Source: an uncultured Allomuricauda sp.
Lineage (GTDB): Bacteria; Bacteroidota; Bacteroidia; Flavobacteriales; Flavobacteriaceae
Direction of reading: 5' to 3'
DNA length: 64,000 nt
Assembly (NCBI RefSeq): GCF_947501165.1
Contig: NZ_CANMUU010000001.1
Coordinates: 310,001-374,000, forward strand
How positions within the stretch are numbered: the stretch's first letter is position 1; each line of letters opens with the position of its first letter. Shown piece by piece: positions 1 through 64,000 of this stretch. The notes under the pieces are model-generated. The model saw only the letters and a program-made list of their open reading frames with translations, made no database searches and was not told the origin of the DNA. A program made the position numbers and the translations under genes.

Positions 1-651
1 TCCACTACTATTCAGGCGAAGACTATTGGAGTTTTCCATTTCCAACTCTCCATTTTTAAGATACAAACTAGCATATTCCAAATCTTGCGTTCGGACTTTT
101 CCAAATTTTAAGATCACATCCGCCTTATTGAGGTTTTCCGTTACCCACAAATCCCCGTGTTCCACTAAGGCATTCAGAGGTCCACTCCATCCTTCTATTA
201 TAACATCACCAAATCTATTGGTTACGCGGAGTTCTGCTTTGGAAGGCATAAATACTTCATAATCTATCTGCACATGGCTCCGGTCAAAATCCACCGGGTT
301 TGTCTTATTAAAAAAATCGGCAAACCAGCCCGTGTTCTTTTTTCTAATCTTGGAAACCACGCCCACATAATTGGAACCTGATTTAAACTCGGGATTGATT
401 CGACTTAGTAGACTTTGGGCATTATCCTTTTTTCTATGGTTCACACGTATGGAGACCTTAATGGCCACCTTATCCTGTTCCCATCCCGTAACATCTATGT
501 TTCCATATTTGTTCTCTATCTGAAGTTCTCCGGCATTGGAAAGTTCAAAACTCCTTTCTACGGTTTTGGATACCCTTTCCTGCGCAGTTCCCAAGTATGC
601 TGAAAACAGCATGAAAACCATCCAAAATGCTATTTTATAATGTGTATCCAT
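1..651 (-). CDS. Secreted DUF4097-like (adhesin-type beta-helix) protein, 3' end outside window
   Basis: The minus-strand frame is open from an ATG at 649-651 to the window edge (217 codons, no stop), so the C-terminus is missing. The N-terminus is a signal peptide of about 23 residues ending in an LGTAQ cleavage region. The body carries short alternating segments such as LQIENKYGNIDVTGW and LRVTNRFGDVIIEGW, the strand-turn pattern of DUF4097/putative adhesin right-handed beta-helix proteins. The start lies inside the anti-sigma gene, overlapping its end by 17 nt, which suggests translational coupling as the third gene of a sigma/anti-sigma/surface-protein operon. The assignment is to a fold family only; no specific function is claimed. 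Confidence 0.7.
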   Translation of the reverse strand, partial: MDTHYKIAFWMVFMLFSAYLGTAQERVSKTVERSFELSNAGELQIENKYGNIDVTGWEQDKVAIKVSIRVNHRKKDNAQSLLSRINPEFKSGSNYVGVVSKIRKKNTGWFADFFNKTNPVDFDRSHVQIDYEVFMPSKAELRVTNRFGDVIIEGWSGPLNALVEHGDLWVTENLNKADVILKFGKVRTQDLEYASLYLKNGELEMENSNSLRLNSSG

Positions 652-1174
652 ACTCTTTATCCACTTTTTTAGAATCGTTAATTTGTCTCAATAAATTTTC
701 AATAAGCTCTATTCGCTTTTTATAGTTGGCAACTATGGCCTCCAATACCTGTTCGTTGTCCAAGTTGCTTCCCATCTCTTCGCGAAGTGCCTCGTATTCC
801 AAATCCAACTCATCCATGAAAGACAAAAACTCAACTTTATCCTCTTCGGTAAGGTTAGGGTTCTTTCGGACCAATTCCACCTGATAGGACACCAGATTTT
901 GATAGTGCATATCTATATCCATCAATTCTTTGGAAACGTATTGAGTTCCTTCAGAATGCACTCCTAATGAAGATAAAATGATTATTCCAGCAAGACCAAA
1001 CAAAAGAACCACGCTTGCAGCAACTCGAAAAGCCGGTCTTCTCCAGAGCGGAATTACCTTTGGTTCCTCTTTCTGGAGCTCTGTCGAGATATTGGCCCAG
1101 AGTTTCGCACGATCTGCTTTGTGCTCGTCAAACTGGCCTGCATTGTCTCGTATATGTTTTTCAAAATTGTCCAT
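635..1174 (-). CDS. Putative anti-sigma factor, single-pass membrane protein
   Basis: This 179-residue protein has a soluble N-terminal part (residues 1-46, charged, with a WANI segment typical of anti-sigma cytoplasmic domains). One hydrophobic helix follows (about 48-70, VAASVVLLFGLAGIIILSSL), then a helical, charged periplasmic C-terminal part. Its ATG shares one base with the stop of the upstream ECF sigma gene, the usual coupled arrangement for a sigma/anti-sigma pair. No zinc-binding HxxxCxxC motif is visible, so it is not a ZAS-type anti-sigma factor. The role follows from topology and position and is inferred. It would hold the sigma factor inactive at the inner membrane until an envelope signal arrives. 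Confidence 0.65.
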   Translation of the reverse strand: MDNFEKHIRDNAGQFDEHKADRAKLWANISTELQKEEPKVIPLWRRPAFRVAASVVLLFGLAGIIILSSLGVHSEGTQYVSKELMDIDMHYQNLVSYQVELVRKNPNLTEEDKVEFLSFMDELDLEYEALREEMGSNLDNEQVLEAIVANYKKRIELIENLLRQINDSKKVDKEYGYTL

Positions 1175-1713
1175 TACAATTCGCTTATGATTTCAACTAA
1201 TTTTTTCTTCGCCCTATGATATTGGGATTTTGATGTACTTGTCGATATATTCAAAATCTCTCCAATCTCCACATGGTCATACCCTTCTATTAAATAAAGG
1301 TTAATGATTTGTCTATAACCATCGGGTAGTTTGGCAATACCCTTTTTTACCTTTTGGATATCCACTTTATCAACTTCAACTGATTCATCCTCTGCCAAAT
1401 GAAACTCATGCACTTCCATAGGCACCACAGCAATTCTTTTTGCTCTTAGATGGTTAATACTCTTATTGATTACGATGCGTTTGAGCCACGCCCCAAAACT
1501 GCTTTCGTACTTAAACCTTTCAAGGTTTCTAAAGGCATCAACAAAACTGTCTTGGATGATATCCTCTGCATCCTCCTTGTTTCCTAAAAAACGATATCCC
1601 ACATTGTACATGGCATCCACATAAAGCGAATAGAGCTCATACTGCGAACCGGGAATGCCCTTCTTGCATTCTTCTACCAAGTTTTGATGTGTAAAACGGA
1701 CGTCGGTTTCCAA
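1174..1713 (-). CDS. RNA polymerase sigma factor, ECF (sigma-70) family
   Basis: The 179-residue length is normal for ECF sigma factors. Region 2 spans about residues 35-95, with GNKEDAEDIIQDSFVDAF (core binding and -10 recognition) followed by FGAWLKRIVINKSINHLR. Region 4 spans about 125-178, with LPDGYRQIINLYLIEGYDH and the helix-turn-helix HVEIGEILNISTSTSKS that reads the -35 element. The gene is first in an operon with its likely anti-sigma factor and faces away from a TonB-dependent receptor. A TGCAACC-N16-GTC element lies about 28-55 nt upstream of its start, and a matching element faces the receptor gene. This suggests the sigma factor drives both its own operon and the receptor. Confidence 0.92.
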   Translation of the reverse strand: METDVRFTHQNLVEECKKGIPGSQYELYSLYVDAMYNVGYRFLGNKEDAEDIIQDSFVDAFRNLERFKYESSFGAWLKRIVINKSINHLRAKRIAVVPMEVHEFHLAEDESVEVDKVDIQKVKKGIAKLPDGYRQIINLYLIEGYDHVEIGEILNISTSTSKSQYHRAKKKLVEIISEL

Positions 1714-1740
1714 AAGTTTAGGTTGATGCTTGCTGTGTTA

Positions 1741-1768
1741 AAGACAATATCAAAAGTAGAGGGTTGCA
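1741..1768 (-). promoter_or_regulatory. Putative ECF-type promoter of the sigma operon
   Basis: On the minus strand TGCAACC (1768-1762) is followed after exactly 16 nt by GTCTT (1745-1741). This resembles the AAC/GTC architecture of ECF -35 and -10 boxes. It ends 27 nt before the sigma ATG. The same boxes with the same spacing occur in the opposite direction at 1825-1852. The promoter role is inferred from this symmetry. Confidence 0.5.
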
Positions 1769-1824
1769 CTCTAAGGGATAAAACTTTCAAAAAAAATGAT
1801 TTTTCCAAAAAGAATTCTAAACCA

Positions 1825-1852
1825 TGCAACCTTCACTTTTCTCGTCTGTCTC
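1825..1852 (+). promoter_or_regulatory. Putative ECF-type promoter of the TonB receptor operon
   Basis: TGCAACC (1825-1831), a 16-nt spacer and GTCTC (1848-1852) match the element that faces the sigma gene. The receptor ATG lies 40 nt downstream. The paired elements suggest that the neighbouring ECF sigma factor transcribes both directions. This is a visual motif match, not a tested promoter. Confidence 0.5.
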
Positions 1853-1892
1853 TAGCTGTGAAAATTATTTGCAACCATAAACCATCAAAAAA

Positions 1893-4298
1893 ATGAACAG
1901 CAAAAAAACTTTAGATCCAATTAGCAAAACCATAGTTTGGCTTTTGTGGATCTACTTTATGGGTTGTGCACTGGCAACCGCCCAAACCAGCCATACAATT
2001 AGTGGCACAATTACCGACGGAAGCAACGGGGAAACCCTGTTTGGTGCTTCGGTGTTTCTTACCGGTACAACAATCGGAGGAATAACCAATGAGTACGGAT
2101 TCTATTCCATCACTGCTCCTGAAGGCGAATACGTTTTGAACATTTCGTACATGGGGTATACTGATGTAAACATTACCATCAACTTAAACCAGGATATTAA
2201 TCAAGATGTGGAAATAGTAGAGTTTTCCACAGAACTGGATGAAGTAGTGGTGACCGCCGAGGAACCCGAAAGGGCTATCCTTCGTAAGCCAGAAATGAGC
2301 GTGGTAAAAATGAATGTGGGTACCGTAAAAAAGATGCCCGTTGTACTGGGTGAAATAGACATCCTCAAATCGTTACAGATGCTACCAGGGGTAACCAATA
2401 ATGGTGAAGGAACAGGTGGTTTTCATGTGCGTGGAGGAGCTCAGGATCAAAATTTGGTCTTGTTGGACGAAGCAATCATCTATAATACTTCCCACATGTT
2501 CGGTTTCTTTTCGGTCTTCAATGCAGACGCAATTAAAGACATGAAACTGTATAAAGGGGGGATTCCAGCACGCTTTGGGGGTCGAGTATCCTCGGTACTG
2601 GATATTCGTCAAAAAGACGGAAACAGTAAAAACTTCGCACTTACGGGGGGAATTGGATTAATCTCCAGTAGACTTACTGCAGAAGGACCCATTTTTGGGG
2701 ATAGAGGTTCTTTCTTGGTAGCAGGAAGAAGGTCTTATGTCGATTTGATTTTGAAGGCCGCTGGCGAGGACAATAGTGTTTCGTTCTACGACTTGAACTT
2801 AAAAACAAATTATAGCATCAATCGAAACAATAAATTGTTCCTATCGGGGTACTTTGGTCGTGATGCCTTTAATTTCAGCAACAACTTTGAAAACAGCTAT
2901 GGCAATGCTTCCGGAAACTTACGGTGGAACCATATTTTCAATGATAAGTTATTTTCGAATTTATCTCTTATTGCCAGTAGGTATGACTATGATTTAAACT
3001 TTGACCAAGATGAATTTGAGTGGGTTTCCTCTATAACCAATTATAATCTGAAATACGATCTTAAATATTATTTAAGTGATCGCTTTTCATTGGATTTTGG
3101 TGTAAATGGAATTTATTATGATTTTGACCCGGGACAGGTGCAGCCAACAGCGCCAACTTCGCCAGTAAACCCCCTTACTTTAGACCAAAAAAGGGCATTT
3201 GAAAGTGGGGTTTATGTAAGTGCGGAACATAAACTCACAGATAAGTTGACCGCACAATATGGTCTTAGATATAGTGCTTTTTCCAGATTGGGCGGGCAGC
3301 CTATAACAGAATATGCCAACGGACAGCCCGTTGTTTATAATCCTACTTTGGGCATTTATCAGCGTGGAGTGGCCATTGGGGAAACTGATTTCTCCAAAAG
3401 CGAAACCATAAAGACATTTGGCAACTTTGAACCTAGAGTATCATTGGCGTATTTACTTGATGAAGACTCTTCCCTAAAAGCTGGATTTTCAAGGGCAGCA
3501 CAATACATTCATCTATTGAGCAACACGTCATCCGTTACCCCACTGGATGTATGGACACCTAGTGGCCCTTTTATAGAACCCCAGTTATCCAATCAATATG
3601 CTTTAGGCTACTTCCGAAATTTTATGGATAAAAGCTACTCTTTGGAAGTGGAAACATACTACAAAACAGTGGATAATCGCATTGATTACATTGATGGGTC
3701 AGAGCTTATTGGTCAGAATACCATAGAAACCGAAATCTTGAACGGGGAAATGCGAGCTTATGGTCTAGAGGTACTGTTACGAAAAAATGAGGGTGATTTT
3801 ACAGGATGGATAGCCTATACACTCTCAAAATCGGAGCAGCGCACCCCGGGAGGAATTGCAGGGGGACCTGGAATCAATAATGGAGATTGGTACAACACGT
3901 TTTTTGATAGGACCCATGATATTTCCATATCAGGGGCGTACCGATTAAATGATTCATGGAGTTTTGGGACAAACTTGGTATTTCAAACCGGCAGACCTGT
4001 AACCTATCCCAATGGACAGTATCAGTACGAAGACCTGTCAATTGCCAGTTACGCTACCAGAAATTCAGACCGCTTGCCGGCGTACCACAGAATGGATGTA
4101 TCGGTCAATTACGTTCCAAAAAAATATAGAAGCAAACGCTTTAAAGGGGAATGGGTTCTAAGCGTCTATAACTTATATAACCGAAGAAATGCAGCTGCCA
4201 TTTCATTTGGCCAAAATTTGGAAACAGGTGCCAATGAAGCAACCCGGACTGCAATTTTCGGCATAGTACCATCAATTACCTACAACTTTAAATTCTAG
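1893..4298 (+). CDS. TonB-dependent outer-membrane receptor with N-terminal carboxypeptidase-like domain
   Basis: This 801-residue protein starts with a signal peptide (about 1-31, ending ALATAQ). A CarboxypepD_reg-like beta-sandwich follows (about 34-115, GTITDGSNGETLFGASVFL). Next comes a plug domain (about 125-240) with the conserved FHVRGGAQDQNLVLLDEA segment, then a long beta-barrel ending in an aromatic residue (TYNFKF). The architecture is that of SusC-like or siderophore-type receptors of Bacteroidetes, though it is shorter than typical 1000-residue SusC proteins. It is followed 3 nt later by a DUF4249 lipoprotein, a standard pairing, and is probably controlled by the divergent ECF sigma factor. 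The substrate cannot be read from sequence. Confidence 0.9.
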   Translation: MNSKKTLDPISKTIVWLLWIYFMGCALATAQTSHTISGTITDGSNGETLFGASVFLTGTTIGGITNEYGFYSITAPEGEYVLNISYMGYTDVNITINLNQDINQDVEIVEFSTELDEVVVTAEEPERAILRKPEMSVVKMNVGTVKKMPVVLGEIDILKSLQMLPGVTNNGEGTGGFHVRGGAQDQNLVLLDEAIIYNTSHMFGFFSVFNADAIKDMKLYKGGIPARFGGRVSSVLDIRQKDGNSKNFALTGGIGLISSRLTAEGPIFGDRGSFLVAGRRSYVDLILKAAGEDNSVSFYDLNLKTNYSINRNNKLFLSGYFGRDAFNFSNNFENSYGNASGNLRWNHIFNDKLFSNLSLIASRYDYDLNFDQDEFEWVSSITNYNLKYDLKYYLSDRFSLDFGVNGIYYDFDPGQVQPTAPTSPVNPLTLDQKRAFESGVYVSAEHKLTDKLTAQYGLRYSAFSRLGGQPITEYANGQPVVYNPTLGIYQRGVAIGETDFSKSETIKTFGNFEPRVSLAYLLDEDSSLKAGFSRAAQYIHLLSNTSSVTPLDVWTPSGPFIEPQLSNQYALGYFRNFMDKSYSLEVETYYKTVDNRIDYIDGSELIGQNTIETEILNGEMRAYGLEVLLRKNEGDFTGWIAYTLSKSEQRTPGGIAGGPGINNGDWYNTFFDRTHDISISGAYRLNDSWSFGTNLVFQTGRPVTYPNGQYQYEDLSIASYATRNSDRLPAYHRMDVSVNYVPKKYRSKRFKGEWVLSVYNLYNRRNAAAISFGQNLETGANEATRTAIFGIVPSITYNFKF

Positions 4299-4301
4299 CA
4301 C

Positions 4302-5150
4302 ATGAAAACCATACTAAAAATCATTTCAATAGTTATTATAGCAATGTCCTGTTCTTGTACAGATGTAGTGGATGTAGAAGTTCAGGATGGACCTATCCGA
4401 TTGGTAGTGGAAGCCTCTTTGGATTGGGAAAAAGGCACCACGGGAAATGTTCAGAGCATTAGACTACGAACTTCCACTCCTTTCTTTGATACCACCTCCA
4501 CAACAGATGTAGTTGGTGCTTCGGTAAGGGTTACAAACGATTCCAGCAACGAAGAATTTGTTTTTGAAGATCAGAATAATGGAGAATACCAGACTACAAG
4601 TTTCGTACCTGTTTTGGGACAATCCTATACATTACAAATTGAATATAACGGAGAAATATACCGCGCTACAGAAACCATGACCCCGGTAACAGAAATCACC
4701 CGTGTCTTCCAAGATCGTATTGATGGGTTTGATGATGAGGAACTGGAAGTGCATGTTGTATTCACGGATCCCATGGAAGAGGGCAATAACTATCTATTTA
4801 GATTCAAGCGCCGTGGAGATTTATTACCAGAATTGGAGGTGGCCGAAGACGAATTTGTTAACGGCAATGAGATTGACTGGTGGTATGAAATCGATGAAGA
4901 CGAGGACCAAAACATTCTACCATTTATGCCAGGCGATGTTGTTGACATAGAGATGTACGGTATCTCAAGAGATTACTATGATTACATCAAAATTCTTATT
5001 TCACAATTAGGTGGTGTAGGCCTGTTTGAGGCAACTCCCGTTGCTGTAAGAGGGAATTGTATTAATGAAACAAATCCTGAGAATTACGCATTTGGATATT
5101 TCCGTTTAACCGAGGTGGACAAAACCAGTTACACTTTTGTTGAAGACTAG
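4302..5150 (+). CDS. DUF4249-family outer-membrane lipoprotein
   Basis: This 282-residue protein has a lipoprotein signal peptide with cysteines in MSCSCTDVVDVE. The segment after the lipobox is typical of DUF4249 proteins, as are the repeated immunoglobulin-like strands (VVGASVRVTNDSS, YTLQIEYNGEIYRATETMTPV). DUF4249 proteins are encoded next to TonB-dependent receptors in Bacteroidetes, which is the case here with a 3-nt gap. They are thought to be surface partners of the receptor, but their molecular role is not established. The protein is shorter than many family members (around 300-400 residues). Confidence 0.8.
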   Translation: MKTILKIISIVIIAMSCSCTDVVDVEVQDGPIRLVVEASLDWEKGTTGNVQSIRLRTSTPFFDTTSTTDVVGASVRVTNDSSNEEFVFEDQNNGEYQTTSFVPVLGQSYTLQIEYNGEIYRATETMTPVTEITRVFQDRIDGFDDEELEVHVVFTDPMEEGNNYLFRFKRRGDLLPELEVAEDEFVNGNEIDWWYEIDEDEDQNILPFMPGDVVDIEMYGISRDYYDYIKILISQLGGVGLFEATPVAVRGNCINETNPENYAFGYFRLTEVDKTSYTFVED

Positions 5151-5175
5151 TTTAGATTGGTTTTTTGCTTGTGAG

Positions 5176-5201
5176 ATGCCGGGTTCCATGGGGCTCGGCA
5201 T
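5176..5201. terminator. Possible bidirectional terminator hairpin
   Basis: ATGCCG (5176-5181) pairs with CGGCAT (5196-5201), with a partly pairable 14-nt interior, between two convergent genes. The flanking T-run is weak (TTTCT), so this is only a candidate. Confidence 0.35.
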
Positions 5202-5239
5202 TTCTATTAGTATAAAAAAGTAGTGGTAAATTCTGGCAA

Positions 5240-7189
5240 CTAATCTAGCTTGATTATAATAAACTCAGACCTTCTATTCACATCATGCTCCTCGTTTGAA
5301 CATCTTACCCCATTACCGCAGCCATTTAAGAGTAGTTTTTCTCCATAACCAATGGCACTTTCAATACGGTTTGCCTCAATTCCCTGGGAGATAATGTAAT
5401 TGCCGGTAGATTTAGCTCTTCGGTCAGATAGTTTCTCGTTGTACCTATCACTTCCTCTTGAATCTGTGTGAGCCTCTATCTTGATGACCATTTTAGGATA
5501 TTCCTTCATTACCTCAACAATCTTGTTCAACTCTTGAGCGGCATCGGGTCGAATATCGGCTTTGTTCAAATCAAAATAAATATTGTCAATCTTGATTTTT
5601 AGAACGCCATTTTCATTTACGATCAATTTATTAAGCTCCTTTTCTATTTCCATAGGAACAGTATTGACATAATCCGTTTCGCCGGTAGTACTGAAGTTCT
5701 CCTCGTTTGGGATAAACCCTTCTTTGCTGATTTTTAAGGTGTAGCTAATTTCACAATCCAAAATCACATCAAAACCAAAAGCGCCATAAGGGTCTGTTGT
5801 TGTCTTCGCTAAAGAGGTTCCGTCCAACGCAAAAAGCTCCACTTGAGTATTTACCACTGGTTGCGCATTGGATTTACGTACCACACTGCCTTTTACCGTT
5901 TGAACACAGATTTCTTCCAAACGTTGAAAAGAGTAAATATCGTCATCACCTTTTCCTCCTTCACGATTCGATGAAAAATACCCTCTGTTGGTTTCCTCTC
6001 GTACAATGAAGCCAAAATCATCCCGATTGCTATTTATAGGCTGCCCTAAATTCTTGGGATTCTGAAAAGTTTCATTTTCCAATTCACTTTCAAATACATC
6101 AAGTCCTCCCAGTCCTAGATGGCCATCAGATGCAAAATAGATTTTTTCTTCAGTAACGAAAGGGAACATCTCCCGTCCGCTGGTGTTGATTGTTGGCCCT
6201 AAATTTTTGGGTTTTGAGTAATTGCCATCCCTATCAATTTCGACCACAAAAATATCTGTCCCCCCAATACTTCCTGGCATGTCAGAAACAAAATATAGAA
6301 AACGTCCATCTGGACTTAAAGCGGGTTGCCCCACTGAATAGTTTTCGTTGTTGAAAGGTACTTCTTCCGCTTCCGTCCATTCCCCCCCTCTGAGTTCGGA
6401 CCTATACATTTTTAGGTGATTGGTTCCCTCTTCGTCCCTGCCCAATTCACTTTGCGTATAATTGTTTCTGGTAAAATACAAGATGTTTCCCTCGGGGATA
6501 AAACTGGCGACAGCTTCGTGGTATCTTGTGTTCAAGATTGGAGAAAATGGAATTACCTCTGCCAAATCCGAACCTAAATCGACCGTATCTGCCATAAAGA
6601 AATCTAGATAGGGTTGTTGGTTCCATTCATAAACACGGGTTTCGTATCTTAATGAATCCCTACTTGACGAAAACACAATCTTATCCTTATAGTAAGCGGG
6701 ACCGAAATCTGCTACTGGAGTATTTATAGCCAGATTTGAAATATAAAACTGCGGTTGTCGATTAAGCAATTCATCCAATTTCTCATCATTGTCTTTTAAT
6801 TGCTCCACTGTGAATTCAGAAGTATCCAGTTTTTTGGTATAAATCTTCATTATGGCTTTGGCCAATCTGTAATTTCCTACTCCTTTCAGTGCGTGTACAT
6901 ATCGAAATACATATTCCGGTTCCAGCACATTTTCATATTTGGAAAACAAAAGCCCGTACCATTTTACCGCATTTCCCATGTCGGTGTTGAAATAATAGGA
7001 ATCCGCAAGTCGTTGCAGTACATGTTGCGAATCATCTCCTTTGCTTGCCAAACTTTCATATTGTTTTGCTGCCCTCACATAAAGAAGATTTTCAAAATTA
7101 GTGTCCGCATCATTATACTTCAGCTGGCCCTTGGCACCAAGAACCATCAAAATACACGTAAGAAACAGTATGTTTTTAAATGCTTTCAT
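5240..7189 (-). CDS. OmpA-family protein with PD40 propeller, third gene of the giant-adhesin T9SS operon
   Basis: The protein is read from the ATG at 7189 (649 residues), which gives a clean signal peptide (MKAFKNILFLTCILMVLGAK). The frame is open further upstream, but that start would overlap the porP/sprF gene. Order of domains: TPR-like helices (about 20-150); WD40/PD40-type beta-propeller blades (for example ALSPDGRFLYFVSD, then SDGHLGLGGLDVFESE); a carboxypeptidase regulatory-like domain (VKGSVVRKSNAQPV); and a C-terminal OmpA peptidoglycan-binding domain (IYFDLNKADIRPDAAQEL, then HTDSRGSDRYNEKLSDRRA). The layout resembles T9SS-linked OmpA proteins found next to PorP/SprF genes. It probably anchors the outer-membrane complex to peptidoglycan. 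Confidence 0.9.
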   Translation of the reverse strand: MKAFKNILFLTCILMVLGAKGQLKYNDADTNFENLLYVRAAKQYESLASKGDDSQHVLQRLADSYYFNTDMGNAVKWYGLLFSKYENVLEPEYVFRYVHALKGVGNYRLAKAIMKIYTKKLDTSEFTVEQLKDNDEKLDELLNRQPQFYISNLAINTPVADFGPAYYKDKIVFSSSRDSLRYETRVYEWNQQPYLDFFMADTVDLGSDLAEVIPFSPILNTRYHEAVASFIPEGNILYFTRNNYTQSELGRDEEGTNHLKMYRSELRGGEWTEAEEVPFNNENYSVGQPALSPDGRFLYFVSDMPGSIGGTDIFVVEIDRDGNYSKPKNLGPTINTSGREMFPFVTEEKIYFASDGHLGLGGLDVFESELENETFQNPKNLGQPINSNRDDFGFIVREETNRGYFSSNREGGKGDDDIYSFQRLEEICVQTVKGSVVRKSNAQPVVNTQVELFALDGTSLAKTTTDPYGAFGFDVILDCEISYTLKISKEGFIPNEENFSTTGETDYVNTVPMEIEKELNKLIVNENGVLKIKIDNIYFDLNKADIRPDAAQELNKIVEVMKEYPKMVIKIEAHTDSRGSDRYNEKLSDRRAKSTGNYIISQGIEANRIESAIGYGEKLLLNGCGNGVRCSNEEHDVNRRSEFIIIKLD

Positions 7190-7190
7190 A

Positions 7191-8144
7191 TTAATAGAAT
7201 CTTGGAGATTTAAGTCGCTTTTCCACGGTCTTGAACTCATATCGAAGAAAAATTTCGTGTGTTCCACTTGTGAAGTCACCCAAATCCGAAGTAGTTAAGT
7301 CATACGCATACCCCAGACTTAAATCTGGTGAAATCTGAACTCCCAACAGTGCTGAGAAAGAATCATCCCATCTGTAGGCAACACCCAAGTTAAAAGTCTC
7401 CTTAAGTAAGGCATTGGCCGAAATATCAGCAATAACTGGTGCTCCGGGAACCCACTTCACAAAAAAGGCAGGTTTAAACTTAATGTCAGGGGTTAAATCA
7501 ATAATTTTTCCTCCAATTAAAAAATAGTGTAGTCTTTCTGTTGCAATTTCTTGCTCCGCACCATCATAATGTTCTTCAGAAAAAAAGTTGGGAACGGCGA
7601 GTCCCAAATAGGATGATGTTGTATGATAATATACCCCTGCTCCCACTGTTGGAAAAAACTTGTTTTCAATATTATTTTGAAAGGCCACATCAGGATTCTG
7701 AATAGTTCCTTCATTAAAATCCACATTGAAAAGTCTTCCTCCTGCTTTCAGTCCAAACGATAACTTACGATTGTCATCATCCAACCTGATGGTATAGGAG
7801 AAGTTTCCATCTACAAAAGCTTCTGAAGACGGGCCTAAAGCATCATGTGAAAGTACCAATCCCAAACCTACATTGTTTCCCATTGGTCCATCAACAGCCA
7901 ATACCTGAGTAGTAGGAGCCCCATTTATGCCAACCCATTGCGAACGATGCATCAAAAGTGCAGTTAAATGACCTCGTGACCCCGCGTAAGCTGGGTTTAC
8001 ACTCAATGTATTGTACATATATTGCGTAAACTGAGGGTCTTGCTGAGCATACACTCCCAAAGTACCAAGAGTGAGCAGGAAAAGGCATATATTTTGAAAA
8101 CTCTTTGTCATTTTTTGCTTGTTGTACATTTTTCCGAAACCCAT
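7191..8144 (-). CDS. PorP/SprF-family T9SS outer-membrane protein
   Basis: The N-terminal signature QQDPQFTQYMYNTLSVNPAYAG and the following RSQWVGINGAP are hallmarks of the PorP/SprF family. These proteins help secrete or retain a neighbouring large adhesin through type IX secretion. The rest is a predicted outer-membrane beta-barrel ending in FLRYEF followed by a short tail. The 317 residues are a usual length. An internal ATG (8111, MTKSFQNICLF) would give a more typical signal peptide and may be the true start. The gene sits 4 nt after the giant adhesin stop and 1 nt before the OmpA gene, so the three form one operon. Confidence 0.92.
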   Translation of the reverse strand: MGFGKMYNKQKMTKSFQNICLFLLTLGTLGVYAQQDPQFTQYMYNTLSVNPAYAGSRGHLTALLMHRSQWVGINGAPTTQVLAVDGPMGNNVGLGLVLSHDALGPSSEAFVDGNFSYTIRLDDDNRKLSFGLKAGGRLFNVDFNEGTIQNPDVAFQNNIENKFFPTVGAGVYYHTTSSYLGLAVPNFFSEEHYDGAEQEIATERLHYFLIGGKIIDLTPDIKFKPAFFVKWVPGAPVIADISANALLKETFNLGVAYRWDDSFSALLGVQISPDLSLGYAYDLTTSDLGDFTSGTHEIFLRYEFKTVEKRLKSPRFY

Positions 8145-8148
8145 TGCA

Positions 8149-11100
8149 TTATCTATTTATGTATAACCAATCGGTTCTTGGTGCCGAACCATTTCCTAAA
8201 TCAAGTATGTAGTAATATGTTCCCACGGGTAGTTGCTGGCCTTTTTGGACCGTGGCACGACCATTGGACGTACCATCCCAATCATTATTATAGGAACGCT
8301 GTTCAAATACAATGTTGCCCCATCGGTTATATACTTTAAGCACATTGTTTGGATATCTAGAGATACAGTCTATGGTAAAAGTCTCGTTGACACCATCGCC
8401 ATTGGGTGAAAACTCATTGTATACGGTCAAGCAAGAAGGCTCAACAAAGGCCTCGGCCCTATTGTTTCCTTCGTCTATATCGAATTGATCCACAAATGAT
8501 AAGCTTACAACGTTGAGATAGTCATCCTCATCCAAGACTTCCACAGTCAAAACTAGGTTTGCCACTTCGGATGGGGCCAGCTGAGGAATCTCCCAAAATC
8601 CGGAAGATTCATCATAAATTCCAACTCCCGCTTGTGAAGAAATCAATTGATATCCTAAAGGAAGTGCTTCTTCAACACCTATATTGGTTGCCGCAGAGTT
8701 TCCTTGGTTTACTAAAGTAATTGTAAACGTAACTTCATCTCCAATCGTTGGTGTTCCATTGTCCACGGTTTTAGAGAGCGCAATATCTACAGTTTGTGGA
8801 GTCACCTGAACAGTATCTTCATCATCATCTGGAATGCCATCATTCAAATCGTCTTGGTCCAAGCTAGTATTTGGATTACTATCTGGGTCAGCAAAATCAC
8901 TTGAAGTGATTTCAGCTACGTTCAAATATTCTCCTGCATTTCCTGTAGGCGGATTGACAACTGCGAAAATTATTAGTGTTTCTGTAGTCCCATTGGGTAT
9001 TGATCCATTTATGGACCATAATCCTGAAGAAGGTTGATAAATACCCGCTGTTGCTACTGCGGATTGATAGGTAAATCCTTCCGCAAGTAAATCTGTTACA
9101 ATCACTCCAGAGGCATCACTTGCTCCACTGTTGGTCAAATTCAATGTAAATTCAACCACATCCCCAACGTTGGGTGTTTGGTTATTGACTATTTTGGTGA
9201 GCGATAGATCAGCCTGTCCATTCGGTACCGGAACAACAGTATCTTGATCGTCTTCTGAGACTAGATTGTTATCTGGAGTGGAATCGGGATCAAACGTATC
9301 CATAGCAATAAGCTCGGCAGTGTTTGCATAATCACCACTTTGTAGTACCGTTGCTGTTATCTGCAGGGTCTCACTGGTGCCATTTGTTAAACTGGCCAAA
9401 GCCCATGCCCCTGTAAGATTATCGTAACTTCCTACGGATGGAGTCGCCGACACAAATGCATACCCAGAAGCCAAAATATCTTCAATAACCAAATTAGTGG
9501 CATTATTGGGGCCTGCATTGTTTACGGTAATTGTAAATACTATCTGATTGCCAACAGAGGGTGTTAGGTCATTGACTGTTTTTGAAACAGAAACATCGGT
9601 CAGTATTCGCGGAGAAGTTGATTGCTCATCTTGATCATCTTCAGAAAGTACATTGTTTCCTGGAAAAGAATCTGGATCTCGTTCAATTACTGAAACCAAT
9701 TCTGCAACGTTTAAATAGTTCCCTGTGGGGTTTACCTGTGCAGTTATGTTCAAGATGGATATACCACCACCGATTACGGTTCCAATATTCCATTCACCTG
9801 TGGTGGAGTTATAGCTCCCTCCTGAATCATCCGAGACATAAGTATATCCAGAGGGCAATACATCTGAAACTTGTACACCCGTGGCATCACTTGGTCCATC
9901 ATTGGTAAGGGTCAAAATAAAAACTATATTCTCCAAAACATCAGGAAACTCATTGTCTACAGTTTTTTGTAAACTTAAATCTGCTGAAGGCAAGGGAGTT
10001 GTTCCTGCAATATCTTGGTCATCTTCACCAATTACGTTGTTGTTCGGTGTAGAGTTAGGATCAAGATTATCAGAAGCAAAAACCTCAGCAACGTTAAAAT
10101 AGTCTCCTGTTGGATTTACCAAGGCCTTAATATTTAAAGTCTCGGTAGTTCCATTCGGAATACCTCCATTCAGTTCCCAAACACCGCTTACAGGATTGTA
10201 CACCCCAGCAGTTCTTGAGTTGGAAACATAGGTGTATCCTGAAGGAAGAAGATCTAGAACCTCAACTCCACTTACGTCGCTTGGTCCATCATTGCTAATA
10301 CTAATGTTGAAGACCACCTCTTCACCCACAAAGGGGCTTAGATTATCCACAGATTTTCGCAATACCAAATCAGATACCAAAACGGGAAAAGGATTTATGG
10401 TTTGTTGATCATCTTCCGTGTCATCGTTGTTCGCGGGCTGTGAATCAATATCCGTTTCGTTTAAATCTGTCAACTCAGCGGTATTGGTGTAATCTCCGCT
10501 AGTGAGCACATTGGCAGTAATGACAATAGTTTCCGTTACTCCATCGGCAAGATTACCCACCGTCCAAGAACCATTCAACGGTTCATAAACTCCTATGGTT
10601 GGCACAGCACTTACAAAATCGTACCCAGAGGCTAAGAAATCAGTAACTACAACATTGGTTGCATCACTTGGGCCATCATTGGTCACCGATACTGTAAAAA
10701 CAATTGGATCACCCACATTGGGAGTCAAATCATCTGCAGTTTTGGTCACCGACACATCTACTATCTGAACTGGATTCACTGTACTTTCATCCTGATCATC
10801 CTCCGTTAAGATTCCATTATTAGGCGTAGAATCGGAATCGACCTGATCTTGCGCCGTAATTTCAGCGATATTGGTGTACACACCTGTAGTATTTACGGTT
10901 GCTGTGATATTCAGTAAAGTGCTGGTACCACTAGCAAGGTTTCCAACAGTCCAGACTCCGGTTGTGTTTATGTAGGCACCTGCGCCATCGTCTGAAACAT
11001 AGGTAAATCCAGAGGGTAATTGATCCGTTACCAAAACATTGGTTGCATCACTTGGACCATCATTGGTAACAGTGATTGTGAAGACCACATTGGTGCTTAC

Positions 11101-14100
11101 ATCCGGATTGACCTCATCAACAGTTTTGGTCAGCGAAAGGTCGACCACTGAAACTGGGTTTACAACTATATCGTCTTGATCATCCTCTGAGGACACACCA
11201 TTACTTGGTGTCGAATCAATATCGAAGCCATCTGAAGCGATAACCTGCGAGGTATTCGTATAAAGGCCAGAAGCATTGACCAATACATCAATAATCAAAG
11301 TTTCTGAAGTTCCGTTGGCCACTGTGCCTACCAGCCAAATTCCAGTTGTTTCATCATACACACCTGCTGTAGCGCTATAGAGTACAAAATCAAACCCTGA
11401 AAGCAGTTGGTCAACCACCTGAACATTGGTAGCATCGTCCGGACCACTGTTGGTAACCGTAATTTCAAAACTGATTTCTTCCCCTACGTTGGGAGTTACA
11501 TCATTATCAACCACAATTTTGGTCAATGATAGATCTGACTGCTGCGGTGCAGCAGTGATGGCATCCTCATCATCCTCACTTTGATCACCATCATCATTAT
11601 TTGGACTACTATCACTATCAAATTGGTCAGATGCAGTTACTTGAGCTATGTGAGTGAATTCGTTTGCAGCTCCGGTAGGAGTCAAAACTGTAGCATTAAA
11701 AGTGAGTGTAGTTGTGTTTGTACCAACTGGCACATTAAGATTCGTCCAAGAAATGGTGTTAGTAGCAAAGCTGAAAGTACCACCATTGCTTATACCTGTA
11801 ATACTTCCATACCCCGGAGGAACCAAATCTGCGACGGAAACTCCAGAAGCATCATCCGCACCCAAGTTGCTAAGGTTTATGCTAAATGTTACCACGTCCC
11901 CAACATCTGGATTCGGATTGCTTGCTATCAATTCCAACTCTAAATCGACAACTTGGGGGTTAATTTCAAAGAAATCTTCATCATCCTCATCTTGGTCTCC
12001 ATCATCGTTTGCCGGACTACTATTGGGGTCTAATTGATCAACCGCTGTTATCTGAGAAGTATTTCGGTATTCATTCACAGTACCTGTAGGCTCATTTACG
12101 ATAACCTGATAAGAAACTGTTGTTGAACCCGCAGCCAAGTTTGCAATATTCCAATTTATGGTATTTCCAGTAGCAATTCCTCCATTATTGATAGCTCCAA
12201 TGTTAAAACCAGAAGGGACTATATCTTGAATTGTAATATTTGTTGCTGAATCGGGACCGGTATTATTTACTGTTAACTCAAAAGTCAGAATATCCCCAAC
12301 ATTAGGAGTGGTACTTGAACCAGTGCCTAAATCTTTTGATAGACTTAGGTCTGCTGAATTTAAAGTAAGCTGAGCCGAATCTTGGTCATCTTCTGCTTCC
12401 AATCCATTGTCAACCGTAGAGTCTATGTCAAAAATATCGTTGGCTGTGATTTCAGCAGTATTGTTATAATTCCCAGTGGGATTAACGGTAGCATCAAACG
12501 TAAGGCTTAAAGTAGAGCCGTTGGTTATTGATAGATTTGACCATGTCAGAGATAAATCCCCCAAATTGAAAACACCGCCGTTGTTGACTGTTCCCGGAAC
12601 TAGAGAAAAGCCGGAGGGAATAACGTCCCTAACGGTAACCCCCGTTGCATCGGAAGCGGTAGAAGCATCATTATTAAACACATCAATGGTGAATGTTACC
12701 GTATCTCCTGGGTTTGCGGAGGTCGGTGTAACGGTTTTCGTCAACTCTAAATCTACACCCAATAGTGATACTTGTACAATATCATTATCTACTGGGCATA
12801 TTCCGTTGGAAACCTCCCATTGAAATTCATAGGTTCCTGAAGTCGCTCCGAAAACTTCGGTATTTGGGTCATTTTCATTTACAAAACCAACAGTTGTTGG
12901 ACCTGAAACTTGTGTCCAAGCTCCTATCCCGGCGGCAGGAGAAACCGCATCTAGAATCACAGAATCAAATTGGTTCAAGATTTGGTCCGGACCGGCATCT
13001 GCAGCTCCTGGGTCTTGATAGTTTATAACTTGGATTGTATCCTCTAGAGTACATCCTCCATTAACAACGGTCCACGTGAATTCATAGGTTCCTGCCTCCA
13101 AAGTATTGATAAGCGAGGTTTCACTATTCGGAGAAACAATATTGGCTGGGGTTCCGGGATTTCCTGCAACCCCCGGACCATCGGTTTGAGTCCATGTTCC
13201 TGTTCCAACAGCAATAACAGCTGCATTCATAGTTACTTGTGTAGCCGCACATAGTTCTTGGTCTGGCCCAGCATCCGCAGCAGAAGGAGGGATTGCCGTA
13301 AACGTTACTTCAACGGTGTCTAAGGTTGGGTCACAAGCAGAAGGAGCATTGGGGAAAGTCACTGCATCATATCCTACAGTCCATGTCAATTCATAGGTTC
13401 CCGGAGCGGTCACACCTGAAATTGTTGAGATGGGTGAGTTTGGGTTATCGATAGTCAAGGTTTCCCCTACCGGAGTGTTGGTAAGGGTCCAAGTTCCTAC
13501 TCCAGAAGTCGGAACGACCGCTGCCAACTGAGCTTCTAGTTGACATGCATTGGCTTGGTCTGGCCCAGCATCTGCAGTCGATGGGGTATCAAAAACCTCA
13601 ATCCTTACTACATCTGATGTAGTAGAACAGTTGCCAGAAGCAAAATTCCATTCTAAGATATATACCCCGGCAACCGATAATCCAGAAAGTGTGCTGGCTG
13701 GATCATTTGGGCTATCTATTACCGCTACACTTCCTGCAGGTTGTTCCGATATTCTCCATTCTGCCGTATCCACATCTACTGGAGGGGCATTACCTGCCAA
13801 AGTGGTTTGGTCTGCAACCACTAAATCTCCTCGACATAAAATTTGATTTAGACCAGCATCTGGAGGAACAGAGGGAGCAGTACTTGAGGTTACTGTTACT
13901 TCGTCAAAAGTATTGCCACATCCTGAAGCTCCAGGATAATTTGTTGTAAATCGAAAAACATAGGTGTTTCCTGGAGTAATGCTTACTTCCGCGACATTAC
14001 TATCCACTGGGTTTTGTGTAATTACAGCATTGGGTCCAGTAGTTGAAATTTGGGTCCATGTTCCCGTAGAGCCAAAAGTAGCCTCCAACAGAAAGTTACT

Positions 14101-17016
14101 TACCTCACAAAGGTCTAAATCCGGTCCCGCATCCGCAGGCACGAAAACGTCTACTGTTTTATCTGCAAACGTCACAGGACAGTTAATATCCCCAGCTATG
14201 GTCCATCTAAATACATAAGTACCCGAAACAAGACCTGATACAGTTGCATTGGGCGCATTTACATTGGAAAAAGTAGGAGTGTTTGGAGCTCCAGAGAGCA
14301 ACGTCCAAAAGCCTGTTTCCACATTGCTATCAAAAGGATTACCGTCCAAAGTGACTGAAGTCGCAGAGCAAATGGTTTCTGTAGGACTAGTCACTGTGGC
14401 TGTAGTTGGAGGAATTCCAACATCTAAAATAACCGTATCGGTGTCTGACGAACAAGAACCGTTGGTTGCTGTCCATTCAAAAATATATTGCCCTGAAAAC
14501 GTAAATGTAATCTGTGTGGTAGGGTTTGAAATATCATTAATTGTTACACCTCCGGGGCCTGAAATTTGAGCCCAAGAACCACTGCTACCAACAGAGGCAG
14601 AGGCATCCATGTTGAACGTATCGTTACAATCTGCTTGATCTGGGCCTGCATTGGCAACTGCATCTGGGCCCACAGTAATCTCTACGTCATCCGTTGTGGA
14701 TTGACATCCTGGAGCAATTTTCGAAATCGTCCATGTAAGAATATAACTTTGTTCCGTATTAATGGTCACATCAGTATCGAATTGATTGGGGTCATCAAAA
14801 GTGATTCCTGTAGCAGGATTTGAAGTCCATGTTCCAATTTCATCCGCAGCAGTTTGATTGGCTGCTAAAGTGACCACTCCCGTTCCTGTAGACAAACATT
14901 GGTCGGGTCCGGCATCAGCAAGTGTAGGCCCAGCTGTAGCATTTGTAGTAATTGTTACCGTGCTTGAGCCAGGGGGAGGGCATGTGTTATCACCTGGGTT
15001 CTCAATTGTCCAGCGCAAAATATAGGTTTCATTAGGGTCGTCAAATCCTGAGACTATAGTATTGGGGTCATTGACATCATCAAAAACAATAGTTGCTCCG
15101 ACGGGCGCCGTATCAACGCTCCAAGTACCTACTAAGTTAGTAGTTGGAGGACCATCGGCATTCAATACTGTTGGCGCACCAAAACATATGGTTTGGTCCA
15201 AACCTGCATTGGCTGCAATCGGGGTGTTTGAGGAAACCGCAATCTCAACCGTCGCTTCGGCAGCTGGTGCACAACTGTTACCTCCTGTCACTGCATATTG
15301 AAAAACATAGGTCCCTGGTATTAAATTTGAAATGTTGGTTGTCTGAGCAAAAGGATCTGCTACCGTAGCTTGATTTGGCCCACTTACCTGAGACCATAAA
15401 GAACTTCCAGTAGTAACAGCATTACCAGTAATATCGGTAGTGGTAATATCACAGAACAAGGTTTGATTTGTTCCTGCATTAGCAGCGGTAGGATTAAGAG
15501 ATATTGTCACGTTGATGGCATCCGTGGCCACGTCGCAACCTGTTTGAATCGTGCCGTTCAAAGCTCTTCTAAAAAGCACTGTATAGGTTCCCTCAACATC
15601 GAAATTTATATTCACTGGAGAACTGCCAGTCCCGCTAAACGTATTGGGGTCAACCAATGTAGAACCCGAAGGTCCGCTAACTATACTAAAAGTATTGGTG
15701 CCGTTACCTGTAGTTGTAAAAGGGATATCCACACTGGTTAATCCGCAGGCAGCTATTATGTCAGTTCCGCCGTTTGCCGTTATCGAAACGGGATTGGTAG
15801 AATACCTAACAACAGCGGTATCTGTGTCATCGCATCCTGTTATTGCATTTGTAATGGTATAAGAAAACCGATATGTACTGCTTCCATCCAGACCTGTTAT
15901 CTGGGTAGTACTACTGTTAGGATTCAAAATACTGGCTACCGGTCCTTCAGTTTGTATCCACTGAACCGTTTCACCAGTAAATTGTGGTTGTGATCCTATT
16001 AAAGTAGCAGTAGTTATTCCAGAATCACAAAATCTAATGTTATCTTCTTGAATGCTTGCTGTGGAAATATCCTGGGTTGCCGGATCAACATTAATGGTAA
16101 CCGTATCACTTCCATTGACACATGGCCCGGCAACTGACCATCTAAAAACATAAGATCCCTCAATAAGATTGGAGATATTGGTGTTGTTGCTATTTGCATT
16201 AGCAATAATTGGAGTACTTGGTCCGCTTACAAACGACCATGTGCCCACTTGTCCATTGATATTGTTTCCGCCAAAACTACCCGCCAGACTTGTTGATTGG
16301 GTCACCGTGTAACAATTATCTAGATTTTGAGTGGGGCCGGCATCTACGACCGCTTCTCCCCCATAATTTGTAACGGTAATGGTTGAAATCGATTCACAAA
16401 ATTCTCCGGGTGCATAATCCGGTCCTGTAATAGTCCATTGTAAAGTTGTTACACCCGCATTGGTTTCTGATAAGGTCAAAGCGGTATTGGGATCGTTTGG
16501 TGTAGCTATGGAAACTCCAGCATTGTTGGGACCTATGACGCTCCACTGGGCGGTCTCACCTGCATTGAGTGGAGTGTTGGCATTTGTGGTAAGTGTTCCT
16601 GAGCTGTCTGGACAAGATTCGATATTATCTCCCGCATCTGCCGCGGTAATCGGCTGAACTGTAATTTCTACATCTTGAAATTGTGTAGAATTGTCTGTAC
16701 ATACGGTGCTCAATCGAAAAATATACGTATTGCCTCCCACCAAACCTGAAACTGATGTATTGACATTAGAAGGATCATCAATAATTACCGAAGGGCCACC
16801 TACTTGAGACCATACAGGTCCACTTTGAACCAAACCTGCAACAGAACCTGACAGATTGAACGTGCCGATGTTTTCGCAAATTGTCTCCGGAATACCGGCA
16901 TTTACTGAACAGTTTTGGGCATATGAACTTTGGCAAAAAAGGAGGAAAAAGGAGGTGCTTAAAAGAAATGAAACACTTCCCTTTTTAAGGTTGGTCAGCA
17001 ATATGTTCATGTTCAA
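8149..17016 (-). CDS. Giant secreted adhesin (2955 aa) with PKD-like and DUF11 repeats and type B T9SS C-terminal domain
   Basis: The protein begins with a signal peptide (about 1-33, ending SSYAQ). Residues 34-1419 hold about 15 immunoglobulin/PKD-like modules of roughly 93 residues, most opening with a variant of ADAGPDQ plus a cysteine. Residues 1420-2860 hold 11 DUF11 repeats of roughly 130 residues (SLTKTV..., VTNDGPSDATNV..., LPSGFTYVS). Each DUF11 repeat ends in an acidic SxPNNxxxSEDDQD linker that may bind calcium. Residues 2861-2955 are a gliding-motility-associated C-terminal domain (NEFSPNGDGVNETF, KVYNRWGNIVFE), the type B T9SS sorting signal. PorP/SprF and OmpA genes follow immediately, as in sprB-type loci. 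It is likely a cell-surface adhesin; ligand and role in gliding are unknown. No frameshift is seen over 8.8 kb. Confidence 0.93.
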   Translation of the reverse strand: MNMNILLTNLKKGSVSFLLSTSFFLLFCQSSYAQNCSVNAGIPETICENIGTFNLSGSVAGLVQSGPVWSQVGGPSVIIDDPSNVNTSVSGLVGGNTYIFRLSTVCTDNSTQFQDVEITVQPITAADAGDNIESCPDSSGTLTTNANTPLNAGETAQWSVIGPNNAGVSIATPNDPNTALTLSETNAGVTTLQWTITGPDYAPGEFCESISTITVTNYGGEAVVDAGPTQNLDNCYTVTQSTSLAGSFGGNNINGQVGTWSFVSGPSTPIIANANSNNTNISNLIEGSYVFRWSVAGPCVNGSDTVTINVDPATQDISTASIQEDNIRFCDSGITTATLIGSQPQFTGETVQWIQTEGPVASILNPNSSTTQITGLDGSSTYRFSYTITNAITGCDDTDTAVVRYSTNPVSITANGGTDIIAACGLTSVDIPFTTTGNGTNTFSIVSGPSGSTLVDPNTFSGTGSSPVNINFDVEGTYTVLFRRALNGTIQTGCDVATDAINVTISLNPTAANAGTNQTLFCDITTTDITGNAVTTGSSLWSQVSGPNQATVADPFAQTTNISNLIPGTYVFQYAVTGGNSCAPAAEATVEIAVSSNTPIAANAGLDQTICFGAPTVLNADGPPTTNLVGTWSVDTAPVGATIVFDDVNDPNTIVSGFDDPNETYILRWTIENPGDNTCPPPGSSTVTITTNATAGPTLADAGPDQCLSTGTGVVTLAANQTAADEIGTWTSNPATGITFDDPNQFDTDVTINTEQSYILTWTISKIAPGCQSTTDDVEITVGPDAVANAGPDQADCNDTFNMDASASVGSSGSWAQISGPGGVTINDISNPTTQITFTFSGQYIFEWTATNGSCSSDTDTVILDVGIPPTTATVTSPTETICSATSVTLDGNPFDSNVETGFWTLLSGAPNTPTFSNVNAPNATVSGLVSGTYVFRWTIAGDINCPVTFADKTVDVFVPADAGPDLDLCEVSNFLLEATFGSTGTWTQISTTGPNAVITQNPVDSNVAEVSITPGNTYVFRFTTNYPGASGCGNTFDEVTVTSSTAPSVPPDAGLNQILCRGDLVVADQTTLAGNAPPVDVDTAEWRISEQPAGSVAVIDSPNDPASTLSGLSVAGVYILEWNFASGNCSTTSDVVRIEVFDTPSTADAGPDQANACQLEAQLAAVVPTSGVGTWTLTNTPVGETLTIDNPNSPISTISGVTAPGTYELTWTVGYDAVTFPNAPSACDPTLDTVEVTFTAIPPSAADAGPDQELCAATQVTMNAAVIAVGTGTWTQTDGPGVAGNPGTPANIVSPNSETSLINTLEAGTYEFTWTVVNGGCTLEDTIQVINYQDPGAADAGPDQILNQFDSVILDAVSPAAGIGAWTQVSGPTTVGFVNENDPNTEVFGATSGTYEFQWEVSNGICPVDNDIVQVSLLGVDLELTKTVTPTSANPGDTVTFTIDVFNNDASTASDATGVTVRDVIPSGFSLVPGTVNNGGVFNLGDLSLTWSNLSITNGSTLSLTFDATVNPTGNYNNTAEITANDIFDIDSTVDNGLEAEDDQDSAQLTLNSADLSLSKDLGTGSSTTPNVGDILTFELTVNNTGPDSATNITIQDIVPSGFNIGAINNGGIATGNTINWNIANLAAGSTTVSYQVIVNEPTGTVNEYRNTSQITAVDQLDPNSSPANDDGDQDEDDEDFFEINPQVVDLELELIASNPNPDVGDVVTFSINLSNLGADDASGVSVADLVPPGYGSITGISNGGTFSFATNTISWTNLNVPVGTNTTTLTFNATVLTPTGAANEFTHIAQVTASDQFDSDSSPNNDDGDQSEDDEDAITAAPQQSDLSLTKIVVDNDVTPNVGEEISFEITVTNSGPDDATNVQVVDQLLSGFDFVLYSATAGVYDETTGIWLVGTVANGTSETLIIDVLVNASGLYTNTSQVIASDGFDIDSTPSNGVSSEDDQDDIVVNPVSVVDLSLTKTVDEVNPDVSTNVVFTITVTNDGPSDATNVLVTDQLPSGFTYVSDDGAGAYINTTGVWTVGNLASGTSTLLNITATVNTTGVYTNIAEITAQDQVDSDSTPNNGILTEDDQDESTVNPVQIVDVSVTKTADDLTPNVGDPIVFTVSVTNDGPSDATNVVVTDFLASGYDFVSAVPTIGVYEPLNGSWTVGNLADGVTETIVITANVLTSGDYTNTAELTDLNETDIDSQPANNDDTEDDQQTINPFPVLVSDLVLRKSVDNLSPFVGEEVVFNISISNDGPSDVSGVEVLDLLPSGYTYVSNSRTAGVYNPVSGVWELNGGIPNGTTETLNIKALVNPTGDYFNVAEVFASDNLDPNSTPNNNVIGEDDQDIAGTTPLPSADLSLQKTVDNEFPDVLENIVFILTLTNDGPSDATGVQVSDVLPSGYTYVSDDSGGSYNSTTGEWNIGTVIGGGISILNITAQVNPTGNYLNVAELVSVIERDPDSFPGNNVLSEDDQDEQSTSPRILTDVSVSKTVNDLTPSVGNQIVFTITVNNAGPNNATNLVIEDILASGYAFVSATPSVGSYDNLTGAWALASLTNGTSETLQITATVLQSGDYANTAELIAMDTFDPDSTPDNNLVSEDDQDTVVPVPNGQADLSLTKIVNNQTPNVGDVVEFTLNLTNSGASDASGVIVTDLLAEGFTYQSAVATAGIYQPSSGLWSINGSIPNGTTETLIIFAVVNPPTGNAGEYLNVAEITSSDFADPDSNPNTSLDQDDLNDGIPDDDEDTVQVTPQTVDIALSKTVDNGTPTIGDEVTFTITLVNQGNSAATNIGVEEALPLGYQLISSQAGVGIYDESSGFWEIPQLAPSEVANLVLTVEVLDEDDYLNVVSLSFVDQFDIDEGNNRAEAFVEPSCLTVYNEFSPNGDGVNETFTIDCISRYPNNVLKVYNRWGNIVFEQRSYNNDWDGTSNGRATVQKGQQLPVGTYYYILDLGNGSAPRTDWLYINR
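8440..12759 (-). repeat. Eleven tandem DUF11-coding repeats inside the giant adhesin
   Basis: Eleven units of about 390 nt each share a leading DLSLTKTV-type strand, a GPSDATNV core, a (L/A)PSGY segment and an acidic EDDQD linker. Central copies are more alike than the outer ones. The first three and the last are the most diverged, a pattern expected if the centre expands by unequal crossing-over. Confidence 0.85.
12760..16915 (-). repeat. About fifteen tandem PKD/Ig-like module-coding repeats inside the giant adhesin
   Basis: Units of about 280 nt encode modules that start with ADAGPDQ-like motifs followed by cysteine, with the later consensus GTWTQ...GPN and TYVFRWT. Three modules lack the DAG motif (those starting QEDNIRFCDSG, NGGTDIIAACG and ATVTSPTETIC). 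Identity is much lower than in a recent duplication, so these are old modules. Confidence 0.75.
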
Positions 17017-17093
17017 AAAGATGAGGTTCCTTAAATGTAAGAATAATCTAACGTAGTAGGAAATATTAACTAATTAGAATATATGTTGTATTT

Positions 17094-17130
17094 CATCGAT
17101 CATTTGTTGTGAATGGTCGATTAATCGATG
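17094..17130. promoter_or_regulatory. Nested palindromes in the divergent promoter region
   Basis: CATCGAT (17094-17100) is the inverted copy of ATCGATG (17124-17130). The right arm also lies within a perfect 12-bp palindrome (17117-17128). A TATATTTG sequence (17133-17140), which fits the Bacteroidetes -7 element, follows at once on the plus strand. This is a candidate operator between the giant adhesin operon and the 17257 gene. The rest of 17017-17256 holds no gene that can be seen. Confidence 0.35.
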
Positions 17131-17256
17131 GGTATATTTGATAAAACTATGTGGAAGAAATAATCAACAAGAACCATCATAAACCGTATATTTCTTAAAA
17201 AAAATTCATATTATGGCACTTGAATACAGTCTTTAAGCAATATTAAATGGGTTAAA

Positions 17257-18105
17257 ATGAAAGTATTTGGCAAATCAACTATTAGAATTTCCTGGTTTGT
17301 TTTCGTCCTTGGTTTCGTAGCGAGTTATGCCCAGGACAAATCTGCGATTACCATAACTTTTCCTATAAGTTCAACGGTTTGGGAAACCAAGGAACCAGCT
17401 GAATTACAATGGAAGACCCAAAACATAGATACTTCCAAATCCATTCGTTTCTTTTTGTTACGAAATAAAACCGTGGTCCAAGAATTGGGTAGGTTCAAAA
17501 ATAGTGGTGGCGTCCAAGGAATCAAGCTTGCCAAAAATGTGGGTTCTGGTGACAATTATCAGGTAATGGCCATTGAACTGTTTCCAAACAATAAAGAACA
17601 AATCGCCAAGTATGCCAGTCCATTTTTTTCAATAAGGAATAAGGAGTCCGATTTGCGGAAAAAACAGTTTGAATTGGCCAAAAGCAACTCAACTCCTGCC
17701 AAAGCTCAAAAGAGAAACACGCGAAAGCAACCTATTTCTAATCCTCCACTTCCGAAAGAGTTTGAAGGTCGGCGAATCTCCTATGTAAAAAACCTAACCT
17801 TTGACAGTGAACGCTTAAAGGTTAAAGTATGGGACCACCAGGAAGAGGATGGTGACATTGTTTCCATATACCTTAATGGAGATCTTGTGCTATCCAAACA
17901 TCTGCTGACCAATGACCATCAAGAATTTGATATTGAGTTGAATTCAGAAAAACCAAATGACTTTTTATTATATGCCCATAACTTAGGTGAAGTATCTCCG
18001 AATACCGTTTCTGTAGAGATAACAAGTGATAAAAAATCAGAAACTATGACCTTGAATTCCTACTTAAGAAGTTGTGAGGCAGTTCTCATCAGTGTAAAAA
18101 AATAA
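17257..18105 (+). CDS. Secreted protein with Kre9/KNH-like domain, function unknown
   Basis: This 282-residue protein has a signal peptide (about 1-25, ending ASYAQ). Residues about 28-120 (ITITFPISSTVWETKE, LQWKTQNID, FFLLRNKTVVQELG) match the pattern of the Kre9/KNH N-terminal, Ser-Thr-rich GPI-type beta domain that also occurs in bacterial secreted proteins. A basic, proline-containing linker (about 135-175) leads to a C-terminal beta domain (KVKVWDHQEEDGDIVSIYLN, FLLYAHNLGEVSPNTVSVEI) of a kind common in Bacteroidetes exported proteins. It is convergent with the lipoprotein array, ending 13 nt from the last array gene. No enzymatic motif is seen. Confidence 0.6.
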   Translation: MKVFGKSTIRISWFVFVLGFVASYAQDKSAITITFPISSTVWETKEPAELQWKTQNIDTSKSIRFFLLRNKTVVQELGRFKNSGGVQGIKLAKNVGSGDNYQVMAIELFPNNKEQIAKYASPFFSIRNKESDLRKKQFELAKSNSTPAKAQKRNTRKQPISNPPLPKEFEGRRISYVKNLTFDSERLKVKVWDHQEEDGDIVSIYLNGDLVLSKHLLTNDHQEFDIELNSEKPNDFLLYAHNLGEVSPNTVSVEITSDKKSETMTLNSYLRSCEAVLISVKK

Positions 18106-18138
18106 GGCCAAAGCTCTATCAATTCCCGATATCCTCAT
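18064..18138 (-). pseudogene. Vestigial next member of the lipoprotein array (24 codons)
   Basis: The end of the last array gene still contains the junction ATG (18138) in the same 20-nt overlap geometry as the six functional junctions. The reading frame opens as MRISGIDRALAL, close to the MRILGIDK start of genes 12 and 15 of this list, and stops after 24 codons inside the convergent 17257 gene. Similarity to the other junctions runs to about 30 nt, beyond the shared stop codon, so it is not explained only by conservation of the upstream protein. It is read here as a remnant left where the array was truncated. Confidence 0.45.
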
Positions 18139-18255
18139 CAGTTATTGTATAGGTATACTCAAAATGGTTCTTACCCGTCTCTCGTACCGTCCAATACTGG
18201 TCTACATTGTAAATGTTCTTGCCCGGAGTATCTGGTTTAAAAATCTTTAGAACTT
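18119..18255 (-). repeat. Class A C-terminal direct repeat, copy in gene 7
   Basis: About 137 nt encode the shared class A tail. By eye it differs from the copy at 19553-19689 at only about six to eight positions, while the sequence immediately beyond it diverges sharply. Confidence 0.8.
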
Positions 18256-18565
18256 GGTTCGAGGTATTGGTAATGTATATAGAGTCAAATTCCTGAAATG
18301 TCAAGAATACCTTTCCAATATCAGTGACATATGTAAACCGTTGATAAGTTTCCTCATTTTCCAAGCCAACATCCAAAAATTCTGTATTATTTGATAGATT
18401 TTTTAATAGAGTGTGACTAACGAAACTAATTTTAATATTCTGACTTGACTGATTTTCAAAAACAGTCTCAATACTTTCACTGGGGTCGCAAGCCAAAAGG
18501 ACTGTGCTTATAAAACCGTAGAGAAAAGAAAAACTCAAAACTTTATCAATTCCCAATATCTTCAT
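18119..18565 (-). CDS. Array lipoprotein 7, class A (last)
   Basis: This 148-residue lipoprotein has its lipobox cysteine at Cys26 (VLLAC), followed by acidic DPSES, which may act as a surface-export signal. The N-terminal signal (MKILGIDKVLSFSFLYGF) resembles those of the class B gene at 18546-19106 and the class A gene at 19553-20017. The central part is variable. The last 40 residues (KPDTPGKNIYN, DQYWTVRETGKNH, EYTYTITDEDIGN) are nearly identical to those of the class A genes at 19553 and 20906. Its ATG lies inside the upstream gene, overlapping by 20 nt. It matches no family I recognise. Confidence 0.8.
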   Translation of the reverse strand: MKILGIDKVLSFSFLYGFISTVLLACDPSESIETVFENQSSQNIKISFVSHTLLKNLSNNTEFLDVGLENEETYQRFTYVTDIGKVFLTFQEFDSIYITNTSNQVLKIFKPDTPGKNIYNVDQYWTVRETGKNHFEYTYTITDEDIGN

Positions 18566-19106
18566 CCATTATCGTAAATACTATTTCTCCATAAACAAAT
18601 AGCCCAAAACTGGGGTTAAGAATCTCTTCAAACTTAATAATCTCCCATGAGTCGAAATTGTATGGGCTGTTAACTTCACTTCCCAAGTAATCTGCTACCC
18701 CGCTCCATTCCCTAATGAAATCATTGCCTATATAAAGCTCAAACCTAGGAACTTCAGCAACTGTATTGTATATGCTTATATTCGTTTCGATAACAGTTTG
18801 GAAATCATTCTCTTTGACCCCATCGGAAGAGTAGCGTTGCTCAAAGAAGTCTTGTTTTTTAGTATTTGGAGGTAAAACGAGGGTGTCCGCAATTATAGTA
18901 TTTCCATTATCGGACCCGTTAGTACCAAAATTATGATACACCAACTTTATTTCTTCATCTGTAGCGTTCTCAAAAACCCTTTGATAAATGTTGTCCTCGA
19001 ATGATTCTTCAAGATCACAGCTCAAAATTGAATTAATCCCGATCAACCATAGAAAACCGCAGAGAAAAGAAAAACCCAAAACTTTATCAGTTCCCAATAT
19101 CTTCAT
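18546..19106 (-). CDS. Array lipoprotein 6, class B (longest)
   Basis: At 186 residues it is the longest array member. The lipobox cysteine is Cys30 (SILSC) followed by DLEES. Its signal peptide is of the type shared with the class A gene at 19553 (MKILGTDKVL, FLCGFLWLIG), whereas its C-terminal half is class B: a REWSG segment, SPYNFDSWEI and EIVFTIMDEDIGN. It is thus a mosaic of an A-associated leader and a B-type body. A 25-residue region around IYQRVFENATDEEIKLVYHN recalls the FENxTDxKVKIHF region of class A proteins. It overlaps both neighbours by 20 nt. Confidence 0.8.
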   Translation of the reverse strand: MKILGTDKVLGFSFLCGFLWLIGINSILSCDLEESFEDNIYQRVFENATDEEIKLVYHNFGTNGSDNGNTIIADTLVLPPNTKKQDFFEQRYSSDGVKENDFQTVIETNISIYNTVAEVPRFELYIGNDFIREWSGVADYLGSEVNSPYNFDSWEIIKFEEILNPSFGLFVYGEIVFTIMDEDIGN

Positions 19107-19572
19107 CCGTTATCGTAAATACTATTTTCCCTACAATATCATTGTTAAATGGAGGTTCGAATAATTCCAGTTTCCATGAATTATAGTTAAACGGACTTTT
19201 TGAGTTCTCCTCCAAATCCCCAAACGGCGTCGTCCACTCAACCCTCAATTCTTCATCCACATAAAGCTTAACTATCGCGTTACCTGTATTTATTAAATCA
19301 TTTACATAGCTTTCAATTGGCTTTTCTCCACCGTTAAATCCTAAACCTGAACTTGATAACAAAGACATTTCTTGGTCTATTGGGATTTCAATGGAGTTTA
19401 CCACTTGAGCATCTACATTTTCAAGTTCAAGTCTTACATTACTTCCAGAGTTGTTTAAATAATTGTCCAAATAAATCTTGTCAGGAGGATTCATCTCGGT
19501 TACTCTACAACCAGTAAATAAAACAAGACTGAGGCCAATTAATAAAACTTTGTCAATTCCCAATATCCTCAT
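19087..19572 (-). CDS. Array lipoprotein 5, class B
   Basis: This 161-residue lipoprotein has the lipobox FTGC at Cys22. The leader (MRILGIDKVLLIGLSLVLF) is nearly the same as in the class B gene at 20458, and both genes directly follow a class A gene. The body contains NNSGSNVRLELEN, a VEWTTPFGD strand and SPFNYNSWKLELFEPPFNN before the class B end VGKIVFTITDEDIGN. It is probably a small beta-sandwich exposed on the outer membrane; the function is unknown. Confidence 0.8.
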   Translation of the reverse strand: MRILGIDKVLLIGLSLVLFTGCRVTEMNPPDKIYLDNYLNNSGSNVRLELENVDAQVVNSIEIPIDQEMSLLSSSGLGFNGGEKPIESYVNDLINTGNAIVKLYVDEELRVEWTTPFGDLEENSKSPFNYNSWKLELFEPPFNNDIVGKIVFTITDEDIGN

Positions 19573-19689
19573 CAGTTATTGTATAGGTATACTCAAAATG
19601 GTTCTTACCCGTCTCTCGTACCGTCCAATATTGGTCTATATTGTAAATGTTCTTGCCTGGGGTATCCGGTTTAAAAATCTTTAGAACTT
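19553..19689 (-). repeat. Class A C-terminal direct repeat, copy in gene 4
   Basis: This is the second copy of the 137-nt segment, most similar to the copy at 18119. The sharp edge of similarity inside otherwise homologous genes suggests recent gene conversion or unit duplication. Confidence 0.8.
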
Positions 19690-20017
19690 CATTCGTAGTC
19701 GTTGTAATATAAATTGAGTCGAATTCAATAAGACTATAGTTTCCAATTACTCCACCTCCAAGGTTGTCAGTTCCTATTCGATAGTAATCTACTTTCGCCA
19801 TTGATTCTAAATTCAAAACCTCAGTATTTGATGGAAAATCAGATAAGATAAGTGAACTCGTAAAGTGTATCTTTACCTTGGAGTCAGTACTATTTTCAAA
19901 TATAGCTTCCAGGCTTTCTTCTGTTTCGCAACCTAAAATTGAACTAACCCCAATCATCCAGACAAAACCACGCAAAAAAGGAAAAGTCAGAACTTTATCA
20001 GTTCCCAATATCTTCAT
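19553..20017 (-). CDS. Array lipoprotein 4, class A
   Basis: This 154-residue lipoprotein has Cys30 in SILGC followed by ETEES. The body (FENSTDSKVKIHF, EFDSIYITTTTNEVLKIF) aligns with the other class A members. The last 40 residues match gene 18119 almost exactly, also at DNA level. It starts the second A-B-B period. Its start ATG lies within the DEDIGN-coding end of the class B gene at 19998. Confidence 0.8.
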   Translation of the reverse strand: MKILGTDKVLTFPFLRGFVWMIGVSSILGCETEESLEAIFENSTDSKVKIHFTSSLILSDFPSNTEVLNLESMAKVDYYRIGTDNLGGGVIGNYSLIEFDSIYITTTTNEVLKIFKPDTPGKNIYNIDQYWTVRETGKNHFEYTYTITDEDIGN

Positions 20018-20477
20018 CGGTTAACGTAAATACGATTTTACCCACAATATCATTTTTAAATGGAGGGGGTAATGATTCAACTTTCCAAGAATCCTTATTA
20101 AAGGGGTTATTCATTTCATTTCCAAAGTTTCCAATAGGAGGTGTCCATTCACGAACCAATTGGTTTGACACAAAAAGCTCAATTTTCATATTTTCAGCAT
20201 CTTCGATAATTGAGAAATACTGATCCACCAGATTATTCTCAAATACAAAAGCATTATTCTCCATTTCCTGTTTTGCTGAAATATTTAAAGAAACCGTATT
20301 ACCGTTGCCAGATAGGGGCCAATTTGTCAAAACAATATTTATATCAGAGTCAGAGTTATTTAAAAACCTTACAACACTTTGTGTCTCCGAGGGATCTATT
20401 TCGGTAACGCCACAGCCAACTAATATTAATAGACTATAGCCAATCGGCAAAGACTTGTTAATTCTCAATATCCTCAT
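19998..20477 (-). CDS. Array lipoprotein 3, class B
   Basis: This 159-residue lipoprotein has Cys22 (LVGC) followed by GVTEIDPSE. The first residues (MRILRINKSLPIG) differ most from the other leaders, in step with the changed junction at 20458-20477. The body carries NNSDSDINIVLTN, VREWTPPIGNFG, NPFNKDSWKVE and the class B end VGKIVFTLTDEDIGN. The N-glycosylation-like or Asn-rich strand after the lipobox is shared with the class B gene at 19087. Confidence 0.8.
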   Translation of the reverse strand: MRILRINKSLPIGYSLLILVGCGVTEIDPSETQSVVRFLNNSDSDINIVLTNWPLSGNGNTVSLNISAKQEMENNAFVFENNLVDQYFSIIEDAENMKIELFVSNQLVREWTPPIGNFGNEMNNPFNKDSWKVESLPPPFKNDIVGKIVFTLTDEDIGN

Positions 20478-20925
20478 TTTCTAAGGTGAAAAAAATTCTA
20501 CCGCGCTCTAAACCACTTTGCAATAAAGTTGGTTTTTGCACTTGCCATGAATCCCTATTAAATGGACTTTTTATAGCAGTATCCACTGAAGTCCATGTCT
20601 TCATTAAGATATTGTCGATGTATAATTCGATGATGAAATCTGAACTAATTAAATCACCTATGTATTCTTGAACTGGGTCATCACCGCCTACAAAAGCGAC
20701 TTCAGAGTTCTTTAGAGCACCTTCCTCGCCTGCAGTAAGTAACAAGGAATTTACATCTTCCATATTTGAATTCTTAAGAAGTATAAATAAATCTTTGTTT
20801 GCTGAATTTTGATAAATGTCAAAATACAACTCCTTTGGAGGGTCTATTTCGGTTATGCCACAGCCAGTAAACAAAATAAGGCTAAGGCCAATTAGTAAAA
20901 TCTTATCAATTCCCAATATCCTCAT
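20458..20925 (-). CDS. Array lipoprotein 2, class B
   Basis: This 155-residue lipoprotein has Cys22 (FTGC) followed by GITEIDPPKE. The body contains QNSANKDLFILLKNSN, a TWTSVD strand and SPFNRDSWQVQ. Its end (FFTLENEDIEN) is the only diverged version of the DEDIGN tail, and the stop is TAA rather than TGA. The downstream start has changed in parallel (MRILRINK), showing both reading frames of the junction changing together. Confidence 0.8.
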   Translation of the reverse strand: MRILGIDKILLIGLSLILFTGCGITEIDPPKELYFDIYQNSANKDLFILLKNSNMEDVNSLLLTAGEEGALKNSEVAFVGGDDPVQEYIGDLISSDFIIELYIDNILMKTWTSVDTAIKSPFNRDSWQVQKPTLLQSGLERGRIFFTLENEDIEN

Positions 20926-21042
20926 CAGTTATCGTATAGGTATACTCAAAATGGTTCTTACCTGTCTCCCGTACCGTCCAGTATTGGTCTATATTGTAGA
21001 TGTTCTTACCTGGGCTATCCGGTTTGTAAATCTTCAATATTT
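20906..21042 (-). repeat. Class A C-terminal direct repeat, copy in gene 1
   Basis: This is the third copy of the segment. It is a little more diverged (roughly a dozen visible differences, mostly silent) than the other two are from each other. Confidence 0.8.
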
Positions 21043-21334
21043 CGTTGGCATTATTTGAAATGTAGATGGAATCAAAGACTGAGAGTGACAAGCCTGCCTG
21101 ACCAATAAATTCATCTACTCCGATTCTTTGATAACTCCGTCTTTCATTTGATGGAATAATTAATATTTCTCTATTCTCCATAAATTCTGTTAATAATTCA
21201 GAACTTACAAAATTCATATTCAAACTCTCATTTGAAGAATTCATGATATAGGCTTCCAAACTTTCGGTCGGGTCACATCCCCATATTGAAAGAAGTAATC
21301 CGAAAGCTAACAAAATTGATTTTTTCCATTTCAT
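20906..21334 (-). CDS. Array lipoprotein 1, class A (first)
   Basis: This 142-residue lipoprotein has Cys20 (SIWGC) followed by DPTESLE. Unlike all later members its leader (MKWKKSILLAFGLLL) does not derive from a junction sequence. It starts 4 nt after the stop of the metallopeptidase gene. The class A C-terminus (SVFDSIYISNNANEILKIYK, then the shared 40-residue tail) is present. This gene links the array to the peptidase as one transcription unit. Confidence 0.8.
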   Translation of the reverse strand: MKWKKSILLAFGLLLSIWGCDPTESLEAYIMNSSNESLNMNFVSSELLTEFMENREILIIPSNERRSYQRIGVDEFIGQAGLSLSVFDSIYISNNANEILKIYKPDSPGKNIYNIDQYWTVRETGKNHFEYTYTITDEDIGN

Positions 21335-21338
21335 ATTA

Positions 21339-23192
21339 TTAATCCCAATAATAAGCTTTAAACAAATCTCTCACATCCTTTTCATCGCGATTTCCATTTT
21401 CCTTCAGCAGTTGGTTTCTAAATTGCTGGGGAGATTCAACTCCGCGATCTAATGCATCATACAAATTTTTGTGGCGATATCCCGAAGCCTTATCAATATA
21501 ATTTGATCTAACTAAATCATTATTGTTATCAATTAAATCCAACATAATGCCTCCTGGAATCCAGCCGGTCCAACTAACTGCAGGTGTACCCTGACCCCTT
21601 ATAGAAGTGTTGCTAGGTCTGGGTATCGGGTCAAAATTCTCAAATCCGCTTTTTGAAATTATCCTATTACTATTTCCAAACTCCTCAAAAACTAAAGTAT
21701 ATCCAAAATGGTTCGCCCAAGCTTCTCCCAGTGCACAAACACCATGGTTATGACCATGTCCATCCCCATAAGGACGTCTTTCCGAGTTAAATGTACCATA
21801 AGTTATGATGTAATTGATATACTTTATCCAATAGCCACTACCCACCTTTTTAAAATGAGAAGCATGGGCCAGTTCATGAAAAGTGACAGAAAACACCCTA
21901 TCCGTTCCTTTACTCCCACCTGCCCTAATGATAAGATCCGGCTGTATAAACTTCAGCATATGGGCCAATGTATTTAACGATATACTAATCCCGTTGGCCT
22001 TGGCCAAAAAGTTCTTCACCTTAGATCTTGAGGTAAAACCATAGATACCCCAAACCCTTCGCAACATGGGTGCGGCAGATGGCCCAGTGCCGCCCAATGC
22101 CACAATCCTGAGATTGGAATGTGGTTTGCCCACGCCAAACTTTGTACAATAATTCAAATACTTTACCGTGGCATTGTTCACGGTAGCCCAGCTCCAAGCT
22201 CTATTATTGGTATAAAAATTCATATTGTGCCCTTTATTGCTACGCCGCCCTGCACGATATCTAGCGGAAGATATACTTACAATGGACCTCCATACCTTAA
22301 AGCCTCGTGTATTCTTGAACACCACCGTATAACGAACGGGCCTTCTGTATCTTCTGTTGACACTATAATATCCTTGGGAGTTTGTCCACCCTTTGGCCCA
22401 TTTAAACCATCTACGGGTCTTTATCTTTACCCCCACCACGGGATCCATACGCCCCGTCACCGTGTTCTTTACCTTCACATAGCCTTGCGGTCTCCTTTTA
22501 CGTCTTTCTGTTTGGGAGTTGTCGTATTGATCATCTTCTGGGTCCTCATAATTACCCGTCAAGCGCAGGGCCTCATCCTCAAGATCAAAGAGAAATTGCT
22601 TGGAGACCTTGGTCTTGCCTGCAACCGTAGTGGTCTCTTCTTCGTCTTCCCCATCCTCTTCCTCTATGTGTGCAGGCTCCGGTAGAAATAAGTCTTCAAT
22701 CTTCTGATACTTTACTTCGGGATGGAATTTATAATCCACAGGAACCGATGTATATACCCATTTGGATGCTACATTTACCGAATCCTCTGCAGGAAGATAA
22801 TCTCCTTCTTCCACGATTTCCACGTCCATGGGAACGCTGGATAGGTTCAAGGAGTCGGCAAGCAACAGTTTTTGTTGTTCATCGTTTTCTATCCAGAACT
22901 TTACATAAACATCGGTTGTTTGTATATCCATGGGATCCTTAAAAGTAAGTCCCTTATATTTTTTATCCATCTCTGGTGACACCTCTTGTAATTTGATAAA
23001 TGCCCTACGCATGTTAGCAACTGAATACGGATTCTCCAATTTTTTGCCCAACACTGTTTTTTTGCCTGTATCTTCAACACTGGTTTCGGGAATGTCCGCA
23101 ACCACATTGGTTGAAGGTTCTTCTTTTTGGCAGGAATGCATGAGCATAAGAGCAATACTTAAAGCAAGTAGGTTACGTTTTTTCATTTTCAA
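21339..23192 (-). CDS. Lipoprotein metallopeptidase (gluzincin-like), head gene of the lipoprotein array
   Basis: This 617-residue lipoprotein has its lipobox at Cys21 (MLMHSC) followed by QKEE, close to the acidic surface-export signal described for Bacteroidetes lipoproteins. The N-terminal half has an acidic region (about 175-190). A carboxypeptidase regulatory-like segment follows (about 225-310; VKVKNTVTGRMDPVVGVKIK, TNSQGYYSVNRRYRR) that is strikingly rich in Arg, Lys and Trp. The C-terminal half holds the zinc motif HELAH (His439, Glu440, His443) in TFHELAHASHF and, 47 residues later, GEAWANHFG with Glu490 as a likely third ligand. The overall family is not one I can name. It starts the operon; the seven small lipoproteins follow after 4 nt. 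Confidence 0.7.
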   Translation of the reverse strand: MKMKKRNLLALSIALMLMHSCQKEEPSTNVVADIPETSVEDTGKKTVLGKKLENPYSVANMRRAFIKLQEVSPEMDKKYKGLTFKDPMDIQTTDVYVKFWIENDEQQKLLLADSLNLSSVPMDVEIVEEGDYLPAEDSVNVASKWVYTSVPVDYKFHPEVKYQKIEDLFLPEPAHIEEEDGEDEEETTTVAGKTKVSKQFLFDLEDEALRLTGNYEDPEDDQYDNSQTERRKRRPQGYVKVKNTVTGRMDPVVGVKIKTRRWFKWAKGWTNSQGYYSVNRRYRRPVRYTVVFKNTRGFKVWRSIVSISSARYRAGRRSNKGHNMNFYTNNRAWSWATVNNATVKYLNYCTKFGVGKPHSNLRIVALGGTGPSAAPMLRRVWGIYGFTSRSKVKNFLAKANGISISLNTLAHMLKFIQPDLIIRAGGSKGTDRVFSVTFHELAHASHFKKVGSGYWIKYINYIITYGTFNSERRPYGDGHGHNHGVCALGEAWANHFGYTLVFEEFGNSNRIISKSGFENFDPIPRPSNTSIRGQGTPAVSWTGWIPGGIMLDLIDNNNDLVRSNYIDKASGYRHKNLYDALDRGVESPQQFRNQLLKENGNRDEKDVRDLFKAYYWD

Positions 23193-23480
23193 GTTGTTTC
23201 AGATTGGTTATGGGGTACCGTACCGACATGAAATGGAGAGTGCAACCTTTTAAGACTTTTACTTTTTTGAGGTAAGACTAAAAGTCTGCGTTACACTTAT
23301 GCGCTCCGAAAAACTGAATCCAGAGCTATTAACAAAAGTTTTCTCCTATTTAAAATGTAGGACAATACGCATCAGTCAAACTTAGCCGAGTATTTAATAA
23401 ATTAAGGGACTGGATTTATGAATGGCCCAATTGGATTGATGAATGCGTGGTTTGAGTCAGTGGATACCCTAAATCCAATA
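23193..23480. other. Intergenic region upstream of the metallopeptidase-lipoprotein operon, no gene seen
   Basis: No open frame with coding character is visible. On the minus strand GGTTGCACTCT (23234-23244) resembles the -35 side of the ECF-type elements at 1762-1768, but no GTC box lies at the 16-nt spacing, so it is not called a promoter. TAAGTTTG (23384-23377, minus) fits a -7 element without a clear -33 partner. Confidence 0.4.
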
Positions 23481-23511
23481 AAAAAAGCCTGAACTTAAGT
23501 TCAGGCTTTTT
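23481..23511 (-). terminator. Rho-independent terminator after tRNA-Leu
   Basis: A perfect 22-bp palindrome at 23486-23507 (arms AGCCTGAACTT and AAGTTCAGGCT) is flanked by A-runs and T-runs on the two sides. It can therefore act in either direction. It lies directly 3' of the tRNA on the minus strand. Confidence 0.85.
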
Positions 23512-23512
23512 G

Positions 23513-23594
23513 TACCTTGGGTGGGAATCGAACCCACACTCCCGAAAGAACTGGATTTTGAATCCAGCGCGTCTACCAATTCCGCCACCAAGGC
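23513..23594 (-). tRNA. tRNA-Leu (anticodon CAA)
   Basis: The 82-nt minus-strand sequence folds as a class II tRNA. The acceptor stem GCCTTGG pairs with CCAAGGT. The D-arm follows, then an anticodon stem CTGGA/TCCAG enclosing the loop TTCAAAA (anticodon CAA), a variable arm (TTCTTTCGGGAGT region) and a T-arm with GGTTCGATTCC. CCA is not encoded. Class II structure and anticodon both indicate leucine, reading UUG codons. Confidence 0.95.
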
Positions 23595-23699
23595 TTAAAA
23601 AAAGGCTCCCGTTAAAATTGGGACTGCAAAGCTAAAAAATACTTTGTATTCGCAAAACTAAAATTTCACATTTATCCTTTAGCAAGCCGAATAAATTTT

Positions 23700-23707
23700 T
23701 AAATTTG
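23700..23707 (+). promoter_or_regulatory. Probable prs promoter -7 element
   Basis: TAAATTTG fits the Bacteroidetes primary sigma -7 consensus TAnnTTTG and lies 51 nt before the prs ATG, divergent from the tRNA gene. The -33 box is not convincing. Confidence 0.45.
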
Positions 23708-23758
23708 CACCTCTTTAAAAAAAGATAGTTTTAAAAAACTAGACAACAATAGTTTATA

Positions 23759-24700
23759 ATGGCGTATCAAGTTCCAGAACCCAAAATTTTTGCCTGCACC
23801 CAAAGTACGGTTTTGGCTGAAAAAATAGCAAAGTCCTATGGTGCTGATTTGGGTAACATACGCTTTTCCCGATATAGCGATGGGGAATTCCAACCGTCTT
23901 TTGAAGAATCCATTCGAGGTGCTAGGATTTTCATTATTGGCTCCACTAACCCAGGTCCGCAGAATCTGATGGAAATGTTGTTGATGTTAGATGCGGCCAA
24001 AAGAGCTTCGGCAAGGCATATTACCGCCGTAATGCCCTATTTTGGATGGGCTCGACAAGACCGAAAGGACAAACCTCGGGTACCAATTGCTGCAAAACTT
24101 GTGGCCAAAATGTTAGAGACCGCAGGGGCAACCCGTATCATAACCATGGATTTGCATGCAGACCAAATTCAAGGATTCTTTGAAAAACCAGTAGACCATT
24201 TGTTTGCTTCTACTTTGTTTTTACCCTACCTAAAGGAATTGAATCTTGATAACCTCTGCATTGCGTCACCAGATATGGGAGGTTCCAAAAGGGCCTATGC
24301 ATATTCAAGAGCTTTGGAAAGTGATGTGGTTATTTGTTACAAGCAGCGCGCCAAAGCCAATGTAATCTCTCACATGGAACTGATTGGTGATGTGACCAAT
24401 AAAAATGTGGTTTTAGTAGATGATTTAGTGGATACGGCAGGCACTTTAACCAAGGCTGCAGACTTAATGATGGAAAGAGGAGCGAAAAGTGTCAGAGCAA
24501 TCACAACCCATGGTTTGTTATCTGGCGACGCTTTTGAAAAAATAGAAAACTCGCAATTAACAGAACTTATTGTAACAGACTCTATCCCTGTTGGAACATC
24601 ACATAACAAAGTAAAGGTGTTGAGCTGTGCTGATTTGTTTGCGGATGTAATGCATCGTGTACACCATAACACGTCAATTTCGTCCAAATTTTTAATGTAA
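23759..24700 (+). CDS. prs: Ribose-phosphate pyrophosphokinase
   Basis: This 313-residue cytosolic enzyme makes PRPP from ribose 5-phosphate and ATP for nucleotide, histidine and tryptophan synthesis. Visible motifs are RYSDGEFQPSFEESIRG, YFGWARQDRKDKPRVPI (ATP-binding flexible loop), DLHADQIQGFF, the catalytic loop KQRAKANV and the PRPP-binding DDLVDTAGTL (from Asp221). Length is standard for the family. It is followed 17 nt downstream by rplY, with no terminator between, so they are probably co-transcribed. Confidence 0.97.
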   Translation: MAYQVPEPKIFACTQSTVLAEKIAKSYGADLGNIRFSRYSDGEFQPSFEESIRGARIFIIGSTNPGPQNLMEMLLMLDAAKRASARHITAVMPYFGWARQDRKDKPRVPIAAKLVAKMLETAGATRIITMDLHADQIQGFFEKPVDHLFASTLFLPYLKELNLDNLCIASPDMGGSKRAYAYSRALESDVVICYKQRAKANVISHMELIGDVTNKNVVLVDDLVDTAGTLTKAADLMMERGAKSVRAITTHGLLSGDAFEKIENSQLTELIVTDSIPVGTSHNKVKVLSCADLFADVMHRVHHNTSISSKFLM

Positions 24701-24717
24701 ATTTTTAATTCAATATA

Positions 24718-25359
24718 ATGAAGTCAATTACTATCAAAGGATCCCAAAGAGAAAGCGTGGGCAAGGCATCTACCAAAGCCTTACGTAATGCTGGAAAGGT
24801 CCCTTGCGTGCTGTACGGAGGGGAAAAACCATTGCACTTTTCAGCAGATGAACTGGCGTTCAGACATTTAGTGTACACCCCCAATGCCCATACAGCTGTA
24901 ATTGAGCTGGAAGATGGCACCAAGTTGGAAGCGGTTTTACAAGATATTCAGTTTCACCCTGTGACCGACAAAATCCTTCATATCGATTTTTATCAGTTAT
25001 TCAAGGACAAACCTGTTACCATGAATATCCCCGTACGTTTGGAAGGAAATTCTCCTGGGGTAAGAAATGGTGGTCGTCTTCTTTTCAGAAAACGCAAGCT
25101 TTCTATCAAGGCATTGCCAGATTTACTTCCCGATTTTGTTACGGTTGATATCTCCAAACTCAAAATTGGTGGTACTATTCCAGTGGAAACTCTACTGAAC
25201 GATGATTATACCATTCTTCACCCTGATAGCACCGCGGTTGTTCAGGTTAAAGCCTCTAGAACATCTGTTGCTGATGAAGAAGAGGAGGATGAAGAAGCAG
25301 AAGGTGAAACAACTGAAGGTGGAGAAACTGCTGCTCCAGAAGCAGCTACCGCTGAATAG
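24718..25359 (+). CDS. rplY: 50S ribosomal protein L25 (CTC/TL5 type)
   Basis: This 213-residue protein has an N-terminal 5S-rRNA-binding L25 domain (about 1-92: [40 protein letters not shown]). A C-terminal TL5/CTC beta domain follows (about 95-185: [35 protein letters not shown]). The acidic tail ([11 protein letters not shown]) is common in Bacteroidetes L25. The long form with the TL5 domain is usual in this phylum. A strong hairpin terminator follows. Confidence 0.96.
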
Positions 25360-25380
25360 TTTCATTTCAAAATACATAGA

Positions 25381-25417
25381 AGCATCCCCTGATGATTACA
25401 TTAGCGGGATGCTTTTT
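25381..25417 (+). terminator. Rho-independent terminator after rplY
   Basis: AGCATCCC (25381-25388) pairs with GGGATGCT (25406-25413), followed by TTTTT. Its position argues against the upstream open-frame start of pth at 25392, which would lie inside the hairpin. Confidence 0.8.
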
Positions 25418-25439
25418 ATTTTTGAGCATTTCAAACAAG

Positions 25440-26069
25440 ATGTGGAAAAGTTTAAAAAAATGGCTGAGTTCATCTAAAAGTTTACTTCAAGAAGAGAACA
25501 CAATGAAAAAGTTTTTGATAGTAGGCCTAGGAAATATTGGACCAGATTATGAAGAAACACGTCATAATATTGGTTTCAAAATTCTAGATTATCTGGCACA
25601 ACAGCAAGAGTTTTCATTTGAGACCACCAAACTTGGTGAAATTGGAACCTTTAAGCATAAGGGAAAAAGTGTGCTTTGCCTAAAACCATCCACCTACATG
25701 AATTTAAGCGGAAAAGCAGTAAAGTACTGGATGGAAAAAGAGAAGATTCCTTTGGACAATGTTTTGATTGTCACAGATGACATTAATCTTCCTTTTGGAA
25801 CACTGCGTCTAAAAACTAAAGGGAGTGATGGTGGTCATAATGGTTTGAAGAATATTCAGGACCTTTTGCAAACTGCTCAATATCCCCGATTTCGATTTGG
25901 GATAAGTGCTAATTTTGGCAAAGGGAGACAAATAGAATATGTTTTGGGAAAATGGAACGAAAAAGAACGGACCATTTTACAAGAACGGCTGGAAAAATCT
26001 TGTGAACTCGTTAAATCATTCATTTTTGCTGGTGCAAAAAACACCATGAACCAATACAACGGAACCTAA
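25440..26069 (+). CDS. pth: Peptidyl-tRNA hydrolase
   Basis: The enzyme frees tRNA from peptidyl-tRNAs that drop off ribosomes. The core starts at MKKFLIVGLGNIG with the asparagine of GLGN. The catalytic histidine is in ETRHNIGFK, with LKPSTYMNLSGKAV, the aspartate in DDINLPFG and GSDGGHNGLKN following. Two starts are plausible: ATG 25440 (209 residues, with a basic amphipathic N-terminal extension MWKSLKKWLSS) and ATG 25503 (188 residues, the family's standard length). The longer form is listed because a TATTTTTG -7-like element (25417-25424) sits just before it; the choice is uncertain. The core identity is not in doubt. Confidence 0.94.
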   Translation: MWKSLKKWLSSSKSLLQEENTMKKFLIVGLGNIGPDYEETRHNIGFKILDYLAQQQEFSFETTKLGEIGTFKHKGKSVLCLKPSTYMNLSGKAVKYWMEKEKIPLDNVLIVTDDINLPFGTLRLKTKGSDGGHNGLKNIQDLLQTAQYPRFRFGISANFGKGRQIEYVLGKWNEKERTILQERLEKSCELVKSFIFAGAKNTMNQYNGT

Positions 26070-26071
26070 AC

Positions 26072-26758
26072 TTAAAGGGTTTTAAATTCAAATACTCCTG
26101 AATCCGAAGTGTTCCCCTCTGCATCTCGGGTTATCACTCTCCAGAAATAAACCGTATTGGCAGATACAGAAGCAGATACAGAGGAAGTGAAGGCATCAAA
26201 TGCTCCCAATTCTGTGGTCGGCGGGTTTTGGTTTGAAAAAAACACTTGATATCCTTCTATGTCATTTTCCACATCGGCACCTAACCAATCTAAAACCACT
26301 TCATTGGATGCGTTGGGCGAGATTGTTGAACCAGAAGCAGGGCTTTGCAGTTGGGCCGGAAATGGAGCATATGTGGTCTGCGAACCTGCATTATAAAAAA
26401 GCCATGTCTCGCTGATTGAAGTCTCGTTGGATTGAGAATTTGTTGAGCTTACTGACCAAGAATAGGGGGTCCCCTTATTTATGGAAATACTTGCTGATGT
26501 AGAAGCTGTAGTAATGGTTTGCGGTGCATTCGTATTCAAATTTATTGCCCTAAGCGTATAGCTTTCTGTGTTTTCCGAAGCTTGCCATTCAAACGTAACT
26601 TGACTCAATTCTTCGTTTACGCTCACACCGGTTGTGCATTCAGAGTTTTCTTCCGGAAATATTAACTGTACTGTCCCTGGAGTTGGAGGTGGGTCGTCAC
26701 TACCCCCGCATGAAATCATAATCAGCCCCAATACGCCCAAAATCGTAAAACACCTCAT
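26072..26758 (-). CDS. Lipoprotein with two fibronectin type III-like domains
   Basis: This 228-residue protein has a signal peptide with lipobox MISC (Cys17), then GGSDDPPPTPG. Two beta-sandwich modules follow (about 30-125 and 130-228), each with the VTFEWQASENTESYTLR or VVLDWLGADVENDIEGYQV pattern of FnIII/Big-like domains. The second ends VYFWRVITRDAEGN. Its ATG overlaps the stop of the upstream metzincin by 4 nt (ATGA), so it is translationally coupled to that secreted peptidase. A role as surface anchor, substrate-binding partner or inhibitor of the peptidase is possible but not shown. Confidence 0.7.
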   Translation of the reverse strand: MRCFTILGVLGLIMISCGGSDDPPPTPGTVQLIFPEENSECTTGVSVNEELSQVTFEWQASENTESYTLRAINLNTNAPQTITTASTSASISINKGTPYSWSVSSTNSQSNETSISETWLFYNAGSQTTYAPFPAQLQSPASGSTISPNASNEVVLDWLGADVENDIEGYQVFFSNQNPPTTELGAFDAFTSSVSASVSANTVYFWRVITRDAEGNTSDSGVFEFKTL

Positions 26759-29700
26759 CGTTTTATCAGTTTATATACGTCATTAAACCCTTCTCCCTCA
26801 ATTCGCAAGTAATAGGTTCCTGTTGACAATGAAGAAAAGTCCATTACCAGCTCACTAGCACTTATCGTCCTGTTGTCTTCCATTACTAATCTACCAGTCG
26901 CAGAAAACACTTTTAGGTTGACATCACCTCTTAATTCATTAACAAAAAGCTTGGTCTCTTCATCCACAGGATTGGGGTATAAAATCCCCACAGAACCCAC
27001 AACAAAAGTTCTCACAAAAGTTCCTTGACAAGGTAATCCAGTGGACACCCTTAAGGTATTCAATCCATTCTTCAGATTTAATTCTATTTCCAAGTCTTCA
27101 GTTTGGGTCACCAATCCATTTAGCTCCACATTATATAAAGTCCCACCATCTAAAATCAATGATGCAATACTACCTTCTGCCGATGCAACAACCGATAAGG
27201 GTTCCGGTTCGGTCAATACAATATCAAAGCAAGTTTCTTGATAGTTAATGGTACCGTCCGTTGCAGAGATGCATAAACTATAATTTCCAGCACTAAGATT
27301 TTCAAACAAACCAGAGGAAGAAAAGTCCGAATTGGTCGTTGTTGTTCCGTTATCCAAAATGGCTGTGTACATCAAAGTGTTATTCACCGGTGTTATCTCT
27401 ATTATACCATCATTGTTGTTTCTACAAGTCTCACTATTTATTTCTACCAAAAAATTATCTGCTGGCAAACGGTTTATGGGACATCCTGTTACATCTACTT
27501 CCGTACCTGCCGGTGTACCCAGGCAAAGGTCGTCTCCATCATCAAAAACCCCATCTCCATCAGCATCCGGTCTAAAATTACCCTCGGCACAGATTTCCAA
27601 AGAGAATGACTGTATAGAACCTCCATCACCAGGAGCGGTATCCCTAACTTCCAATGTCCATTCTCCCAAGGTTGGCTCACCCCTAAATGCAGACAAATCC
27701 CCTATCGGTTTTACCGTTCCAGATATTACCGGATTTCCTGAACAAACTATTTCAGTTCCATCATCATCAAACGTGGCATTAATATTATTTAACTCTCCGC
27801 ATGTATTGGCCAAAAGTGTAACTTTAGTACCTGAAGGAGAAATAAGATTTATCACCAAATCCCCAACAAAAGTGTGATTAAGAACCAATGCTACATTTAC
27901 GTCCGCAACAGGTAAGTCTTCTATAAGTTGAATAGTGGCCGTTTGTGTTGAAACACCGGCTTGCGATATGGTAATCGGGGTGTCGTTAGTCTCTTTGTTT
28001 TGGCAATTGACATTTATGGTTGTAAAGGAAAAAGGTGCACTGAAACTTCCCTGTCCACAATTATTTTCGGGACGTATTCTCCAAAAATAGCTAGTCTCAG
28101 GTTGTAAAGAATTCGTTTTGTAGGTATTAAAGACCGTGTTTTCGGCTTCCACAATATTGGCAAAACCATTATCGGTTGCAATTTCAATGGTATAGGAACT
28201 ACTATTTGGTTCACTTTGCCAATTGAATTCGGTTTCAAGAGAAACATTGGTGGCAGCGTTAAGAGGAGAAAGCAGAGTGGCATTGGAAAAGGTTGTGTTT
28301 TGAACACTCACATTTAAATCGACCTCTGTGGTTTGGGAAGCGGATGTAGCTCTAACTGTGATTGGATACTCGCCCGGAGCAACCGCATTGGTTCCAGACA
28401 AAGTTAAATTCACTGCTGTATTGTTGGCAATACCTTGTGTAGGTGAAAAAACAGCCGACATACCTACTGGAACATCTGCGGAAAAGGTAGAAGTCTCACT
28501 AAAACCATTAAAGGTTAGATAATTAAATGGAATTACTAAATCGTTAGGTTCACATACTTCAAAAGATAAACTTTCAAAATCCAAAACCACTTGAGACGTT
28601 TGAATGGTGAAGTTCGAGGAATTCATAGCAAAAAACACGTTGTCACTTGCCTTTACCATGATTCGGGCAGAATTTGTTGCATCTCCTGGCAGTAAAACTT
28701 CTTCACTACCATCATTAAGAGTGTTTTCAAGAAGTAAAATAGGAAATGAGTTTCCTCCATCCGTACTTAGAAAAATATCTACGGTCTGGGCGTTGATGGG
28801 AGAAACATCGGTATTAGCCACATCCCAAGTTATAGTTTGGGCGCTACCTGCATCATAGGTTATATTGCTTTCTTGTGATGTTACTTCAAATGGGCCCGCA
28901 GAATTGACAACCTTCACGTTCAATATATCCGATATGACCTGCCCTCCGCCAGTGGCATTATCTCGTACTGTTAATGCAAAATTTAAATCCCGTTGGATAT
29001 TAGATACCGTTTCCCAAGCACTACTTTCAGGAGGATTGGTCTGAGTCAGATTACCTTGGGCCACTCGAGACAATCTAGGAAAATATCGAGCTGGGTTGGT
29101 TGAAGGCCGCAAGGACCTGAAATTGGCGCCTGAAGGGTTTTCTGGTCCAAATGATGCAGTGGTTACAACACCATCATCAATTTGTTCCCAAGCGTAAGTG
29201 AGCACATCTCCTAAGTCTGGGTCTGTCGCAATTCCTTCTAATACAAAAGCAGTACCAATAGGGATTACAAAGTCTCCTATAGGAGTAACCGAAGGTGGAT
29301 TGTTTGACAAGCCAGACGAAACGCCACAACTGACGGTTTCCAAATAATCACGGATTTGAACTATGCTATTATAATGAAAATAATCATCTCCGTTGGGCTC
29401 CACGTTATTACCTGGCACAATTCCTGCATACCCCATAATAGTAGTTCCGCTTGCCGGCTCTGCTTGAACTCCAGTACTCTCCGATTCAAAAGACCAAGTG
29501 TGGTTTGCTCCAAACTGATGTCCCAATTCATGTGCTACAAAATCCAAATCAAACACATCGCCTTCTGGTATAAAAGCAGATGCAAATGCACTACCCTTTC
29601 GATTATCTTGGCACACCGATCCTATGAATCCCGCATTACCATTGTCCTGCCCTTGTTGCGCCCTAGCAAAAAGATGTCCCACATCATAATTAGCCTCACC

Positions 29701-30543
29701 AATAGTTGACGTTAAGGTACTTTGCGTCTGCGTATTTAGGTTCCCATTGTATGGGTCCGTTGCTGCATTTGTAAAAATGACCAAATCATTATTGGGAATC
29801 AACTGCAAAGTTGCTCCTAAATCCGTTTCAAACACTTCGTTTACTCTGGTCAAAGTCGCATTGACAGCTGCAAGTGCATCTGCCACAGTTCCTCCATGAT
29901 AGGCTGTATATTCCCCCGTGGTAGAAACCGCTATTCTAAACGTCCTTAAAACCTGGTCATCAACAAGCGGGTTTAAGGTCTTTAGAACTTGTTGCTTTAT
30001 CTTTTCCGTTCCACAAACAAACGCGGTCTTTGCTGAATTACTCTTATCATAAACCACATAGGCTCCTTTTTGGCCAAGGACAGGCTCCATAAAAGTAGCC
30101 TCATGTCTATCCAACTGAACTATCATACTTTGCAACCCTTTGTGAGAACTGCTCAATCTAACTCTATACTTTCCATCCAAGCTTTTTCCCACAAACGATT
30201 TGATGTTTGGAAACTTTTTTGCCAACTCCGGATGTAAGACCGACTTCTCTTGTAGCTTGAACGGAATAATATTCCCATCAGATTTAGGAAGATATACAAG
30301 GTTTGTTGTGGATTTTGAAGCGCTGAGTGCATTTAATTCCTTTTGGAAATCCAAAGAATTCAAGGTGAAAACCTTATTCTCAGTTTTTAAATTACCTACG
30401 GAAATACTCTTCAGTCCGCTAGTGGATGATTGGCTCCAATACTCTTGTTGGGCGGAAGTGTAAAAGAAGCTAAAAAATATGGTAATTGAACAAACAAGAC
30501 GTAATTTAGCTATCATGCATAAGTGGGCTGTAAGTTGTTTCAA
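26755..30543 (-). CDS. Secreted reprolysin-like metzincin protease with P-domain and type A T9SS signal
   Basis: This 1262-residue protein has a signal peptide (ending YTSAQ; an internal ATG at residue 10 is an alternative start). A propeptide-like N-terminal region precedes a metzincin catalytic domain with HELGHQFGANH (His338, Glu339, His342, His348), the full HExxHxxGxxH zinc motif, followed by the Met-turn GTTIMGYAG. Beta domains follow, including FnIII-like EFNWQSEPNSSSYTIEIA. Then come a proprotein-convertase P-domain (about 845-1000, VADVNVALVLNHTFVGDLVI), a calcium-type DADGDGVFDDGDD segment, and a C-terminal type A T9SS domain (YPNPVDEETKLFV ... GTYYLRIEG ... LIKR). It is secreted or surface-attached via T9SS and probably degrades protein. 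Confidence 0.93.
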   Translation of the reverse strand: MKQLTAHLCMIAKLRLVCSITIFFSFFYTSAQQEYWSQSSTSGLKSISVGNLKTENKVFTLNSLDFQKELNALSASKSTTNLVYLPKSDGNIIPFKLQEKSVLHPELAKKFPNIKSFVGKSLDGKYRVRLSSSHKGLQSMIVQLDRHEATFMEPVLGQKGAYVVYDKSNSAKTAFVCGTEKIKQQVLKTLNPLVDDQVLRTFRIAVSTTGEYTAYHGGTVADALAAVNATLTRVNEVFETDLGATLQLIPNNDLVIFTNAATDPYNGNLNTQTQSTLTSTIGEANYDVGHLFARAQQGQDNGNAGFIGSVCQDNRKGSAFASAFIPEGDVFDLDFVAHELGHQFGANHTWSFESESTGVQAEPASGTTIMGYAGIVPGNNVEPNGDDYFHYNSIVQIRDYLETVSCGVSSGLSNNPPSVTPIGDFVIPIGTAFVLEGIATDPDLGDVLTYAWEQIDDGVVTTASFGPENPSGANFRSLRPSTNPARYFPRLSRVAQGNLTQTNPPESSAWETVSNIQRDLNFALTVRDNATGGGQVISDILNVKVVNSAGPFEVTSQESNITYDAGSAQTITWDVANTDVSPINAQTVDIFLSTDGGNSFPILLLENTLNDGSEEVLLPGDATNSARIMVKASDNVFFAMNSSNFTIQTSQVVLDFESLSFEVCEPNDLVIPFNYLTFNGFSETSTFSADVPVGMSAVFSPTQGIANNTAVNLTLSGTNAVAPGEYPITVRATSASQTTEVDLNVSVQNTTFSNATLLSPLNAATNVSLETEFNWQSEPNSSSYTIEIATDNGFANIVEAENTVFNTYKTNSLQPETSYFWRIRPENNCGQGSFSAPFSFTTINVNCQNKETNDTPITISQAGVSTQTATIQLIEDLPVADVNVALVLNHTFVGDLVINLISPSGTKVTLLANTCGELNNINATFDDDGTEIVCSGNPVISGTVKPIGDLSAFRGEPTLGEWTLEVRDTAPGDGGSIQSFSLEICAEGNFRPDADGDGVFDDGDDLCLGTPAGTEVDVTGCPINRLPADNFLVEINSETCRNNNDGIIEITPVNNTLMYTAILDNGTTTTNSDFSSSGLFENLSAGNYSLCISATDGTINYQETCFDIVLTEPEPLSVVASAEGSIASLILDGGTLYNVELNGLVTQTEDLEIELNLKNGLNTLRVSTGLPCQGTFVRTFVVGSVGILYPNPVDEETKLFVNELRGDVNLKVFSATGRLVMEDNRTISASELVMDFSSLSTGTYYLRIEGEGFNDVYKLIKR

Positions 30544-30573
30544 AAATAAGGCTTTTTTATTTTTTTGTTTTTA

Positions 30574-31509
30574 GTGAAGACAATCCAAGGTATTTCCCAG
30601 TTTAAAAGTTCAATTTCAACTGCCGTGACCATCGGCACCTTTGATGGCGTTCATATTGGACATCGCAAGATACTGGAACGCCTCATAAATGATGCCAAAA
30701 CCGCAGGGCACAAATCCACAGTACTTACATTTTTCCCTCATCCCAGAATGGTTTTGCAAAAGGACACCGATATTAAGCTCTTAAATACGCTTGACGAAAA
30801 AGTTGAGATTTTGAAAAGTTTAGGGCTCGACAACTTAATCATCCATCCATTTACCAAAGAATTTTCCAGATTGTCCGCTACCGAATTTGTTCGAGATATT
30901 TTGGTCAATACTTTGAACACCAAAAGAATCATTATTGGATATGATCATAGATTTGGAAGAAATCGTAATGCCAGCATACAGGACCTTATAGGGTTTGGGA
31001 ATAGTTTGGATTTTGAAGTAGAGGAAATACCTGCACAAGAAATTGATGATGTTTCCGTAAGTTCCACAAAAATCAGAAACGCTTTGTTAGATGGCGATAT
31101 CAGCACGGCCAATGCCTATTTAGGCTATTCTTATATGCTATCCGGAACCATTAAAACAGGTAAAGGATTGGGTAAAAAATTTGGGTTTCCCACAGCCAAC
31201 ATTCACATACAAGAGTCCTACAAACTAATTCCAAAAAAGGGAGTGTATGTCGTTAAGGGTGAATTGGATTCCAAACAGTATTATGGCATGATGAATATTG
31301 GGAGCAATCCCACGGTCTCAGGAAAAGAACAAAGCATTGAAGTTAATTTTTTTGATTTAAATGCAGACCTGTACGATAGATTTGTTCAGGTAAAGCTACT
31401 ACATCGCCTTAGGGATGAACACAAGTTTGAATCTGTGGAAGAATTACAGAAGCAGCTCAAAAAAGACAAACAGCAGTCATTGGAATTAATAGCAAAACAC
31501 CATGCTTAA
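30574..31509 (+). CDS. ribF: Bifunctional riboflavin kinase / FAD synthetase
   Basis: This protein of about 311 residues converts riboflavin to FMN and FAD. The N-terminal adenylyltransferase domain shows TIGTFDGVHIGHRKIL and YDHRFGRNRNA. The C-terminal riboflavin kinase domain shows GKGLGKKFGFPTANI and MMNIGSNPTV. The start is taken at GTG 30574 (MKTIQGISQF). A TTG nine bases upstream is also open but lies in a T-run. The stop overlaps the following HTTM gene by 8 nt. Confidence 0.95.
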   Translation: MKTIQGISQFKSSISTAVTIGTFDGVHIGHRKILERLINDAKTAGHKSTVLTFFPHPRMVLQKDTDIKLLNTLDEKVEILKSLGLDNLIIHPFTKEFSRLSATEFVRDILVNTLNTKRIIIGYDHRFGRNRNASIQDLIGFGNSLDFEVEEIPAQEIDDVSVSSTKIRNALLDGDISTANAYLGYSYMLSGTIKTGKGLGKKFGFPTANIHIQESYKLIPKKGVYVVKGELDSKQYYGMMNIGSNPTVSGKEQSIEVNFFDLNADLYDRFVQVKLLHRLRDEHKFESVEELQKQLKKDKQQSLELIAKHHA

Positions 31510-32818
31510 TCAATTTCTATTTAAAAAAATAGACAATGCCCAATTGGTTGTTTTTAGGATTTTCTATGGACTCCTGATTTGTGCCGAAGCTTTTGGCGCT
31601 ATTGCCACTGGATGGGTACGCCGAACTTTTATTGAGCCCAAATTTACTTTTTCCTTTATTGGGTTTGAATGGTTGCAGCCCTTACCAGGCAATGGCATGT
31701 ACATCTATTTTATCGTAATGGGCATCATGGGCATACTCATTACAATTGGGTACAAATATCGTTTCAGCGCCTTCACTTTTGCTTTTATGTGGGCTGGGGT
31801 ATACCTCATGCAAAAGACCTCATACAACAATCACTATTACTTATTGATGCTCTTGGGCTTTATCATGGCTATGTTCCCGGCACATCGAGACGTTTCACTG
31901 GACAGCAAGTTGAATCCTAGTTTTCGTTCACATAGCATGTCCAACTTTTTTAGATGGATAATTATACTTCAGCTCTTTATTGTGTATACCTACGCTTCCA
32001 TAGCCAAACTTTATGGTGATTGGTTGGATTTTAGCATCATAGAGATTCTGATGAGCGGCAAGAAAGACTATTTCTTGATTGGCGATTTACTTCAGCAAAA
32101 ATGGGTTCATAAGATTATAGGCTTCTTTGGGATTTTCTTTGATTTATTGGTAGTTCCTGCTTTGCTTTGGAAACCCACCAGAAACGTTGCTTTCATGTTT
32201 TCCATTTTCTTTCATTTGTTCAATAGTATTGTTTTCCAAATAGGGATATTCCCCTATTTATCGTTAGCCTTCATAATTTTCTTTTATGACCCCCAAACCA
32301 TCAGAAACATCTTTTTGAAAAAGAAAAAGGTGGAAGTTCCACAAGAAGTTTCCTATCCTTCAAAGTACAAATGGATTGTTGGAGCATTGGGTATTTATTT
32401 TATTACCCAGCTCTTACTCCCACTTCGCCATCATACCTTTCCTGGTGATGTGCTCTGGACAGAGGAGGGACACCGGTTAAGCTGGAGAATGATGCTAAGA
32501 AGCCGTTCCGGGAATATCCGTTTTAAGGTGGTGAACAAGGAAAATGGCAAATCCGAATATGTAAAACTTAATGACCATTTGACCAAGAAACAGAAAAGAA
32601 AAGTGGCTTGCTATCCCGATTTTACTTGGCAATTTGCACAATATCTCAAAAAGGAATACGCAAAAAAAGGAGAAGATATCCAAGTATTTGCTATTAATCG
32701 GGTAAAAGTAAACCAAGGCAAGTATTCAGAATTCATTGACCCAGAGGTTGACCTGGCAAGTGTACCGTGGAAACACTTTTCACACAATGAGTGGATTCGT
32801 CCTTCACAAAGCGATTAA
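31502..32818 (+). CDS. HTTM-domain membrane protein (vitamin K-dependent gamma-carboxylase-like)
   Basis: This 438-residue protein has about six to eight hydrophobic helices (for example YIYFIVMGIMGILITIG, LLMLLGFIMAMFP, IIILQLFIVYTYASIAKL). The HTTM-type segment YNNHYYLLMLLGFIMAMFPAH and LSWRMMLRSRSGNIRFKV are typical of the bacterial gamma-carboxylase-like family. The C-terminal part is soluble. The bacterial members have no established substrate. It overlaps ribF by 8 nt, so the two are cotranscribed; a functional link to flavins is not implied. Confidence 0.88.
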   Translation: MLNQFLFKKIDNAQLVVFRIFYGLLICAEAFGAIATGWVRRTFIEPKFTFSFIGFEWLQPLPGNGMYIYFIVMGIMGILITIGYKYRFSAFTFAFMWAGVYLMQKTSYNNHYYLLMLLGFIMAMFPAHRDVSLDSKLNPSFRSHSMSNFFRWIIILQLFIVYTYASIAKLYGDWLDFSIIEILMSGKKDYFLIGDLLQQKWVHKIIGFFGIFFDLLVVPALLWKPTRNVAFMFSIFFHLFNSIVFQIGIFPYLSLAFIIFFYDPQTIRNIFLKKKKVEVPQEVSYPSKYKWIVGALGIYFITQLLLPLRHHTFPGDVLWTEEGHRLSWRMMLRSRSGNIRFKVVNKENGKSEYVKLNDHLTKKQKRKVACYPDFTWQFAQYLKKEYAKKGEDIQVFAINRVKVNQGKYSEFIDPEVDLASVPWKHFSHNEWIRPSQSD

Positions 32819-32822
32819 TCTG

Positions 32823-32854
32823 TTGTTCTCCTTTCGCAGATTGATGTAAATTTG
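32823..32854 (+). promoter_or_regulatory. Probable serS promoter
   Basis: TTG (32823-32825) and TAAATTTG (32847-32854) are separated by 21 nt and match the Bacteroidetes -33/-7 pattern (TTG ... TAnnTTTG). The ATG of serS lies 19 nt after the -7 box, giving a very short leader. Confidence 0.5.
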
Positions 32855-32873
32855 CCGTTCTAAAACCCAGTTC

Positions 32874-34145
32874 ATGCTTCAGTTACAGGTACTACGTGAA
32901 AACAAGGATGCAGTTTGCCAAGCATTGAAAAAGCGAAACTTTGACGCGGAATCCATATTGGATACCGTATTGGAATTGGACGAAAAAAGACGTTCCATCC
33001 AAGCCAAACTAGACAATGCTCTGGCGGAATCAAACAAGCTATCCAAAGAAATAGGTATGCTTTATAAGAGCGGTAAAGCTGAAGAAGCGAATCTTCTAAA
33101 AGCAAAAACTGCTGAGCTAAAAGAAAGTTCAAAACAACTGAGTGAGGATTTGAACGAAGCAGCCGAAGCGCTTCAGCAAAACCTATATCAAATCCCCAAC
33201 GTGCCACACCAATCGGTACCTGCAGGAAATTCAGATGAGGACAATGAAGAAATTTTTCGCGAAGGGGACGTTCCCAAGTTGAACGAAGGTGCACTTCCGC
33301 ATTGGGAACTCGCTAAAAAATATGGCTTAATTGATTTTGAATTAGGAGCTAAGATTACGGGAGCTGGTTTTCCCATATATAAAGGAAAAGGCGCTAGGCT
33401 ACAACGCGCTTTAATTTCGTATTTTTTGGATAAAAATACTGATGCTGGATATTTTGAAGTACAACCTCCGTTGATGATCAATGAAGCTTCAGGATATGGC
33501 ACGGGGCAATTGCCGGATAAGGAAGGACAGATGTACCATGTTCAAGAAGATGATCTATATCTTATTCCTACTTCTGAAGTTCCCATCACCAATATGCATC
33601 GAGGGGATTTGCTTGCTGAAAAAGATTTTCCAATAGCGTATACGGGGTATACTCCATGTTTTAGAAGAGAAGCCGGTAGCTACGGTGCTCATGTAAGGGG
33701 TCTCAATCGACTACATCAATTTGATAAAGTAGAGTTAGTGCGCATAGAACACCCAGATGCTTCCTATAAAGCTCTCGACGGAATGGTGGAACATGTTAAA
33801 GATATTCTTCGAGATCTTAAATTGCCTTATCGAATCTTGAGGCTTTGCGGGGGAGATTTAGGCTTTACCGCTGCGCTCACTTTTGATTTTGAAGTGTTCT
33901 CTACAGCTCAAGACCGTTGGTTGGAAATAAGTTCGGTTTCCAATTTTGAGACTTTCCAAGCAAATCGACTAAAGCTTCGTTTCAAGGATAAAAATGGAAA
34001 AAGCCAGTTGGCACATACTTTAAACGGGAGTTCCTTGGCTTTGCCAAGAGTTCTTGCTGGAATTTTGGAGAATTATCAAACTGAAGACGGAATCAAAATA
34101 CCTGAAGTTTTGAAACCTTATTGTGGGTTTGATATCATAGATTGA
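32874..34145 (+). CDS. serS: Seryl-tRNA synthetase
   Basis: This 423-residue cytosolic enzyme charges tRNA-Ser. It has an N-terminal antiparallel coiled-coil tRNA-binding arm (about 28-100). The class II catalytic core follows, with motif 1 around GARLQRALISYFLDKN, motif 2 in CFRREAGSYGAHVRGLNRLHQF, TSEVPITNMHRG for serine binding, and motif 3 in LNGSSLALPRVLAGILENYQ. Length and all motifs are standard. Confidence 0.97.
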   Translation: MLQLQVLRENKDAVCQALKKRNFDAESILDTVLELDEKRRSIQAKLDNALAESNKLSKEIGMLYKSGKAEEANLLKAKTAELKESSKQLSEDLNEAAEALQQNLYQIPNVPHQSVPAGNSDEDNEEIFREGDVPKLNEGALPHWELAKKYGLIDFELGAKITGAGFPIYKGKGARLQRALISYFLDKNTDAGYFEVQPPLMINEASGYGTGQLPDKEGQMYHVQEDDLYLIPTSEVPITNMHRGDLLAEKDFPIAYTGYTPCFRREAGSYGAHVRGLNRLHQFDKVELVRIEHPDASYKALDGMVEHVKDILRDLKLPYRILRLCGGDLGFTAALTFDFEVFSTAQDRWLEISSVSNFETFQANRLKLRFKDKNGKSQLAHTLNGSSLALPRVLAGILENYQTEDGIKIPEVLKPYCGFDIID

Positions 34146-34199
34146 GTTTTTGAGAATCAATTAACATAAAAATCAAACTTTCCCCGTTATATTTAAACG

Positions 34200-35984
34200 A
34201 TGCGATGGATAGGTCTCATAACTATATTCCTACTTTTTTTCCACTCTTATGGTCAAGAAGACTTTTTGGCCAAGCAATATTTTAATGATGGAGAATACGA
34301 AAAGGCAGTTGTTTTTTTCGAAAAACTGACTAAAAAAAATCCACGAAGAACCGACTATGGCGAAGGTCTGGTAGCTTGCTACCAACAATTGGAACGCTAT
34401 GGAGATGCCGAGAGTTTTCTTCTAAAAAAAGTTGAGGACTCATATGCTTTTCCCACTTTTTTTATTGAACTGGGTTATAACTATGCACTACAGAATCAAC
34501 CCGAAAAGGCAAATGAATATTATGAAAAGGCCCTGTTGAAGATTGATGAAAATCCAAATTTTGGATATAGCGTAGGGTATCGTTTCCAAAAATACGCTCT
34601 TTTGGATCAAGCGATTAAAGCGTACTCCAGAGCTATGGATTTGAAGCCAGATTTGAACTATGATTTTCAATTGGCCCGAATATATGGTGAACAGGGCGAT
34701 ATTGAAAAAATGTATCAGGCTTATCTAAATCTAATAGTTGACGGAAGAACATCAAGGTCAAACGTCCTACGAAACATTGACGAGTTTATTTCTGAAGATG
34801 CTACCCAGCCAAATAATGTTACACTTAGAAAGGTATTACTACGAAATGCCCAAAAGAATCCAGATGTACTTTGGAACGAACTCTTAAGCTGGCTGTTTAT
34901 CCAACAGAAACAATACAAAAGTGCATTTAACCAAGAAAAGGCTATTTTCAAACGTTCCGAGATATCTACGATGGACCGACTGGAAAGCCTGGGTAATATT
35001 GCTTTGGAAGATAAGGATACTACCAGCGCTGTGGATGTTTTTGAATTTATTGTTCAAAATGCAAATGATCCGGTCACAAAGCTTAATGCGCATTTAAATC
35101 TTATTGACATTGAGTTAATGGAAAACAACTCAAAAACTTTGACATCAGCAGAAAAAAAATACCAAGATTTGATTTCCGAATACGGCAATCAAAGTCAGAC
35201 CCAACAACTACAGATTGCCTATGCTAATTTTTTGACCTTTAAGAAGAACACTCCAAAACCCGCCATAACCATGTTGAAGAAAAGTCTTGAGCTTCCTATG
35301 GGGCGAATGCCTAAAGCGTATATTAAAATGGCGTTGGGAGATATTTTGGTTTATGACCGGAAGTTTAATCAAGCCCTCATCTATTTCACCCAGATTCAAA
35401 AAAGTCTCAAGAATGATGTTTTGGGGCAGGATGCACGTTATAAAGTGGCACAGACAAGCTTCTACAAAGGCGATTTTGATTGGGCATTAACCCAACTTAA
35501 AGTTTTACGAGGTTCTACTTCACAGCTTATTGCCAATGATGCCATGCAACTAAGTCTGCTTATCTCTGATAATTCGCTGGAAGATTCAACCCAAACCGCA
35601 CTCAAAAAATATGCACGAGCCGATTTGCTTGCCTATCAGAATAAAACCAATGAAGCCATTGAGGCTTTGGAAGATATTCTTCAAAATCATAAAGGCGAAA
35701 AAATTGAGGATGAGGCATTGCTAAAACAAGGTGAATTGCTTCAAAGCATCAGCAAAAACAAAGATGCCGAATTCAATTACAAAAAAATTACGGAGTTCTA
35801 TGCTGATGGTATTTTAGCAGACGATGCGCACTTTGCTTTGGGTGAGCTATATCGAAATCAGTTGAACGAGCCTGAAAATGCCAAAATCCATTACGAAAAG
35901 ATTATTTATAACTATCAAGACAGTTATTACTTTCCCAAAGCAAGAAAACATTTTAGAAGGTTACGAGGGGATATCATTAACTAA
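34200..35984 (+). CDS. Secreted tetratricopeptide-repeat protein
   Basis: This 594-residue protein has a signal peptide (about 1-18, FHSYGQ). It consists almost wholly of TPR-type helical hairpins, for example QYFNDGEYEKAVVFFEKL, YALQNQPEKANEYYEKAL, LLDQAIKAYSRAMDLKP, and near the end LGELYRNQLNEPENAKIHYE. It has no catalytic motif. Such periplasmic TPR proteins near serS and rsmA are common in Flavobacteriaceae and act as scaffolds; the partner is unknown. Confidence 0.85.
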   Translation: MRWIGLITIFLLFFHSYGQEDFLAKQYFNDGEYEKAVVFFEKLTKKNPRRTDYGEGLVACYQQLERYGDAESFLLKKVEDSYAFPTFFIELGYNYALQNQPEKANEYYEKALLKIDENPNFGYSVGYRFQKYALLDQAIKAYSRAMDLKPDLNYDFQLARIYGEQGDIEKMYQAYLNLIVDGRTSRSNVLRNIDEFISEDATQPNNVTLRKVLLRNAQKNPDVLWNELLSWLFIQQKQYKSAFNQEKAIFKRSEISTMDRLESLGNIALEDKDTTSAVDVFEFIVQNANDPVTKLNAHLNLIDIELMENNSKTLTSAEKKYQDLISEYGNQSQTQQLQIAYANFLTFKKNTPKPAITMLKKSLELPMGRMPKAYIKMALGDILVYDRKFNQALIYFTQIQKSLKNDVLGQDARYKVAQTSFYKGDFDWALTQLKVLRGSTSQLIANDAMQLSLLISDNSLEDSTQTALKKYARADLLAYQNKTNEAIEALEDILQNHKGEKIEDEALLKQGELLQSISKNKDAEFNYKKITEFYADGILADDAHFALGELYRNQLNEPENAKIHYEKIIYNYQDSYYFPKARKHFRRLRGDIIN

Positions 35985-36018
35985 TTCTCCCTACTTTTAG
36001 AACGTAAAGATTCCTTCC

Positions 36019-36336
36019 ATGCTCATTTATAATGTCACTATCAATATAGATAACTCCGTCCACGATCATTGGCTTAATTGGATGAGGGATAAGCATATTC
36101 CAGATATGTTAGCCACAGGTAAGTTCTCCCATGCCAAGATGACCCGAATTTTGGTAGAGGAGGAAATGGGTGGAACTTCGTATTCAATACAATACACAAC
36201 CAAGGATCGGTCAACTCTTGAAGCATATTATAAAGAAGATGCCGAAAGACTGCGTAAAGATGGATTAAAGCTTTTTGCCGATAAGTTCGTAGCTTTTAGA
36301 ACCGAACTTGAAGTAGTAAGTCAGCAGATTCCGTAG
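36019..36336 (+). CDS. DUF4286-family protein
   Basis: This 105-residue cytosolic protein has the sequence MLIYNVTINIDNSVHDHWLNW and the later HIPDMLATGKF ... YSIQYT, typical of DUF4286 (a small ferredoxin-like alpha/beta fold). The gene sits between a TPR gene and rsmA in the same direction, an arrangement seen in related bacteria. No biochemical role is known. Confidence 0.88.
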   Translation: MLIYNVTINIDNSVHDHWLNWMRDKHIPDMLATGKFSHAKMTRILVEEEMGGTSYSIQYTTKDRSTLEAYYKEDAERLRKDGLKLFADKFVAFRTELEVVSQQIP

Positions 36337-36402
36337 AGTACTGGTTCAAAACTGACGGGAACCCATTATCAAAAACTCCAAGTAACTCACAAAAAAAGTA
36401 CC

Positions 36403-37254
36403 GTGTCCAAAAAGAAGAAAAAAAAACCTATTAAAACTGGACATGACCAAAACCTAGTCAAGGCAAAGAAACATCTGGGTCAACATTTTTTGAAAGACGA
36501 GGTGATTGCCCAGCAAATTGCCGACACGCTATCCCTAAATGGATATACCAACGTTGTAGAGATTGGCCCTGGCATGGGTGTATTGACAAAATACCTTCTT
36601 TTGAGAGACTTGGATTTAGTGGCCATGGATTTGGATGCTGAATCCATAGTGTATCTCAACCATAGTTTTCCGCTGGAATATCCCAAAGTCTTGGAAAAGA
36701 ATAGCAGGCTTAATGTAATTGAGGCCGATTTTCTAAAATTCGACTTGAAACAACTCTATGGCAACGAGCAATTCGCCGTAACCGGCAATTTTCCTTATAA
36801 TATTTCGAGCCAAATTGTTTTCAAAGTGTTGGAAATGCGCAACCAAATACCTGAATTTTCTGGAATGTTCCAAAAGGAGGTTGCCCAACGCATATGTGAA
36901 AAATCAGGAAGTAAGACTTATGGGATTTTATCTGTACTTGTGCAAGCCTTTTATCATGCGGAATATCTTTTTACAGTGCATCCACAAGTGTTTGACCCCC
37001 CTCCAAAAGTTCAATCCGGAGTTTTACGGCTTACCCGCAAAGATGAATTTAAGTTACCTTGCGACGAGCATCTTTTCTTCAAAGTGGTCAAAGCCGCTTT
37101 TAACCAAAGGAGAAAGACCTTGCGCAACAGCCTTAAAACCTTTAATCTCTCTGATAATCTAAAAGAAGATACTATCTTTGGTCAGCGTCCTGAGCAGCTA
37201 GATGTAGCTGATTTTGTTTCACTGACCCAACAGATAGCCAATGACTCCGTTTAA
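36403..37254 (+). CDS. rsmA: 16S rRNA (adenine1518-N6/adenine1519-N6)-dimethyltransferase
   Basis: This 283-residue enzyme dimethylates two adjacent adenines near the 3' end of 16S rRNA. It starts at GTG 36403 with a lysine-rich tail ([10 protein letters not shown]) before [11 protein letters not shown]. The SAM-binding motif [16 protein letters not shown], the acidic strand [10 protein letters not shown] and the catalytic [12 protein letters not shown] are all present. The last 14 nt overlap the mgtE start. Confidence 0.96.
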
Positions 37255-38593
37255 ACTCACAGACGAGCTTCTAGCTGAAATCCAACAACTTATCGCAGAC
37301 CAAAAAAATGTGGATTTGCGAGCTATGATGAAGGAATTTCACTATGCGGATATCGCTGAAATTGCCGATGAGCTTGAAGTGGATGAGGCCACCTACCTTA
37401 TCAAACTTTTGGACAGCGAAAAAACCTCGGATATCCTTGCAGAGATGGATGAAGATGTTCGGGAAGCGGTTCTTAACAATCTCTCCGTAAAAGAGATTGC
37501 AGGAGAATTGGAGGAATTGGACACTGATGATGCCGCAGATATTGTCAGTGAGCTGCCTAAGGATATCATTCAGGAAGTCATCTCCGAAATTGAGGACAAG
37601 GAGCACGCAAAGGATATCGTTGACCTTTTGCGTTACGATGAAGACACCGCAGGGGGACTTATGGCAAAAGAGCTGGTTCAAGTCAATGAAAACTGGAATG
37701 TGCTCACCTGCGTGAAAGAAATGCGGGCTCAAGCTGAAAATGTAACCCGTGTTCATTCTATTTATGTCGTAGATGAAGAAGGCAAACTCAAAGGCAGACT
37801 CTCTTTAAAAGACCTTTTAACCACATCTACCAAAACACATATTAAAGACGTTTATATTCCGAAGGTAGATTCGGTAACGGTAAACGAAAAGGGTGAAGAC
37901 GTAGCCAAAATCATGTCCAAGTACGATTTGGAAGCTATCCCCGTAGTGGACGAAATTGGTCGCTTGGTAGGACGTATTACAATTGACGATATTGTAGATG
38001 TAATCCGTGAAGAAGCGGATAAGGATTATCAATTGGCTGCTGGTATTTCGCAAGATGTTGAGGCAGATGACAGCATTTGGGAACTGACCCGAGCCCGCCT
38101 CCCTTGGTTGATTTTAGGCTTGTTCGGTGGATTGGGCGCAGCGGCCATAATGGGAGGTTTTGAAGAGATGATAGCCCAACATGCCATACTCTTTTTCTTT
38201 ACTCCACTTATTGCGGCAATGGCCGGTAATGTGGGCGTGCAGTCCAGCGCAATCATAGTACAAGGTTTGGCTAATGATGACCTTAAGGGAAGTGTTGGAA
38301 ATCGCCTGTGGAAAGAAATGCTTTTGGCCCTTTTAAATGGATTGATTCTTGCCATTTTACTGCTATTTTTCACTTGGGTTTGGAAAGGAGACTTATCAAC
38401 AGCATTGGCTATTTCGATTTCTTTAGTTGTTGTGATTGTAGTAGCAGGAATAATCGGCACTTTTATACCACTCTTTTTAAACCAACGTGGAATTGATCCT
38501 GCTATAGCGACTGGACCTTTTATTACAACAAGTAATGATATTTTCGGAATCCTAATCTATTTCTGGATTGCAAAAATTATTTTAGGAATCTAA
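37241..38593 (+). CDS. mgtE: Magnesium transporter MgtE
   Basis: This 450-residue channel has a cytosolic N domain (about 1-130, with the repeats [18 protein letters not shown] and [14 protein letters not shown]). Two CBS domains follow (about 130-255: [31 protein letters not shown]). Next is a five-helix membrane domain containing [17 protein letters not shown] and the C-terminal [19 protein letters not shown]. The N and CBS domains sense intracellular magnesium. Its start lies within the rsmA end. Confidence 0.96.
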
Positions 38594-38606
38594 ATTAGCT
38601 CTTCAT

Positions 38607-38972
38607 ATGAAACCTATCAATCTAAAGGAAAAACATGCTGCCTTTTCAAAACAATGGCATCCCCACCAAATTGCCACAGTGGATGACATGCAAGTAATCT
38701 TGGCCAAAGTACAGGGCGAATTTGTTTGGCATTCCCATGATGATGAAGACGAACTTTTTCAAGTCCTAAAAGGGACCTTGTACATGAAGTTTCGGGACAG
38801 AACGGAAGTAGTAAGGGAAGGCGAAATTATTGTTGTGCCCAAAGGGGTGGAGCATTGTCCTTCAACAAAAGATGGTGAGGAAGTTCATTTATTGCTTTTT
38901 GAAAAACAAAACACGGCGCATACGGGCAATGTGAAACACGAAATGACCCAGACGGAGTATCCTAAGATTTAG
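38607..38972 (+). CDS. Cupin-domain protein
   Basis: This 121-residue single-domain cupin has motif 1 HSHDDEDELFQVLKGTLYM and motif 2 VPKGVEHCPS. The histidines and glutamate (HxH...E, then H) can bind a metal. Small cupins of this kind have varied roles and none can be assigned here. It is followed by a strong hairpin terminator and lies 13 nt after mgtE. Confidence 0.85.
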   Translation: MKPINLKEKHAAFSKQWHPHQIATVDDMQVILAKVQGEFVWHSHDDEDELFQVLKGTLYMKFRDRTEVVREGEIIVVPKGVEHCPSTKDGEEVHLLLFEKQNTAHTGNVKHEMTQTEYPKI

Positions 38973-38990
38973 ATTATTTGCAAAACAAAA

Positions 38991-39018
38991 AACTGATGGT
39001 ACCTAAGCACCATCAGTT
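38991..39018. terminator. Bidirectional terminator between cupin and NHL genes
   Basis: A 10-bp perfect stem (AACTGATGGT with ACCATCAGTT) and an 8-nt loop lie between convergent genes. A-rich and T-rich flanks lie on either side. Confidence 0.75.
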
Positions 39019-39039
39019 TAAAATAATGACTGGTAATCC

Positions 39040-39978
39040 CTATTTGAATTTTATTGCCCTTAGCCCACCTCCAGAAGCGAACTCTGAGATATAGAGCACT
39101 TTTCGTAGCGGATCTGCAGCAATACCATTTGGAGAGGCAAAAGAAGCTTCCTCCAATGATCCGTCAATTGTTCCCGATTGCCCATTCCCGGCAAATATGG
39201 ACATATCGCCAGACAAGGTAACTCGGTAAATCACATTTTCCCCGATAGCGGTAACGAAAAGCGACCCAGCAAAATAGGTTAGGTATCCAATAACAAAATC
39301 ATCCACCACCGTCGGCAGGGTAGCCAGAAGTTCTATGGTACCGTTCCTTTTAATTTTTAATATCTCCCCTGTAACAAAGTTACCAACGTAGAGATTACCC
39401 TTGATGTCAAAATCTATTCCCACTGAACCACCAAGACGTGCATCTTCTGCAAACACAGTTGCTTCACCTTGAGGAGTTACTTTATGAACCCCGGGGAAAC
39501 TGAAATTTGAAACGTAGGCATTGCCTTTACTATCCAAAGTAAGTCCTGAAGGGAATCCTGGCAAAGTAGCAAGTATGGTTCGGGTACCATCTGGTGACAC
39601 CTTGAGCACATCTGCTTCGGTGGTACCATCATTTTGGGCAGTGAAACGGATATTGTTCACAACATAGATGTTTCCATGTCGGTCCACTGCATTTCCTGTT
39701 GGAGCCAAAACACTATCGACAGCAATTTCAAAATCTCCAGTTTTGGGCATTGTTCTTAGCACTTCGGTTCCTGAGAAATTACCAAAATTGCTGGTCAAAA
39801 CATTTCCTTGTCGGTCAATGGACACACCATCATTGCCAAGGAAGTTAGGGACAATGGTTTCCACTGTTGCCTTTTCCGAAATTTTTCCAATAAAGTCATC
39901 CGTGCATGATGACATGAAAAGTAGGAATACGGAAAAAACCATACTTCCTTTTAATGCATTGAGTTTGATTGTTTTCAT
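39040..39978 (-). CDS. NHL/SMP-30-type beta-propeller lipoprotein
   Basis: This 312-residue protein has a lipobox MSSC (Cys25), followed by TDDFIG, an acidic motif similar to Flavobacterium surface-export signals. Repeated blades of the form SIDRQGNVLTSNFGNF, AVDRHGNIYVVNN, TLDSKGNAYVSNFSF and DFDIKGNLYVGNFVTG mark a six-bladed NHL/gluconolactonase-like propeller. It ends in GIAADPLRKVLYISEF. It is exported and probably surface-exposed; the ligand or substrate is unknown. Confidence 0.85.
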   Translation of the reverse strand: MKTIKLNALKGSMVFSVFLLFMSSCTDDFIGKISEKATVETIVPNFLGNDGVSIDRQGNVLTSNFGNFSGTEVLRTMPKTGDFEIAVDSVLAPTGNAVDRHGNIYVVNNIRFTAQNDGTTEADVLKVSPDGTRTILATLPGFPSGLTLDSKGNAYVSNFSFPGVHKVTPQGEATVFAEDARLGGSVGIDFDIKGNLYVGNFVTGEILKIKRNGTIELLATLPTVVDDFVIGYLTYFAGSLFVTAIGENVIYRVTLSGDMSIFAGNGQSGTIDGSLEEASFASPNGIAADPLRKVLYISEFASGGGLRAIKFK

Positions 39979-40202
39979 GAGGTTTTTCTTTAAAGTTTAT
40001 AGCGAGTTTAAAAGAAAAGCCGTGGCCAATCGCCCCAATGTATACAGCGGAACAAAATACACCTCCCATTTATACAAAGAAAATGGAAGGTGTACGGTAC
40101 AGAACAGATCTAAATACCTTCTGAAGGATTAACTTTGAGTTGAACCCAACTTATTATGAAATAGAAAGACTATTGTAGATCTATTTATGTTTTAGTTTAA
40201 GT

Positions 40203-41747
40203 TTATTTACAGGAGCTGTTGTAGAAATCAATCAGTATTTTGATCTCCTCCAAATCTTGAAAACTAGATTCGTCATAACTGCCAGAGTTATACTCACAGC
40301 CCCCCATGTAATCCTTCAATTTTGAAGCTTTCTTCTCTTCTTTGATCAAAGCTCCAAACGCAAAGCTAAATGCCTTTTCTTGACCATCGGTCTTAAGATA
40401 ATACTGTCCACCTTTAGGAGACTGATACACAGAAGCCTTGCCTTCTTTATAAACTTCTTTCATAAAAAGTCCTCCAGAACCTCCAATTGATATGGCATCA
40501 TCGCTTGTGGCAAGAAGCCCATTGCTCTTTACCTTTATAGCCTCAAACCAAGTTTCTTCACCACTTTCTTCAAACACACAAAATCTAACCCCACTTTTGG
40601 CGGAAAGGGTCTTTATGCGTTTCTTGTCTTTTTCATTGATGTATGATACTTTGACCTTCTTCCCAAATTCGTCTCCATTCAAGTTTACCACGGTACCTGC
40701 AGATTCTGGACTGTTTGGATTAGGTATATCATCAAAAAGTACCGTTATTTCTCCCTCGTACCGAACTCCCTTTTCGTCCAAGGCATATCCCTTCTTATCG
40801 TAGATATTGGACGAATTTGCCTTAGCTACTTCATATTCTTTTTGTGCTTCTGCCCTTATCTCCGCGTTAGCTTGAGCTACAGATTCCTTGGCGCTATGGC
40901 CCAATTCTATACCGCGTGTGTGCAACCAACGTACGGCTTCCACAAGAAAATCTTTGGTTGCGTATTTGTCCGTTGCGCTGAAACGATTTCTTGTTTTATA
41001 GGTTATAGGATTTGTTAGCAATTGGGAAACTATGTTCACAACCCCAAAAGCATCTTGGGTTATTGTCCCTATCTTTATATTGTCCAAATCTCGTACTACT
41101 AGGGAAGTTGGGTCTGAAAATCTATAACTCCCTATCATATTCTCAATAACATCAGCATTACGCTTTCTGTCATCCACCGATGAGGACGTATAGGGAATCC
41201 CACCTCTAAAAATTCTTTTATAATCGGGATCAACTGCAATGCCCAAACTGGCTGTTTGCGCAAATTTAGCTCCTGCTTCTCTTTCTTGAGCCACTATCTG
41301 ATCATATTCTTCTTTGCTCTCCCTCTCCCTTTTTTGACCAAAATAATCTCCAATTGCATCTTGATTTACTTTTCCAGATGCATCAAAAAAATTCATTCTC
41401 TTCATTAAAAATTCTGCAATGGCTTTTCTGTAATTCAAAGTGAAGGAAACATACTCCATGTCTACTTCATTTTCAAAAGCAGCACCTTCTTTTGAAAGTA
41501 CAAGCCACTCATATTTGTTACTTTCATTTACTTCATCTAAAAAATAATCTACGGTTACAAAGATTTCTCCCGTTGCACTATCTGTAAAAGTGTAAATTGT
41601 GTTATTATCAACCTTATTTTCAGTAACCCGTAAAGGGGTTTCCTGCTTGTCAATTACAATGACATCTTTCTTCACTTTTACTTTCTGCGCAAACGCACCT
41701 AGTGAAATAACTGCAAATGCGATACTGGCAATACTTTTTTTGCTCAT
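40203..41747 (-). CDS. Secreted protein of unknown function (514 aa)
   Basis: The signal peptide (SKKSIASIAFAVISLGAFAQ) is clear. The mature protein starts with a basic, valine-rich strand (KVKVKKDVIVIDKQE) and a beta segment (NTIYTFTDSATGEIFVTVDY). A helical region with a charged stretch follows (KRERESKEEYDQIVAQERE). The C-terminal half is beta-rich, with repeated KKGYALDEKGVRYEGEITV-like lines reminiscent of MORN-type or stress-related secreted proteins. It ends with cysteines (GGCEYNSGS and SSCK). I do not recognise the family. It is preceded by a 223-bp divergent region with the 41971 gene. Confidence 0.6.
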   Translation of the reverse strand: MSKKSIASIAFAVISLGAFAQKVKVKKDVIVIDKQETPLRVTENKVDNNTIYTFTDSATGEIFVTVDYFLDEVNESNKYEWLVLSKEGAAFENEVDMEYVSFTLNYRKAIAEFLMKRMNFFDASGKVNQDAIGDYFGQKRERESKEEYDQIVAQEREAGAKFAQTASLGIAVDPDYKRIFRGGIPYTSSSVDDRKRNADVIENMIGSYRFSDPTSLVVRDLDNIKIGTITQDAFGVVNIVSQLLTNPITYKTRNRFSATDKYATKDFLVEAVRWLHTRGIELGHSAKESVAQANAEIRAEAQKEYEVAKANSSNIYDKKGYALDEKGVRYEGEITVLFDDIPNPNSPESAGTVVNLNGDEFGKKVKVSYINEKDKKRIKTLSAKSGVRFCVFEESGEETWFEAIKVKSNGLLATSDDAISIGGSGGLFMKEVYKEGKASVYQSPKGGQYYLKTDGQEKAFSFAFGALIKEEKKASKLKDYMGGCEYNSGSYDESSFQDLEEIKILIDFYNSSCK

Positions 41748-41970
41748 AATTTAATCTTGGTATATAGTTTTGATTTCTTGATTGTTCTACCCAATGGAAG
41801 AATTCAATCTGGTGGTATTAACATTTTTTTTCTGTCAAAATTGCCTAATGATTAAGAAAAACAGGGCAGTACTTTGATAAAATTCGACCGAATCTATATA
41901 GAACTACTTTCAACTCTTCTGACTTTGATATTTATTCGGAAATTGTAAATTGCGACAAGACGATTATTTT

Positions 41971-42903
41971 ATGAAAGTACTCCACCTGGATACCAACCAT
42001 CCTCTTCTAATAGATCAATTAGCGGCATTGGGCTTTGAAAACCATGAAGATTATACCTCCTCTAAAGAAGAGATAGAAAAGAAGATACATGAATATGATG
42101 GTGTGATTATCCGAAGTAGGTTTACCATAGATCAGCAGTTTTTGGATAAGGCAACTAACTTAAAGTTTATTGGTCGTGTAGGTGCTGGTCTTGAAAATAT
42201 TGATGTAAAACATGCCAAGCAAAAAGATATCTTCCTGGCTTCAGCACCCGAAGGAAACCGAAATGCCGTAGGTGAACACGCCCTTGGCATGTTACTGTCA
42301 TTGCTAAACAAATTGAACAAGGCGCATAGAGAAGTTAGAAAAGGAAAATGGGACAGAGAAGGTAATAGAGGCGTAGAATTGGATGGTAAGACTGTAGGTA
42401 TATTGGGCTACGGAAATATGGGAAAGGCTTTTGCCAAAAAATTAATGGGTTTTGACGTTGAAATCATTTGCTACGACATTATTGGCGGAGTTGGTGATGA
42501 AAACGCACGACAAGTTGGGATTATGGAATTCCAGCAAAAATCCGATGTGGTTAGTTTGCATGTTCCCCAAACCGAATCTACTTTGGGTATGATCAATACA
42601 GATTTCATTGAAGGATTCCACAAACCTTTCTGGTTTTTGAATACTGCCCGAGGCAAATGTGTAGTGACAGAAGATTTGGTCAAAGGCCTAAAAACTGGTA
42701 AGATATTAGGTGCTGGATTGGATGTTTTGGAATATGAGAAAAAGTCATTTGAAAACATGTTCGTGCAAAGACCAAAGGCTTTTAAATATTTGAGAAAGGC
42801 TAAGAACGTCATGCTGTCGCCTCATGTTGCGGGCTGGACCTTTGAAAGCAAGGAAAAATTGGCCCAAACTATTGTTGACAAAATCAAAGAGCGCTTTTGC
42901 TAA
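41971..42903 (+). CDS. D-2-hydroxyacid dehydrogenase (3-phosphoglycerate dehydrogenase-like)
   Basis: The ATG at 41971 gives 310 residues (MKVLHLDTNHP); a TTG seven codons upstream is rejected. The Rossmann motif GILGYGNMGKAFAKKL, the catalytic arginine in NTARGKCV, the glutamate region LDVLEYEKKSFE and the histidine in LSPHVAGWT are present. It lacks the C-terminal ACT domain of long SerA enzymes, which is common in Bacteroidetes. The substrate may be 3-phosphoglycerate or another 2-hydroxyacid. Confidence 0.88.
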   Translation: MKVLHLDTNHPLLIDQLAALGFENHEDYTSSKEEIEKKIHEYDGVIIRSRFTIDQQFLDKATNLKFIGRVGAGLENIDVKHAKQKDIFLASAPEGNRNAVGEHALGMLLSLLNKLNKAHREVRKGKWDREGNRGVELDGKTVGILGYGNMGKAFAKKLMGFDVEIICYDIIGGVGDENARQVGIMEFQQKSDVVSLHVPQTESTLGMINTDFIEGFHKPFWFLNTARGKCVVTEDLVKGLKTGKILGAGLDVLEYEKKSFENMFVQRPKAFKYLRKAKNVMLSPHVAGWTFESKEKLAQTIVDKIKERFC

Positions 42904-42912
42904 ATTTATGAT

Positions 42913-43329
42913 GTGAAAAAAACCGTATTTGTTTTTTCTTCCCTCATCGTAGCTCTGCTCGTTCTATTCAAATTAAGTGAGTATTCATATCGTTCGGGCA
43001 ATCTCAACATTGAGCTGCTACTTTCTGCCATTGCCATTCTATTTTTTATTATTGGTATTTATATAAATAAAAAGGGACTTGTAAAAAGGGGGGCAAACCC
43101 GTTTGAGATAGATTTTAAGAAATTGGAAACCCTTGGTATTAGCCAGAGAGAATACGAAGTATTGCAACAAGTGGTAAAAGGATTATCCAATAAAGAGATT
43201 GGGGAAAAACTACATCTTTCCGAAAGTACCATCAAAACCCATGTCTCCAATTTATTGGTAAAGCTGGATGCCAAGCGCAGAACCCAGGCAATTCAGAAGG
43301 CAAAAGAACTGAAAATCATTTCCGAATAG
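42913..43329 (+). CDS. Membrane-anchored LuxR-type HTH regulator
   Basis: This 138-residue protein starts at GTG 42913. Two hydrophobic helices (about 3-18 and 32-50) anchor it. The C-terminal LuxR/GerE helix-turn-helix (about 74-135) reads ISQREYEVLQQVVKGLSNKE, LHLSESTIKTHVSNLLVKL. There is no receiver domain. It is followed by a 12-bp-arm inverted repeat and a DUF4199 membrane gene, a pairing that recurs in Flavobacteriaceae. It probably controls that gene. Confidence 0.87.
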   Translation: MKKTVFVFSSLIVALLVLFKLSEYSYRSGNLNIELLLSAIAILFFIIGIYINKKGLVKRGANPFEIDFKKLETLGISQREYEVLQQVVKGLSNKEIGEKLHLSESTIKTHVSNLLVKLDAKRRTQAIQKAKELKIISE

Positions 43330-43337
43330 CTCTTTTG

Positions 43338-43369
43338 TACTAAAGTACCATGCTTTTGGTACTTTAGTA
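43338..43369. promoter_or_regulatory. Inverted repeat between the LuxR-type and DUF4199 genes
   Basis: TACTAAAGTACC (43338-43349) and GGTACTTTAGTA (43358-43369) are perfect inverted copies separated by 8 nt. No T-run follows, so an operator for the adjacent LuxR-type regulator is more likely than a terminator; an attenuator is possible. Confidence 0.5.
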
Positions 43370-43425
43370 TGAGACCCAAAACTCCATCTCCCTTTAATTT
43401 TGAGCTAAACTTAAAACTGAACTCT

Positions 43426-43932
43426 ATGAAAAAAACAGTAATCAAATACGGTACATATGGCGCAATTGCCATTTGCGGTCTTTTTTTGATCAGTTGGTTT
43501 ATACTTGATGATTTGCCTTTATCTACCCAAGAAGCTCTTGGGTATCTTTCCATGATTTTATCCCTAAGTTTTGTCTTTTTTGGAATAAAGCATTATCGTG
43601 ACAGGGAAAATGAAGGAAAGGTCAGTTTTAAAAACGCATTGGTGATAGGTCTGCTCATCAGTCTTATCACCGCTGTAGTATTTGGAGTCTTGGATGTCAT
43701 CTATACCGAAGTCCTGAATCCTGAATTTATGGATACGTACTACTCAGAAACATTGAAGACCATGGAAGAAACCATGTCAGCTGAAGAGTTTAAACTAAAG
43801 AAAGCGGAAATGGACGCTCAATTGGAGATATTTGCCAATCCTCTAATGACATTTGTTCTTATGTTATTGACCGTTTTTGTGATTGGATTTATTGTTTCAT
43901 TACTTTCTGCACTGATATTGCAACGAAAATAA
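43426..43932 (+). CDS. DUF4199-family membrane protein
   Basis: The ATG at 43426 gives 168 residues; the frame is open upstream into the inverted repeat. Four hydrophobic helices are visible (YGAIAICGLFLISWFIL, LGYLSMILSLSFVFFGIKHY, ALVIGLLISLITAVVFGVLDVIY, and the C-terminal FVLMLLTVFVIGFIVSLLSALIL). The segment KHYRDRENEGKVSFKNAL is typical of DUF4199. The function of this family is unknown; the neighbouring LuxR-type protein is its likely regulator. Confidence 0.88.
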   Translation: MKKTVIKYGTYGAIAICGLFLISWFILDDLPLSTQEALGYLSMILSLSFVFFGIKHYRDRENEGKVSFKNALVIGLLISLITAVVFGVLDVIYTEVLNPEFMDTYYSETLKTMEETMSAEEFKLKKAEMDAQLEIFANPLMTFVLMLLTVFVIGFIVSLLSALILQRK

Positions 43933-43939
43933 TTCTATC

Positions 43940-44395
43940 ATGACCATAGATGCCAAAACTCCAGACGAATATATTGCCCAACTTCCGCCAGAAAGGAAGG
44001 AAGCTGTATCTAAATTGAGAAAGACCATTCAAGAAAATTTACCAAAGGGGTTTAAGGAATGTATAAGCTACAAAATGATTGGGTATGTTGTGCCCCATTC
44101 GCTGTATCCCCATGGATACCATTGCGACCCAAAACTACCTCTACCTTTTATCAATATCGCTTCGCAAAAGAATTTTGTGGCCTTATACCATTCAGGAATA
44201 TATGCGGATAAAAAACTATTGGATTGGTTTGTGGGCGAATATCCAAAATATGTGAAGACCAAATTAGATATGGGCAAGAGTTGCATCAGATTCAAGAACA
44301 TGGAAAACATTCCATATGGGCTTATTGCAGAGTTATGTCAAAAGATGACACCTGAAGATTGGATTAATTTATATGAAAAAAACATCAAAAAATGA
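43940..44395 (+). CDS. DUF1801-family protein
   Basis: This 151-residue cytosolic protein has the DUF1801 (YdhG-like) pattern: TPDEYIAQLPPERKEAVSKL, ECISYKMIGYVVPHSLYP, and FVALYHSGIYADKKLLDWF, ending with CIRFKNMENIPYGLIAEL. The biochemical role is not established. It overlaps the next gene by 4 nt (ATGA). Confidence 0.88.
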   Translation: MTIDAKTPDEYIAQLPPERKEAVSKLRKTIQENLPKGFKECISYKMIGYVVPHSLYPHGYHCDPKLPLPFINIASQKNFVALYHSGIYADKKLLDWFVGEYPKYVKTKLDMGKSCIRFKNMENIPYGLIAELCQKMTPEDWINLYEKNIKK

Positions 44396-44778
44396 AAAAC
44401 AGAGTAACAGGAATAGGCGGTTTTTTCTTTAAGTCCAAAGACCCTGATCACATCAAAACTTGGTACAAGACCCATTTAGGCATACCTGTGGACAACTACG
44501 GATGGAGTTTTTGGTGGAAGGATAAAGAAGGTAAAGATTGTATGACTCAATGGAGTCCTTTTAAAGAGGACACCGAATATTTCAATCCGAGCGAAAAACA
44601 ATTTATGATGAACTTTAGGGTAGAAAACCTTAAAGAGCTACTTGAAGTTTTAAAATCCGAAGGGGTCACAGTAATCGACAAGGTTGAGGAATATGATTAT
44701 GGAAAGTTCGGATGGATTCTAGACCCTGAAGGGAATAAAATCGAGCTTTGGGAACCTGTTGATAAAGCATTCCTTTAA
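44392..44778 (+). CDS. VOC-family (glyoxalase/bleomycin resistance-like) protein
   Basis: This 128-residue protein has paired beta-alpha-beta-beta-beta modules: GGFFFKSKDPDHIKTWYKTH with a likely metal-side residue, and FGWILDPEGNKIELWEP near the end. The closing EPV is typical of VOC proteins. Substrates in this superfamily are highly varied and none is assigned. It is coupled to the DUF1801 gene. Confidence 0.85.
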   Translation: MKNRVTGIGGFFFKSKDPDHIKTWYKTHLGIPVDNYGWSFWWKDKEGKDCMTQWSPFKEDTEYFNPSEKQFMMNFRVENLKELLEVLKSEGVTVIDKVEEYDYGKFGWILDPEGNKIELWEPVDKAFL

Positions 44779-44833
44779 CAAACAAAATATTGTTTATTTT
44801 TAGGCATGTACAACCAACAAAATAAAAAGTACC

Positions 44834-45274
44834 ATGTCTGATGAAAACAAAGATTTAGGAGATAAAGCAGAAGAAGCTTTTGACAAAGCCAAAGACGCGG
44901 CGAAAGACGCGGCTGAGGATGCCAAGGAAGCCGCTAAAGATTTCCAAGAAGATGTCAAGGAGGCATTTGACCCAAAAAACCCCGATAGTGGTAAGACTGT
45001 GGCAATTATTGCACATTTGACCTTAATTGGCTGGATCATTGCCATTATTATGAACAGTAGCAACAAAACTGAGATAGGGTCATTCTACATTAGGCAGGTA
45101 TTGGGAATCTTCCTGTTAGGATTTGTTTTGGGACTAATCCCCGTAGTTAACTTGATAGCTTGGATATTTCCTGTTATTTTATGGGTCATAAGTCTAATCG
45201 GCTCAATTAATGGAAATCAAAAACCTGTCTTTTTGGTTGGAGAGCATTTCCAGAATTGGTTTAAATCTCTATAA
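44834..45274 (+). CDS. DUF4870/Tic20-like membrane protein with LEA-like helical N-terminus
   Basis: This 146-residue protein has a soluble N-terminal region (about 1-48) rich in Ala, Lys, Glu and Asp with short near-repeats (DKAKDAAKDAAEDAKEAAKD), the amphipathic look of LEA or apolipoprotein-type helices. A DUF4870-like membrane domain follows with about three helices (AIIAHLTLIGWIIAIIM, SFYIRQVLGIFLLGFVLGLI, and WIFPVILWVISLIGSINGNQ). The combination is unusual but recurs in marine Flavobacteriaceae. The role is unknown. Confidence 0.75.
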   Translation: MSDENKDLGDKAEEAFDKAKDAAKDAAEDAKEAAKDFQEDVKEAFDPKNPDSGKTVAIIAHLTLIGWIIAIIMNSSNKTEIGSFYIRQVLGIFLLGFVLGLIPVVNLIAWIFPVILWVISLIGSINGNQKPVFLVGEHFQNWFKSL

Positions 45275-45280
45275 GACATA

Positions 45281-45309
45281 AAAGCCAGAAAATCTCTCTG
45301 GCTTTTTTA
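45281..45309 (+). terminator. Rho-independent terminator
   Basis: AAAGCCAGA (45281-45289) pairs with TCTGGCTTT (45297-45305), followed by further Ts. It separates the DUF4870-like gene from the arsR operon. Confidence 0.85.
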
Positions 45310-45325
45310 TTTCATTATATTATCG

Positions 45326-45341
45326 TAATATTGCAATATTA
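45326..45341. promoter_or_regulatory. Probable ArsR operator (perfect 16-bp palindrome)
   Basis: TAATATTGCAATATTA is fully self-complementary and lies 14 nt before the arsR ATG. ArsR/SmtB repressors bind AT-rich palindromes over their own promoters. A TTTATTTG -7-like sequence (45345-45352) directly follows. Confidence 0.6.
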
Positions 45342-45354
45342 AATTTTATTTGCA

Positions 45355-45678
45355 ATGGGAAGTTCAAAGACCCATATTTTTTCTATCCAACATAATGAAT
45401 TAGCCCAAGTTGCTAAAGTTCTGGCCCATCCTGCACGTATTGCCATATTGGAATACATAAGCAAACAGGAAGGCTGTATTTGTAATGATTTAGTGGATGA
45501 AATAGGATTGGCACAACCTACAATTTCCCAACATCTCAATGAGATTAAAAAAATTGGTTTGCTTCAAGGCACTTTTGAAGGTAAAAATTTATGCTATTGC
45601 ATTGACCAAGAAAGATGGCTCGAGCTTCAGCAAGCTTTCAATAATTTCTTTTCTAATATTAACCTTAACTGTTGTTGA
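45355..45678 (+). CDS. arsR: ArsR-family transcriptional repressor
   Basis: This 107-residue winged-helix protein has HPARIAILEYISKQEGCICN followed by the recognition region VDEIGLAQPTISQHLNEIKK. The cysteines in GCICND match the CxC-type metalloid-sensing site next to the DNA-binding helices of ArsR proteins. A palindromic operator precedes the gene. It is the first gene of an arsenic-type operon and would be released from DNA by arsenite. Confidence 0.9.
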   Translation: MGSSKTHIFSIQHNELAQVAKVLAHPARIAILEYISKQEGCICNDLVDEIGLAQPTISQHLNEIKKIGLLQGTFEGKNLCYCIDQERWLELQQAFNNFFSNINLNCC

Positions 45679-45681
45679 TTT

Positions 45682-46182
45682 ATGAACACTCAAGAATTTT
45701 TATCCATATTACAAGAAAACAGACAAAAAAGTCTATTGTTTGAATATAAACCAAACGCTCTCGTAAAGGCCAATTATCACATCACAGAGGTAAAGAACAT
45801 TACCGTTGACTCTGTGGACTGTGGAACAGGAACTGATTTTTGGAAAGAAACCGTTGTTCAATTATGGGAAAGTCCAGCAGAATTGGGTAAAACCGAATTT
45901 ATGTCCGCTTCAAAAGCGTTGGGCATTTTGAATAAGGTAGATCGTATCAAACCCATGGTACGAGATGCTGAGCTTAAACTGGAATATAGCAACGATCAGT
46001 TTCATACCGCACAATTATATGTTTCTGGCTATACCACTACAGAGGATACGCTTCAATTCTTCCTTTCCATCCAAAAGACAGATTGTAAAGCAAAAGAAAC
46101 TTGTGGTGTTCCTGATACCGCAGAAGAAAATAACCTAAAAACAACAATAGGTTCATGTGCACCTGATAGTGGTTGTTGTTAA
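45682..46182 (+). CDS. DUF6428-family protein in arsenic operon
   Basis: This 166-residue protein has the pattern of the DUF6428 family, found with arsR in Bacteroidetes: NTQEFLSILQENRQKSLLFE, DCGTGTDFWKETVVQLWES and a C-terminal cysteine-rich tail (TDCKAKETCGV, GSCAPDSGCC). The clustered cysteines could bind arsenite or another thiophilic metal. The molecular role is not known. Confidence 0.8.
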   Translation: MNTQEFLSILQENRQKSLLFEYKPNALVKANYHITEVKNITVDSVDCGTGTDFWKETVVQLWESPAELGKTEFMSASKALGILNKVDRIKPMVRDAELKLEYSNDQFHTAQLYVSGYTTTEDTLQFFLSIQKTDCKAKETCGVPDTAEENNLKTTIGSCAPDSGCC

Positions 46183-46194
46183 ATTTGCGACATC

Positions 46195-46686
46195 ATGAAG
46201 ATTCGTAGCATGCACGCTTCTGATTGGAATCAGGTGGCCCGTATTTATTCTGAAGGAATAAAAACTGGTTTTGCCACATTTGAGCAGCGAGTTCCACCTT
46301 ATAAAAGTTGGGACGAAGCCCATGTTGATTCTTGTAGAATAGTAGCAGAAGATGACGGCAGAGTTTTGGGTTGGGCAGCACTGTCACCTGTATCTAGTAG
46401 ATGTGTTTATGGCGGGGTTGGAGAAGTGAGTGTATACATAAGCGAGAATAGCAGGGGAAAAGGTATTGGCAAAGCTCTCCTAAAACAGTTGGTCACAGAA
46501 AGTGAAGAAGCTGGATTTTGGACAATTCAATCAGGAATTTTTCCTGAAAACAAGCACAGCATTACCCTTCATGAAAAAGTTGGGTTCCGTTTTATTGGCA
46601 AACGTGAAAGAGTCGGCAAAATCCATGGAATATGGAAAGACAATCTTCTATTTGAAAAACGAAGTTCCAAAGTAGGTATAGATTAA
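46195..46686 (+). CDS. GNAT acetyltransferase (phosphinothricin acetyltransferase-like)
   Basis: This 163-residue enzyme has the GNAT acetyl-CoA motif SRGKGIGKALLKQLV and the N-terminal strand MKIRSMHASDWNQVARIY. The GFATFEQRVPP segment is typical of the Pat/ArsN1-like subgroup, and the position in an ars operon favours ArsN-type detoxification of organoarsenicals or related amino acid analogues. That role is inferred from context. Confidence 0.82.
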   Translation: MKIRSMHASDWNQVARIYSEGIKTGFATFEQRVPPYKSWDEAHVDSCRIVAEDDGRVLGWAALSPVSSRCVYGGVGEVSVYISENSRGKGIGKALLKQLVTESEEAGFWTIQSGIFPENKHSITLHEKVGFRFIGKRERVGKIHGIWKDNLLFEKRSSKVGID

Positions 46687-46698
46687 TCATCAAAAAAA

Positions 46699-47121
46699 AT
46701 GAAAAACGTATTGATTCTTTGTACAGGCAATTCTTGCAGAAGTCAAATGGCACATGGCTATCTCAATTATTTTCAGGATTCCTTGGCAAACGTATATAGT
46801 GCAGGAATAGAAACCCATGGATTGAACCCTGGTGCAGTATCCATTATGAAAGAGGATGGAATAGACATTTCCAGCCATACTTCAAATCATGTAGACGAAT
46901 ATGAAGGTATAGAATGGGACTACATCATCACGGTCTGCGACCATGCTAAAGAAAATTGTCCTTTCATTCCAGCGAAAAATGCTCAGCGAATTCATCATAA
47001 TTTTTCTGACCCATCCAAAGTCAAAGGAACTGGGGAAGAAATTCATAAAGCTTTTTTAAAGACCAGAGGGGAAATCAAAGATTTTATGTACGAATTTGTA
47101 AAGGAGGAATTGACCAATTAG
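46699..47121 (+). CDS. arsC: Thioredoxin-coupled arsenate reductase (low-molecular-weight phosphatase fold)
   Basis: This 140-residue protein has the P-loop CTGNSCRSQMAHG (Cys9 x5 Arg pattern). The redox cysteine pair with seven-residue spacing in CDHAKENCPFIP matches Cys82/Cys89 of pI258-type ArsC. It reduces arsenate to arsenite inside the cell. It ends the ars operon and overlaps the convergent 47118 gene by 4 nt, so no arsenite exporter follows in this window. Confidence 0.92.
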   Translation: MKNVLILCTGNSCRSQMAHGYLNYFQDSLANVYSAGIETHGLNPGAVSIMKEDGIDISSHTSNHVDEYEGIEWDYIITVCDHAKENCPFIPAKNAQRIHHNFSDPSKVKGTGEEIHKAFLKTRGEIKDFMYEFVKEELTN

Positions 47122-48119
47122 TCATTTGGCCAATAATCGCTGGGAAGGAAATCTGCCATGCGTTGTGAGCCCATTTCGCCACCGAAAAATACACTTTTGT
47201 TAGGGCTTTCATTACCGAATTGGTCAATAAAGAAAATAGGGGTTTTGCATTTCATAGAAGAGATTTTTCCATCATTAAACCGGATTAAAAAATCCTTTCC
47301 CAATGCCATGACCTCTACATAATTTTGTGAGGGCTTTACTTTTAATTGGCTGTAAGGGTCAATCTGAAACCTTCCTCGATAGATATTGAACTTTTCTTTC
47401 TCCAACTCTTTTCTTGATAAAGATCTCATAAAGTGGAGCACAGAGCCTTTATAGGCTTTCTCCCTTTTTTTCTCAAACTCGCCATTATACTCTCTAAAGA
47501 GTGTTCTACAAGAAAACATGGTTGATTCAACTACAGGTTTTCTCCGCTCAATGTTTTCAAAGCTTACTTCAAAATACTCCAAAATGCAACTGACAGAATA
47601 TCCTAGGTATGGATTATCGATAAGTATAGGCTTATCAGCAAAAGCATATAGTTTTTTTTCGCTTAGAGAAAACTTAAGTATCAAATCCTTTAGGTTGAGA
47701 ATTTGAGATTTTGATGCACCTCTTGAAGTCCCCAAAAATTCCTTTTCAAAAATAGCAGCCTTTTTCTCCCAGCTCCAAATATCTTCGTCCACCACAACCT
47801 CATCTAGAATAACCGTTTTAGGCTTGAGCTGCAAAATACCAAGGTCTTTTGAAGTCACTTCAGAGATTTCCATTGTCTCAAATCCAATAAAACTTATTAT
47901 CAAAGCCACGGAAAGTCCTTTAGGTAATAGAATTCTAAAATACCCATTACTATCCGTGGTAGTTCCTAGAGCCGTACCATCATAAAACACAGAAACATCT
48001 GTGAGCGGTTCATGGGAAGAGGCGTTAACTACTCTTCCAGTAAGGTAATCCTGAGCTAAGATGAATTCAAAAGCAATTAGAGAAAAGTAAAAGGCAAAAA
48101 GCACTCCCCTTTTTTCCAT
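47118..48119 (-). CDS. Secreted carboxypeptidase regulatory-like domain protein
   Basis: This 333-residue protein has a signal peptide (about 1-22, ILAQ). One CarboxypepD_reg-like domain spans about 25-105 (LTGRVVNASSHEPLTDVSVF, TTTDSNGYFRILLPKGL, VILDEVVV). A soluble C-terminal region has no recognised motif. Similar short proteins in Bacteroidetes act without a barrel; the role is unknown. The gene is 1 nt downstream of the OlsF-like gene and probably shares its transcript. Confidence 0.8.
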   Translation of the reverse strand: MEKRGVLFAFYFSLIAFEFILAQDYLTGRVVNASSHEPLTDVSVFYDGTALGTTTDSNGYFRILLPKGLSVALIISFIGFETMEISEVTSKDLGILQLKPKTVILDEVVVDEDIWSWEKKAAIFEKEFLGTSRGASKSQILNLKDLILKFSLSEKKLYAFADKPILIDNPYLGYSVSCILEYFEVSFENIERRKPVVESTMFSCRTLFREYNGEFEKKREKAYKGSVLHFMRSLSRKELEKEKFNIYRGRFQIDPYSQLKVKPSQNYVEVMALGKDFLIRFNDGKISSMKCKTPIFFIDQFGNESPNKSVFFGGEMGSQRMADFLPSDYWPND

Positions 48120-48120
48120 G

Positions 48121-49914
48121 TTAAACGGTTTTCCGTTCCAACTCTGCTTGAAATTCTTCCATAACCGGTTTTACCGTGCTTTCTGGCAAATCGGCTATCT
48201 TAATATACATCAAACCATCCACAGAATTGTTGAAGAGTGGGTCTACATTGAAAGCAACCACTTTCGCATTCTGTTTGATATATTTTTTGATGAGCACCGG
48301 TAGTCTTAAACTTCCGGGTTCAACTTCATTAATCAGCTTGTCGAATTTATTAAGGTCGGCCTGGGTTTCATCAAATATGAATTCTTTATCCGCATCCTTC
48401 AACTGCACCTTGAACTCTTTTTTTGGACGAATGTATTGTGCTACGTATGGGTCCCAATAATTGGATTTCATGAATTCAATCATCAAGGATTTTGAAAAAT
48501 TGGAAAATTGGTTACTTATGCTCACGCCCCCAATCAAATATTTGTGCTCAGGAAATCGTAACGTAGTATGTACAATTCCTTTCCAAAGTAAAAACAAGGG
48601 CATGGGTTTCTGCTGATATTCCTTTACGATGTAGGCTCGGCCCATTTCAATGGATTTGCTCATCATATCATACAATTCCGGCTCAAACCGAAACAGGTCT
48701 TGAAGATAGAATCCATCTATACCGTAGTTTTTAAAAATATGACTCCCCAATCCCATTCTATAAGCGCCCACTATAGCTTTTTCTTCATCATCCCAAAGAA
48801 ACAAATGGTGATAGTATGAATCAAACTGGTCCAAATCGATGGGGTTATTGGTTCCCTCTCCTACTTCACGGAATGTTATTTCCCTTTGTCGACCAATTTC
48901 TTTAAGGATAAAAGGCATTTCCTTTTCTTGCGCCAAATACACTTCATAATTTTTGCTCTGGAGCAACCTACAATCCTTTTCTCGCAGCTTTTCTATTTCT
49001 CCTTCCAGAACCTCTACACGTACGGCTGTGGCAATTTTTTTAGGGGTCTTTGGAATTTTCAAGGTGGTGGGAACCTTATCAATAAGTCGCTCTTTTTCAA
49101 AAGCATTGGCCAATAGATAGGTTTTTTTGCGTAGTAATTCCGTGAAACCTTCCAAGGTTTTCTCCTCTTTCTGCGAGGCCACGGATATGGGTTGACCCAC
49201 GCGTACCTTGATGGGTCTTCTTCGTTGCGTGGTTAATTCTGAAGGTAACTTTGCCGTTCTGAATACGTCGTTTATCTTGGATAAACGATAAAAAAGACGA
49301 CTATTTCTTGCATGAAAATATATAGGGACTACTGGGACTTCTGCTTTTCTTATCAATTTAATAGCCGCTTCTTCCCAAGGTCTGTCCACAACTAACTTAC
49401 CATCCCTATACGTGGAAACTTCTCCGGCTGGGAAAATCCCTAAAGGGTGGCCATCTCTTAAATGGGTTAATGCGGTTTTGAACCCCATGACACTGCTTTT
49501 GGCATCCTTATGATTTTCAAAAGGGTTTACTGGCATTATAAAGGGCTTCAAAGGGACAATACGCTGTAATAAGAAATTGGCGATTATCTTAAAGTCTTTT
49601 CGTTCTTGAAGCATCAACTTCAACAAAAGTACCCCGTCAATTCCACCCAAGGGATGATTGCTTATGGTGATGTAAGGACCCGTTTTGGGCAATCTTTTTA
49701 AATCCTCTTCAGGAATTTCAAAATCAATCTCATAATGCTCAAGGATGGATTCCAAGAATTCCGTTCCGGAAAGATTCTTATTCTTGGTATAAAAGCTGTT
49801 CATCGTGGTAATTTTGGTAACCACCATCAATAACCAACCTATGAACGTACCAATAAAACCGTATCGATTTACCCCTATTACTTTTGCTACCTCTTTGGCA
49901 GAAACCAACCCCAT
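48121..49914 (-). CDS. Bifunctional acyltransferase, OlsF-like (ornithine/aminolipid synthesis)
   Basis: This 597-residue protein has an N-terminal PlsC-type acyltransferase domain (about 60-280) with ISNHPLGGIDGVLLLKL and GIFPAGEVSTYRDGKL. The C-terminal hemolysin/OlsB-type GNAT-fold N-acyltransferase domain (about 330-560) shows LFLWDDEEKAIVGAYRMGLG, ELYDMMSKSIEMGRAYIV and YLIGGVSISNQF. A fusion of an OlsA-like and an OlsB-like domain is the OlsF arrangement known to make ornithine lipids, including in Flavobacterium. The first domain has the HPLGGID form rather than HxxxxD, as in hemolysin-type relatives. It acts at the inner membrane. The acyl acceptor (ornithine, glycine or other) cannot be read from sequence. 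Confidence 0.82.
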   Translation of the reverse strand: MGLVSAKEVAKVIGVNRYGFIGTFIGWLLMVVTKITTMNSFYTKNKNLSGTEFLESILEHYEIDFEIPEEDLKRLPKTGPYITISNHPLGGIDGVLLLKLMLQERKDFKIIANFLLQRIVPLKPFIMPVNPFENHKDAKSSVMGFKTALTHLRDGHPLGIFPAGEVSTYRDGKLVVDRPWEEAAIKLIRKAEVPVVPIYFHARNSRLFYRLSKINDVFRTAKLPSELTTQRRRPIKVRVGQPISVASQKEEKTLEGFTELLRKKTYLLANAFEKERLIDKVPTTLKIPKTPKKIATAVRVEVLEGEIEKLREKDCRLLQSKNYEVYLAQEKEMPFILKEIGRQREITFREVGEGTNNPIDLDQFDSYYHHLFLWDDEEKAIVGAYRMGLGSHIFKNYGIDGFYLQDLFRFEPELYDMMSKSIEMGRAYIVKEYQQKPMPLFLLWKGIVHTTLRFPEHKYLIGGVSISNQFSNFSKSLMIEFMKSNYWDPYVAQYIRPKKEFKVQLKDADKEFIFDETQADLNKFDKLINEVEPGSLRLPVLIKKYIKQNAKVVAFNVDPLFNNSVDGLMYIKIADLPESTVKPVMEEFQAELERKTV

Positions 49915-49987
49915 ACTTTATCAATTAGGTAAAAGTAAAGATAGGGAATTGCCCAAATAGGGAGACAAACAAATGTTAGGTTTGGGT

Positions 49988-51238
49988 TTATTTTACCACT
50001 AGCTGAACGGTTTCCTTACCACGCTGTTCCACCAGTACTGATTTCCCATTTTGAAGGGACTTAACAGCGTTGTCATTAAAATGACGGATTGTATATAAAG
50101 AAACATCTTCGTGGCAAATGACTTTGAACTTTTGCCCAAGCTCTTCCAAAATGGTTTGAAGTCCTCCAAATTTGTTATCCAAACAAACAGAAAAGCTGAT
50201 AGCGGAATTTTGGATCAAGTCTACTTTTAATTTATGGTCATGGAAAAGTTTGAAAATTTCACTTATGCTTTCCTCCACAATAAAGGAGAAGTCTAAAGTG
50301 GATAATTTCAATAAAACCTGATTTTTCTTCACTATAAAACAAGGAATATCCGGTGAAATCCCTTTCCCAGTACTTACCTTGGTACCATTGCCCAATGGAT
50401 TCACAAAGGATTTAACATGTAGCGGAATCTCCTTTCGTTGCAAAGGTTGAAGTGTCTTGGGATGAATAACGGAAGCTCCGTAAAATGCCAATTCTATCGC
50501 CTCCCGATACGAGATTTGATCTAAAAGCTGTGTTTCTTCAAAACTTCTAGGGTCTGCATTCAAAACCCCAGGAACATCTTTCCAGATTGTGACAGAATTT
50601 GCGTTTAAGCAATAGGCTAGTATGGCCGCGGTATAATCTGAACCTTCCCTTCCTAATGTAGTTGTGAAATTATTATCATCACTTCCCAAAAATCCTTGCG
50701 TTATGTTCAATTTGGACATATCCACTCTGGATTTTACTTCACTTTCGGTTCTTTCCCAATTTACCTGTGCGTCTCTATACGAATTATTGGTTTTTATCAA
50801 TTCCCGAACATCATGCCAAGTATTGGTCAAACCTTCTTGGTTAAGATAAGCACTTACTATGGAAGTGGACATCAATTCCCCATAGCCTACTACTTGATCG
50901 TATACAAAGGCATATTTTGGGGATTTGTTCCAAGCTAAAAACCCCTTTACCTCCTCAAAGAGGATGTTTATTTTTTCGTGAACAGGATGGTCTTCGTATT
51001 CAAATAGTTCAGAAATTATTCCATAATGATAGTCCTTAATCTCTTGAAGCACTATGGATATCCTTCTTTTATCATCAAAATAAGCAGACACCAAAGACTC
51101 CATGGCATTGGTGGTTTTACCCATGGCCGAGATTACCACCAAAGTGTCTTCAAATCCAACTTCTTGGAGCACTCTAACCACATTTCTGACGCCATCTGCA
51201 TCTTTCACTGATGCCCCACCAAACTTAAATATTCGCAT
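49988..51238 (-). CDS. Aspartate kinase (monofunctional)
   Basis: This 416-residue enzyme phosphorylates aspartate, the first step toward lysine, threonine and methionine. The N-terminal kinase domain has KFGGASVKDADG, VISAMGKTTNAM and TTLGREGSDYTAAILAY. The C-terminal part (about 295-416) has ACT-type domains for allosteric control. There is no homoserine dehydrogenase domain, so it is the monofunctional type. The symbol lysC is possible but the isoform is not certain. Confidence 0.92.
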   Translation of the reverse strand: MRIFKFGGASVKDADGVRNVVRVLQEVGFEDTLVVISAMGKTTNAMESLVSAYFDDKRRISIVLQEIKDYHYGIISELFEYEDHPVHEKINILFEEVKGFLAWNKSPKYAFVYDQVVGYGELMSTSIVSAYLNQEGLTNTWHDVRELIKTNNSYRDAQVNWERTESEVKSRVDMSKLNITQGFLGSDDNNFTTTLGREGSDYTAAILAYCLNANSVTIWKDVPGVLNADPRSFEETQLLDQISYREAIELAFYGASVIHPKTLQPLQRKEIPLHVKSFVNPLGNGTKVSTGKGISPDIPCFIVKKNQVLLKLSTLDFSFIVEESISEIFKLFHDHKLKVDLIQNSAISFSVCLDNKFGGLQTILEELGQKFKVICHEDVSLYTIRHFNDNAVKSLQNGKSVLVEQRGKETVQLVVK

Positions 51239-51248
51239 TCTTAAAAAA

Positions 51249-51731
51249 TCAACTTATATTATTCAAATAATTCTGAATCCCTTTTTGGTCCAATTGTACT
51301 ACGTCCCAGTCTCTCATCACTTTGGCTCCCTTACTTTCATAAAATGTGATGGCTGGTTCGTTCCAGTCCAAGACTTCCCATGAAATTCTTTTTACCCCTT
51401 TGGATTCTCCATACTTCACCACTTCATTCAATAATGCTGAGCCCACTCCTTTTCCTCTCATGTTTTGGGTAACAATTAAGTCCTCCAAATGGATTACCGG
51501 ACCTTTCCATGTGGAATATCTAGGAAAAACCAAGGCTATCCCCACTATTCTGTTGTCACTTTCAGCCACAAAACAATGAAATAAAGGATTGTTTCCAAAA
51601 CCGTGCTCCTTTAAATCCGATAAATTAACCTCAACAGCATCAGATTCCTTTTCAAAATCAGCAAGTTCTTGCACCAAAGTCAAAACCTGGTCCATGTCCT
51701 TTTCCCTAGCATCTCTAATTGAAAAACTCAT
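51249..51731 (-). CDS. GNAT-family N-acetyltransferase
   Basis: The ATG at 51731 (MSFSIRDAREKDMDQV) gives 160 residues; a TTG start seven codons upstream is less likely. The acetyl-CoA motif QNMRGKGVGSALLNEVV and the segment YSTWKGPVIHLEDLIV are typical of the spermidine/diamine acetyltransferase-like branch. The substrate is not known. It lies 10 nt upstream of aspartate kinase and is likely cotranscribed. Confidence 0.88.
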   Translation of the reverse strand: MSFSIRDAREKDMDQVLTLVQELADFEKESDAVEVNLSDLKEHGFGNNPLFHCFVAESDNRIVGIALVFPRYSTWKGPVIHLEDLIVTQNMRGKGVGSALLNEVVKYGESKGVKRISWEVLDWNEPAITFYESKGAKVMRDWDVVQLDQKGIQNYLNNIS

Positions 51732-51840
51732 ATTGTTACAAATAAAACTCAAAGTTATAAATATCTATATTTAAAGTTTGCCGAAAACGATGTAGTATCA
51801 CAAAATACCCGATATTTGCCTTTAAATAAAACAGTTCTTA

Positions 51841-52851
51841 ATGTTCGACAAGCAACACCGCACACTAGGAGAATTTATTATAGCCAACCAGAACTCTTTT
51901 CAATATACTTCAGGGGAACTTTCGAGACTTCTCAACGGAATCCGACTTGCAGCAAAAGTTGTAAATCACGAAGTGAACAAGGCAGGGTTGGTAGATATAA
52001 TCGGAACTGCCGGTGATGTAAACATTCAAGGTGAAAATCAGCAAAAGCTGGATGTTCTTGCGAACGAAAAATTCATTCAAACCCTAAAGAATCGCGAAAT
52101 TGTTTGTGGAATTGCCTCAGAGGAAGAAGACGATTTTATAAGCATCAACAGTTTTGATAAGAAACATCAGAATAAATATATTGTATTGATTGATCCTCTT
52201 GACGGGTCTTCAAACATTGACGTAAACGTATCCGTTGGAACCATATTTTCAATCTATAGGCGTGTTACCCCAGTAGGAACGCCCGTAACTTTGGAAGATT
52301 TTCTTCAACCAGGACGAAATCAGATAGCTGCTGGATATATTATTTATGGAACATCTACTATGTTGGTCTATACCACAGGTGATGGCGTAAACGGTTTTAC
52401 ATTAAATCCAGCTTTGGGAACGTTTTATCTTTCTCATCCTAATATGCAGTTTCCAGAAACCGGAAAGATTTATTCAGTAAATGAAGGGAATTACACGCAT
52501 TTCCCACAAGGCGTCAAGAATTATATCAAATACTGTCAAATGGAGGAAGGTGACCGTCCTTACACCTCGAGGTATATCGGCTCTTTGGTTTCCGATTTTC
52601 ATCGAAACATGATCAAAGGCGGAATCTATTTGTATCCAAAAAGCAGCAAAGCCTCTAATGGGAAACTACGCCTACTTTATGAATGTAATCCAATGGCTTT
52701 TTTAGCCGAACAGGCCAACGGCAAAGCTAGTGATGGCTTTGAACCTATAATGGATATCCAGCCTACGGAGTTACATCAACGGGTTCCTTTCTTCTGTGGA
52801 AGTAAAAAAATGGTGGAAAAGGCCGAAGAATTTATGGCAGCACAAGGCTAG
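51841..52851 (+). CDS. fbp: Fructose-1,6-bisphosphatase, class I
   Basis: This 336-residue gluconeogenic enzyme hydrolyses fructose 1,6-bisphosphate. It shows SEEEDDFI, the metal-binding [20 protein letters not shown] and the substrate segment [13 protein letters not shown]. It shares its TAG stop with the convergent TerB-like gene through a CTAG. A GATATTTG sequence (51811-51818) just upstream may be a weak -7 element. Confidence 0.96.
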
Positions 52852-53270
52852 CGATTCAACAGATATTGAAACGCTTCAAAATCAATCCTGCCATGGAAAA
52901 TATCATATGATTTTTTGATTAATGCCTTAGCATCTTCCGGAGAATAGCCCAACCCAATGGCATATTTTTCAATAAGGTTCATTTGCTCTTCCTCTATAAT
53001 TTGATCTGCGAAGACCATTTTAAAGAAATCAAAGAGCCTCATTAGTCTTTTTTCTGAACTATGGGGAGTTTCAATGGGATATTTATTCTCCTTTTTCATG
53101 ACCTCCTTATACTCGGCTTCAGAGATATTGAGTCTAAAAGCAAACTTGTCCAGAATTGCTTTTTCCTTTTCATTTATCTCACCATCTACAGTGGCCAAAG
53201 TGGCCAAGGTGGCAAAATGAGCTAAATTTTTCCGCTTTTCTCCGTGCTCGTATAAATCTAGAATGGGCAT
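52848..53270 (-). CDS. TerB-like helical protein
   Basis: This 140-residue all-helical protein shows two repeats of the TerB/DjlA N-terminal type: [19 protein letters not shown] and [19 protein letters not shown], with acidic loop residues that may bind metal. TerB-family proteins appear in tellurite resistance and stress contexts, but isolated members such as this have no assigned function. Its stop overlaps that of fbp by 4 nt. Confidence 0.75.
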
Positions 53271-53356
53271 ACCTTAAAATTTGTTGGCAAATATAATTTT
53301 TACCTGAGAAACCTAGGTAACATATCCCCAAAAGAAATTCGTATTTTTCAAGAGCT

Positions 53357-54385
53357 ATGAAATCACCTTTACTTCAATTTACCGAAAAAGGAATCTACTG
53401 TGAAGCCGCCAAGGTATATTTAGATCCCTGGAAGTCGGTTGATAACGCCATTATCTCACACGGCCACGCGGACCACAGTCGCTGGGGACATAAACAGTAC
53501 ATTACGCATCATAGAAACGTTCCCATTGTCAAACACCGTTTGGGAGATATCACGGTTTCCGGAAAAAACTGGGGAGAAACGTTCACTATAAACGGAGTCA
53601 AGTTTAGTTTGCACCCCGCAGGGCATATCATCGGTTCCTCCCAAATTCGAGTAGAACATAAAGGTGAAATATGGGTTTTTACCGGAGACTATAAAATTGA
53701 GGATGATGGATTATGTACCCCATACGAAAATGTAAAGTGCCATACTTTCATTACTGAGTGTACTTTTGGTTTGCCCGCTTTTAAATGGCTTCCGCAGAGT
53801 GAAGTTTTCAATGACATCAATACCTGGTGGTCAGAGAACCAAGCTGAAGGAAAAACCTCTGTTCTTTTTGGCTATAGCTTGGGAAAAGCACAGCGACTTT
53901 TAAAGCATTTAGACACTTCTATTGGAAACATATATACCCATGGTGCTGTCGAAAACATGACTGATGTTCTGCGCCCTTTAGTTGATTTACCAAAAACCCA
54001 TTTAATCACCCGTGAGACAAAAAAAGAAGAACTCCACGGAAATATCGTAGTAGCCCCACCTTCTGCCCATGGCAGCACATGGATTCGGAAAATGGTGCCT
54101 TTTGTAACAGCAACAGCTAGTGGCTGGATGGCTTTTAGAGGTGCCCGAAGAAGACGCGCCATAGATAAGGGTTTTGTTCTGAGTGATCATTGTGATTGGG
54201 ATGGTCTTTTGGAAAGCATCAAAGCTACTGGAGCAGAAAAAGTAATCTGTACGCATGGCTATACCGAAATTTTTTCTAGATACCTCAGGGAGTTAGGGTA
54301 CGATGCCAGAACGGAAAGCACCCAATATGAAGGAGAAATGAGTGAAATCAATACTTCTGAATCTGAAAACGCAGAAGTATCATGA
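53357..54385 (+). CDS. Ligase-associated DNA exonuclease (metallo-beta-lactamase fold)
   Basis: This 342-residue protein has the metallo-beta-lactamase/beta-CASP motif SHGHADHSRWGH, further histidines in HPAGHIIGSSQ and VFTGDYKIEDDG, and the late SDHCDWDGLL and CTHGYTEIF segments. It is first in the four-gene ligase-associated DNA damage response set. The stop overlaps the ligase ATG by 4 nt (ATGA). It probably trims DNA ends for the adjacent ligase. Confidence 0.9.
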   Translation: MKSPLLQFTEKGIYCEAAKVYLDPWKSVDNAIISHGHADHSRWGHKQYITHHRNVPIVKHRLGDITVSGKNWGETFTINGVKFSLHPAGHIIGSSQIRVEHKGEIWVFTGDYKIEDDGLCTPYENVKCHTFITECTFGLPAFKWLPQSEVFNDINTWWSENQAEGKTSVLFGYSLGKAQRLLKHLDTSIGNIYTHGAVENMTDVLRPLVDLPKTHLITRETKKEELHGNIVVAPPSAHGSTWIRKMVPFVTATASGWMAFRGARRRRAIDKGFVLSDHCDWDGLLESIKATGAEKVICTHGYTEIFSRYLRELGYDARTESTQYEGEMSEINTSESENAEVS

Positions 54386-56052
54386 AGCGATTCGCAGAAC
54401 TTATAAAAACCCTGGACAGTACCAACAAGACCAACGAAAAAGTAAAAGCTTTGTCCGAGTATTTTTTGTTGGCTGATGACAAGGACAAAGTCTGGACCAT
54501 TGCTATTCTATCCCACAGAAGACCACCAAGACCTGTGAATACGACCTTGCTTCGAGAATGGGCAGCAGAATTAGCCAATATCCCGCTTTGGCTTTTTGAG
54601 GAAAGCTATCATATTGTTGGCGATTTGGCCGAGACCATTGCTTTGATTGTTCCATCTTCCACTAATTCCACAGAAAAGTCTTTGACCCATTTTTTGGATG
54701 AAATGATTGCTTTAAAATCAAAAAACGAGGATGAGAAAAAGGCATATCTTTTTCAAAATTGGGAACAGCTCAACTATTATGAAAGATTCGTTTTTACCAA
54801 GTTGATTACCGGAGGTTTTCGGATTGGAGTAAGTCAAAAGTTAATGACAAAAGCACTGGCCAAAGCAACTCAGATGGATGAGGATGTGTTAGCCTATAAG
54901 CTTATGGGAAATTGGAATCCGAGCACCATATCCTTTCAAGACTTGATTTTGGAGGAAAAAGAAAGTGATTATCTCTCCAAACCCTACCCATTTTATTTAG
55001 CTTACGCCCTAGAAGAAACCCCCCAGGATTTAGGCAATGTATCCGATTGGTCTGCAGAACACAAATGGGATGGAATTCGTGCACAGGTCATTGTTCGAAA
55101 AGATGAACTCTTTGTATGGAGTCGAGGCGAAGAATTGGTAACTGACAAGTATCCGGAGTTTCAAAAATTTATTGGGAACATCCCAAATGGAACCGTATTG
55201 GATGGGGAGCTTCTACCCTATCCCAATGGTGAAATCGGAACTTTCAACGATTTACAAACCCGAATTGGTCGCAAGACCGTATCCAAATCCCTTCTTGAGA
55301 AAACTCCAGTTGTTTTGAAGGCTTATGATTTGTTGGAATGGCACGGGGAAGATATTAGAGGCAAATCATATCTTGAAAGAAGAAAAGTTCTAGAAAAAAT
55401 GTTTGTAGATGTTGTCATTTCGAATCCAGAAAACAAGGATGAGAAATCTCCAGAAAACATAGATTTCTCACATACGTTCGAAATGACAAATCTGCCTCTT
55501 TTGCTCTCCAAACGTTTGCAATTCGATTCTTGGGAAGAAGTTACAGTGGAAAGAGAACGTTCTCGTGAAGTGCGCAGTGAGGGTCTTATGCTAAAGCATA
55601 ACCATTCTCCCTATCAGGTGGGCCGTAAAAAAGGAGATTGGTGGAAGTGGAAAGTGGAACCTTTGACCATCGATGCCGTGCTCACATATGCCATGCGTGG
55701 GCATGGTAGACGAAGTAATCTTTTTACCGACTATACCTTTGCACTTTGGCAAACTAAAGAAAATGGAGAAAAAGAACTTGTTACGTTTGCCAAAGCCTAT
55801 TCGGGATTGACCGATGCTGAATTTCGTGAAGTAGACGCATGGATAAAGAAAAATACATTGGAACGTTTTGGGCCGGTGCGAAGTGTAACTCCGCATCACG
55901 TTTTTGAAATTGCATTTGAAGGAATTGCGCTGTCCAAACGCCATAAGAGTGGGGTAGCAACCCGTTTCCCTAGAATTCTTCGGTGGCGAAAGGATAAAAA
56001 AATTGAAGAAGCCAACACCTTGGAAGATTTAAGGACACTAATTCCGAATTAA
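54382..56052 (+). CDS. ATP-dependent DNA ligase, with an in-frame palindromic-repeat insertion
   Basis: This 556-residue ligase has an N-terminal helical domain (about 1-190). The nucleotidyltransferase motif EHKWDGIRAQVIV contains the adenylated Lys228, and VLDGELLPY follows. The C-terminal OB domain is marked by LMLKHNHSPYQVGRKKGDWWKW. Residues about 344-370 (VISNPENKDEKSPENIDFSH and on) have no counterpart in the family's compact connection between the nucleotidyltransferase and later motifs. They are encoded by a 78-bp palindromic element (55412-55489) inserted in frame. The insertion lies between conserved blocks, so the enzyme may stay active. Confidence 0.92.
   Translation: MKRFAELIKTLDSTNKTNEKVKALSEYFLLADDKDKVWTIAILSHRRPPRPVNTTLLREWAAELANIPLWLFEESYHIVGDLAETIALIVPSSTNSTEKSLTHFLDEMIALKSKNEDEKKAYLFQNWEQLNYYERFVFTKLITGGFRIGVSQKLMTKALAKATQMDEDVLAYKLMGNWNPSTISFQDLILEEKESDYLSKPYPFYLAYALEETPQDLGNVSDWSAEHKWDGIRAQVIVRKDELFVWSRGEELVTDKYPEFQKFIGNIPNGTVLDGELLPYPNGEIGTFNDLQTRIGRKTVSKSLLEKTPVVLKAYDLLEWHGEDIRGKSYLERRKVLEKMFVDVVISNPENKDEKSPENIDFSHTFEMTNLPLLLSKRLQFDSWEEVTVERERSREVRSEGLMLKHNHSPYQVGRKKGDWWKWKVEPLTIDAVLTYAMRGHGRRSNLFTDYTFALWQTKENGEKELVTFAKAYSGLTDAEFREVDAWIKKNTLERFGPVRSVTPHHVFEIAFEGIALSKRHKSGVATRFPRILRWRKDKKIEEANTLEDLRTLIPN
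55412..55489. repeat. REP-like palindromic element inside the DNA ligase gene
   Basis: The outer arms TTGTCATTTCGAA (55412-55424) and TTCGAAATGACAA (55477-55489) are perfect inverted copies. The inner arms GAGAAATCT (55441-55449) and AGATTTCTC (55461-55469) are also perfect. The element is 78 bp, exactly 26 codons, so the reading frame is kept. It has a relative at 56072-56158. Confidence 0.8.
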
Positions 56053-56071
56053 TGCTTAATCAAAATGTGGA

Positions 56072-56158
56072 AATGTCATTTCGAAATGAGTGAAACGATT
56101 GAGAAATCTGTAATAAAATGGTAGCTTTAGATTTCTCACATCCGTTCGAAATGACATT
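56072..56158. repeat. REP-like palindromic element between ligase and helicase genes
   Basis: The outer arms AATGTCATTTCGAA (56072-56085) and TTCGAAATGACATT (56145-56158) pair, and the inner arms GAGAAATCT (56101-56109) and AGATTTCTC (56129-56137) pair. This is the same family as the copy inside the ligase gene. It fills most of the 117-bp gap and may influence transcript ends or stability. Confidence 0.8.
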
Positions 56159-56169
56159 AATAGTACCCC

Positions 56170-58632
56170 ATGAACCAAACCGAGCTTTTTGAAATAGCAG
56201 AAAACTGGTTTACCCAGCAAGGTTGGAATCCCTTTCCATTCCAGAAAAAAACATGGAAAGCATTTCTTGGGGGCAAACACGGTTTGTTAAATGCGCCTAC
56301 CGGGAGTGGGAAAACCTATGCACTTTGGTTTCCGATTATCCTGAATCACATCAAAAAGCATCCAGATTATAAGACCAAACATAAAAAAGGATTGAAGGCC
56401 ATTTGGATTACCCCTCTTCGCGCCTTATCCCAAGAAATCAAACAATCCGCAGAATTTGTGGCCAACGACCTAGAAACGCAAATGACAGTTGGTATTCGGA
56501 CTGGGGACACATCCACGAAAGAAAGAGCCCGACAAAGAACCACTATGCCCGATTTGTTGATTACCACTCCAGAAAGTCTTCAACTTTTGCTCGCTTCAAA
56601 AGGGTACACCAAAGTCTTTCAGGACTGTTCAGCCATCGTTGTGGATGAATGGCATGAGCTTTTAGGCACCAAGCGTGGAATTCAAATGGAATTGGGATTA
56701 TCCCGTTTAAAAACAGTTTGCAAAGACCTTCGAATTTGGGGAATTTCTGCTACTATTGGAAATTTAGAGCAAGCGAGAGAGGTACTTTTGGGCCCTACTT
56801 CACTAGCTTTTGAAAATTCGGTGCTGGTCCAAGCTAAACTCAACAAGAAGATTACCGTAAAAAGTATTATTCCGGAGCAAATGGAAACCTTCCCATGGAG
56901 GGGTCACTTGGGCCTTCATCTCCTGGAAGAGGTGGTTCCCATCATCAATAACAGTAAGACCACACTATTGTTCACCAATACAAGAAGTCAATGCGAAATC
57001 TGGTTTCAAAAAATATTGGAAAAACATCCAGAGTACGCCGGTGAAATCGCCATGCACCATGGAAGCGTCAACAAGGAGACCCGAATTTGGGTGGAACAGG
57101 CCATCAGAAATGAAAGTCTCAAGGCCGTGGTATGTACCTCAAGTCTGGATTTGGGGGTGGATTTTGCTCCCGTAGAGACTGTAATCCAAATTGGTGGTCC
57201 TAAAGGCGTAGCTCGGTTTCTGCAACGTGCTGGGAGAAGTGGCCACAGACCGGGCAAAGAAAGTGTGATTTACTTTTTACCTACACATGCCATGGAATTG
57301 ATTGAAGCCTCAGCACTTCAAGTGGCAGTAAAGGAAAGTGCCGTGGAGGACCGGCTTCCGTTTTTGAACAGCTACGATGTTCTGATTCAATATTTGACCA
57401 CCCTAGCAGTTTCAGATGGGTTTTATCCGGATGAAATTTTTCCGGAAATCAAACAAACCTTCTGCTACCAAGGTATTATTGAGGATGAATGGCAATGGTT
57501 ATTGAATTTTTTGGTGATGGGAAGTCAGAGTTTGAAAACGTATGACGAATATAAAAAGGTAGAGGTAGAATCCGATGGTAAATTTAAGGTGAACAATAAG
57601 GGTGTCGCCATGCGACACCGTTTTCAAATAGGAACCATTGTGGGTGATGCATCCATAGCAGTGCGATACCAGAAGGGAGGATACATTGGTTCCATTGAAG
57701 AATATTTTATCTCTAAGCTTACTGCTGGGGATGTATTCACGTTCGCAGGAAGAAATCTGGAATTCATACGTATAAAGGGCATGCAAGCCCATGTACGAAA
57801 CTCCACCAAACGAACCAATAAGGTACCATCATGGATGGGAGGGCGTTTAAGTTTCTCAGCGCAGATGTCAAAATTGCTGAGAGAAGAACTGTATACCGCA
57901 GACCCAGACAATCGCAAGCAATCCGACGAAATCAAGGCGCTCCTGCCCATGTTTCAGAAACAACGCGAAGAAAGTATAGTTCCCAAACCGGACGAATTTT
58001 TAATTGAAACGTTTAAGACCCGAGATGGATACCATCATATTTTTTACCCCTTTGAAGGACGTGCGGTCCATGAAGCCATGAGCAGTTTGCTATCATATCG
58101 CATAAGCCTACTTACGCCTATTACCTGCTCTTTGGCTTTTAACGATTATGGTTTTGAAATGCTTTCCGACAAGCCAATCGATATCCAAGCGGTGATTGAT
58201 AACAATCTCTTTAGTACGGATTATATGCTCTCCGATTTACAAAAAAGTTTGAACTCCAACGAAATGGCCCGTCGTAAGTTTCGGGATATTGCCGTAATCA
58301 GCGGGATGGTATTTACGGGTTATCCTGAAAAAGGGGTTAAAATGAAACATCTGCAAAGCAGTTCGCAGTTGCTTTTTGATGTGTTCCGGGATTTTGAACC
58401 AGACAACCTCATGTTCCAGCAGGCTTTTACCGAAACTTTTGAGCACCAATTGGAAGAAGGCCGTTTGCGATTGGCCTTGGAACGGATTGCCGAACAGGAA
58501 ATCGTTTGGAAACAATGTAAAAACCCCACACCTTTTTCTTTCCCCATTATCACCGATAGGTTGCGGGAAAAACTATCCAATGAAAAATTGGCTGATAGAA
58601 TTAAACGAATGACCAAAATTCTCACTAAGTGA
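56170..58632 (+). CDS. Ligase-associated DEXH-box helicase (Lhr-type)
   Basis: This 820-residue protein has Walker A APTGSGKT (about 42-49), then a DEXH box VVDEWHE (Asp159 region), ISATIGN (motif III), TLLFTNTRSQCE, and motif VI FLQRAGRSGHRPG. The C-terminal part is the Lhr-specific winged-helix and beta domain. It fits the Lhr-core helicase of the ligase-associated DNA damage response cluster. It overlaps the PdeM gene by 4 nt (GTGA). Confidence 0.93.
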   Translation: MNQTELFEIAENWFTQQGWNPFPFQKKTWKAFLGGKHGLLNAPTGSGKTYALWFPIILNHIKKHPDYKTKHKKGLKAIWITPLRALSQEIKQSAEFVANDLETQMTVGIRTGDTSTKERARQRTTMPDLLITTPESLQLLLASKGYTKVFQDCSAIVVDEWHELLGTKRGIQMELGLSRLKTVCKDLRIWGISATIGNLEQAREVLLGPTSLAFENSVLVQAKLNKKITVKSIIPEQMETFPWRGHLGLHLLEEVVPIINNSKTTLLFTNTRSQCEIWFQKILEKHPEYAGEIAMHHGSVNKETRIWVEQAIRNESLKAVVCTSSLDLGVDFAPVETVIQIGGPKGVARFLQRAGRSGHRPGKESVIYFLPTHAMELIEASALQVAVKESAVEDRLPFLNSYDVLIQYLTTLAVSDGFYPDEIFPEIKQTFCYQGIIEDEWQWLLNFLVMGSQSLKTYDEYKKVEVESDGKFKVNNKGVAMRHRFQIGTIVGDASIAVRYQKGGYIGSIEEYFISKLTAGDVFTFAGRNLEFIRIKGMQAHVRNSTKRTNKVPSWMGGRLSFSAQMSKLLREELYTADPDNRKQSDEIKALLPMFQKQREESIVPKPDEFLIETFKTRDGYHHIFYPFEGRAVHEAMSSLLSYRISLLTPITCSLAFNDYGFEMLSDKPIDIQAVIDNNLFSTDYMLSDLQKSLNSNEMARRKFRDIAVISGMVFTGYPEKGVKMKHLQSSSQLLFDVFRDFEPDNLMFQQAFTETFEHQLEEGRLRLALERIAEQEIVWKQCKNPTPFSFPIITDRLREKLSNEKLADRIKRMTKILTK

Positions 58633-59261
58633 TTCTGAGTTCCGAAATACAAAATGAAACATTCGATTTTCATCCGCATGGTGGTATTTTTTGGAGAAAA
58701 AAGTCACTATTACTCATCAGTGATGTCCACTTGGGCAAGGTGGCACACTTTAGAAAGTTTGGCGCTGCTGTTCCCAGAAAAGCGGTGCATAAAAATTATG
58801 TTCTGTTGGATGAAATTGTCAACCTCTTCAGCCCATTTCAAATTTGTTTTTTGGGTGATTTGTTCCATTCCTCACTCAACAAAGAATGGGAACTATTTGA
58901 AAACTGGGTGGCCAAAACTCCTTCAGAAATTATACTGATTTCAGGGAATCACGATATTATTTCTCCCCATAAGTTCGAACAACTGGGCATACCTATTTTT
59001 GAGGAATTGCTTTTGGAAAATTTTCTTCTAACCCACCATCCTGAGGAACGGGAAGGGTATTTCAATTTCTGTGGGCACATTCATCCTGCGATACGACTTC
59101 AAGGTTTTGGACGGCAACGATTGAAACTCCCCTGTTTTTTTAAAACAGATTCTCAAATGATTTTGCCCGCTTTTGGTGAATTTACGGGAACGCATGTGCT
59201 TCAACCCAAAAAAAATGACGAGGTTTTTGTTATCGTGGAAAATGAGGTGTTGAAGATTTGA
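58629..59261 (+). CDS. pdeM: Ligase-associated DNA damage response endonuclease PdeM
   Basis: This 210-residue metallophosphoesterase starts at GTG 58629 and shows the five motifs: SDVHLGKVAHF, LGDLFHS, ISGNHD, THHPEER and CGHIHPAI. It is the fourth member of the cluster with exonuclease, ligase and Lhr-type helicase, as in the recognised LigD-independent repair set. A palindromic repeat follows at 59268. Confidence 0.92.
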   Translation: MILSSEIQNETFDFHPHGGIFWRKKSLLLISDVHLGKVAHFRKFGAAVPRKAVHKNYVLLDEIVNLFSPFQICFLGDLFHSSLNKEWELFENWVAKTPSEIILISGNHDIISPHKFEQLGIPIFEELLLENFLLTHHPEEREGYFNFCGHIHPAIRLQGFGRQRLKLPCFFKTDSQMILPAFGEFTGTHVLQPKKNDEVFVIVENEVLKI

Positions 59262-59267
59262 ATCAAG

Positions 59268-59329
59268 TATCATGCTGAACTCGTTTCAGCACCTCAACAT
59301 AAAGATTCCGTGTCAAGCACGGAATGACG
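59268..59329. repeat. Palindromic repeat upstream of mfd (two hairpins)
   Basis: TGCTGAA/TTCAGCA (59273-59279, 59285-59291) and ATTCCGTG/CACGGAAT (59305-59312, 59318-59325) form two hairpins typical of a dispersed intergenic repeat. The reverse complement of the first hairpin matches the sequence inside mfd at 60317-60345 at about 20 of 29 positions. Confidence 0.65.
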
Positions 59330-59386
59330 AAAAGAATGCTTTCTGTGATATTCAATTAGCATTATATTTGCCACAAATTTTTTCGA

Positions 59387-62300
59387 TTGTCCCTATCATC
59401 CATTTCCAATCGATTTGAAGAGTCTCCCCAAGTAAGGAAACTAGGGCAAGCTATATCCCATTCCCAAAACATATCGCTAGAAGGACTTACGGGTTCTGCG
59501 CTTTCCTTTGCTTTGAGCAGTACGTTCAAATCTGCCGAAACCCCTTTTCTTTTACTATTGAATGATAAGGAAGAGGCGGCATACTATCTTAATGATTTGG
59601 AACAGCTCGTAGGCGAGCAAGATGTATTGTTCTATCCTGGCAGTTATCGCAGACCCTATCAAATTGAAGAGACCGATAACGCAAATGTTCTGTTACGTGC
59701 TGAAGTGCTCAATCGCATCAATTCGAGAAAGAAGCCCGCAATTATTGTAACCTATCCTGATGCGCTTTTTGAAAAAGTGGTTACACGGAAGCAGTTGGAC
59801 AAAAACACCTTGAAAGTTAAGCTAAATGATACCCTTTCTCTGGATTTTTTGAATGAAGTTCTCTTCGAATATCAATTCAAACGGGTTGACTTTGTTACGG
59901 AACCTGGTGAGTTTTCAGTACGTGGTGGTATTGTCGATGTTTTCTCATTTTCGCATGAAGAACCTTATCGTATAGAGTTTTTTGGGGATGAGGTGGATAG
60001 TATCCGAACGTTTGATGTGGAAACGCAACTGTCTACAGAAAAAGTAAAGCGTATTACCATCATTCCCAATGTGGAGAACAAATTTTTGCAGGAAACCCGT
60101 GAAAGTTTCTTGAAGTACATTGCTCCCAAAACCGTCATTTTTTCAAAAAATCTAAATCTGGTTTACAACCGAATAGATTCATTTTTTGAAAAGGCGGAAG
60201 AAAGTTTCTCCAACTTGCAGGGAGAGCTTAAACATTCAAAACCTGAAGAGTTGTTCGTTACGTCCGGGCTTTTGAAAAATCAGCTTCAAGAATTCGCGTT
60301 GGTCCAAATTGGTGGGGAGACCCAGAAACAAGTTCAAGGTGATTTCATTTCATTTCAAACCAAACCCCAACCTTCGTTCAATAAGAAATTTGACCTGCTC
60401 ATTGAAAATCTCAATGAAAACTATGAAGCAGGTTTTACGAACTACATTTTTTGTGCTTCGGAACAACAGGCCAAACGGTTCCATGATATTTTTGAGGATG
60501 TTGATGAAGACGTTCATTATCAAACGCTTGTTTTTCCGCTCTACCAAGGGTTTTTGGATCAGGATTTAAAACTGGCGTGCTACACGGACCATCAAATCTT
60601 TGAGCGTTACCATAAGTTCCACCTTAAAAATGGTTATGCCAAAAAGCAGGCTATTACCTTAAAGGAGCTTACCAAATTGGAAGTTGGGGATTATGTGACC
60701 CACATTGACCACGGCATTGGAAAATTTGGCGGGCTTCAAAAAATAGATGTGGAAGGCAAAAAACAAGAGGCCATTAAGTTGTTTTATGGGGATAGGGATA
60801 TTTTGTATGTGAGCATACATTCATTACATAAAATTTCCAAGTACAATGGTAAGGATGGTGCTCCTCCAAAAATCTATAAACTAGGCTCAGCCGCATGGAA
60901 GAAGCTTAAGCAGAAAACCAAGAGTCGTGTCAAACAGATTGCCTTCGACCTCATAAAGGTTTATGCTAAGCGTCGCTTGGAAAAGGGGTTCCAATATGCT
61001 CCAGACAGTTATTTACAGCATGAGCTTGAGGCTTCCTTTCTATATGAAGACACTCCGGACCAAGGCAAGGCGACCTTGGATGTGAAAAAGGACATGGAAA
61101 GTGAACGTCCAATGGATCGCCTTATCTGCGGTGATGTCGGCTTTGGAAAAACCGAAATAGCCATCCGTGCGGCTTTTAAAGCTGTGGACAATGGGAAACA
61201 AGTCGCCATTCTTGTCCCTACTACCATTTTAGCTTTTCAGCACAACAAAACTTTTAAAAAACGATTAGGGGAACTTCCGGTTACCGTGGATTATTTGAAT
61301 CGATTCAGGACAGCGAAAGAAAAGCGCGATATTTTGGAACGCTTGGCCAACGGTAAAATCGATATCATTATTGGAACGCATCAACTGGTCAATAAAAATG
61401 TCCAGTTCAAGGATTTGGGCCTCCTGATTGTAGACGAAGAACAAAAATTTGGGGTTTCAGTCAAGGATAAACTGAAATCCATTAAGGAAAATGTGGATGT
61501 CCTGACTTTAACAGCTACTCCGATTCCTAGAACCTTACAGTTCAGTTTAATGGCAGCCCGCGACCTCTCCATCATCAATACACCCCCTCCAAATCGGTAT
61601 CCAATTGAAAGTAGGGTAATTCGTTTGGATGAAGAGATTATACGAGATGCCATTTCTTACGAAATTCAACGGGGAGGGCAGGTCTTTTTTATCCATAACC
61701 GCATAGAAAATATTCAAGAGGTAGCAGGTATGATTCAGCGCCTGGTTCCTGATGCAAAAATCAGGATTGGCCATGGCCAAATGGAAGGTAAAAAGCTGGA
61801 ACACTTGATGCTTGCTTTTATGAATGGGGAGTTTGACGTTTTGGTTTCCACCACTATTGTAGAAAGTGGTCTAGATGTGACCAATGCGAATACCATTTTT
61901 ATACACAATGCCAATAATTTTGGTCTAAGTGACCTCCACCAAATGCGTGGGCGTGTGGGGCGAAGTAATAAAAAAGCGTTCTGCTTTTTCATCACCCCTC
62001 CTTACGAAGTGATGACCACCGAGGCGCGTAAACGTATTGAGGCGTTAGAACAATTTACGGAACTGGGAAGTGGCTTCAACATAGCCATGAAAGATTTAGA
62101 GATTCGAGGTGCTGGTGATTTGTTGGGTGGTGAGCAAAGTGGTTTTATCAACGAAATTGGTTTTGAGACGTATCAGAAAATATTGGCCGAAGCGATTGAC
62201 GAATTAAAAGAGAACGAATTCAAAGAACTATATGATGAGGTGGAAGGTGAAAAGGAAAAAGTCTTTGTAAAGGAAACCCAACTGGACACTGATTTTGAAT

Positions 62301-62758
62301 TGCTTTTCCCAGATGATTACATCAACAATATCACCGAGCGTCTTAATTTATATACCCAACTAAACGAGGTAACCGACGAAGAAGGTTTGCAAGAATTTGA
62401 AACCAAACTAGTAGACCGCTTTGGTGAATTGCCCCATCAAGCTGTAGACCTATTGAATTCGGTTCGCATAAAATGGACGGCCAATAGTATAGGGTTGGAG
62501 AAAGTCATTCTCAAAAAAGGAAGGTTCTTAGGGTATTTTATTTCTGACCAACAATCCGATTTTTACCAAAGCCCTGCCTTTACGCAAGTATTGAACTATG
62601 TTCAAAAAAATCCAAGAGCTTGCCAACTTAAGGAAAAACAAACCCGCAATGGATTACGATTGTTATTGGTTTTTGATGGAATCAATACCATTTCCCAAGT
62701 TCTTCAGGTTTTGAATCCGCTTGTTCCAAAAAAGGACTTCTCAACCGTGAACGAATGA
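59387..62758 (+). CDS. mfd: Transcription-repair coupling factor Mfd
   Basis: This 1123-residue ATPase removes stalled RNA polymerase and recruits UvrA. It has an N-terminal UvrB-homology region, then the RNA polymerase-interacting domain (about 435-500, LTKLEVGDYVTHIDHGIGKF). The RecG-like translocase follows: Walker A CGDVGFGKTE (about 580-588), DEEQ box VDEEQKFGV (about 682), TATPIPRTL, and QMRGRVGRSNK. A C-terminal TRCF domain closes the protein. The start is a TTG at 59387, because a stop lies ten codons upstream and no early ATG is in frame. Residues 311-320 (ETQKQVQGDF) appear to be encoded by a fragment of a dispersed repeat. The next gene overlaps by 4 nt. Confidence 0.95.
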   Translation: MSLSSISNRFEESPQVRKLGQAISHSQNISLEGLTGSALSFALSSTFKSAETPFLLLLNDKEEAAYYLNDLEQLVGEQDVLFYPGSYRRPYQIEETDNANVLLRAEVLNRINSRKKPAIIVTYPDALFEKVVTRKQLDKNTLKVKLNDTLSLDFLNEVLFEYQFKRVDFVTEPGEFSVRGGIVDVFSFSHEEPYRIEFFGDEVDSIRTFDVETQLSTEKVKRITIIPNVENKFLQETRESFLKYIAPKTVIFSKNLNLVYNRIDSFFEKAEESFSNLQGELKHSKPEELFVTSGLLKNQLQEFALVQIGGETQKQVQGDFISFQTKPQPSFNKKFDLLIENLNENYEAGFTNYIFCASEQQAKRFHDIFEDVDEDVHYQTLVFPLYQGFLDQDLKLACYTDHQIFERYHKFHLKNGYAKKQAITLKELTKLEVGDYVTHIDHGIGKFGGLQKIDVEGKKQEAIKLFYGDRDILYVSIHSLHKISKYNGKDGAPPKIYKLGSAAWKKLKQKTKSRVKQIAFDLIKVYAKRRLEKGFQYAPDSYLQHELEASFLYEDTPDQGKATLDVKKDMESERPMDRLICGDVGFGKTEIAIRAAFKAVDNGKQVAILVPTTILAFQHNKTFKKRLGELPVTVDYLNRFRTAKEKRDILERLANGKIDIIIGTHQLVNKNVQFKDLGLLIVDEEQKFGVSVKDKLKSIKENVDVLTLTATPIPRTLQFSLMAARDLSIINTPPPNRYPIESRVIRLDEEIIRDAISYEIQRGGQVFFIHNRIENIQEVAGMIQRLVPDAKIRIGHGQMEGKKLEHLMLAFMNGEFDVLVSTTIVESGLDVTNANTIFIHNANNFGLSDLHQMRGRVGRSNKKAFCFFITPPYEVMTTEARKRIEALEQFTELGSGFNIAMKDLEIRGAGDLLGGEQSGFINEIGFETYQKILAEAIDELKENEFKELYDEVEGEKEKVFVKETQLDTDFELLFPDDYINNITERLNLYTQLNEVTDEEGLQEFETKLVDRFGELPHQAVDLLNSVRIKWTANSIGLEKVILKKGRFLGYFISDQQSDFYQSPAFTQVLNYVQKNPRACQLKEKQTRNGLRLLLVFDGINTISQVLQVLNPLVPKKDFSTVNE
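60317..60345 (+). repeat. Putative dispersed-repeat fragment inside mfd
   Basis: This 29-nt stretch matches the reverse complement of the first hairpin of the 59268-59329 repeat at about 20 positions, including GAAACAAGTTCA against GAAACGAGTTCA. It is in frame and lies in a variable region before the polymerase-interacting domain. The match is short, so the call is tentative. Confidence 0.4.
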
Positions 62759-63462
62759 GCCAAAATCAAAAAACCTACTTCAATTGGAGCTCAGGGAAAG
62801 ACTCTGCTTTGGCCTTACATTATTTGATACAGCAGGGAAATACTTCCATTGACCGTCTCTTAACTACAGTGAACGGGCACTATAACCGCGTTTCCATGCA
62901 CGGTTTGCGCAAAGATGTATTGGAAGCTCAAGCAGAAGCGGTTGAAATCCCATTGGACGTACTGGAGGTTCCTGAAAGCCCATCAATGGAAGAGTACAAC
63001 TCCTTGATGAAAAACAAAGTTCTGGAACTCAAATCAGCAGGGTATACACATACTGTTTTTGGGGATATTTTTTTGGAGGATTTGAAAAAGTATCGCGAAG
63101 ATATGCTTCGCCCATTGGGCATTCAACCGATTTTTCCCATTTGGAAAAAGAACACCAAAGTCTTGCTTCAAGAATTTCTTGAATTAGGCTTTAAGGCAGT
63201 CATTGTCTGCATCAACAACTCCAAGTTGGATAAGTCTTTTTTGGGAAAGGAGCTATCCCTGGAACTCATGGATACGTTACCCGAAGATATAGACCCATGC
63301 GGTGAAAATGGTGAGTTCCATACTTTTTGTTTTGATGGGCCTATTTTTAAACATCCCGTTGCGATTGAATTGGGCGAACACCTATTTAAAAGCTACGATG
63401 ACCCATCAGACAAAATTGAAAAAATTGAATTTGGATTTTGCGATGTGCTTTTAAAGCGCTAA
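62755..63462 (+). CDS. Dph6-like PP-loop ATP pyrophosphatase
   Basis: This 235-residue protein has the PP-loop WSSGKDSALALHYL that binds ATP, then FGDIFLEDLKKYREDML and DPCGENGEFHTFC, the signature of the diphthine-ammonia ligase (Dph6) family. In eukaryotes and archaea Dph6 amidates diphthine on elongation factor 2. Bacteria lack diphthamide, so the bacterial role is different and unknown. It overlaps mfd by 4 nt and is convergent with the 63451 gene, overlapping it by 12 nt. Confidence 0.88.
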   Translation: MSQNQKTYFNWSSGKDSALALHYLIQQGNTSIDRLLTTVNGHYNRVSMHGLRKDVLEAQAEAVEIPLDVLEVPESPSMEEYNSLMKNKVLELKSAGYTHTVFGDIFLEDLKKYREDMLRPLGIQPIFPIWKKNTKVLLQEFLELGFKAVIVCINNSKLDKSFLGKELSLELMDTLPEDIDPCGENGEFHTFCFDGPIFKHPVAIELGEHLFKSYDDPSDKIEKIEFGFCDVLLKR

Positions 63463-64000
63463 ATACACCTGCTTTACAAATTCCCCGATTTTATTGGGCT
63501 CCAACCAGCGTGTTACAATAACTAGGTCCTTCTCTTGGTCCACCACAATGAAATTGCCTCCAAAACCAGCTGCATAGAACACATGCTCGGGCACGCCTTC
63601 CCAATACCGATTGCCCTCTTTCTGGTTCAACCACCACATATAGCCATAATTCACATTGGGCACGGATGGTGTTGTAGCTTTTTCAATCCAAGTCTCACTT
63701 AACATGCGTTTCCCATTCCAAACTCCATTGTTCTGGAACAACAACCCAAATCGAGCCATATCTTCCGTGCTAATAAACAAACCTGCTCCAGAGTGTCCTC
63801 CTCCTGTAACTGACTTCATCTTTAAACCATCAATGGTAGTCCAAGCATGGTCATAACCAAACCAGCGCCATGTTGTGGATGCGTCAATAGCATCCATAAG
63901 GTTTTCTTTAAGCACTTTGGGCATGGGGTTTCTCCATATGTGTGTCAATGAATACGCTAAAACATTTACGCGAACGTCATTGTACTCCATTACGGTTCCA
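63451..64000 (-). CDS. Serine hydrolase (class C beta-lactamase-like), 5' end outside window
   Basis: The frame is open from the window edge (GTVMEYNDVRVNVLAYSLTH), so the N-terminus with the SxxK nucleophile is missing. YND in MEYNDVRVN matches the YxN catalytic tyrosine motif of the penicillin-binding/beta-lactamase-type serine hydrolases. GGGHSGAGLFISTEDMARFG and AAGFGGNFIVVDQEKDLVIV complete the C-terminal half. About 183 codons including the stop are visible. It may be an esterase or peptidase of the beta-lactamase superfamily rather than a true beta-lactamase. Confidence 0.88.
   Translation of the reverse strand, partial: GTVMEYNDVRVNVLAYSLTHIWRNPMPKVLKENLMDAIDASTTWRWFGYDHAWTTIDGLKMKSVTGGGHSGAGLFISTEDMARFGLLFQNNGVWNGKRMLSETWIEKATTPSVPNVNYGYMWWLNQKEGNRYWEGVPEHVFYAAGFGGNFIVVDQEKDLVIVTRWLEPNKIGEFVKQVYLAL

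Follow-up and report, generated by a model that had tools for sequence, protein, structure and literature searches.

A run of seven overlapping lipoprotein genes behind a predicted zinc protease gene in Allomuricauda, and its possible role as an immunity array

The array and its joints

The window considered in this study is a stretch of 64,000 nt from an uncultured marine Allomuricauda sp. (contig NZ_CANMUU010000001.1, positions 310,001 to 374,000). The list of its open reading frames includes a run of seven small lipoprotein genes on the minus strand, at 18119-21334, to which I will refer in order of transcription as W1 to W7 (142, 155, 159, 154, 161, 186, and 148 aa). At all six junctions, the stop of one gene and the start of the next overlap by exactly 20 nt, read as GAT GAR GAT ATT GGG AAY TGA in the upstream frame and as ATG ARG ATA TTG GGA AYT GA in the downstream frame. 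The first-pass annotation of this DNA described seven small lipoproteins with dual-frame joints, and both genes and overlaps were found where it had placed them. Its view that near-identical junctions join the whole run needs some qualification: the six overlaps hold, but W1 begins 4 nt past the stop of a protease gene with a start of its own (MKWKK), outside any joint overlap, and the W2/W3 joint is degenerate (NEDIEN / MRILRINK). Coordinates are given in Table 1.

Table 1. Positions within the window of the protease gene, the lipoprotein genes and their joints.
Feature	Position	Strand	Basis
Predicted thermolysin-like zinc protease, 617-aa lipoprotein, surface-export signal CQKEEP	21339..23192	-	ORF, motifs, AlphaFold2, Foldseek
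HELAHASH zinc-binding motif, residues 439-446 of protease	21855..21878	-	Residue numbering, sequence
Exchanged C-terminal tail of protease, about residues 494-617, just past third zinc ligand E490	21339..21713	-	Identity break, covariation
W1, A-type lipoprotein adjoining protease, presumed cognate partner	20906..21334	-	
W2, B-type lipoprotein; 92% DNA identity to F. meridianipacifica F2	20458..20925	-	
W3, B-type lipoprotein; F3 (F. meridianipacifica) 90%	19998..20477	-	
W4, A-type lipoprotein; its signal-peptide block also found in F4 and N3	19553..20017	-	
W5, B-type lipoprotein; N2 of Flagellimonas sp. 389 83%	19087..19572	-	
W6, long B-type lipoprotein; F4 92%, N1 93%	18546..19106	-	
W7, A-type lipoprotein, final unit	18119..18565	-	
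20-nt joint W1/W2	20906..20925	-	
20-nt joint W2/W3, degenerate	20458..20477	-	
20-nt joint W3/W4	19998..20017	-	
20-nt joint W4/W5	19553..19572	-	
20-nt joint W5/W6	19087..19106	-	
20-nt joint W6/W7	18546..18565	-	
Joint-like 3' end of W7; no gene after it on that strand	18119..18138	-	

The 3.73-Mb genome to which the window belongs was searched for GATGARGATATYGRGAAYTGA with up to two mismatches allowed. Seven matches were found (six with no mismatch, one with two), each at the 3' end of one of the seven array genes, and the pattern is absent from the rest of the genome by the same search. The reversed control gave no matches. The equality of the overlaps had been judged unlikely to arise by chance. 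The overlaps are real, but they should not be counted as six separate coincidences, since all units belong to one paralogous set of cassettes with common ends (types A and B align by profile, as do A and C). Twelve joints show 16 departures from the consensus, which are not independent events since the joints are related to each other, and 11 of the 16 leave the upstream protein unchanged, as against 2 that leave the downstream one unchanged. From this, it seems to be mainly the protein motif at the C-terminus that maintains the 20-nt sequence. No terminator-like sites were found within the array, the sole one lying inside the protease gene at 21743-21758, and promoter-like sites occur at the level of chance (17 found vs 17.6 expected). 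Rfam gave no match in positions 17000-24000 except the tRNA.

The protease and its exchanged tail

The first-pass annotation missed the protease gene upstream of the array, its swapped tail and the spare tails of its relatives. The 617-aa lipoprotein is predicted to be a thermolysin-like zinc protease: HExxHxxH and GExWA motifs are invariant in 36 relatives, and the AlphaFold2 model (pLDDT 79.7) found 1npc as its best match by Foldseek (E 5.3e-5), the sole match at E <= 0.001. The family is present in 29 of 71 genomes of the genus (E <= 1e-10) and also in other genera of the phylum Bacteroidota, the gene being interrupted in some relatives.

The core of the protease is conserved, and the part beyond the third zinc ligand is exchanged between species. 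Compared in 60-nt windows with that of F. meridianipacifica, the gene is mostly 0.77-1.00 identical to residue about 485 and 0.49-0.70 identical thereafter, and the break between species falls at residue about 485-490. The variable tail comprises the last 80-139 aa in the 42 tails listed. Since the HExxH core lies in the constant part, the swapped part would seem, from these alignments, to be a lobe and less than a complete toxin domain.

The type of tail covaries with the type of the first lipoprotein, tails having been exchanged against cores. The partial Mantel statistic for lipoprotein and tail, given core, is 0.659 over 41 loci, 0.674 over 38 and 0.874 over the 15 loci from the genus (for each of the three sets, 0 of 5000 permutations). 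The set of 41 was obtained by keeping 42 of 63 sources and then removing L017, a duplicate of L064; the 21 dropped include four (L096, L101, L111 and L113) in which the lipobox filter missed an adjoining candidate small ORF. Tail and first lipoprotein adjoin, and linkage alone yields some covariation.

In 10 of 63 loci, spare protease tails are found downstream, and the other 53 have none, a count in which at least two pairs are duplicates (L117/L187 and L085/L198) and one match, in L094, may be a second complete protease. All eight Belliella spacers contain spare tails; the window's own locus has none. Two loci (L185 and L186) contain cassettes of tail and lipoprotein, with no full protease within the 9-10 kb examined. 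Solitary A-type genes occur in two genomes, G005 and G075, that have no protease match at E <= 1e-10. The idea that such genes are restricted to protease-free genomes was rejected, as a protease match exists in both G002 and G003.

The sequence C-X-K-(D/E)2-X after the lipid cysteine is described as the surface-export signal of Bacteroidota lipoproteins (PMC5080379). The window protease conforms to it (CQKEEP), as do 14 of 30 proteases of its relatives by the pattern C-x(0-2)-K-[DE][DE], or 22 of 30 if only K/R-[DE] is demanded. The signal was found in none of 33 first lipoproteins and in none of the 25 unit genes listed. Nine rows stand outside this tally, six with duplicate or truncated protease ORFs (L017, L020, L064, L066, L074 and L075) and three, L077-L079, with no family lipoprotein next to the protease.

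Searches for known families gave little. Neither the protease and the seven lipoproteins of the window nor several relatives have a match at cut-off in Pfam/NCBIfam, and a PADLOC search with the protease, two relatives and four of the seven lipoproteins returned a single weak match, to the protease (E 0.043). Against solved structures, sequence searches gave no match under E 0.45 for the protease profile or under E 0.92 for the A-type profile. A fold search of the PDB with an A-type model (pLDDT 77.9) gave a best E of 0.16, with no match below 0.1.

Exchange of units between species

The first-pass annotation proposed that the units are cassettes and that related genomes be searched for the joints. 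Two related species carry the same 20-nt joints, and three genomes of the genus, one per species, contain 7, 5 and 3 units. Matching units have different neighbors in different species, their order being permuted; the same seven genes in the same order were not found among the species compared. N1, the counterpart of W6, holds the first place in its array, adjoining a DWP-tailed protease. Two units, F4 and N3, are chimeras that switch at the boundary between signal peptide and mature protein. The cassettes are largely borne out, and the further claim that their ends are the site of recombination holds insofar as the switches lie around the joint. The exchanged block, though, extends beyond the 20 nt: it is homologous sequence of up to about 140 nt, centered on the joint, in which the upstream gene ends and the downstream gene encodes its signal peptide.

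Synonymous divergence tells a similar story for most units. In six of nine pairs of matching units, the dS of the bodies between species is 0.11-0.27, as compared to 0.53-0.78 for the protease core and 1.07 to saturation for flanking genes; the remaining three pairs (0.93-1.12) are not below the protease core. A dedicated recombinase acting at the joints was considered, and the data do not need one, the exchanged blocks being homologous and long. Because the conserved C-terminal DED codons contain ATG, homologous recombination stays in frame, and the constant overlap calls for no special enzyme. Joints of 17 nt in Mangrovivirga (L107) suggest that this arrangement has more than one origin.

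Staphylococcal lpl clusters are also tandem arrays of lipoprotein paralogs. They are not known to have an adjoining polymorphic protease or joints of this kind.

A possible protease and immunity system

The position of the protease before the array, the swapping of its tail and the spare tails in relatives point to effector and immunity modules. I judge it rather probable, from the analysis as a whole, that the locus is a polymorphic-toxin-like system of protease and immunity proteins with an array of orphan immunity genes, the toxicity and the inhibition both being presumed. The surface zinc protease and the lipoprotein directly downstream would form a swappable pair resembling effector and immunity protein. 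Recombination would replace the protease tail jointly with the adjoining lipoprotein, and displaced lipoproteins would remain downstream as orphan immunity genes, which in this lineage would give an array of lipoprotein cassettes only. Because the DNA of a cassette's C-terminal [D/N]EDI motif (gATGARGAT) also gives the following gene its start codon and the first residues of its signal peptide, homologous recombination in the block of joint and signal peptide could insert, delete or exchange units with translation intact. The first lipoprotein would restrain the resident protease, the protease would act on other bacteria, and the remaining units would protect against the protease variants of rivals. 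Counting against this reading are the lack of a spare tail at the window's locus and in most others, the constant HExxH core, the interrupted protease genes of some relatives, the three unit pairs with a body dS no lower than the protease core, the sources dropped from the covariation set and the linkage of tail and first lipoprotein.

The likeness to polymorphic toxin systems of the CDI/Rhs type, as described by Zhang et al. (2012; PMC3482391), includes a constant N-terminal part, a variable C-terminal tip swapped with the adjoining partner gene, further partner genes in a row downstream and, in relatives rather than at the window's locus, stand-alone tip cassettes. The putative effector here differs in being a predicted lipid-anchored zinc protease with its active-site motif in the constant part, and its partners are lipoproteins (Imm65 is given as the only lipoprotein immunity in that collection) whose joints are dual-coded overlaps. 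As in the homogeneous polyimmunity loci of the same account, the array consists of tandem same-strand paralogs with small spacing, uninterrupted by toxin cassettes in the window and differing in copy number between related genomes; unlike them, it directly follows the putative effector gene, and its units share a constant overlap of 20 nt with their neighbors and show chimerism at the joint. In the SitA/SitI system of Myxococcus xanthus (PMC5562445), too, a polymorphic lipoprotein effector is described with a cognate immunity gene downstream, but the tips of SitA have their effect in the cytoplasm and are passed on via TraA-dependent outer-membrane exchange, whereas here a predicted zincin is paired with lipoproteins. 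The FP0506 elastase of Flavobacterium psychrophilum (PMC6414381), likened by description only, is a predicted surface-exposed gluzincin lipoprotein of Flavobacteriaceae, of 296 aa as against 617.

The alternative with most to recommend it, though I consider it rather unlikely, takes the lipoproteins for self-protecting inhibitors of a nutritional protease, with no rival bacteria involved and with the array as an amplified inhibitor family. The KLIKK proteases of Tannerella forsythia, also of the Bacteroidota, have co-expressed small inhibitory lipoproteins, the potempins, encoded beside them (PMC7296668), and a surface signal on the protease with none on the lipoproteins would suit that arrangement. 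According to the same source, however, the potempin gene precedes its protease, one per protease, whereas here lipoprotein genes follow in arrays, and the seven divergent partners of a single protease, the spare tails of relatives and the solitary A-type genes of G005 and G075 all speak against it. Part of this counter-evidence could also suit inhibitors of an organism's own changing tails. It is improbable that the lipoproteins are instead tail-specific chaperones or activators of the protease: any specific partner would fit the covariation, but six partners kept for absent tails are hard to explain, as are the solitary copies in the same two genomes.

Still less probable is antigenic variation, with the array as a reservoir of variable surface lipoproteins. 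Unit genes do have variable middles between conserved ends, and units do recombine, but the lack of the surface-export signal in first lipoproteins and listed units argues against display, and a same-strand run after a protease, with no internal terminator-like site, does not resemble an expression site with silent copies. Very little likelihood is left for plain tandem duplication of one lipoprotein gene, with passive overlaps and no exchange of units. The copying of a unit with such ends would give equal overlaps automatically, and the hold of the C-terminal motif on the joint accords with this, but permuted order, chimeras and the low between-species dS of most units do not.

To return to the protease and its immunity proteins, the pair with its array is, on sequence grounds, probably a variant of known bacterial weapon-and-immunity systems. 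I would give about even chances to a Bacteroidota system composed of a surface-lipoprotein zinc protease, an exchangeable lobe by its active site, and immunity arrays with self-restoring joints; no paper on such a system was found in the open-access literature searched. The stretch that codes for the C-terminal motif of one immunity protein would also provide the next with its start codon and signal-peptide n-region, and homologous exchange at such a joint would yield a new immunity protein both translatable and exported. If true, this would add to the means of competition in Bacteroidota a protein pair with no Pfam/NCBIfam match at curated cut-off. The array may offer a picture, at the level of sequence, of how immunity arrays grow and are reshuffled with the reading frame kept, and a single locus with one protease and seven partners leads to testable predictions of cross-protection.

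The lipoprotein array and its joints

The features considered here are listed with their coordinates in the table below. The window array comprises seven lipoprotein genes of 142-186 codons (W1 to W7 in order of transcription, W1 adjoining the protease gene), each overlapping its neighbor by exactly 20 nt. The upstream frame of this joint, GAT GAR GAT ATT GGG AAY TGA, encodes a C-terminal DEDIGN and stop, and the downstream frame, ATG ARG ATA TTG GGA AYT GA, the start of the next signal peptide. A search of the whole genome found the pattern at the seven 3' ends of the array (six without mismatch, one with two) and nowhere else, which bears out the tandem array with dual-frame overlaps described in the first-pass annotation. 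The last unit, W7, ends in ATGAGGATATCGGGAATTGA, despite there being no gene after it on the same strand.

Coordinates of features in the window and in related loci (L plus a number is a locus handle)
Feature	Position	Strand
Gene for 617-aa lipoprotein (predicted protease)	window 21339-23192	-
Seven lipoprotein genes, W1-W7	window 18119-21334	-
282-aa gene	window 17257-18105	+
2955-aa repetitive surface protein	window 8149-17016	-
ORF upstream of F. meridianipacifica protease	L016:2323-3537	-
Four-lipoprotein array, A. nanhaiensis	L117:11857-13671	
Four-lipoprotein array, a relative	L188:3245-5076	
Solitary A-type gene	L057:8731-9132	
Solitary A-type gene	L058:7266-7697	
Solitary A-type gene	L059:823-1221	
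Solitary A-type gene	L060:7564-7962	

Twelve joints together depart from consensus at 16 places, mostly silently in the upstream frame (11, as against 2 silent in the downstream frame). Since the D-E-D codons (GAT GAR GAT) include ATG and then ARG AT, the next gene begins M-K/R-I, a suitable start for a signal peptide. Acidic C-terminal motifs (e.g., TDEDI, TEEDL, TDEDF) occur in many family members whether or not a gene overlaps, and so the motif appears to belong to the protein itself and not to result from the joints. In Mangrovivirga halotolerans, two of three lipoprotein junctions are 17-nt joints built in the same way (EDFE/MRILNR, EDFK/MKILNK). The two four-lipoprotein arrays lack 20-nt joints, and units one and four of that in A. 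nanhaiensis appear nearly identical at both ends.

W1, W4 and W7 are of type A, while W2, W3, W5 and the longer W6 are of type B; type C stands behind proteases with LFNNWKD tails. Profile comparison, covering the pairs A/B and A/C, aligned both (probabilities 97.6 and 98.2), and by this measure the three types are one superfamily.

Rearrangement of array units

Relatives were searched for similar overlaps, as the first-pass annotation had advised, and 20-nt joints were found in F. meridianipacifica (five units, F1-F5, four joints) and Flagellimonas sp. 389 (three units, N1-N3, two joints). Array length therefore varies, from seven to five to three, and neighbors change: the W6-type unit is preceded by W5 in the window, by F3 in F. 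meridianipacifica and by the protease in Flagellimonas sp. 389, and followed by W7, F5 and N2, respectively.

Best-matching unit pairs, with dS of unit bodies (Nei-Gojobori; crude where saturated)
Pair	DNA identity	dS
W2/F2	92%	0.17
W3/F3	90%	0.27
W6/F4	92%	0.14
W6/N1	93%	0.18
F4/N1	92%	0.18
F5/N3	95% over body	0.11
W5/N2	83%	0.94
W1/F5	83% over aligned part	0.93
W1/N3	83% over aligned part	1.12

Six of the nine pairs are closer than the protease core (dS 0.53-0.78 between species), and all but one are closer than every flanking gene compared (1.07 to saturated). Because most units are less diverged than protease and flanks, exchange between species is the simplest reading. F4 joins a W6-type body to a signal peptide nearer W4, and N3 an F5-type body to an F4-type signal peptide. 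Over about 140 nt the F3/F4 and N2/N3 joints are nearly identical, yet the bodies on either side differ. These comparisons indicate that arrays acquire and lose units, and that units change place and recombine. The proposal that cassette ends are the recombination site holds insofar as units are permuted and chimeric at the joint or signal peptide, but the shared block is much longer than a joint and no special recombinase is required.

A large surface protein gene lies downstream in all three loci; upstream, a PRPP-synthetase-like gene is shared by the window and Flagellimonas sp. 389. The surface protein of the window, whose C-terminus I take to resemble type IX secretion signals, flanks the array, as relatives of it flank the other two. 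The 282-aa gene, convergent with the array, matches Kre9_KNH weakly (E 0.0037, below cut-off); an 85% identical relative adjoins the F. meridianipacifica array, and none was matched in the stretch of Flagellimonas sp. 389 examined. In F. meridianipacifica, the ORF preceding the protease gene is presumably tyrosine recombinase-like, which may place this copy of the locus close to a mobile element.

The predicted protease and its tail

The 617-aa lipoprotein, encoded 4 nt upstream of the array, carries HExxHxxH and GExWA motifs; of the seven columns invariant among 36 relatives, six are H439, E440, H443, H446, E490 and W492. No Pfam or NCBIfam model matched at its cut-off. The AlphaFold2 model (pLDDT 79.7, pTM 0.81) has one structural match at E <= 0.001, the neutral protease of Bacillus cereus (E 5.3e-5; TM-score, normalized by target length, 0.57). 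Motifs and match together predict a thermolysin-like zincin. CQKEEP, following the lipid cysteine, agrees with C-X-K-(D/E)2-X, described as a surface-export signal of lipoproteins (PMC5080379). Signals of this type occur in 14 of 30 protease relatives, versus 0 of 33 first lipoproteins. The protease gene is interrupted or split in L064 (G033), L020 (G004), L066 (F. olearia) and L075 (A. sediminis), by either true decay or assembly error; the adjoining lipoprotein genes are open.

Between the window and F. meridianipacifica, protease DNA is mostly 0.77-1.00 identical per 60 nt (once 0.68) to about residue 485, and 0.49-0.70 beyond. Lipoprotein distance correlates with that of the tail (the part beyond the third zinc ligand, E490) after correction for the core: partial r is 0.659 (41 loci), 0.674 (38, omitting three loci without a family lipoprotein) and 0.874 (15 of the genus), with 0/5000 permutations in each set. 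The reverse test, lipoprotein against core given tail, yields 0.155 (14/5000), 0.169 (4/5000) and 0.158 (334/5000). In Flagellimonas sp. 389 the core is close to that of the window (distance 0.14), yet the tail is of DWP type and the partner of type B. In F. olearia the core, which is partial, is by a narrow margin nearest the DWP group (0.40 vs. 0.44), but tail and partner are nearest F. meridianipacifica. To judge from sequence, tails move together with the first lipoprotein, some of the covariation coming from linkage.

Distribution and proposed working

The 60 named loci all belong to Bacteroidota, including Flagellimonas/Allomuricauda, Belliella, Paenimyroides, Fulvivirga, Mangrovivirga and Sphingobacterium. 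Among 71 genomes of the genus of the window (its own counted), 29 have a protease match, 9 an A-type and 9 a B-type lipoprotein. Solitary A-type lipoproteins, CDPVSDMEA-like, occur in four: G005 and G075, with no protease match at E <= 1e-10, and G002 and G003, with one elsewhere in the genome.

Belliella kenyensis and B. calami each have five lipoprotein genes, separated by 323-387 nt, and the eight spacers all carry a displaced 3' end of the protease gene, 78-89% identical at the DNA level to one of the pair's proteases. A wider search of 63 loci turned up downstream tail matches in 10, of which L183, L184 and L191 belong to the genus of the window; L185 and L186 have tail and lipoprotein without a full protease within 9-10 kb. 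Zhang et al. (PMC3482391) read such an arrangement in polymorphic toxin loci as remnants of tip replacement. No spare tail was found in the window array, which resembles the homogeneous polyimmunity locus of the same paper.

By analogy, the most likely working is that W1 would hold the resident tail in check and the other six would protect against tails carried by neighboring cells. W1 may be likened to the potempins, small partners reported to restrain KLIKK proteases (PMC7296668), the restraint here being inferred. The joints would keep any homologous exchange in reading frame, and the novelty would lie in combining a lipid-anchored zincin whose lobe is swapped with partners that are lipoproteins and with in-frame joints.
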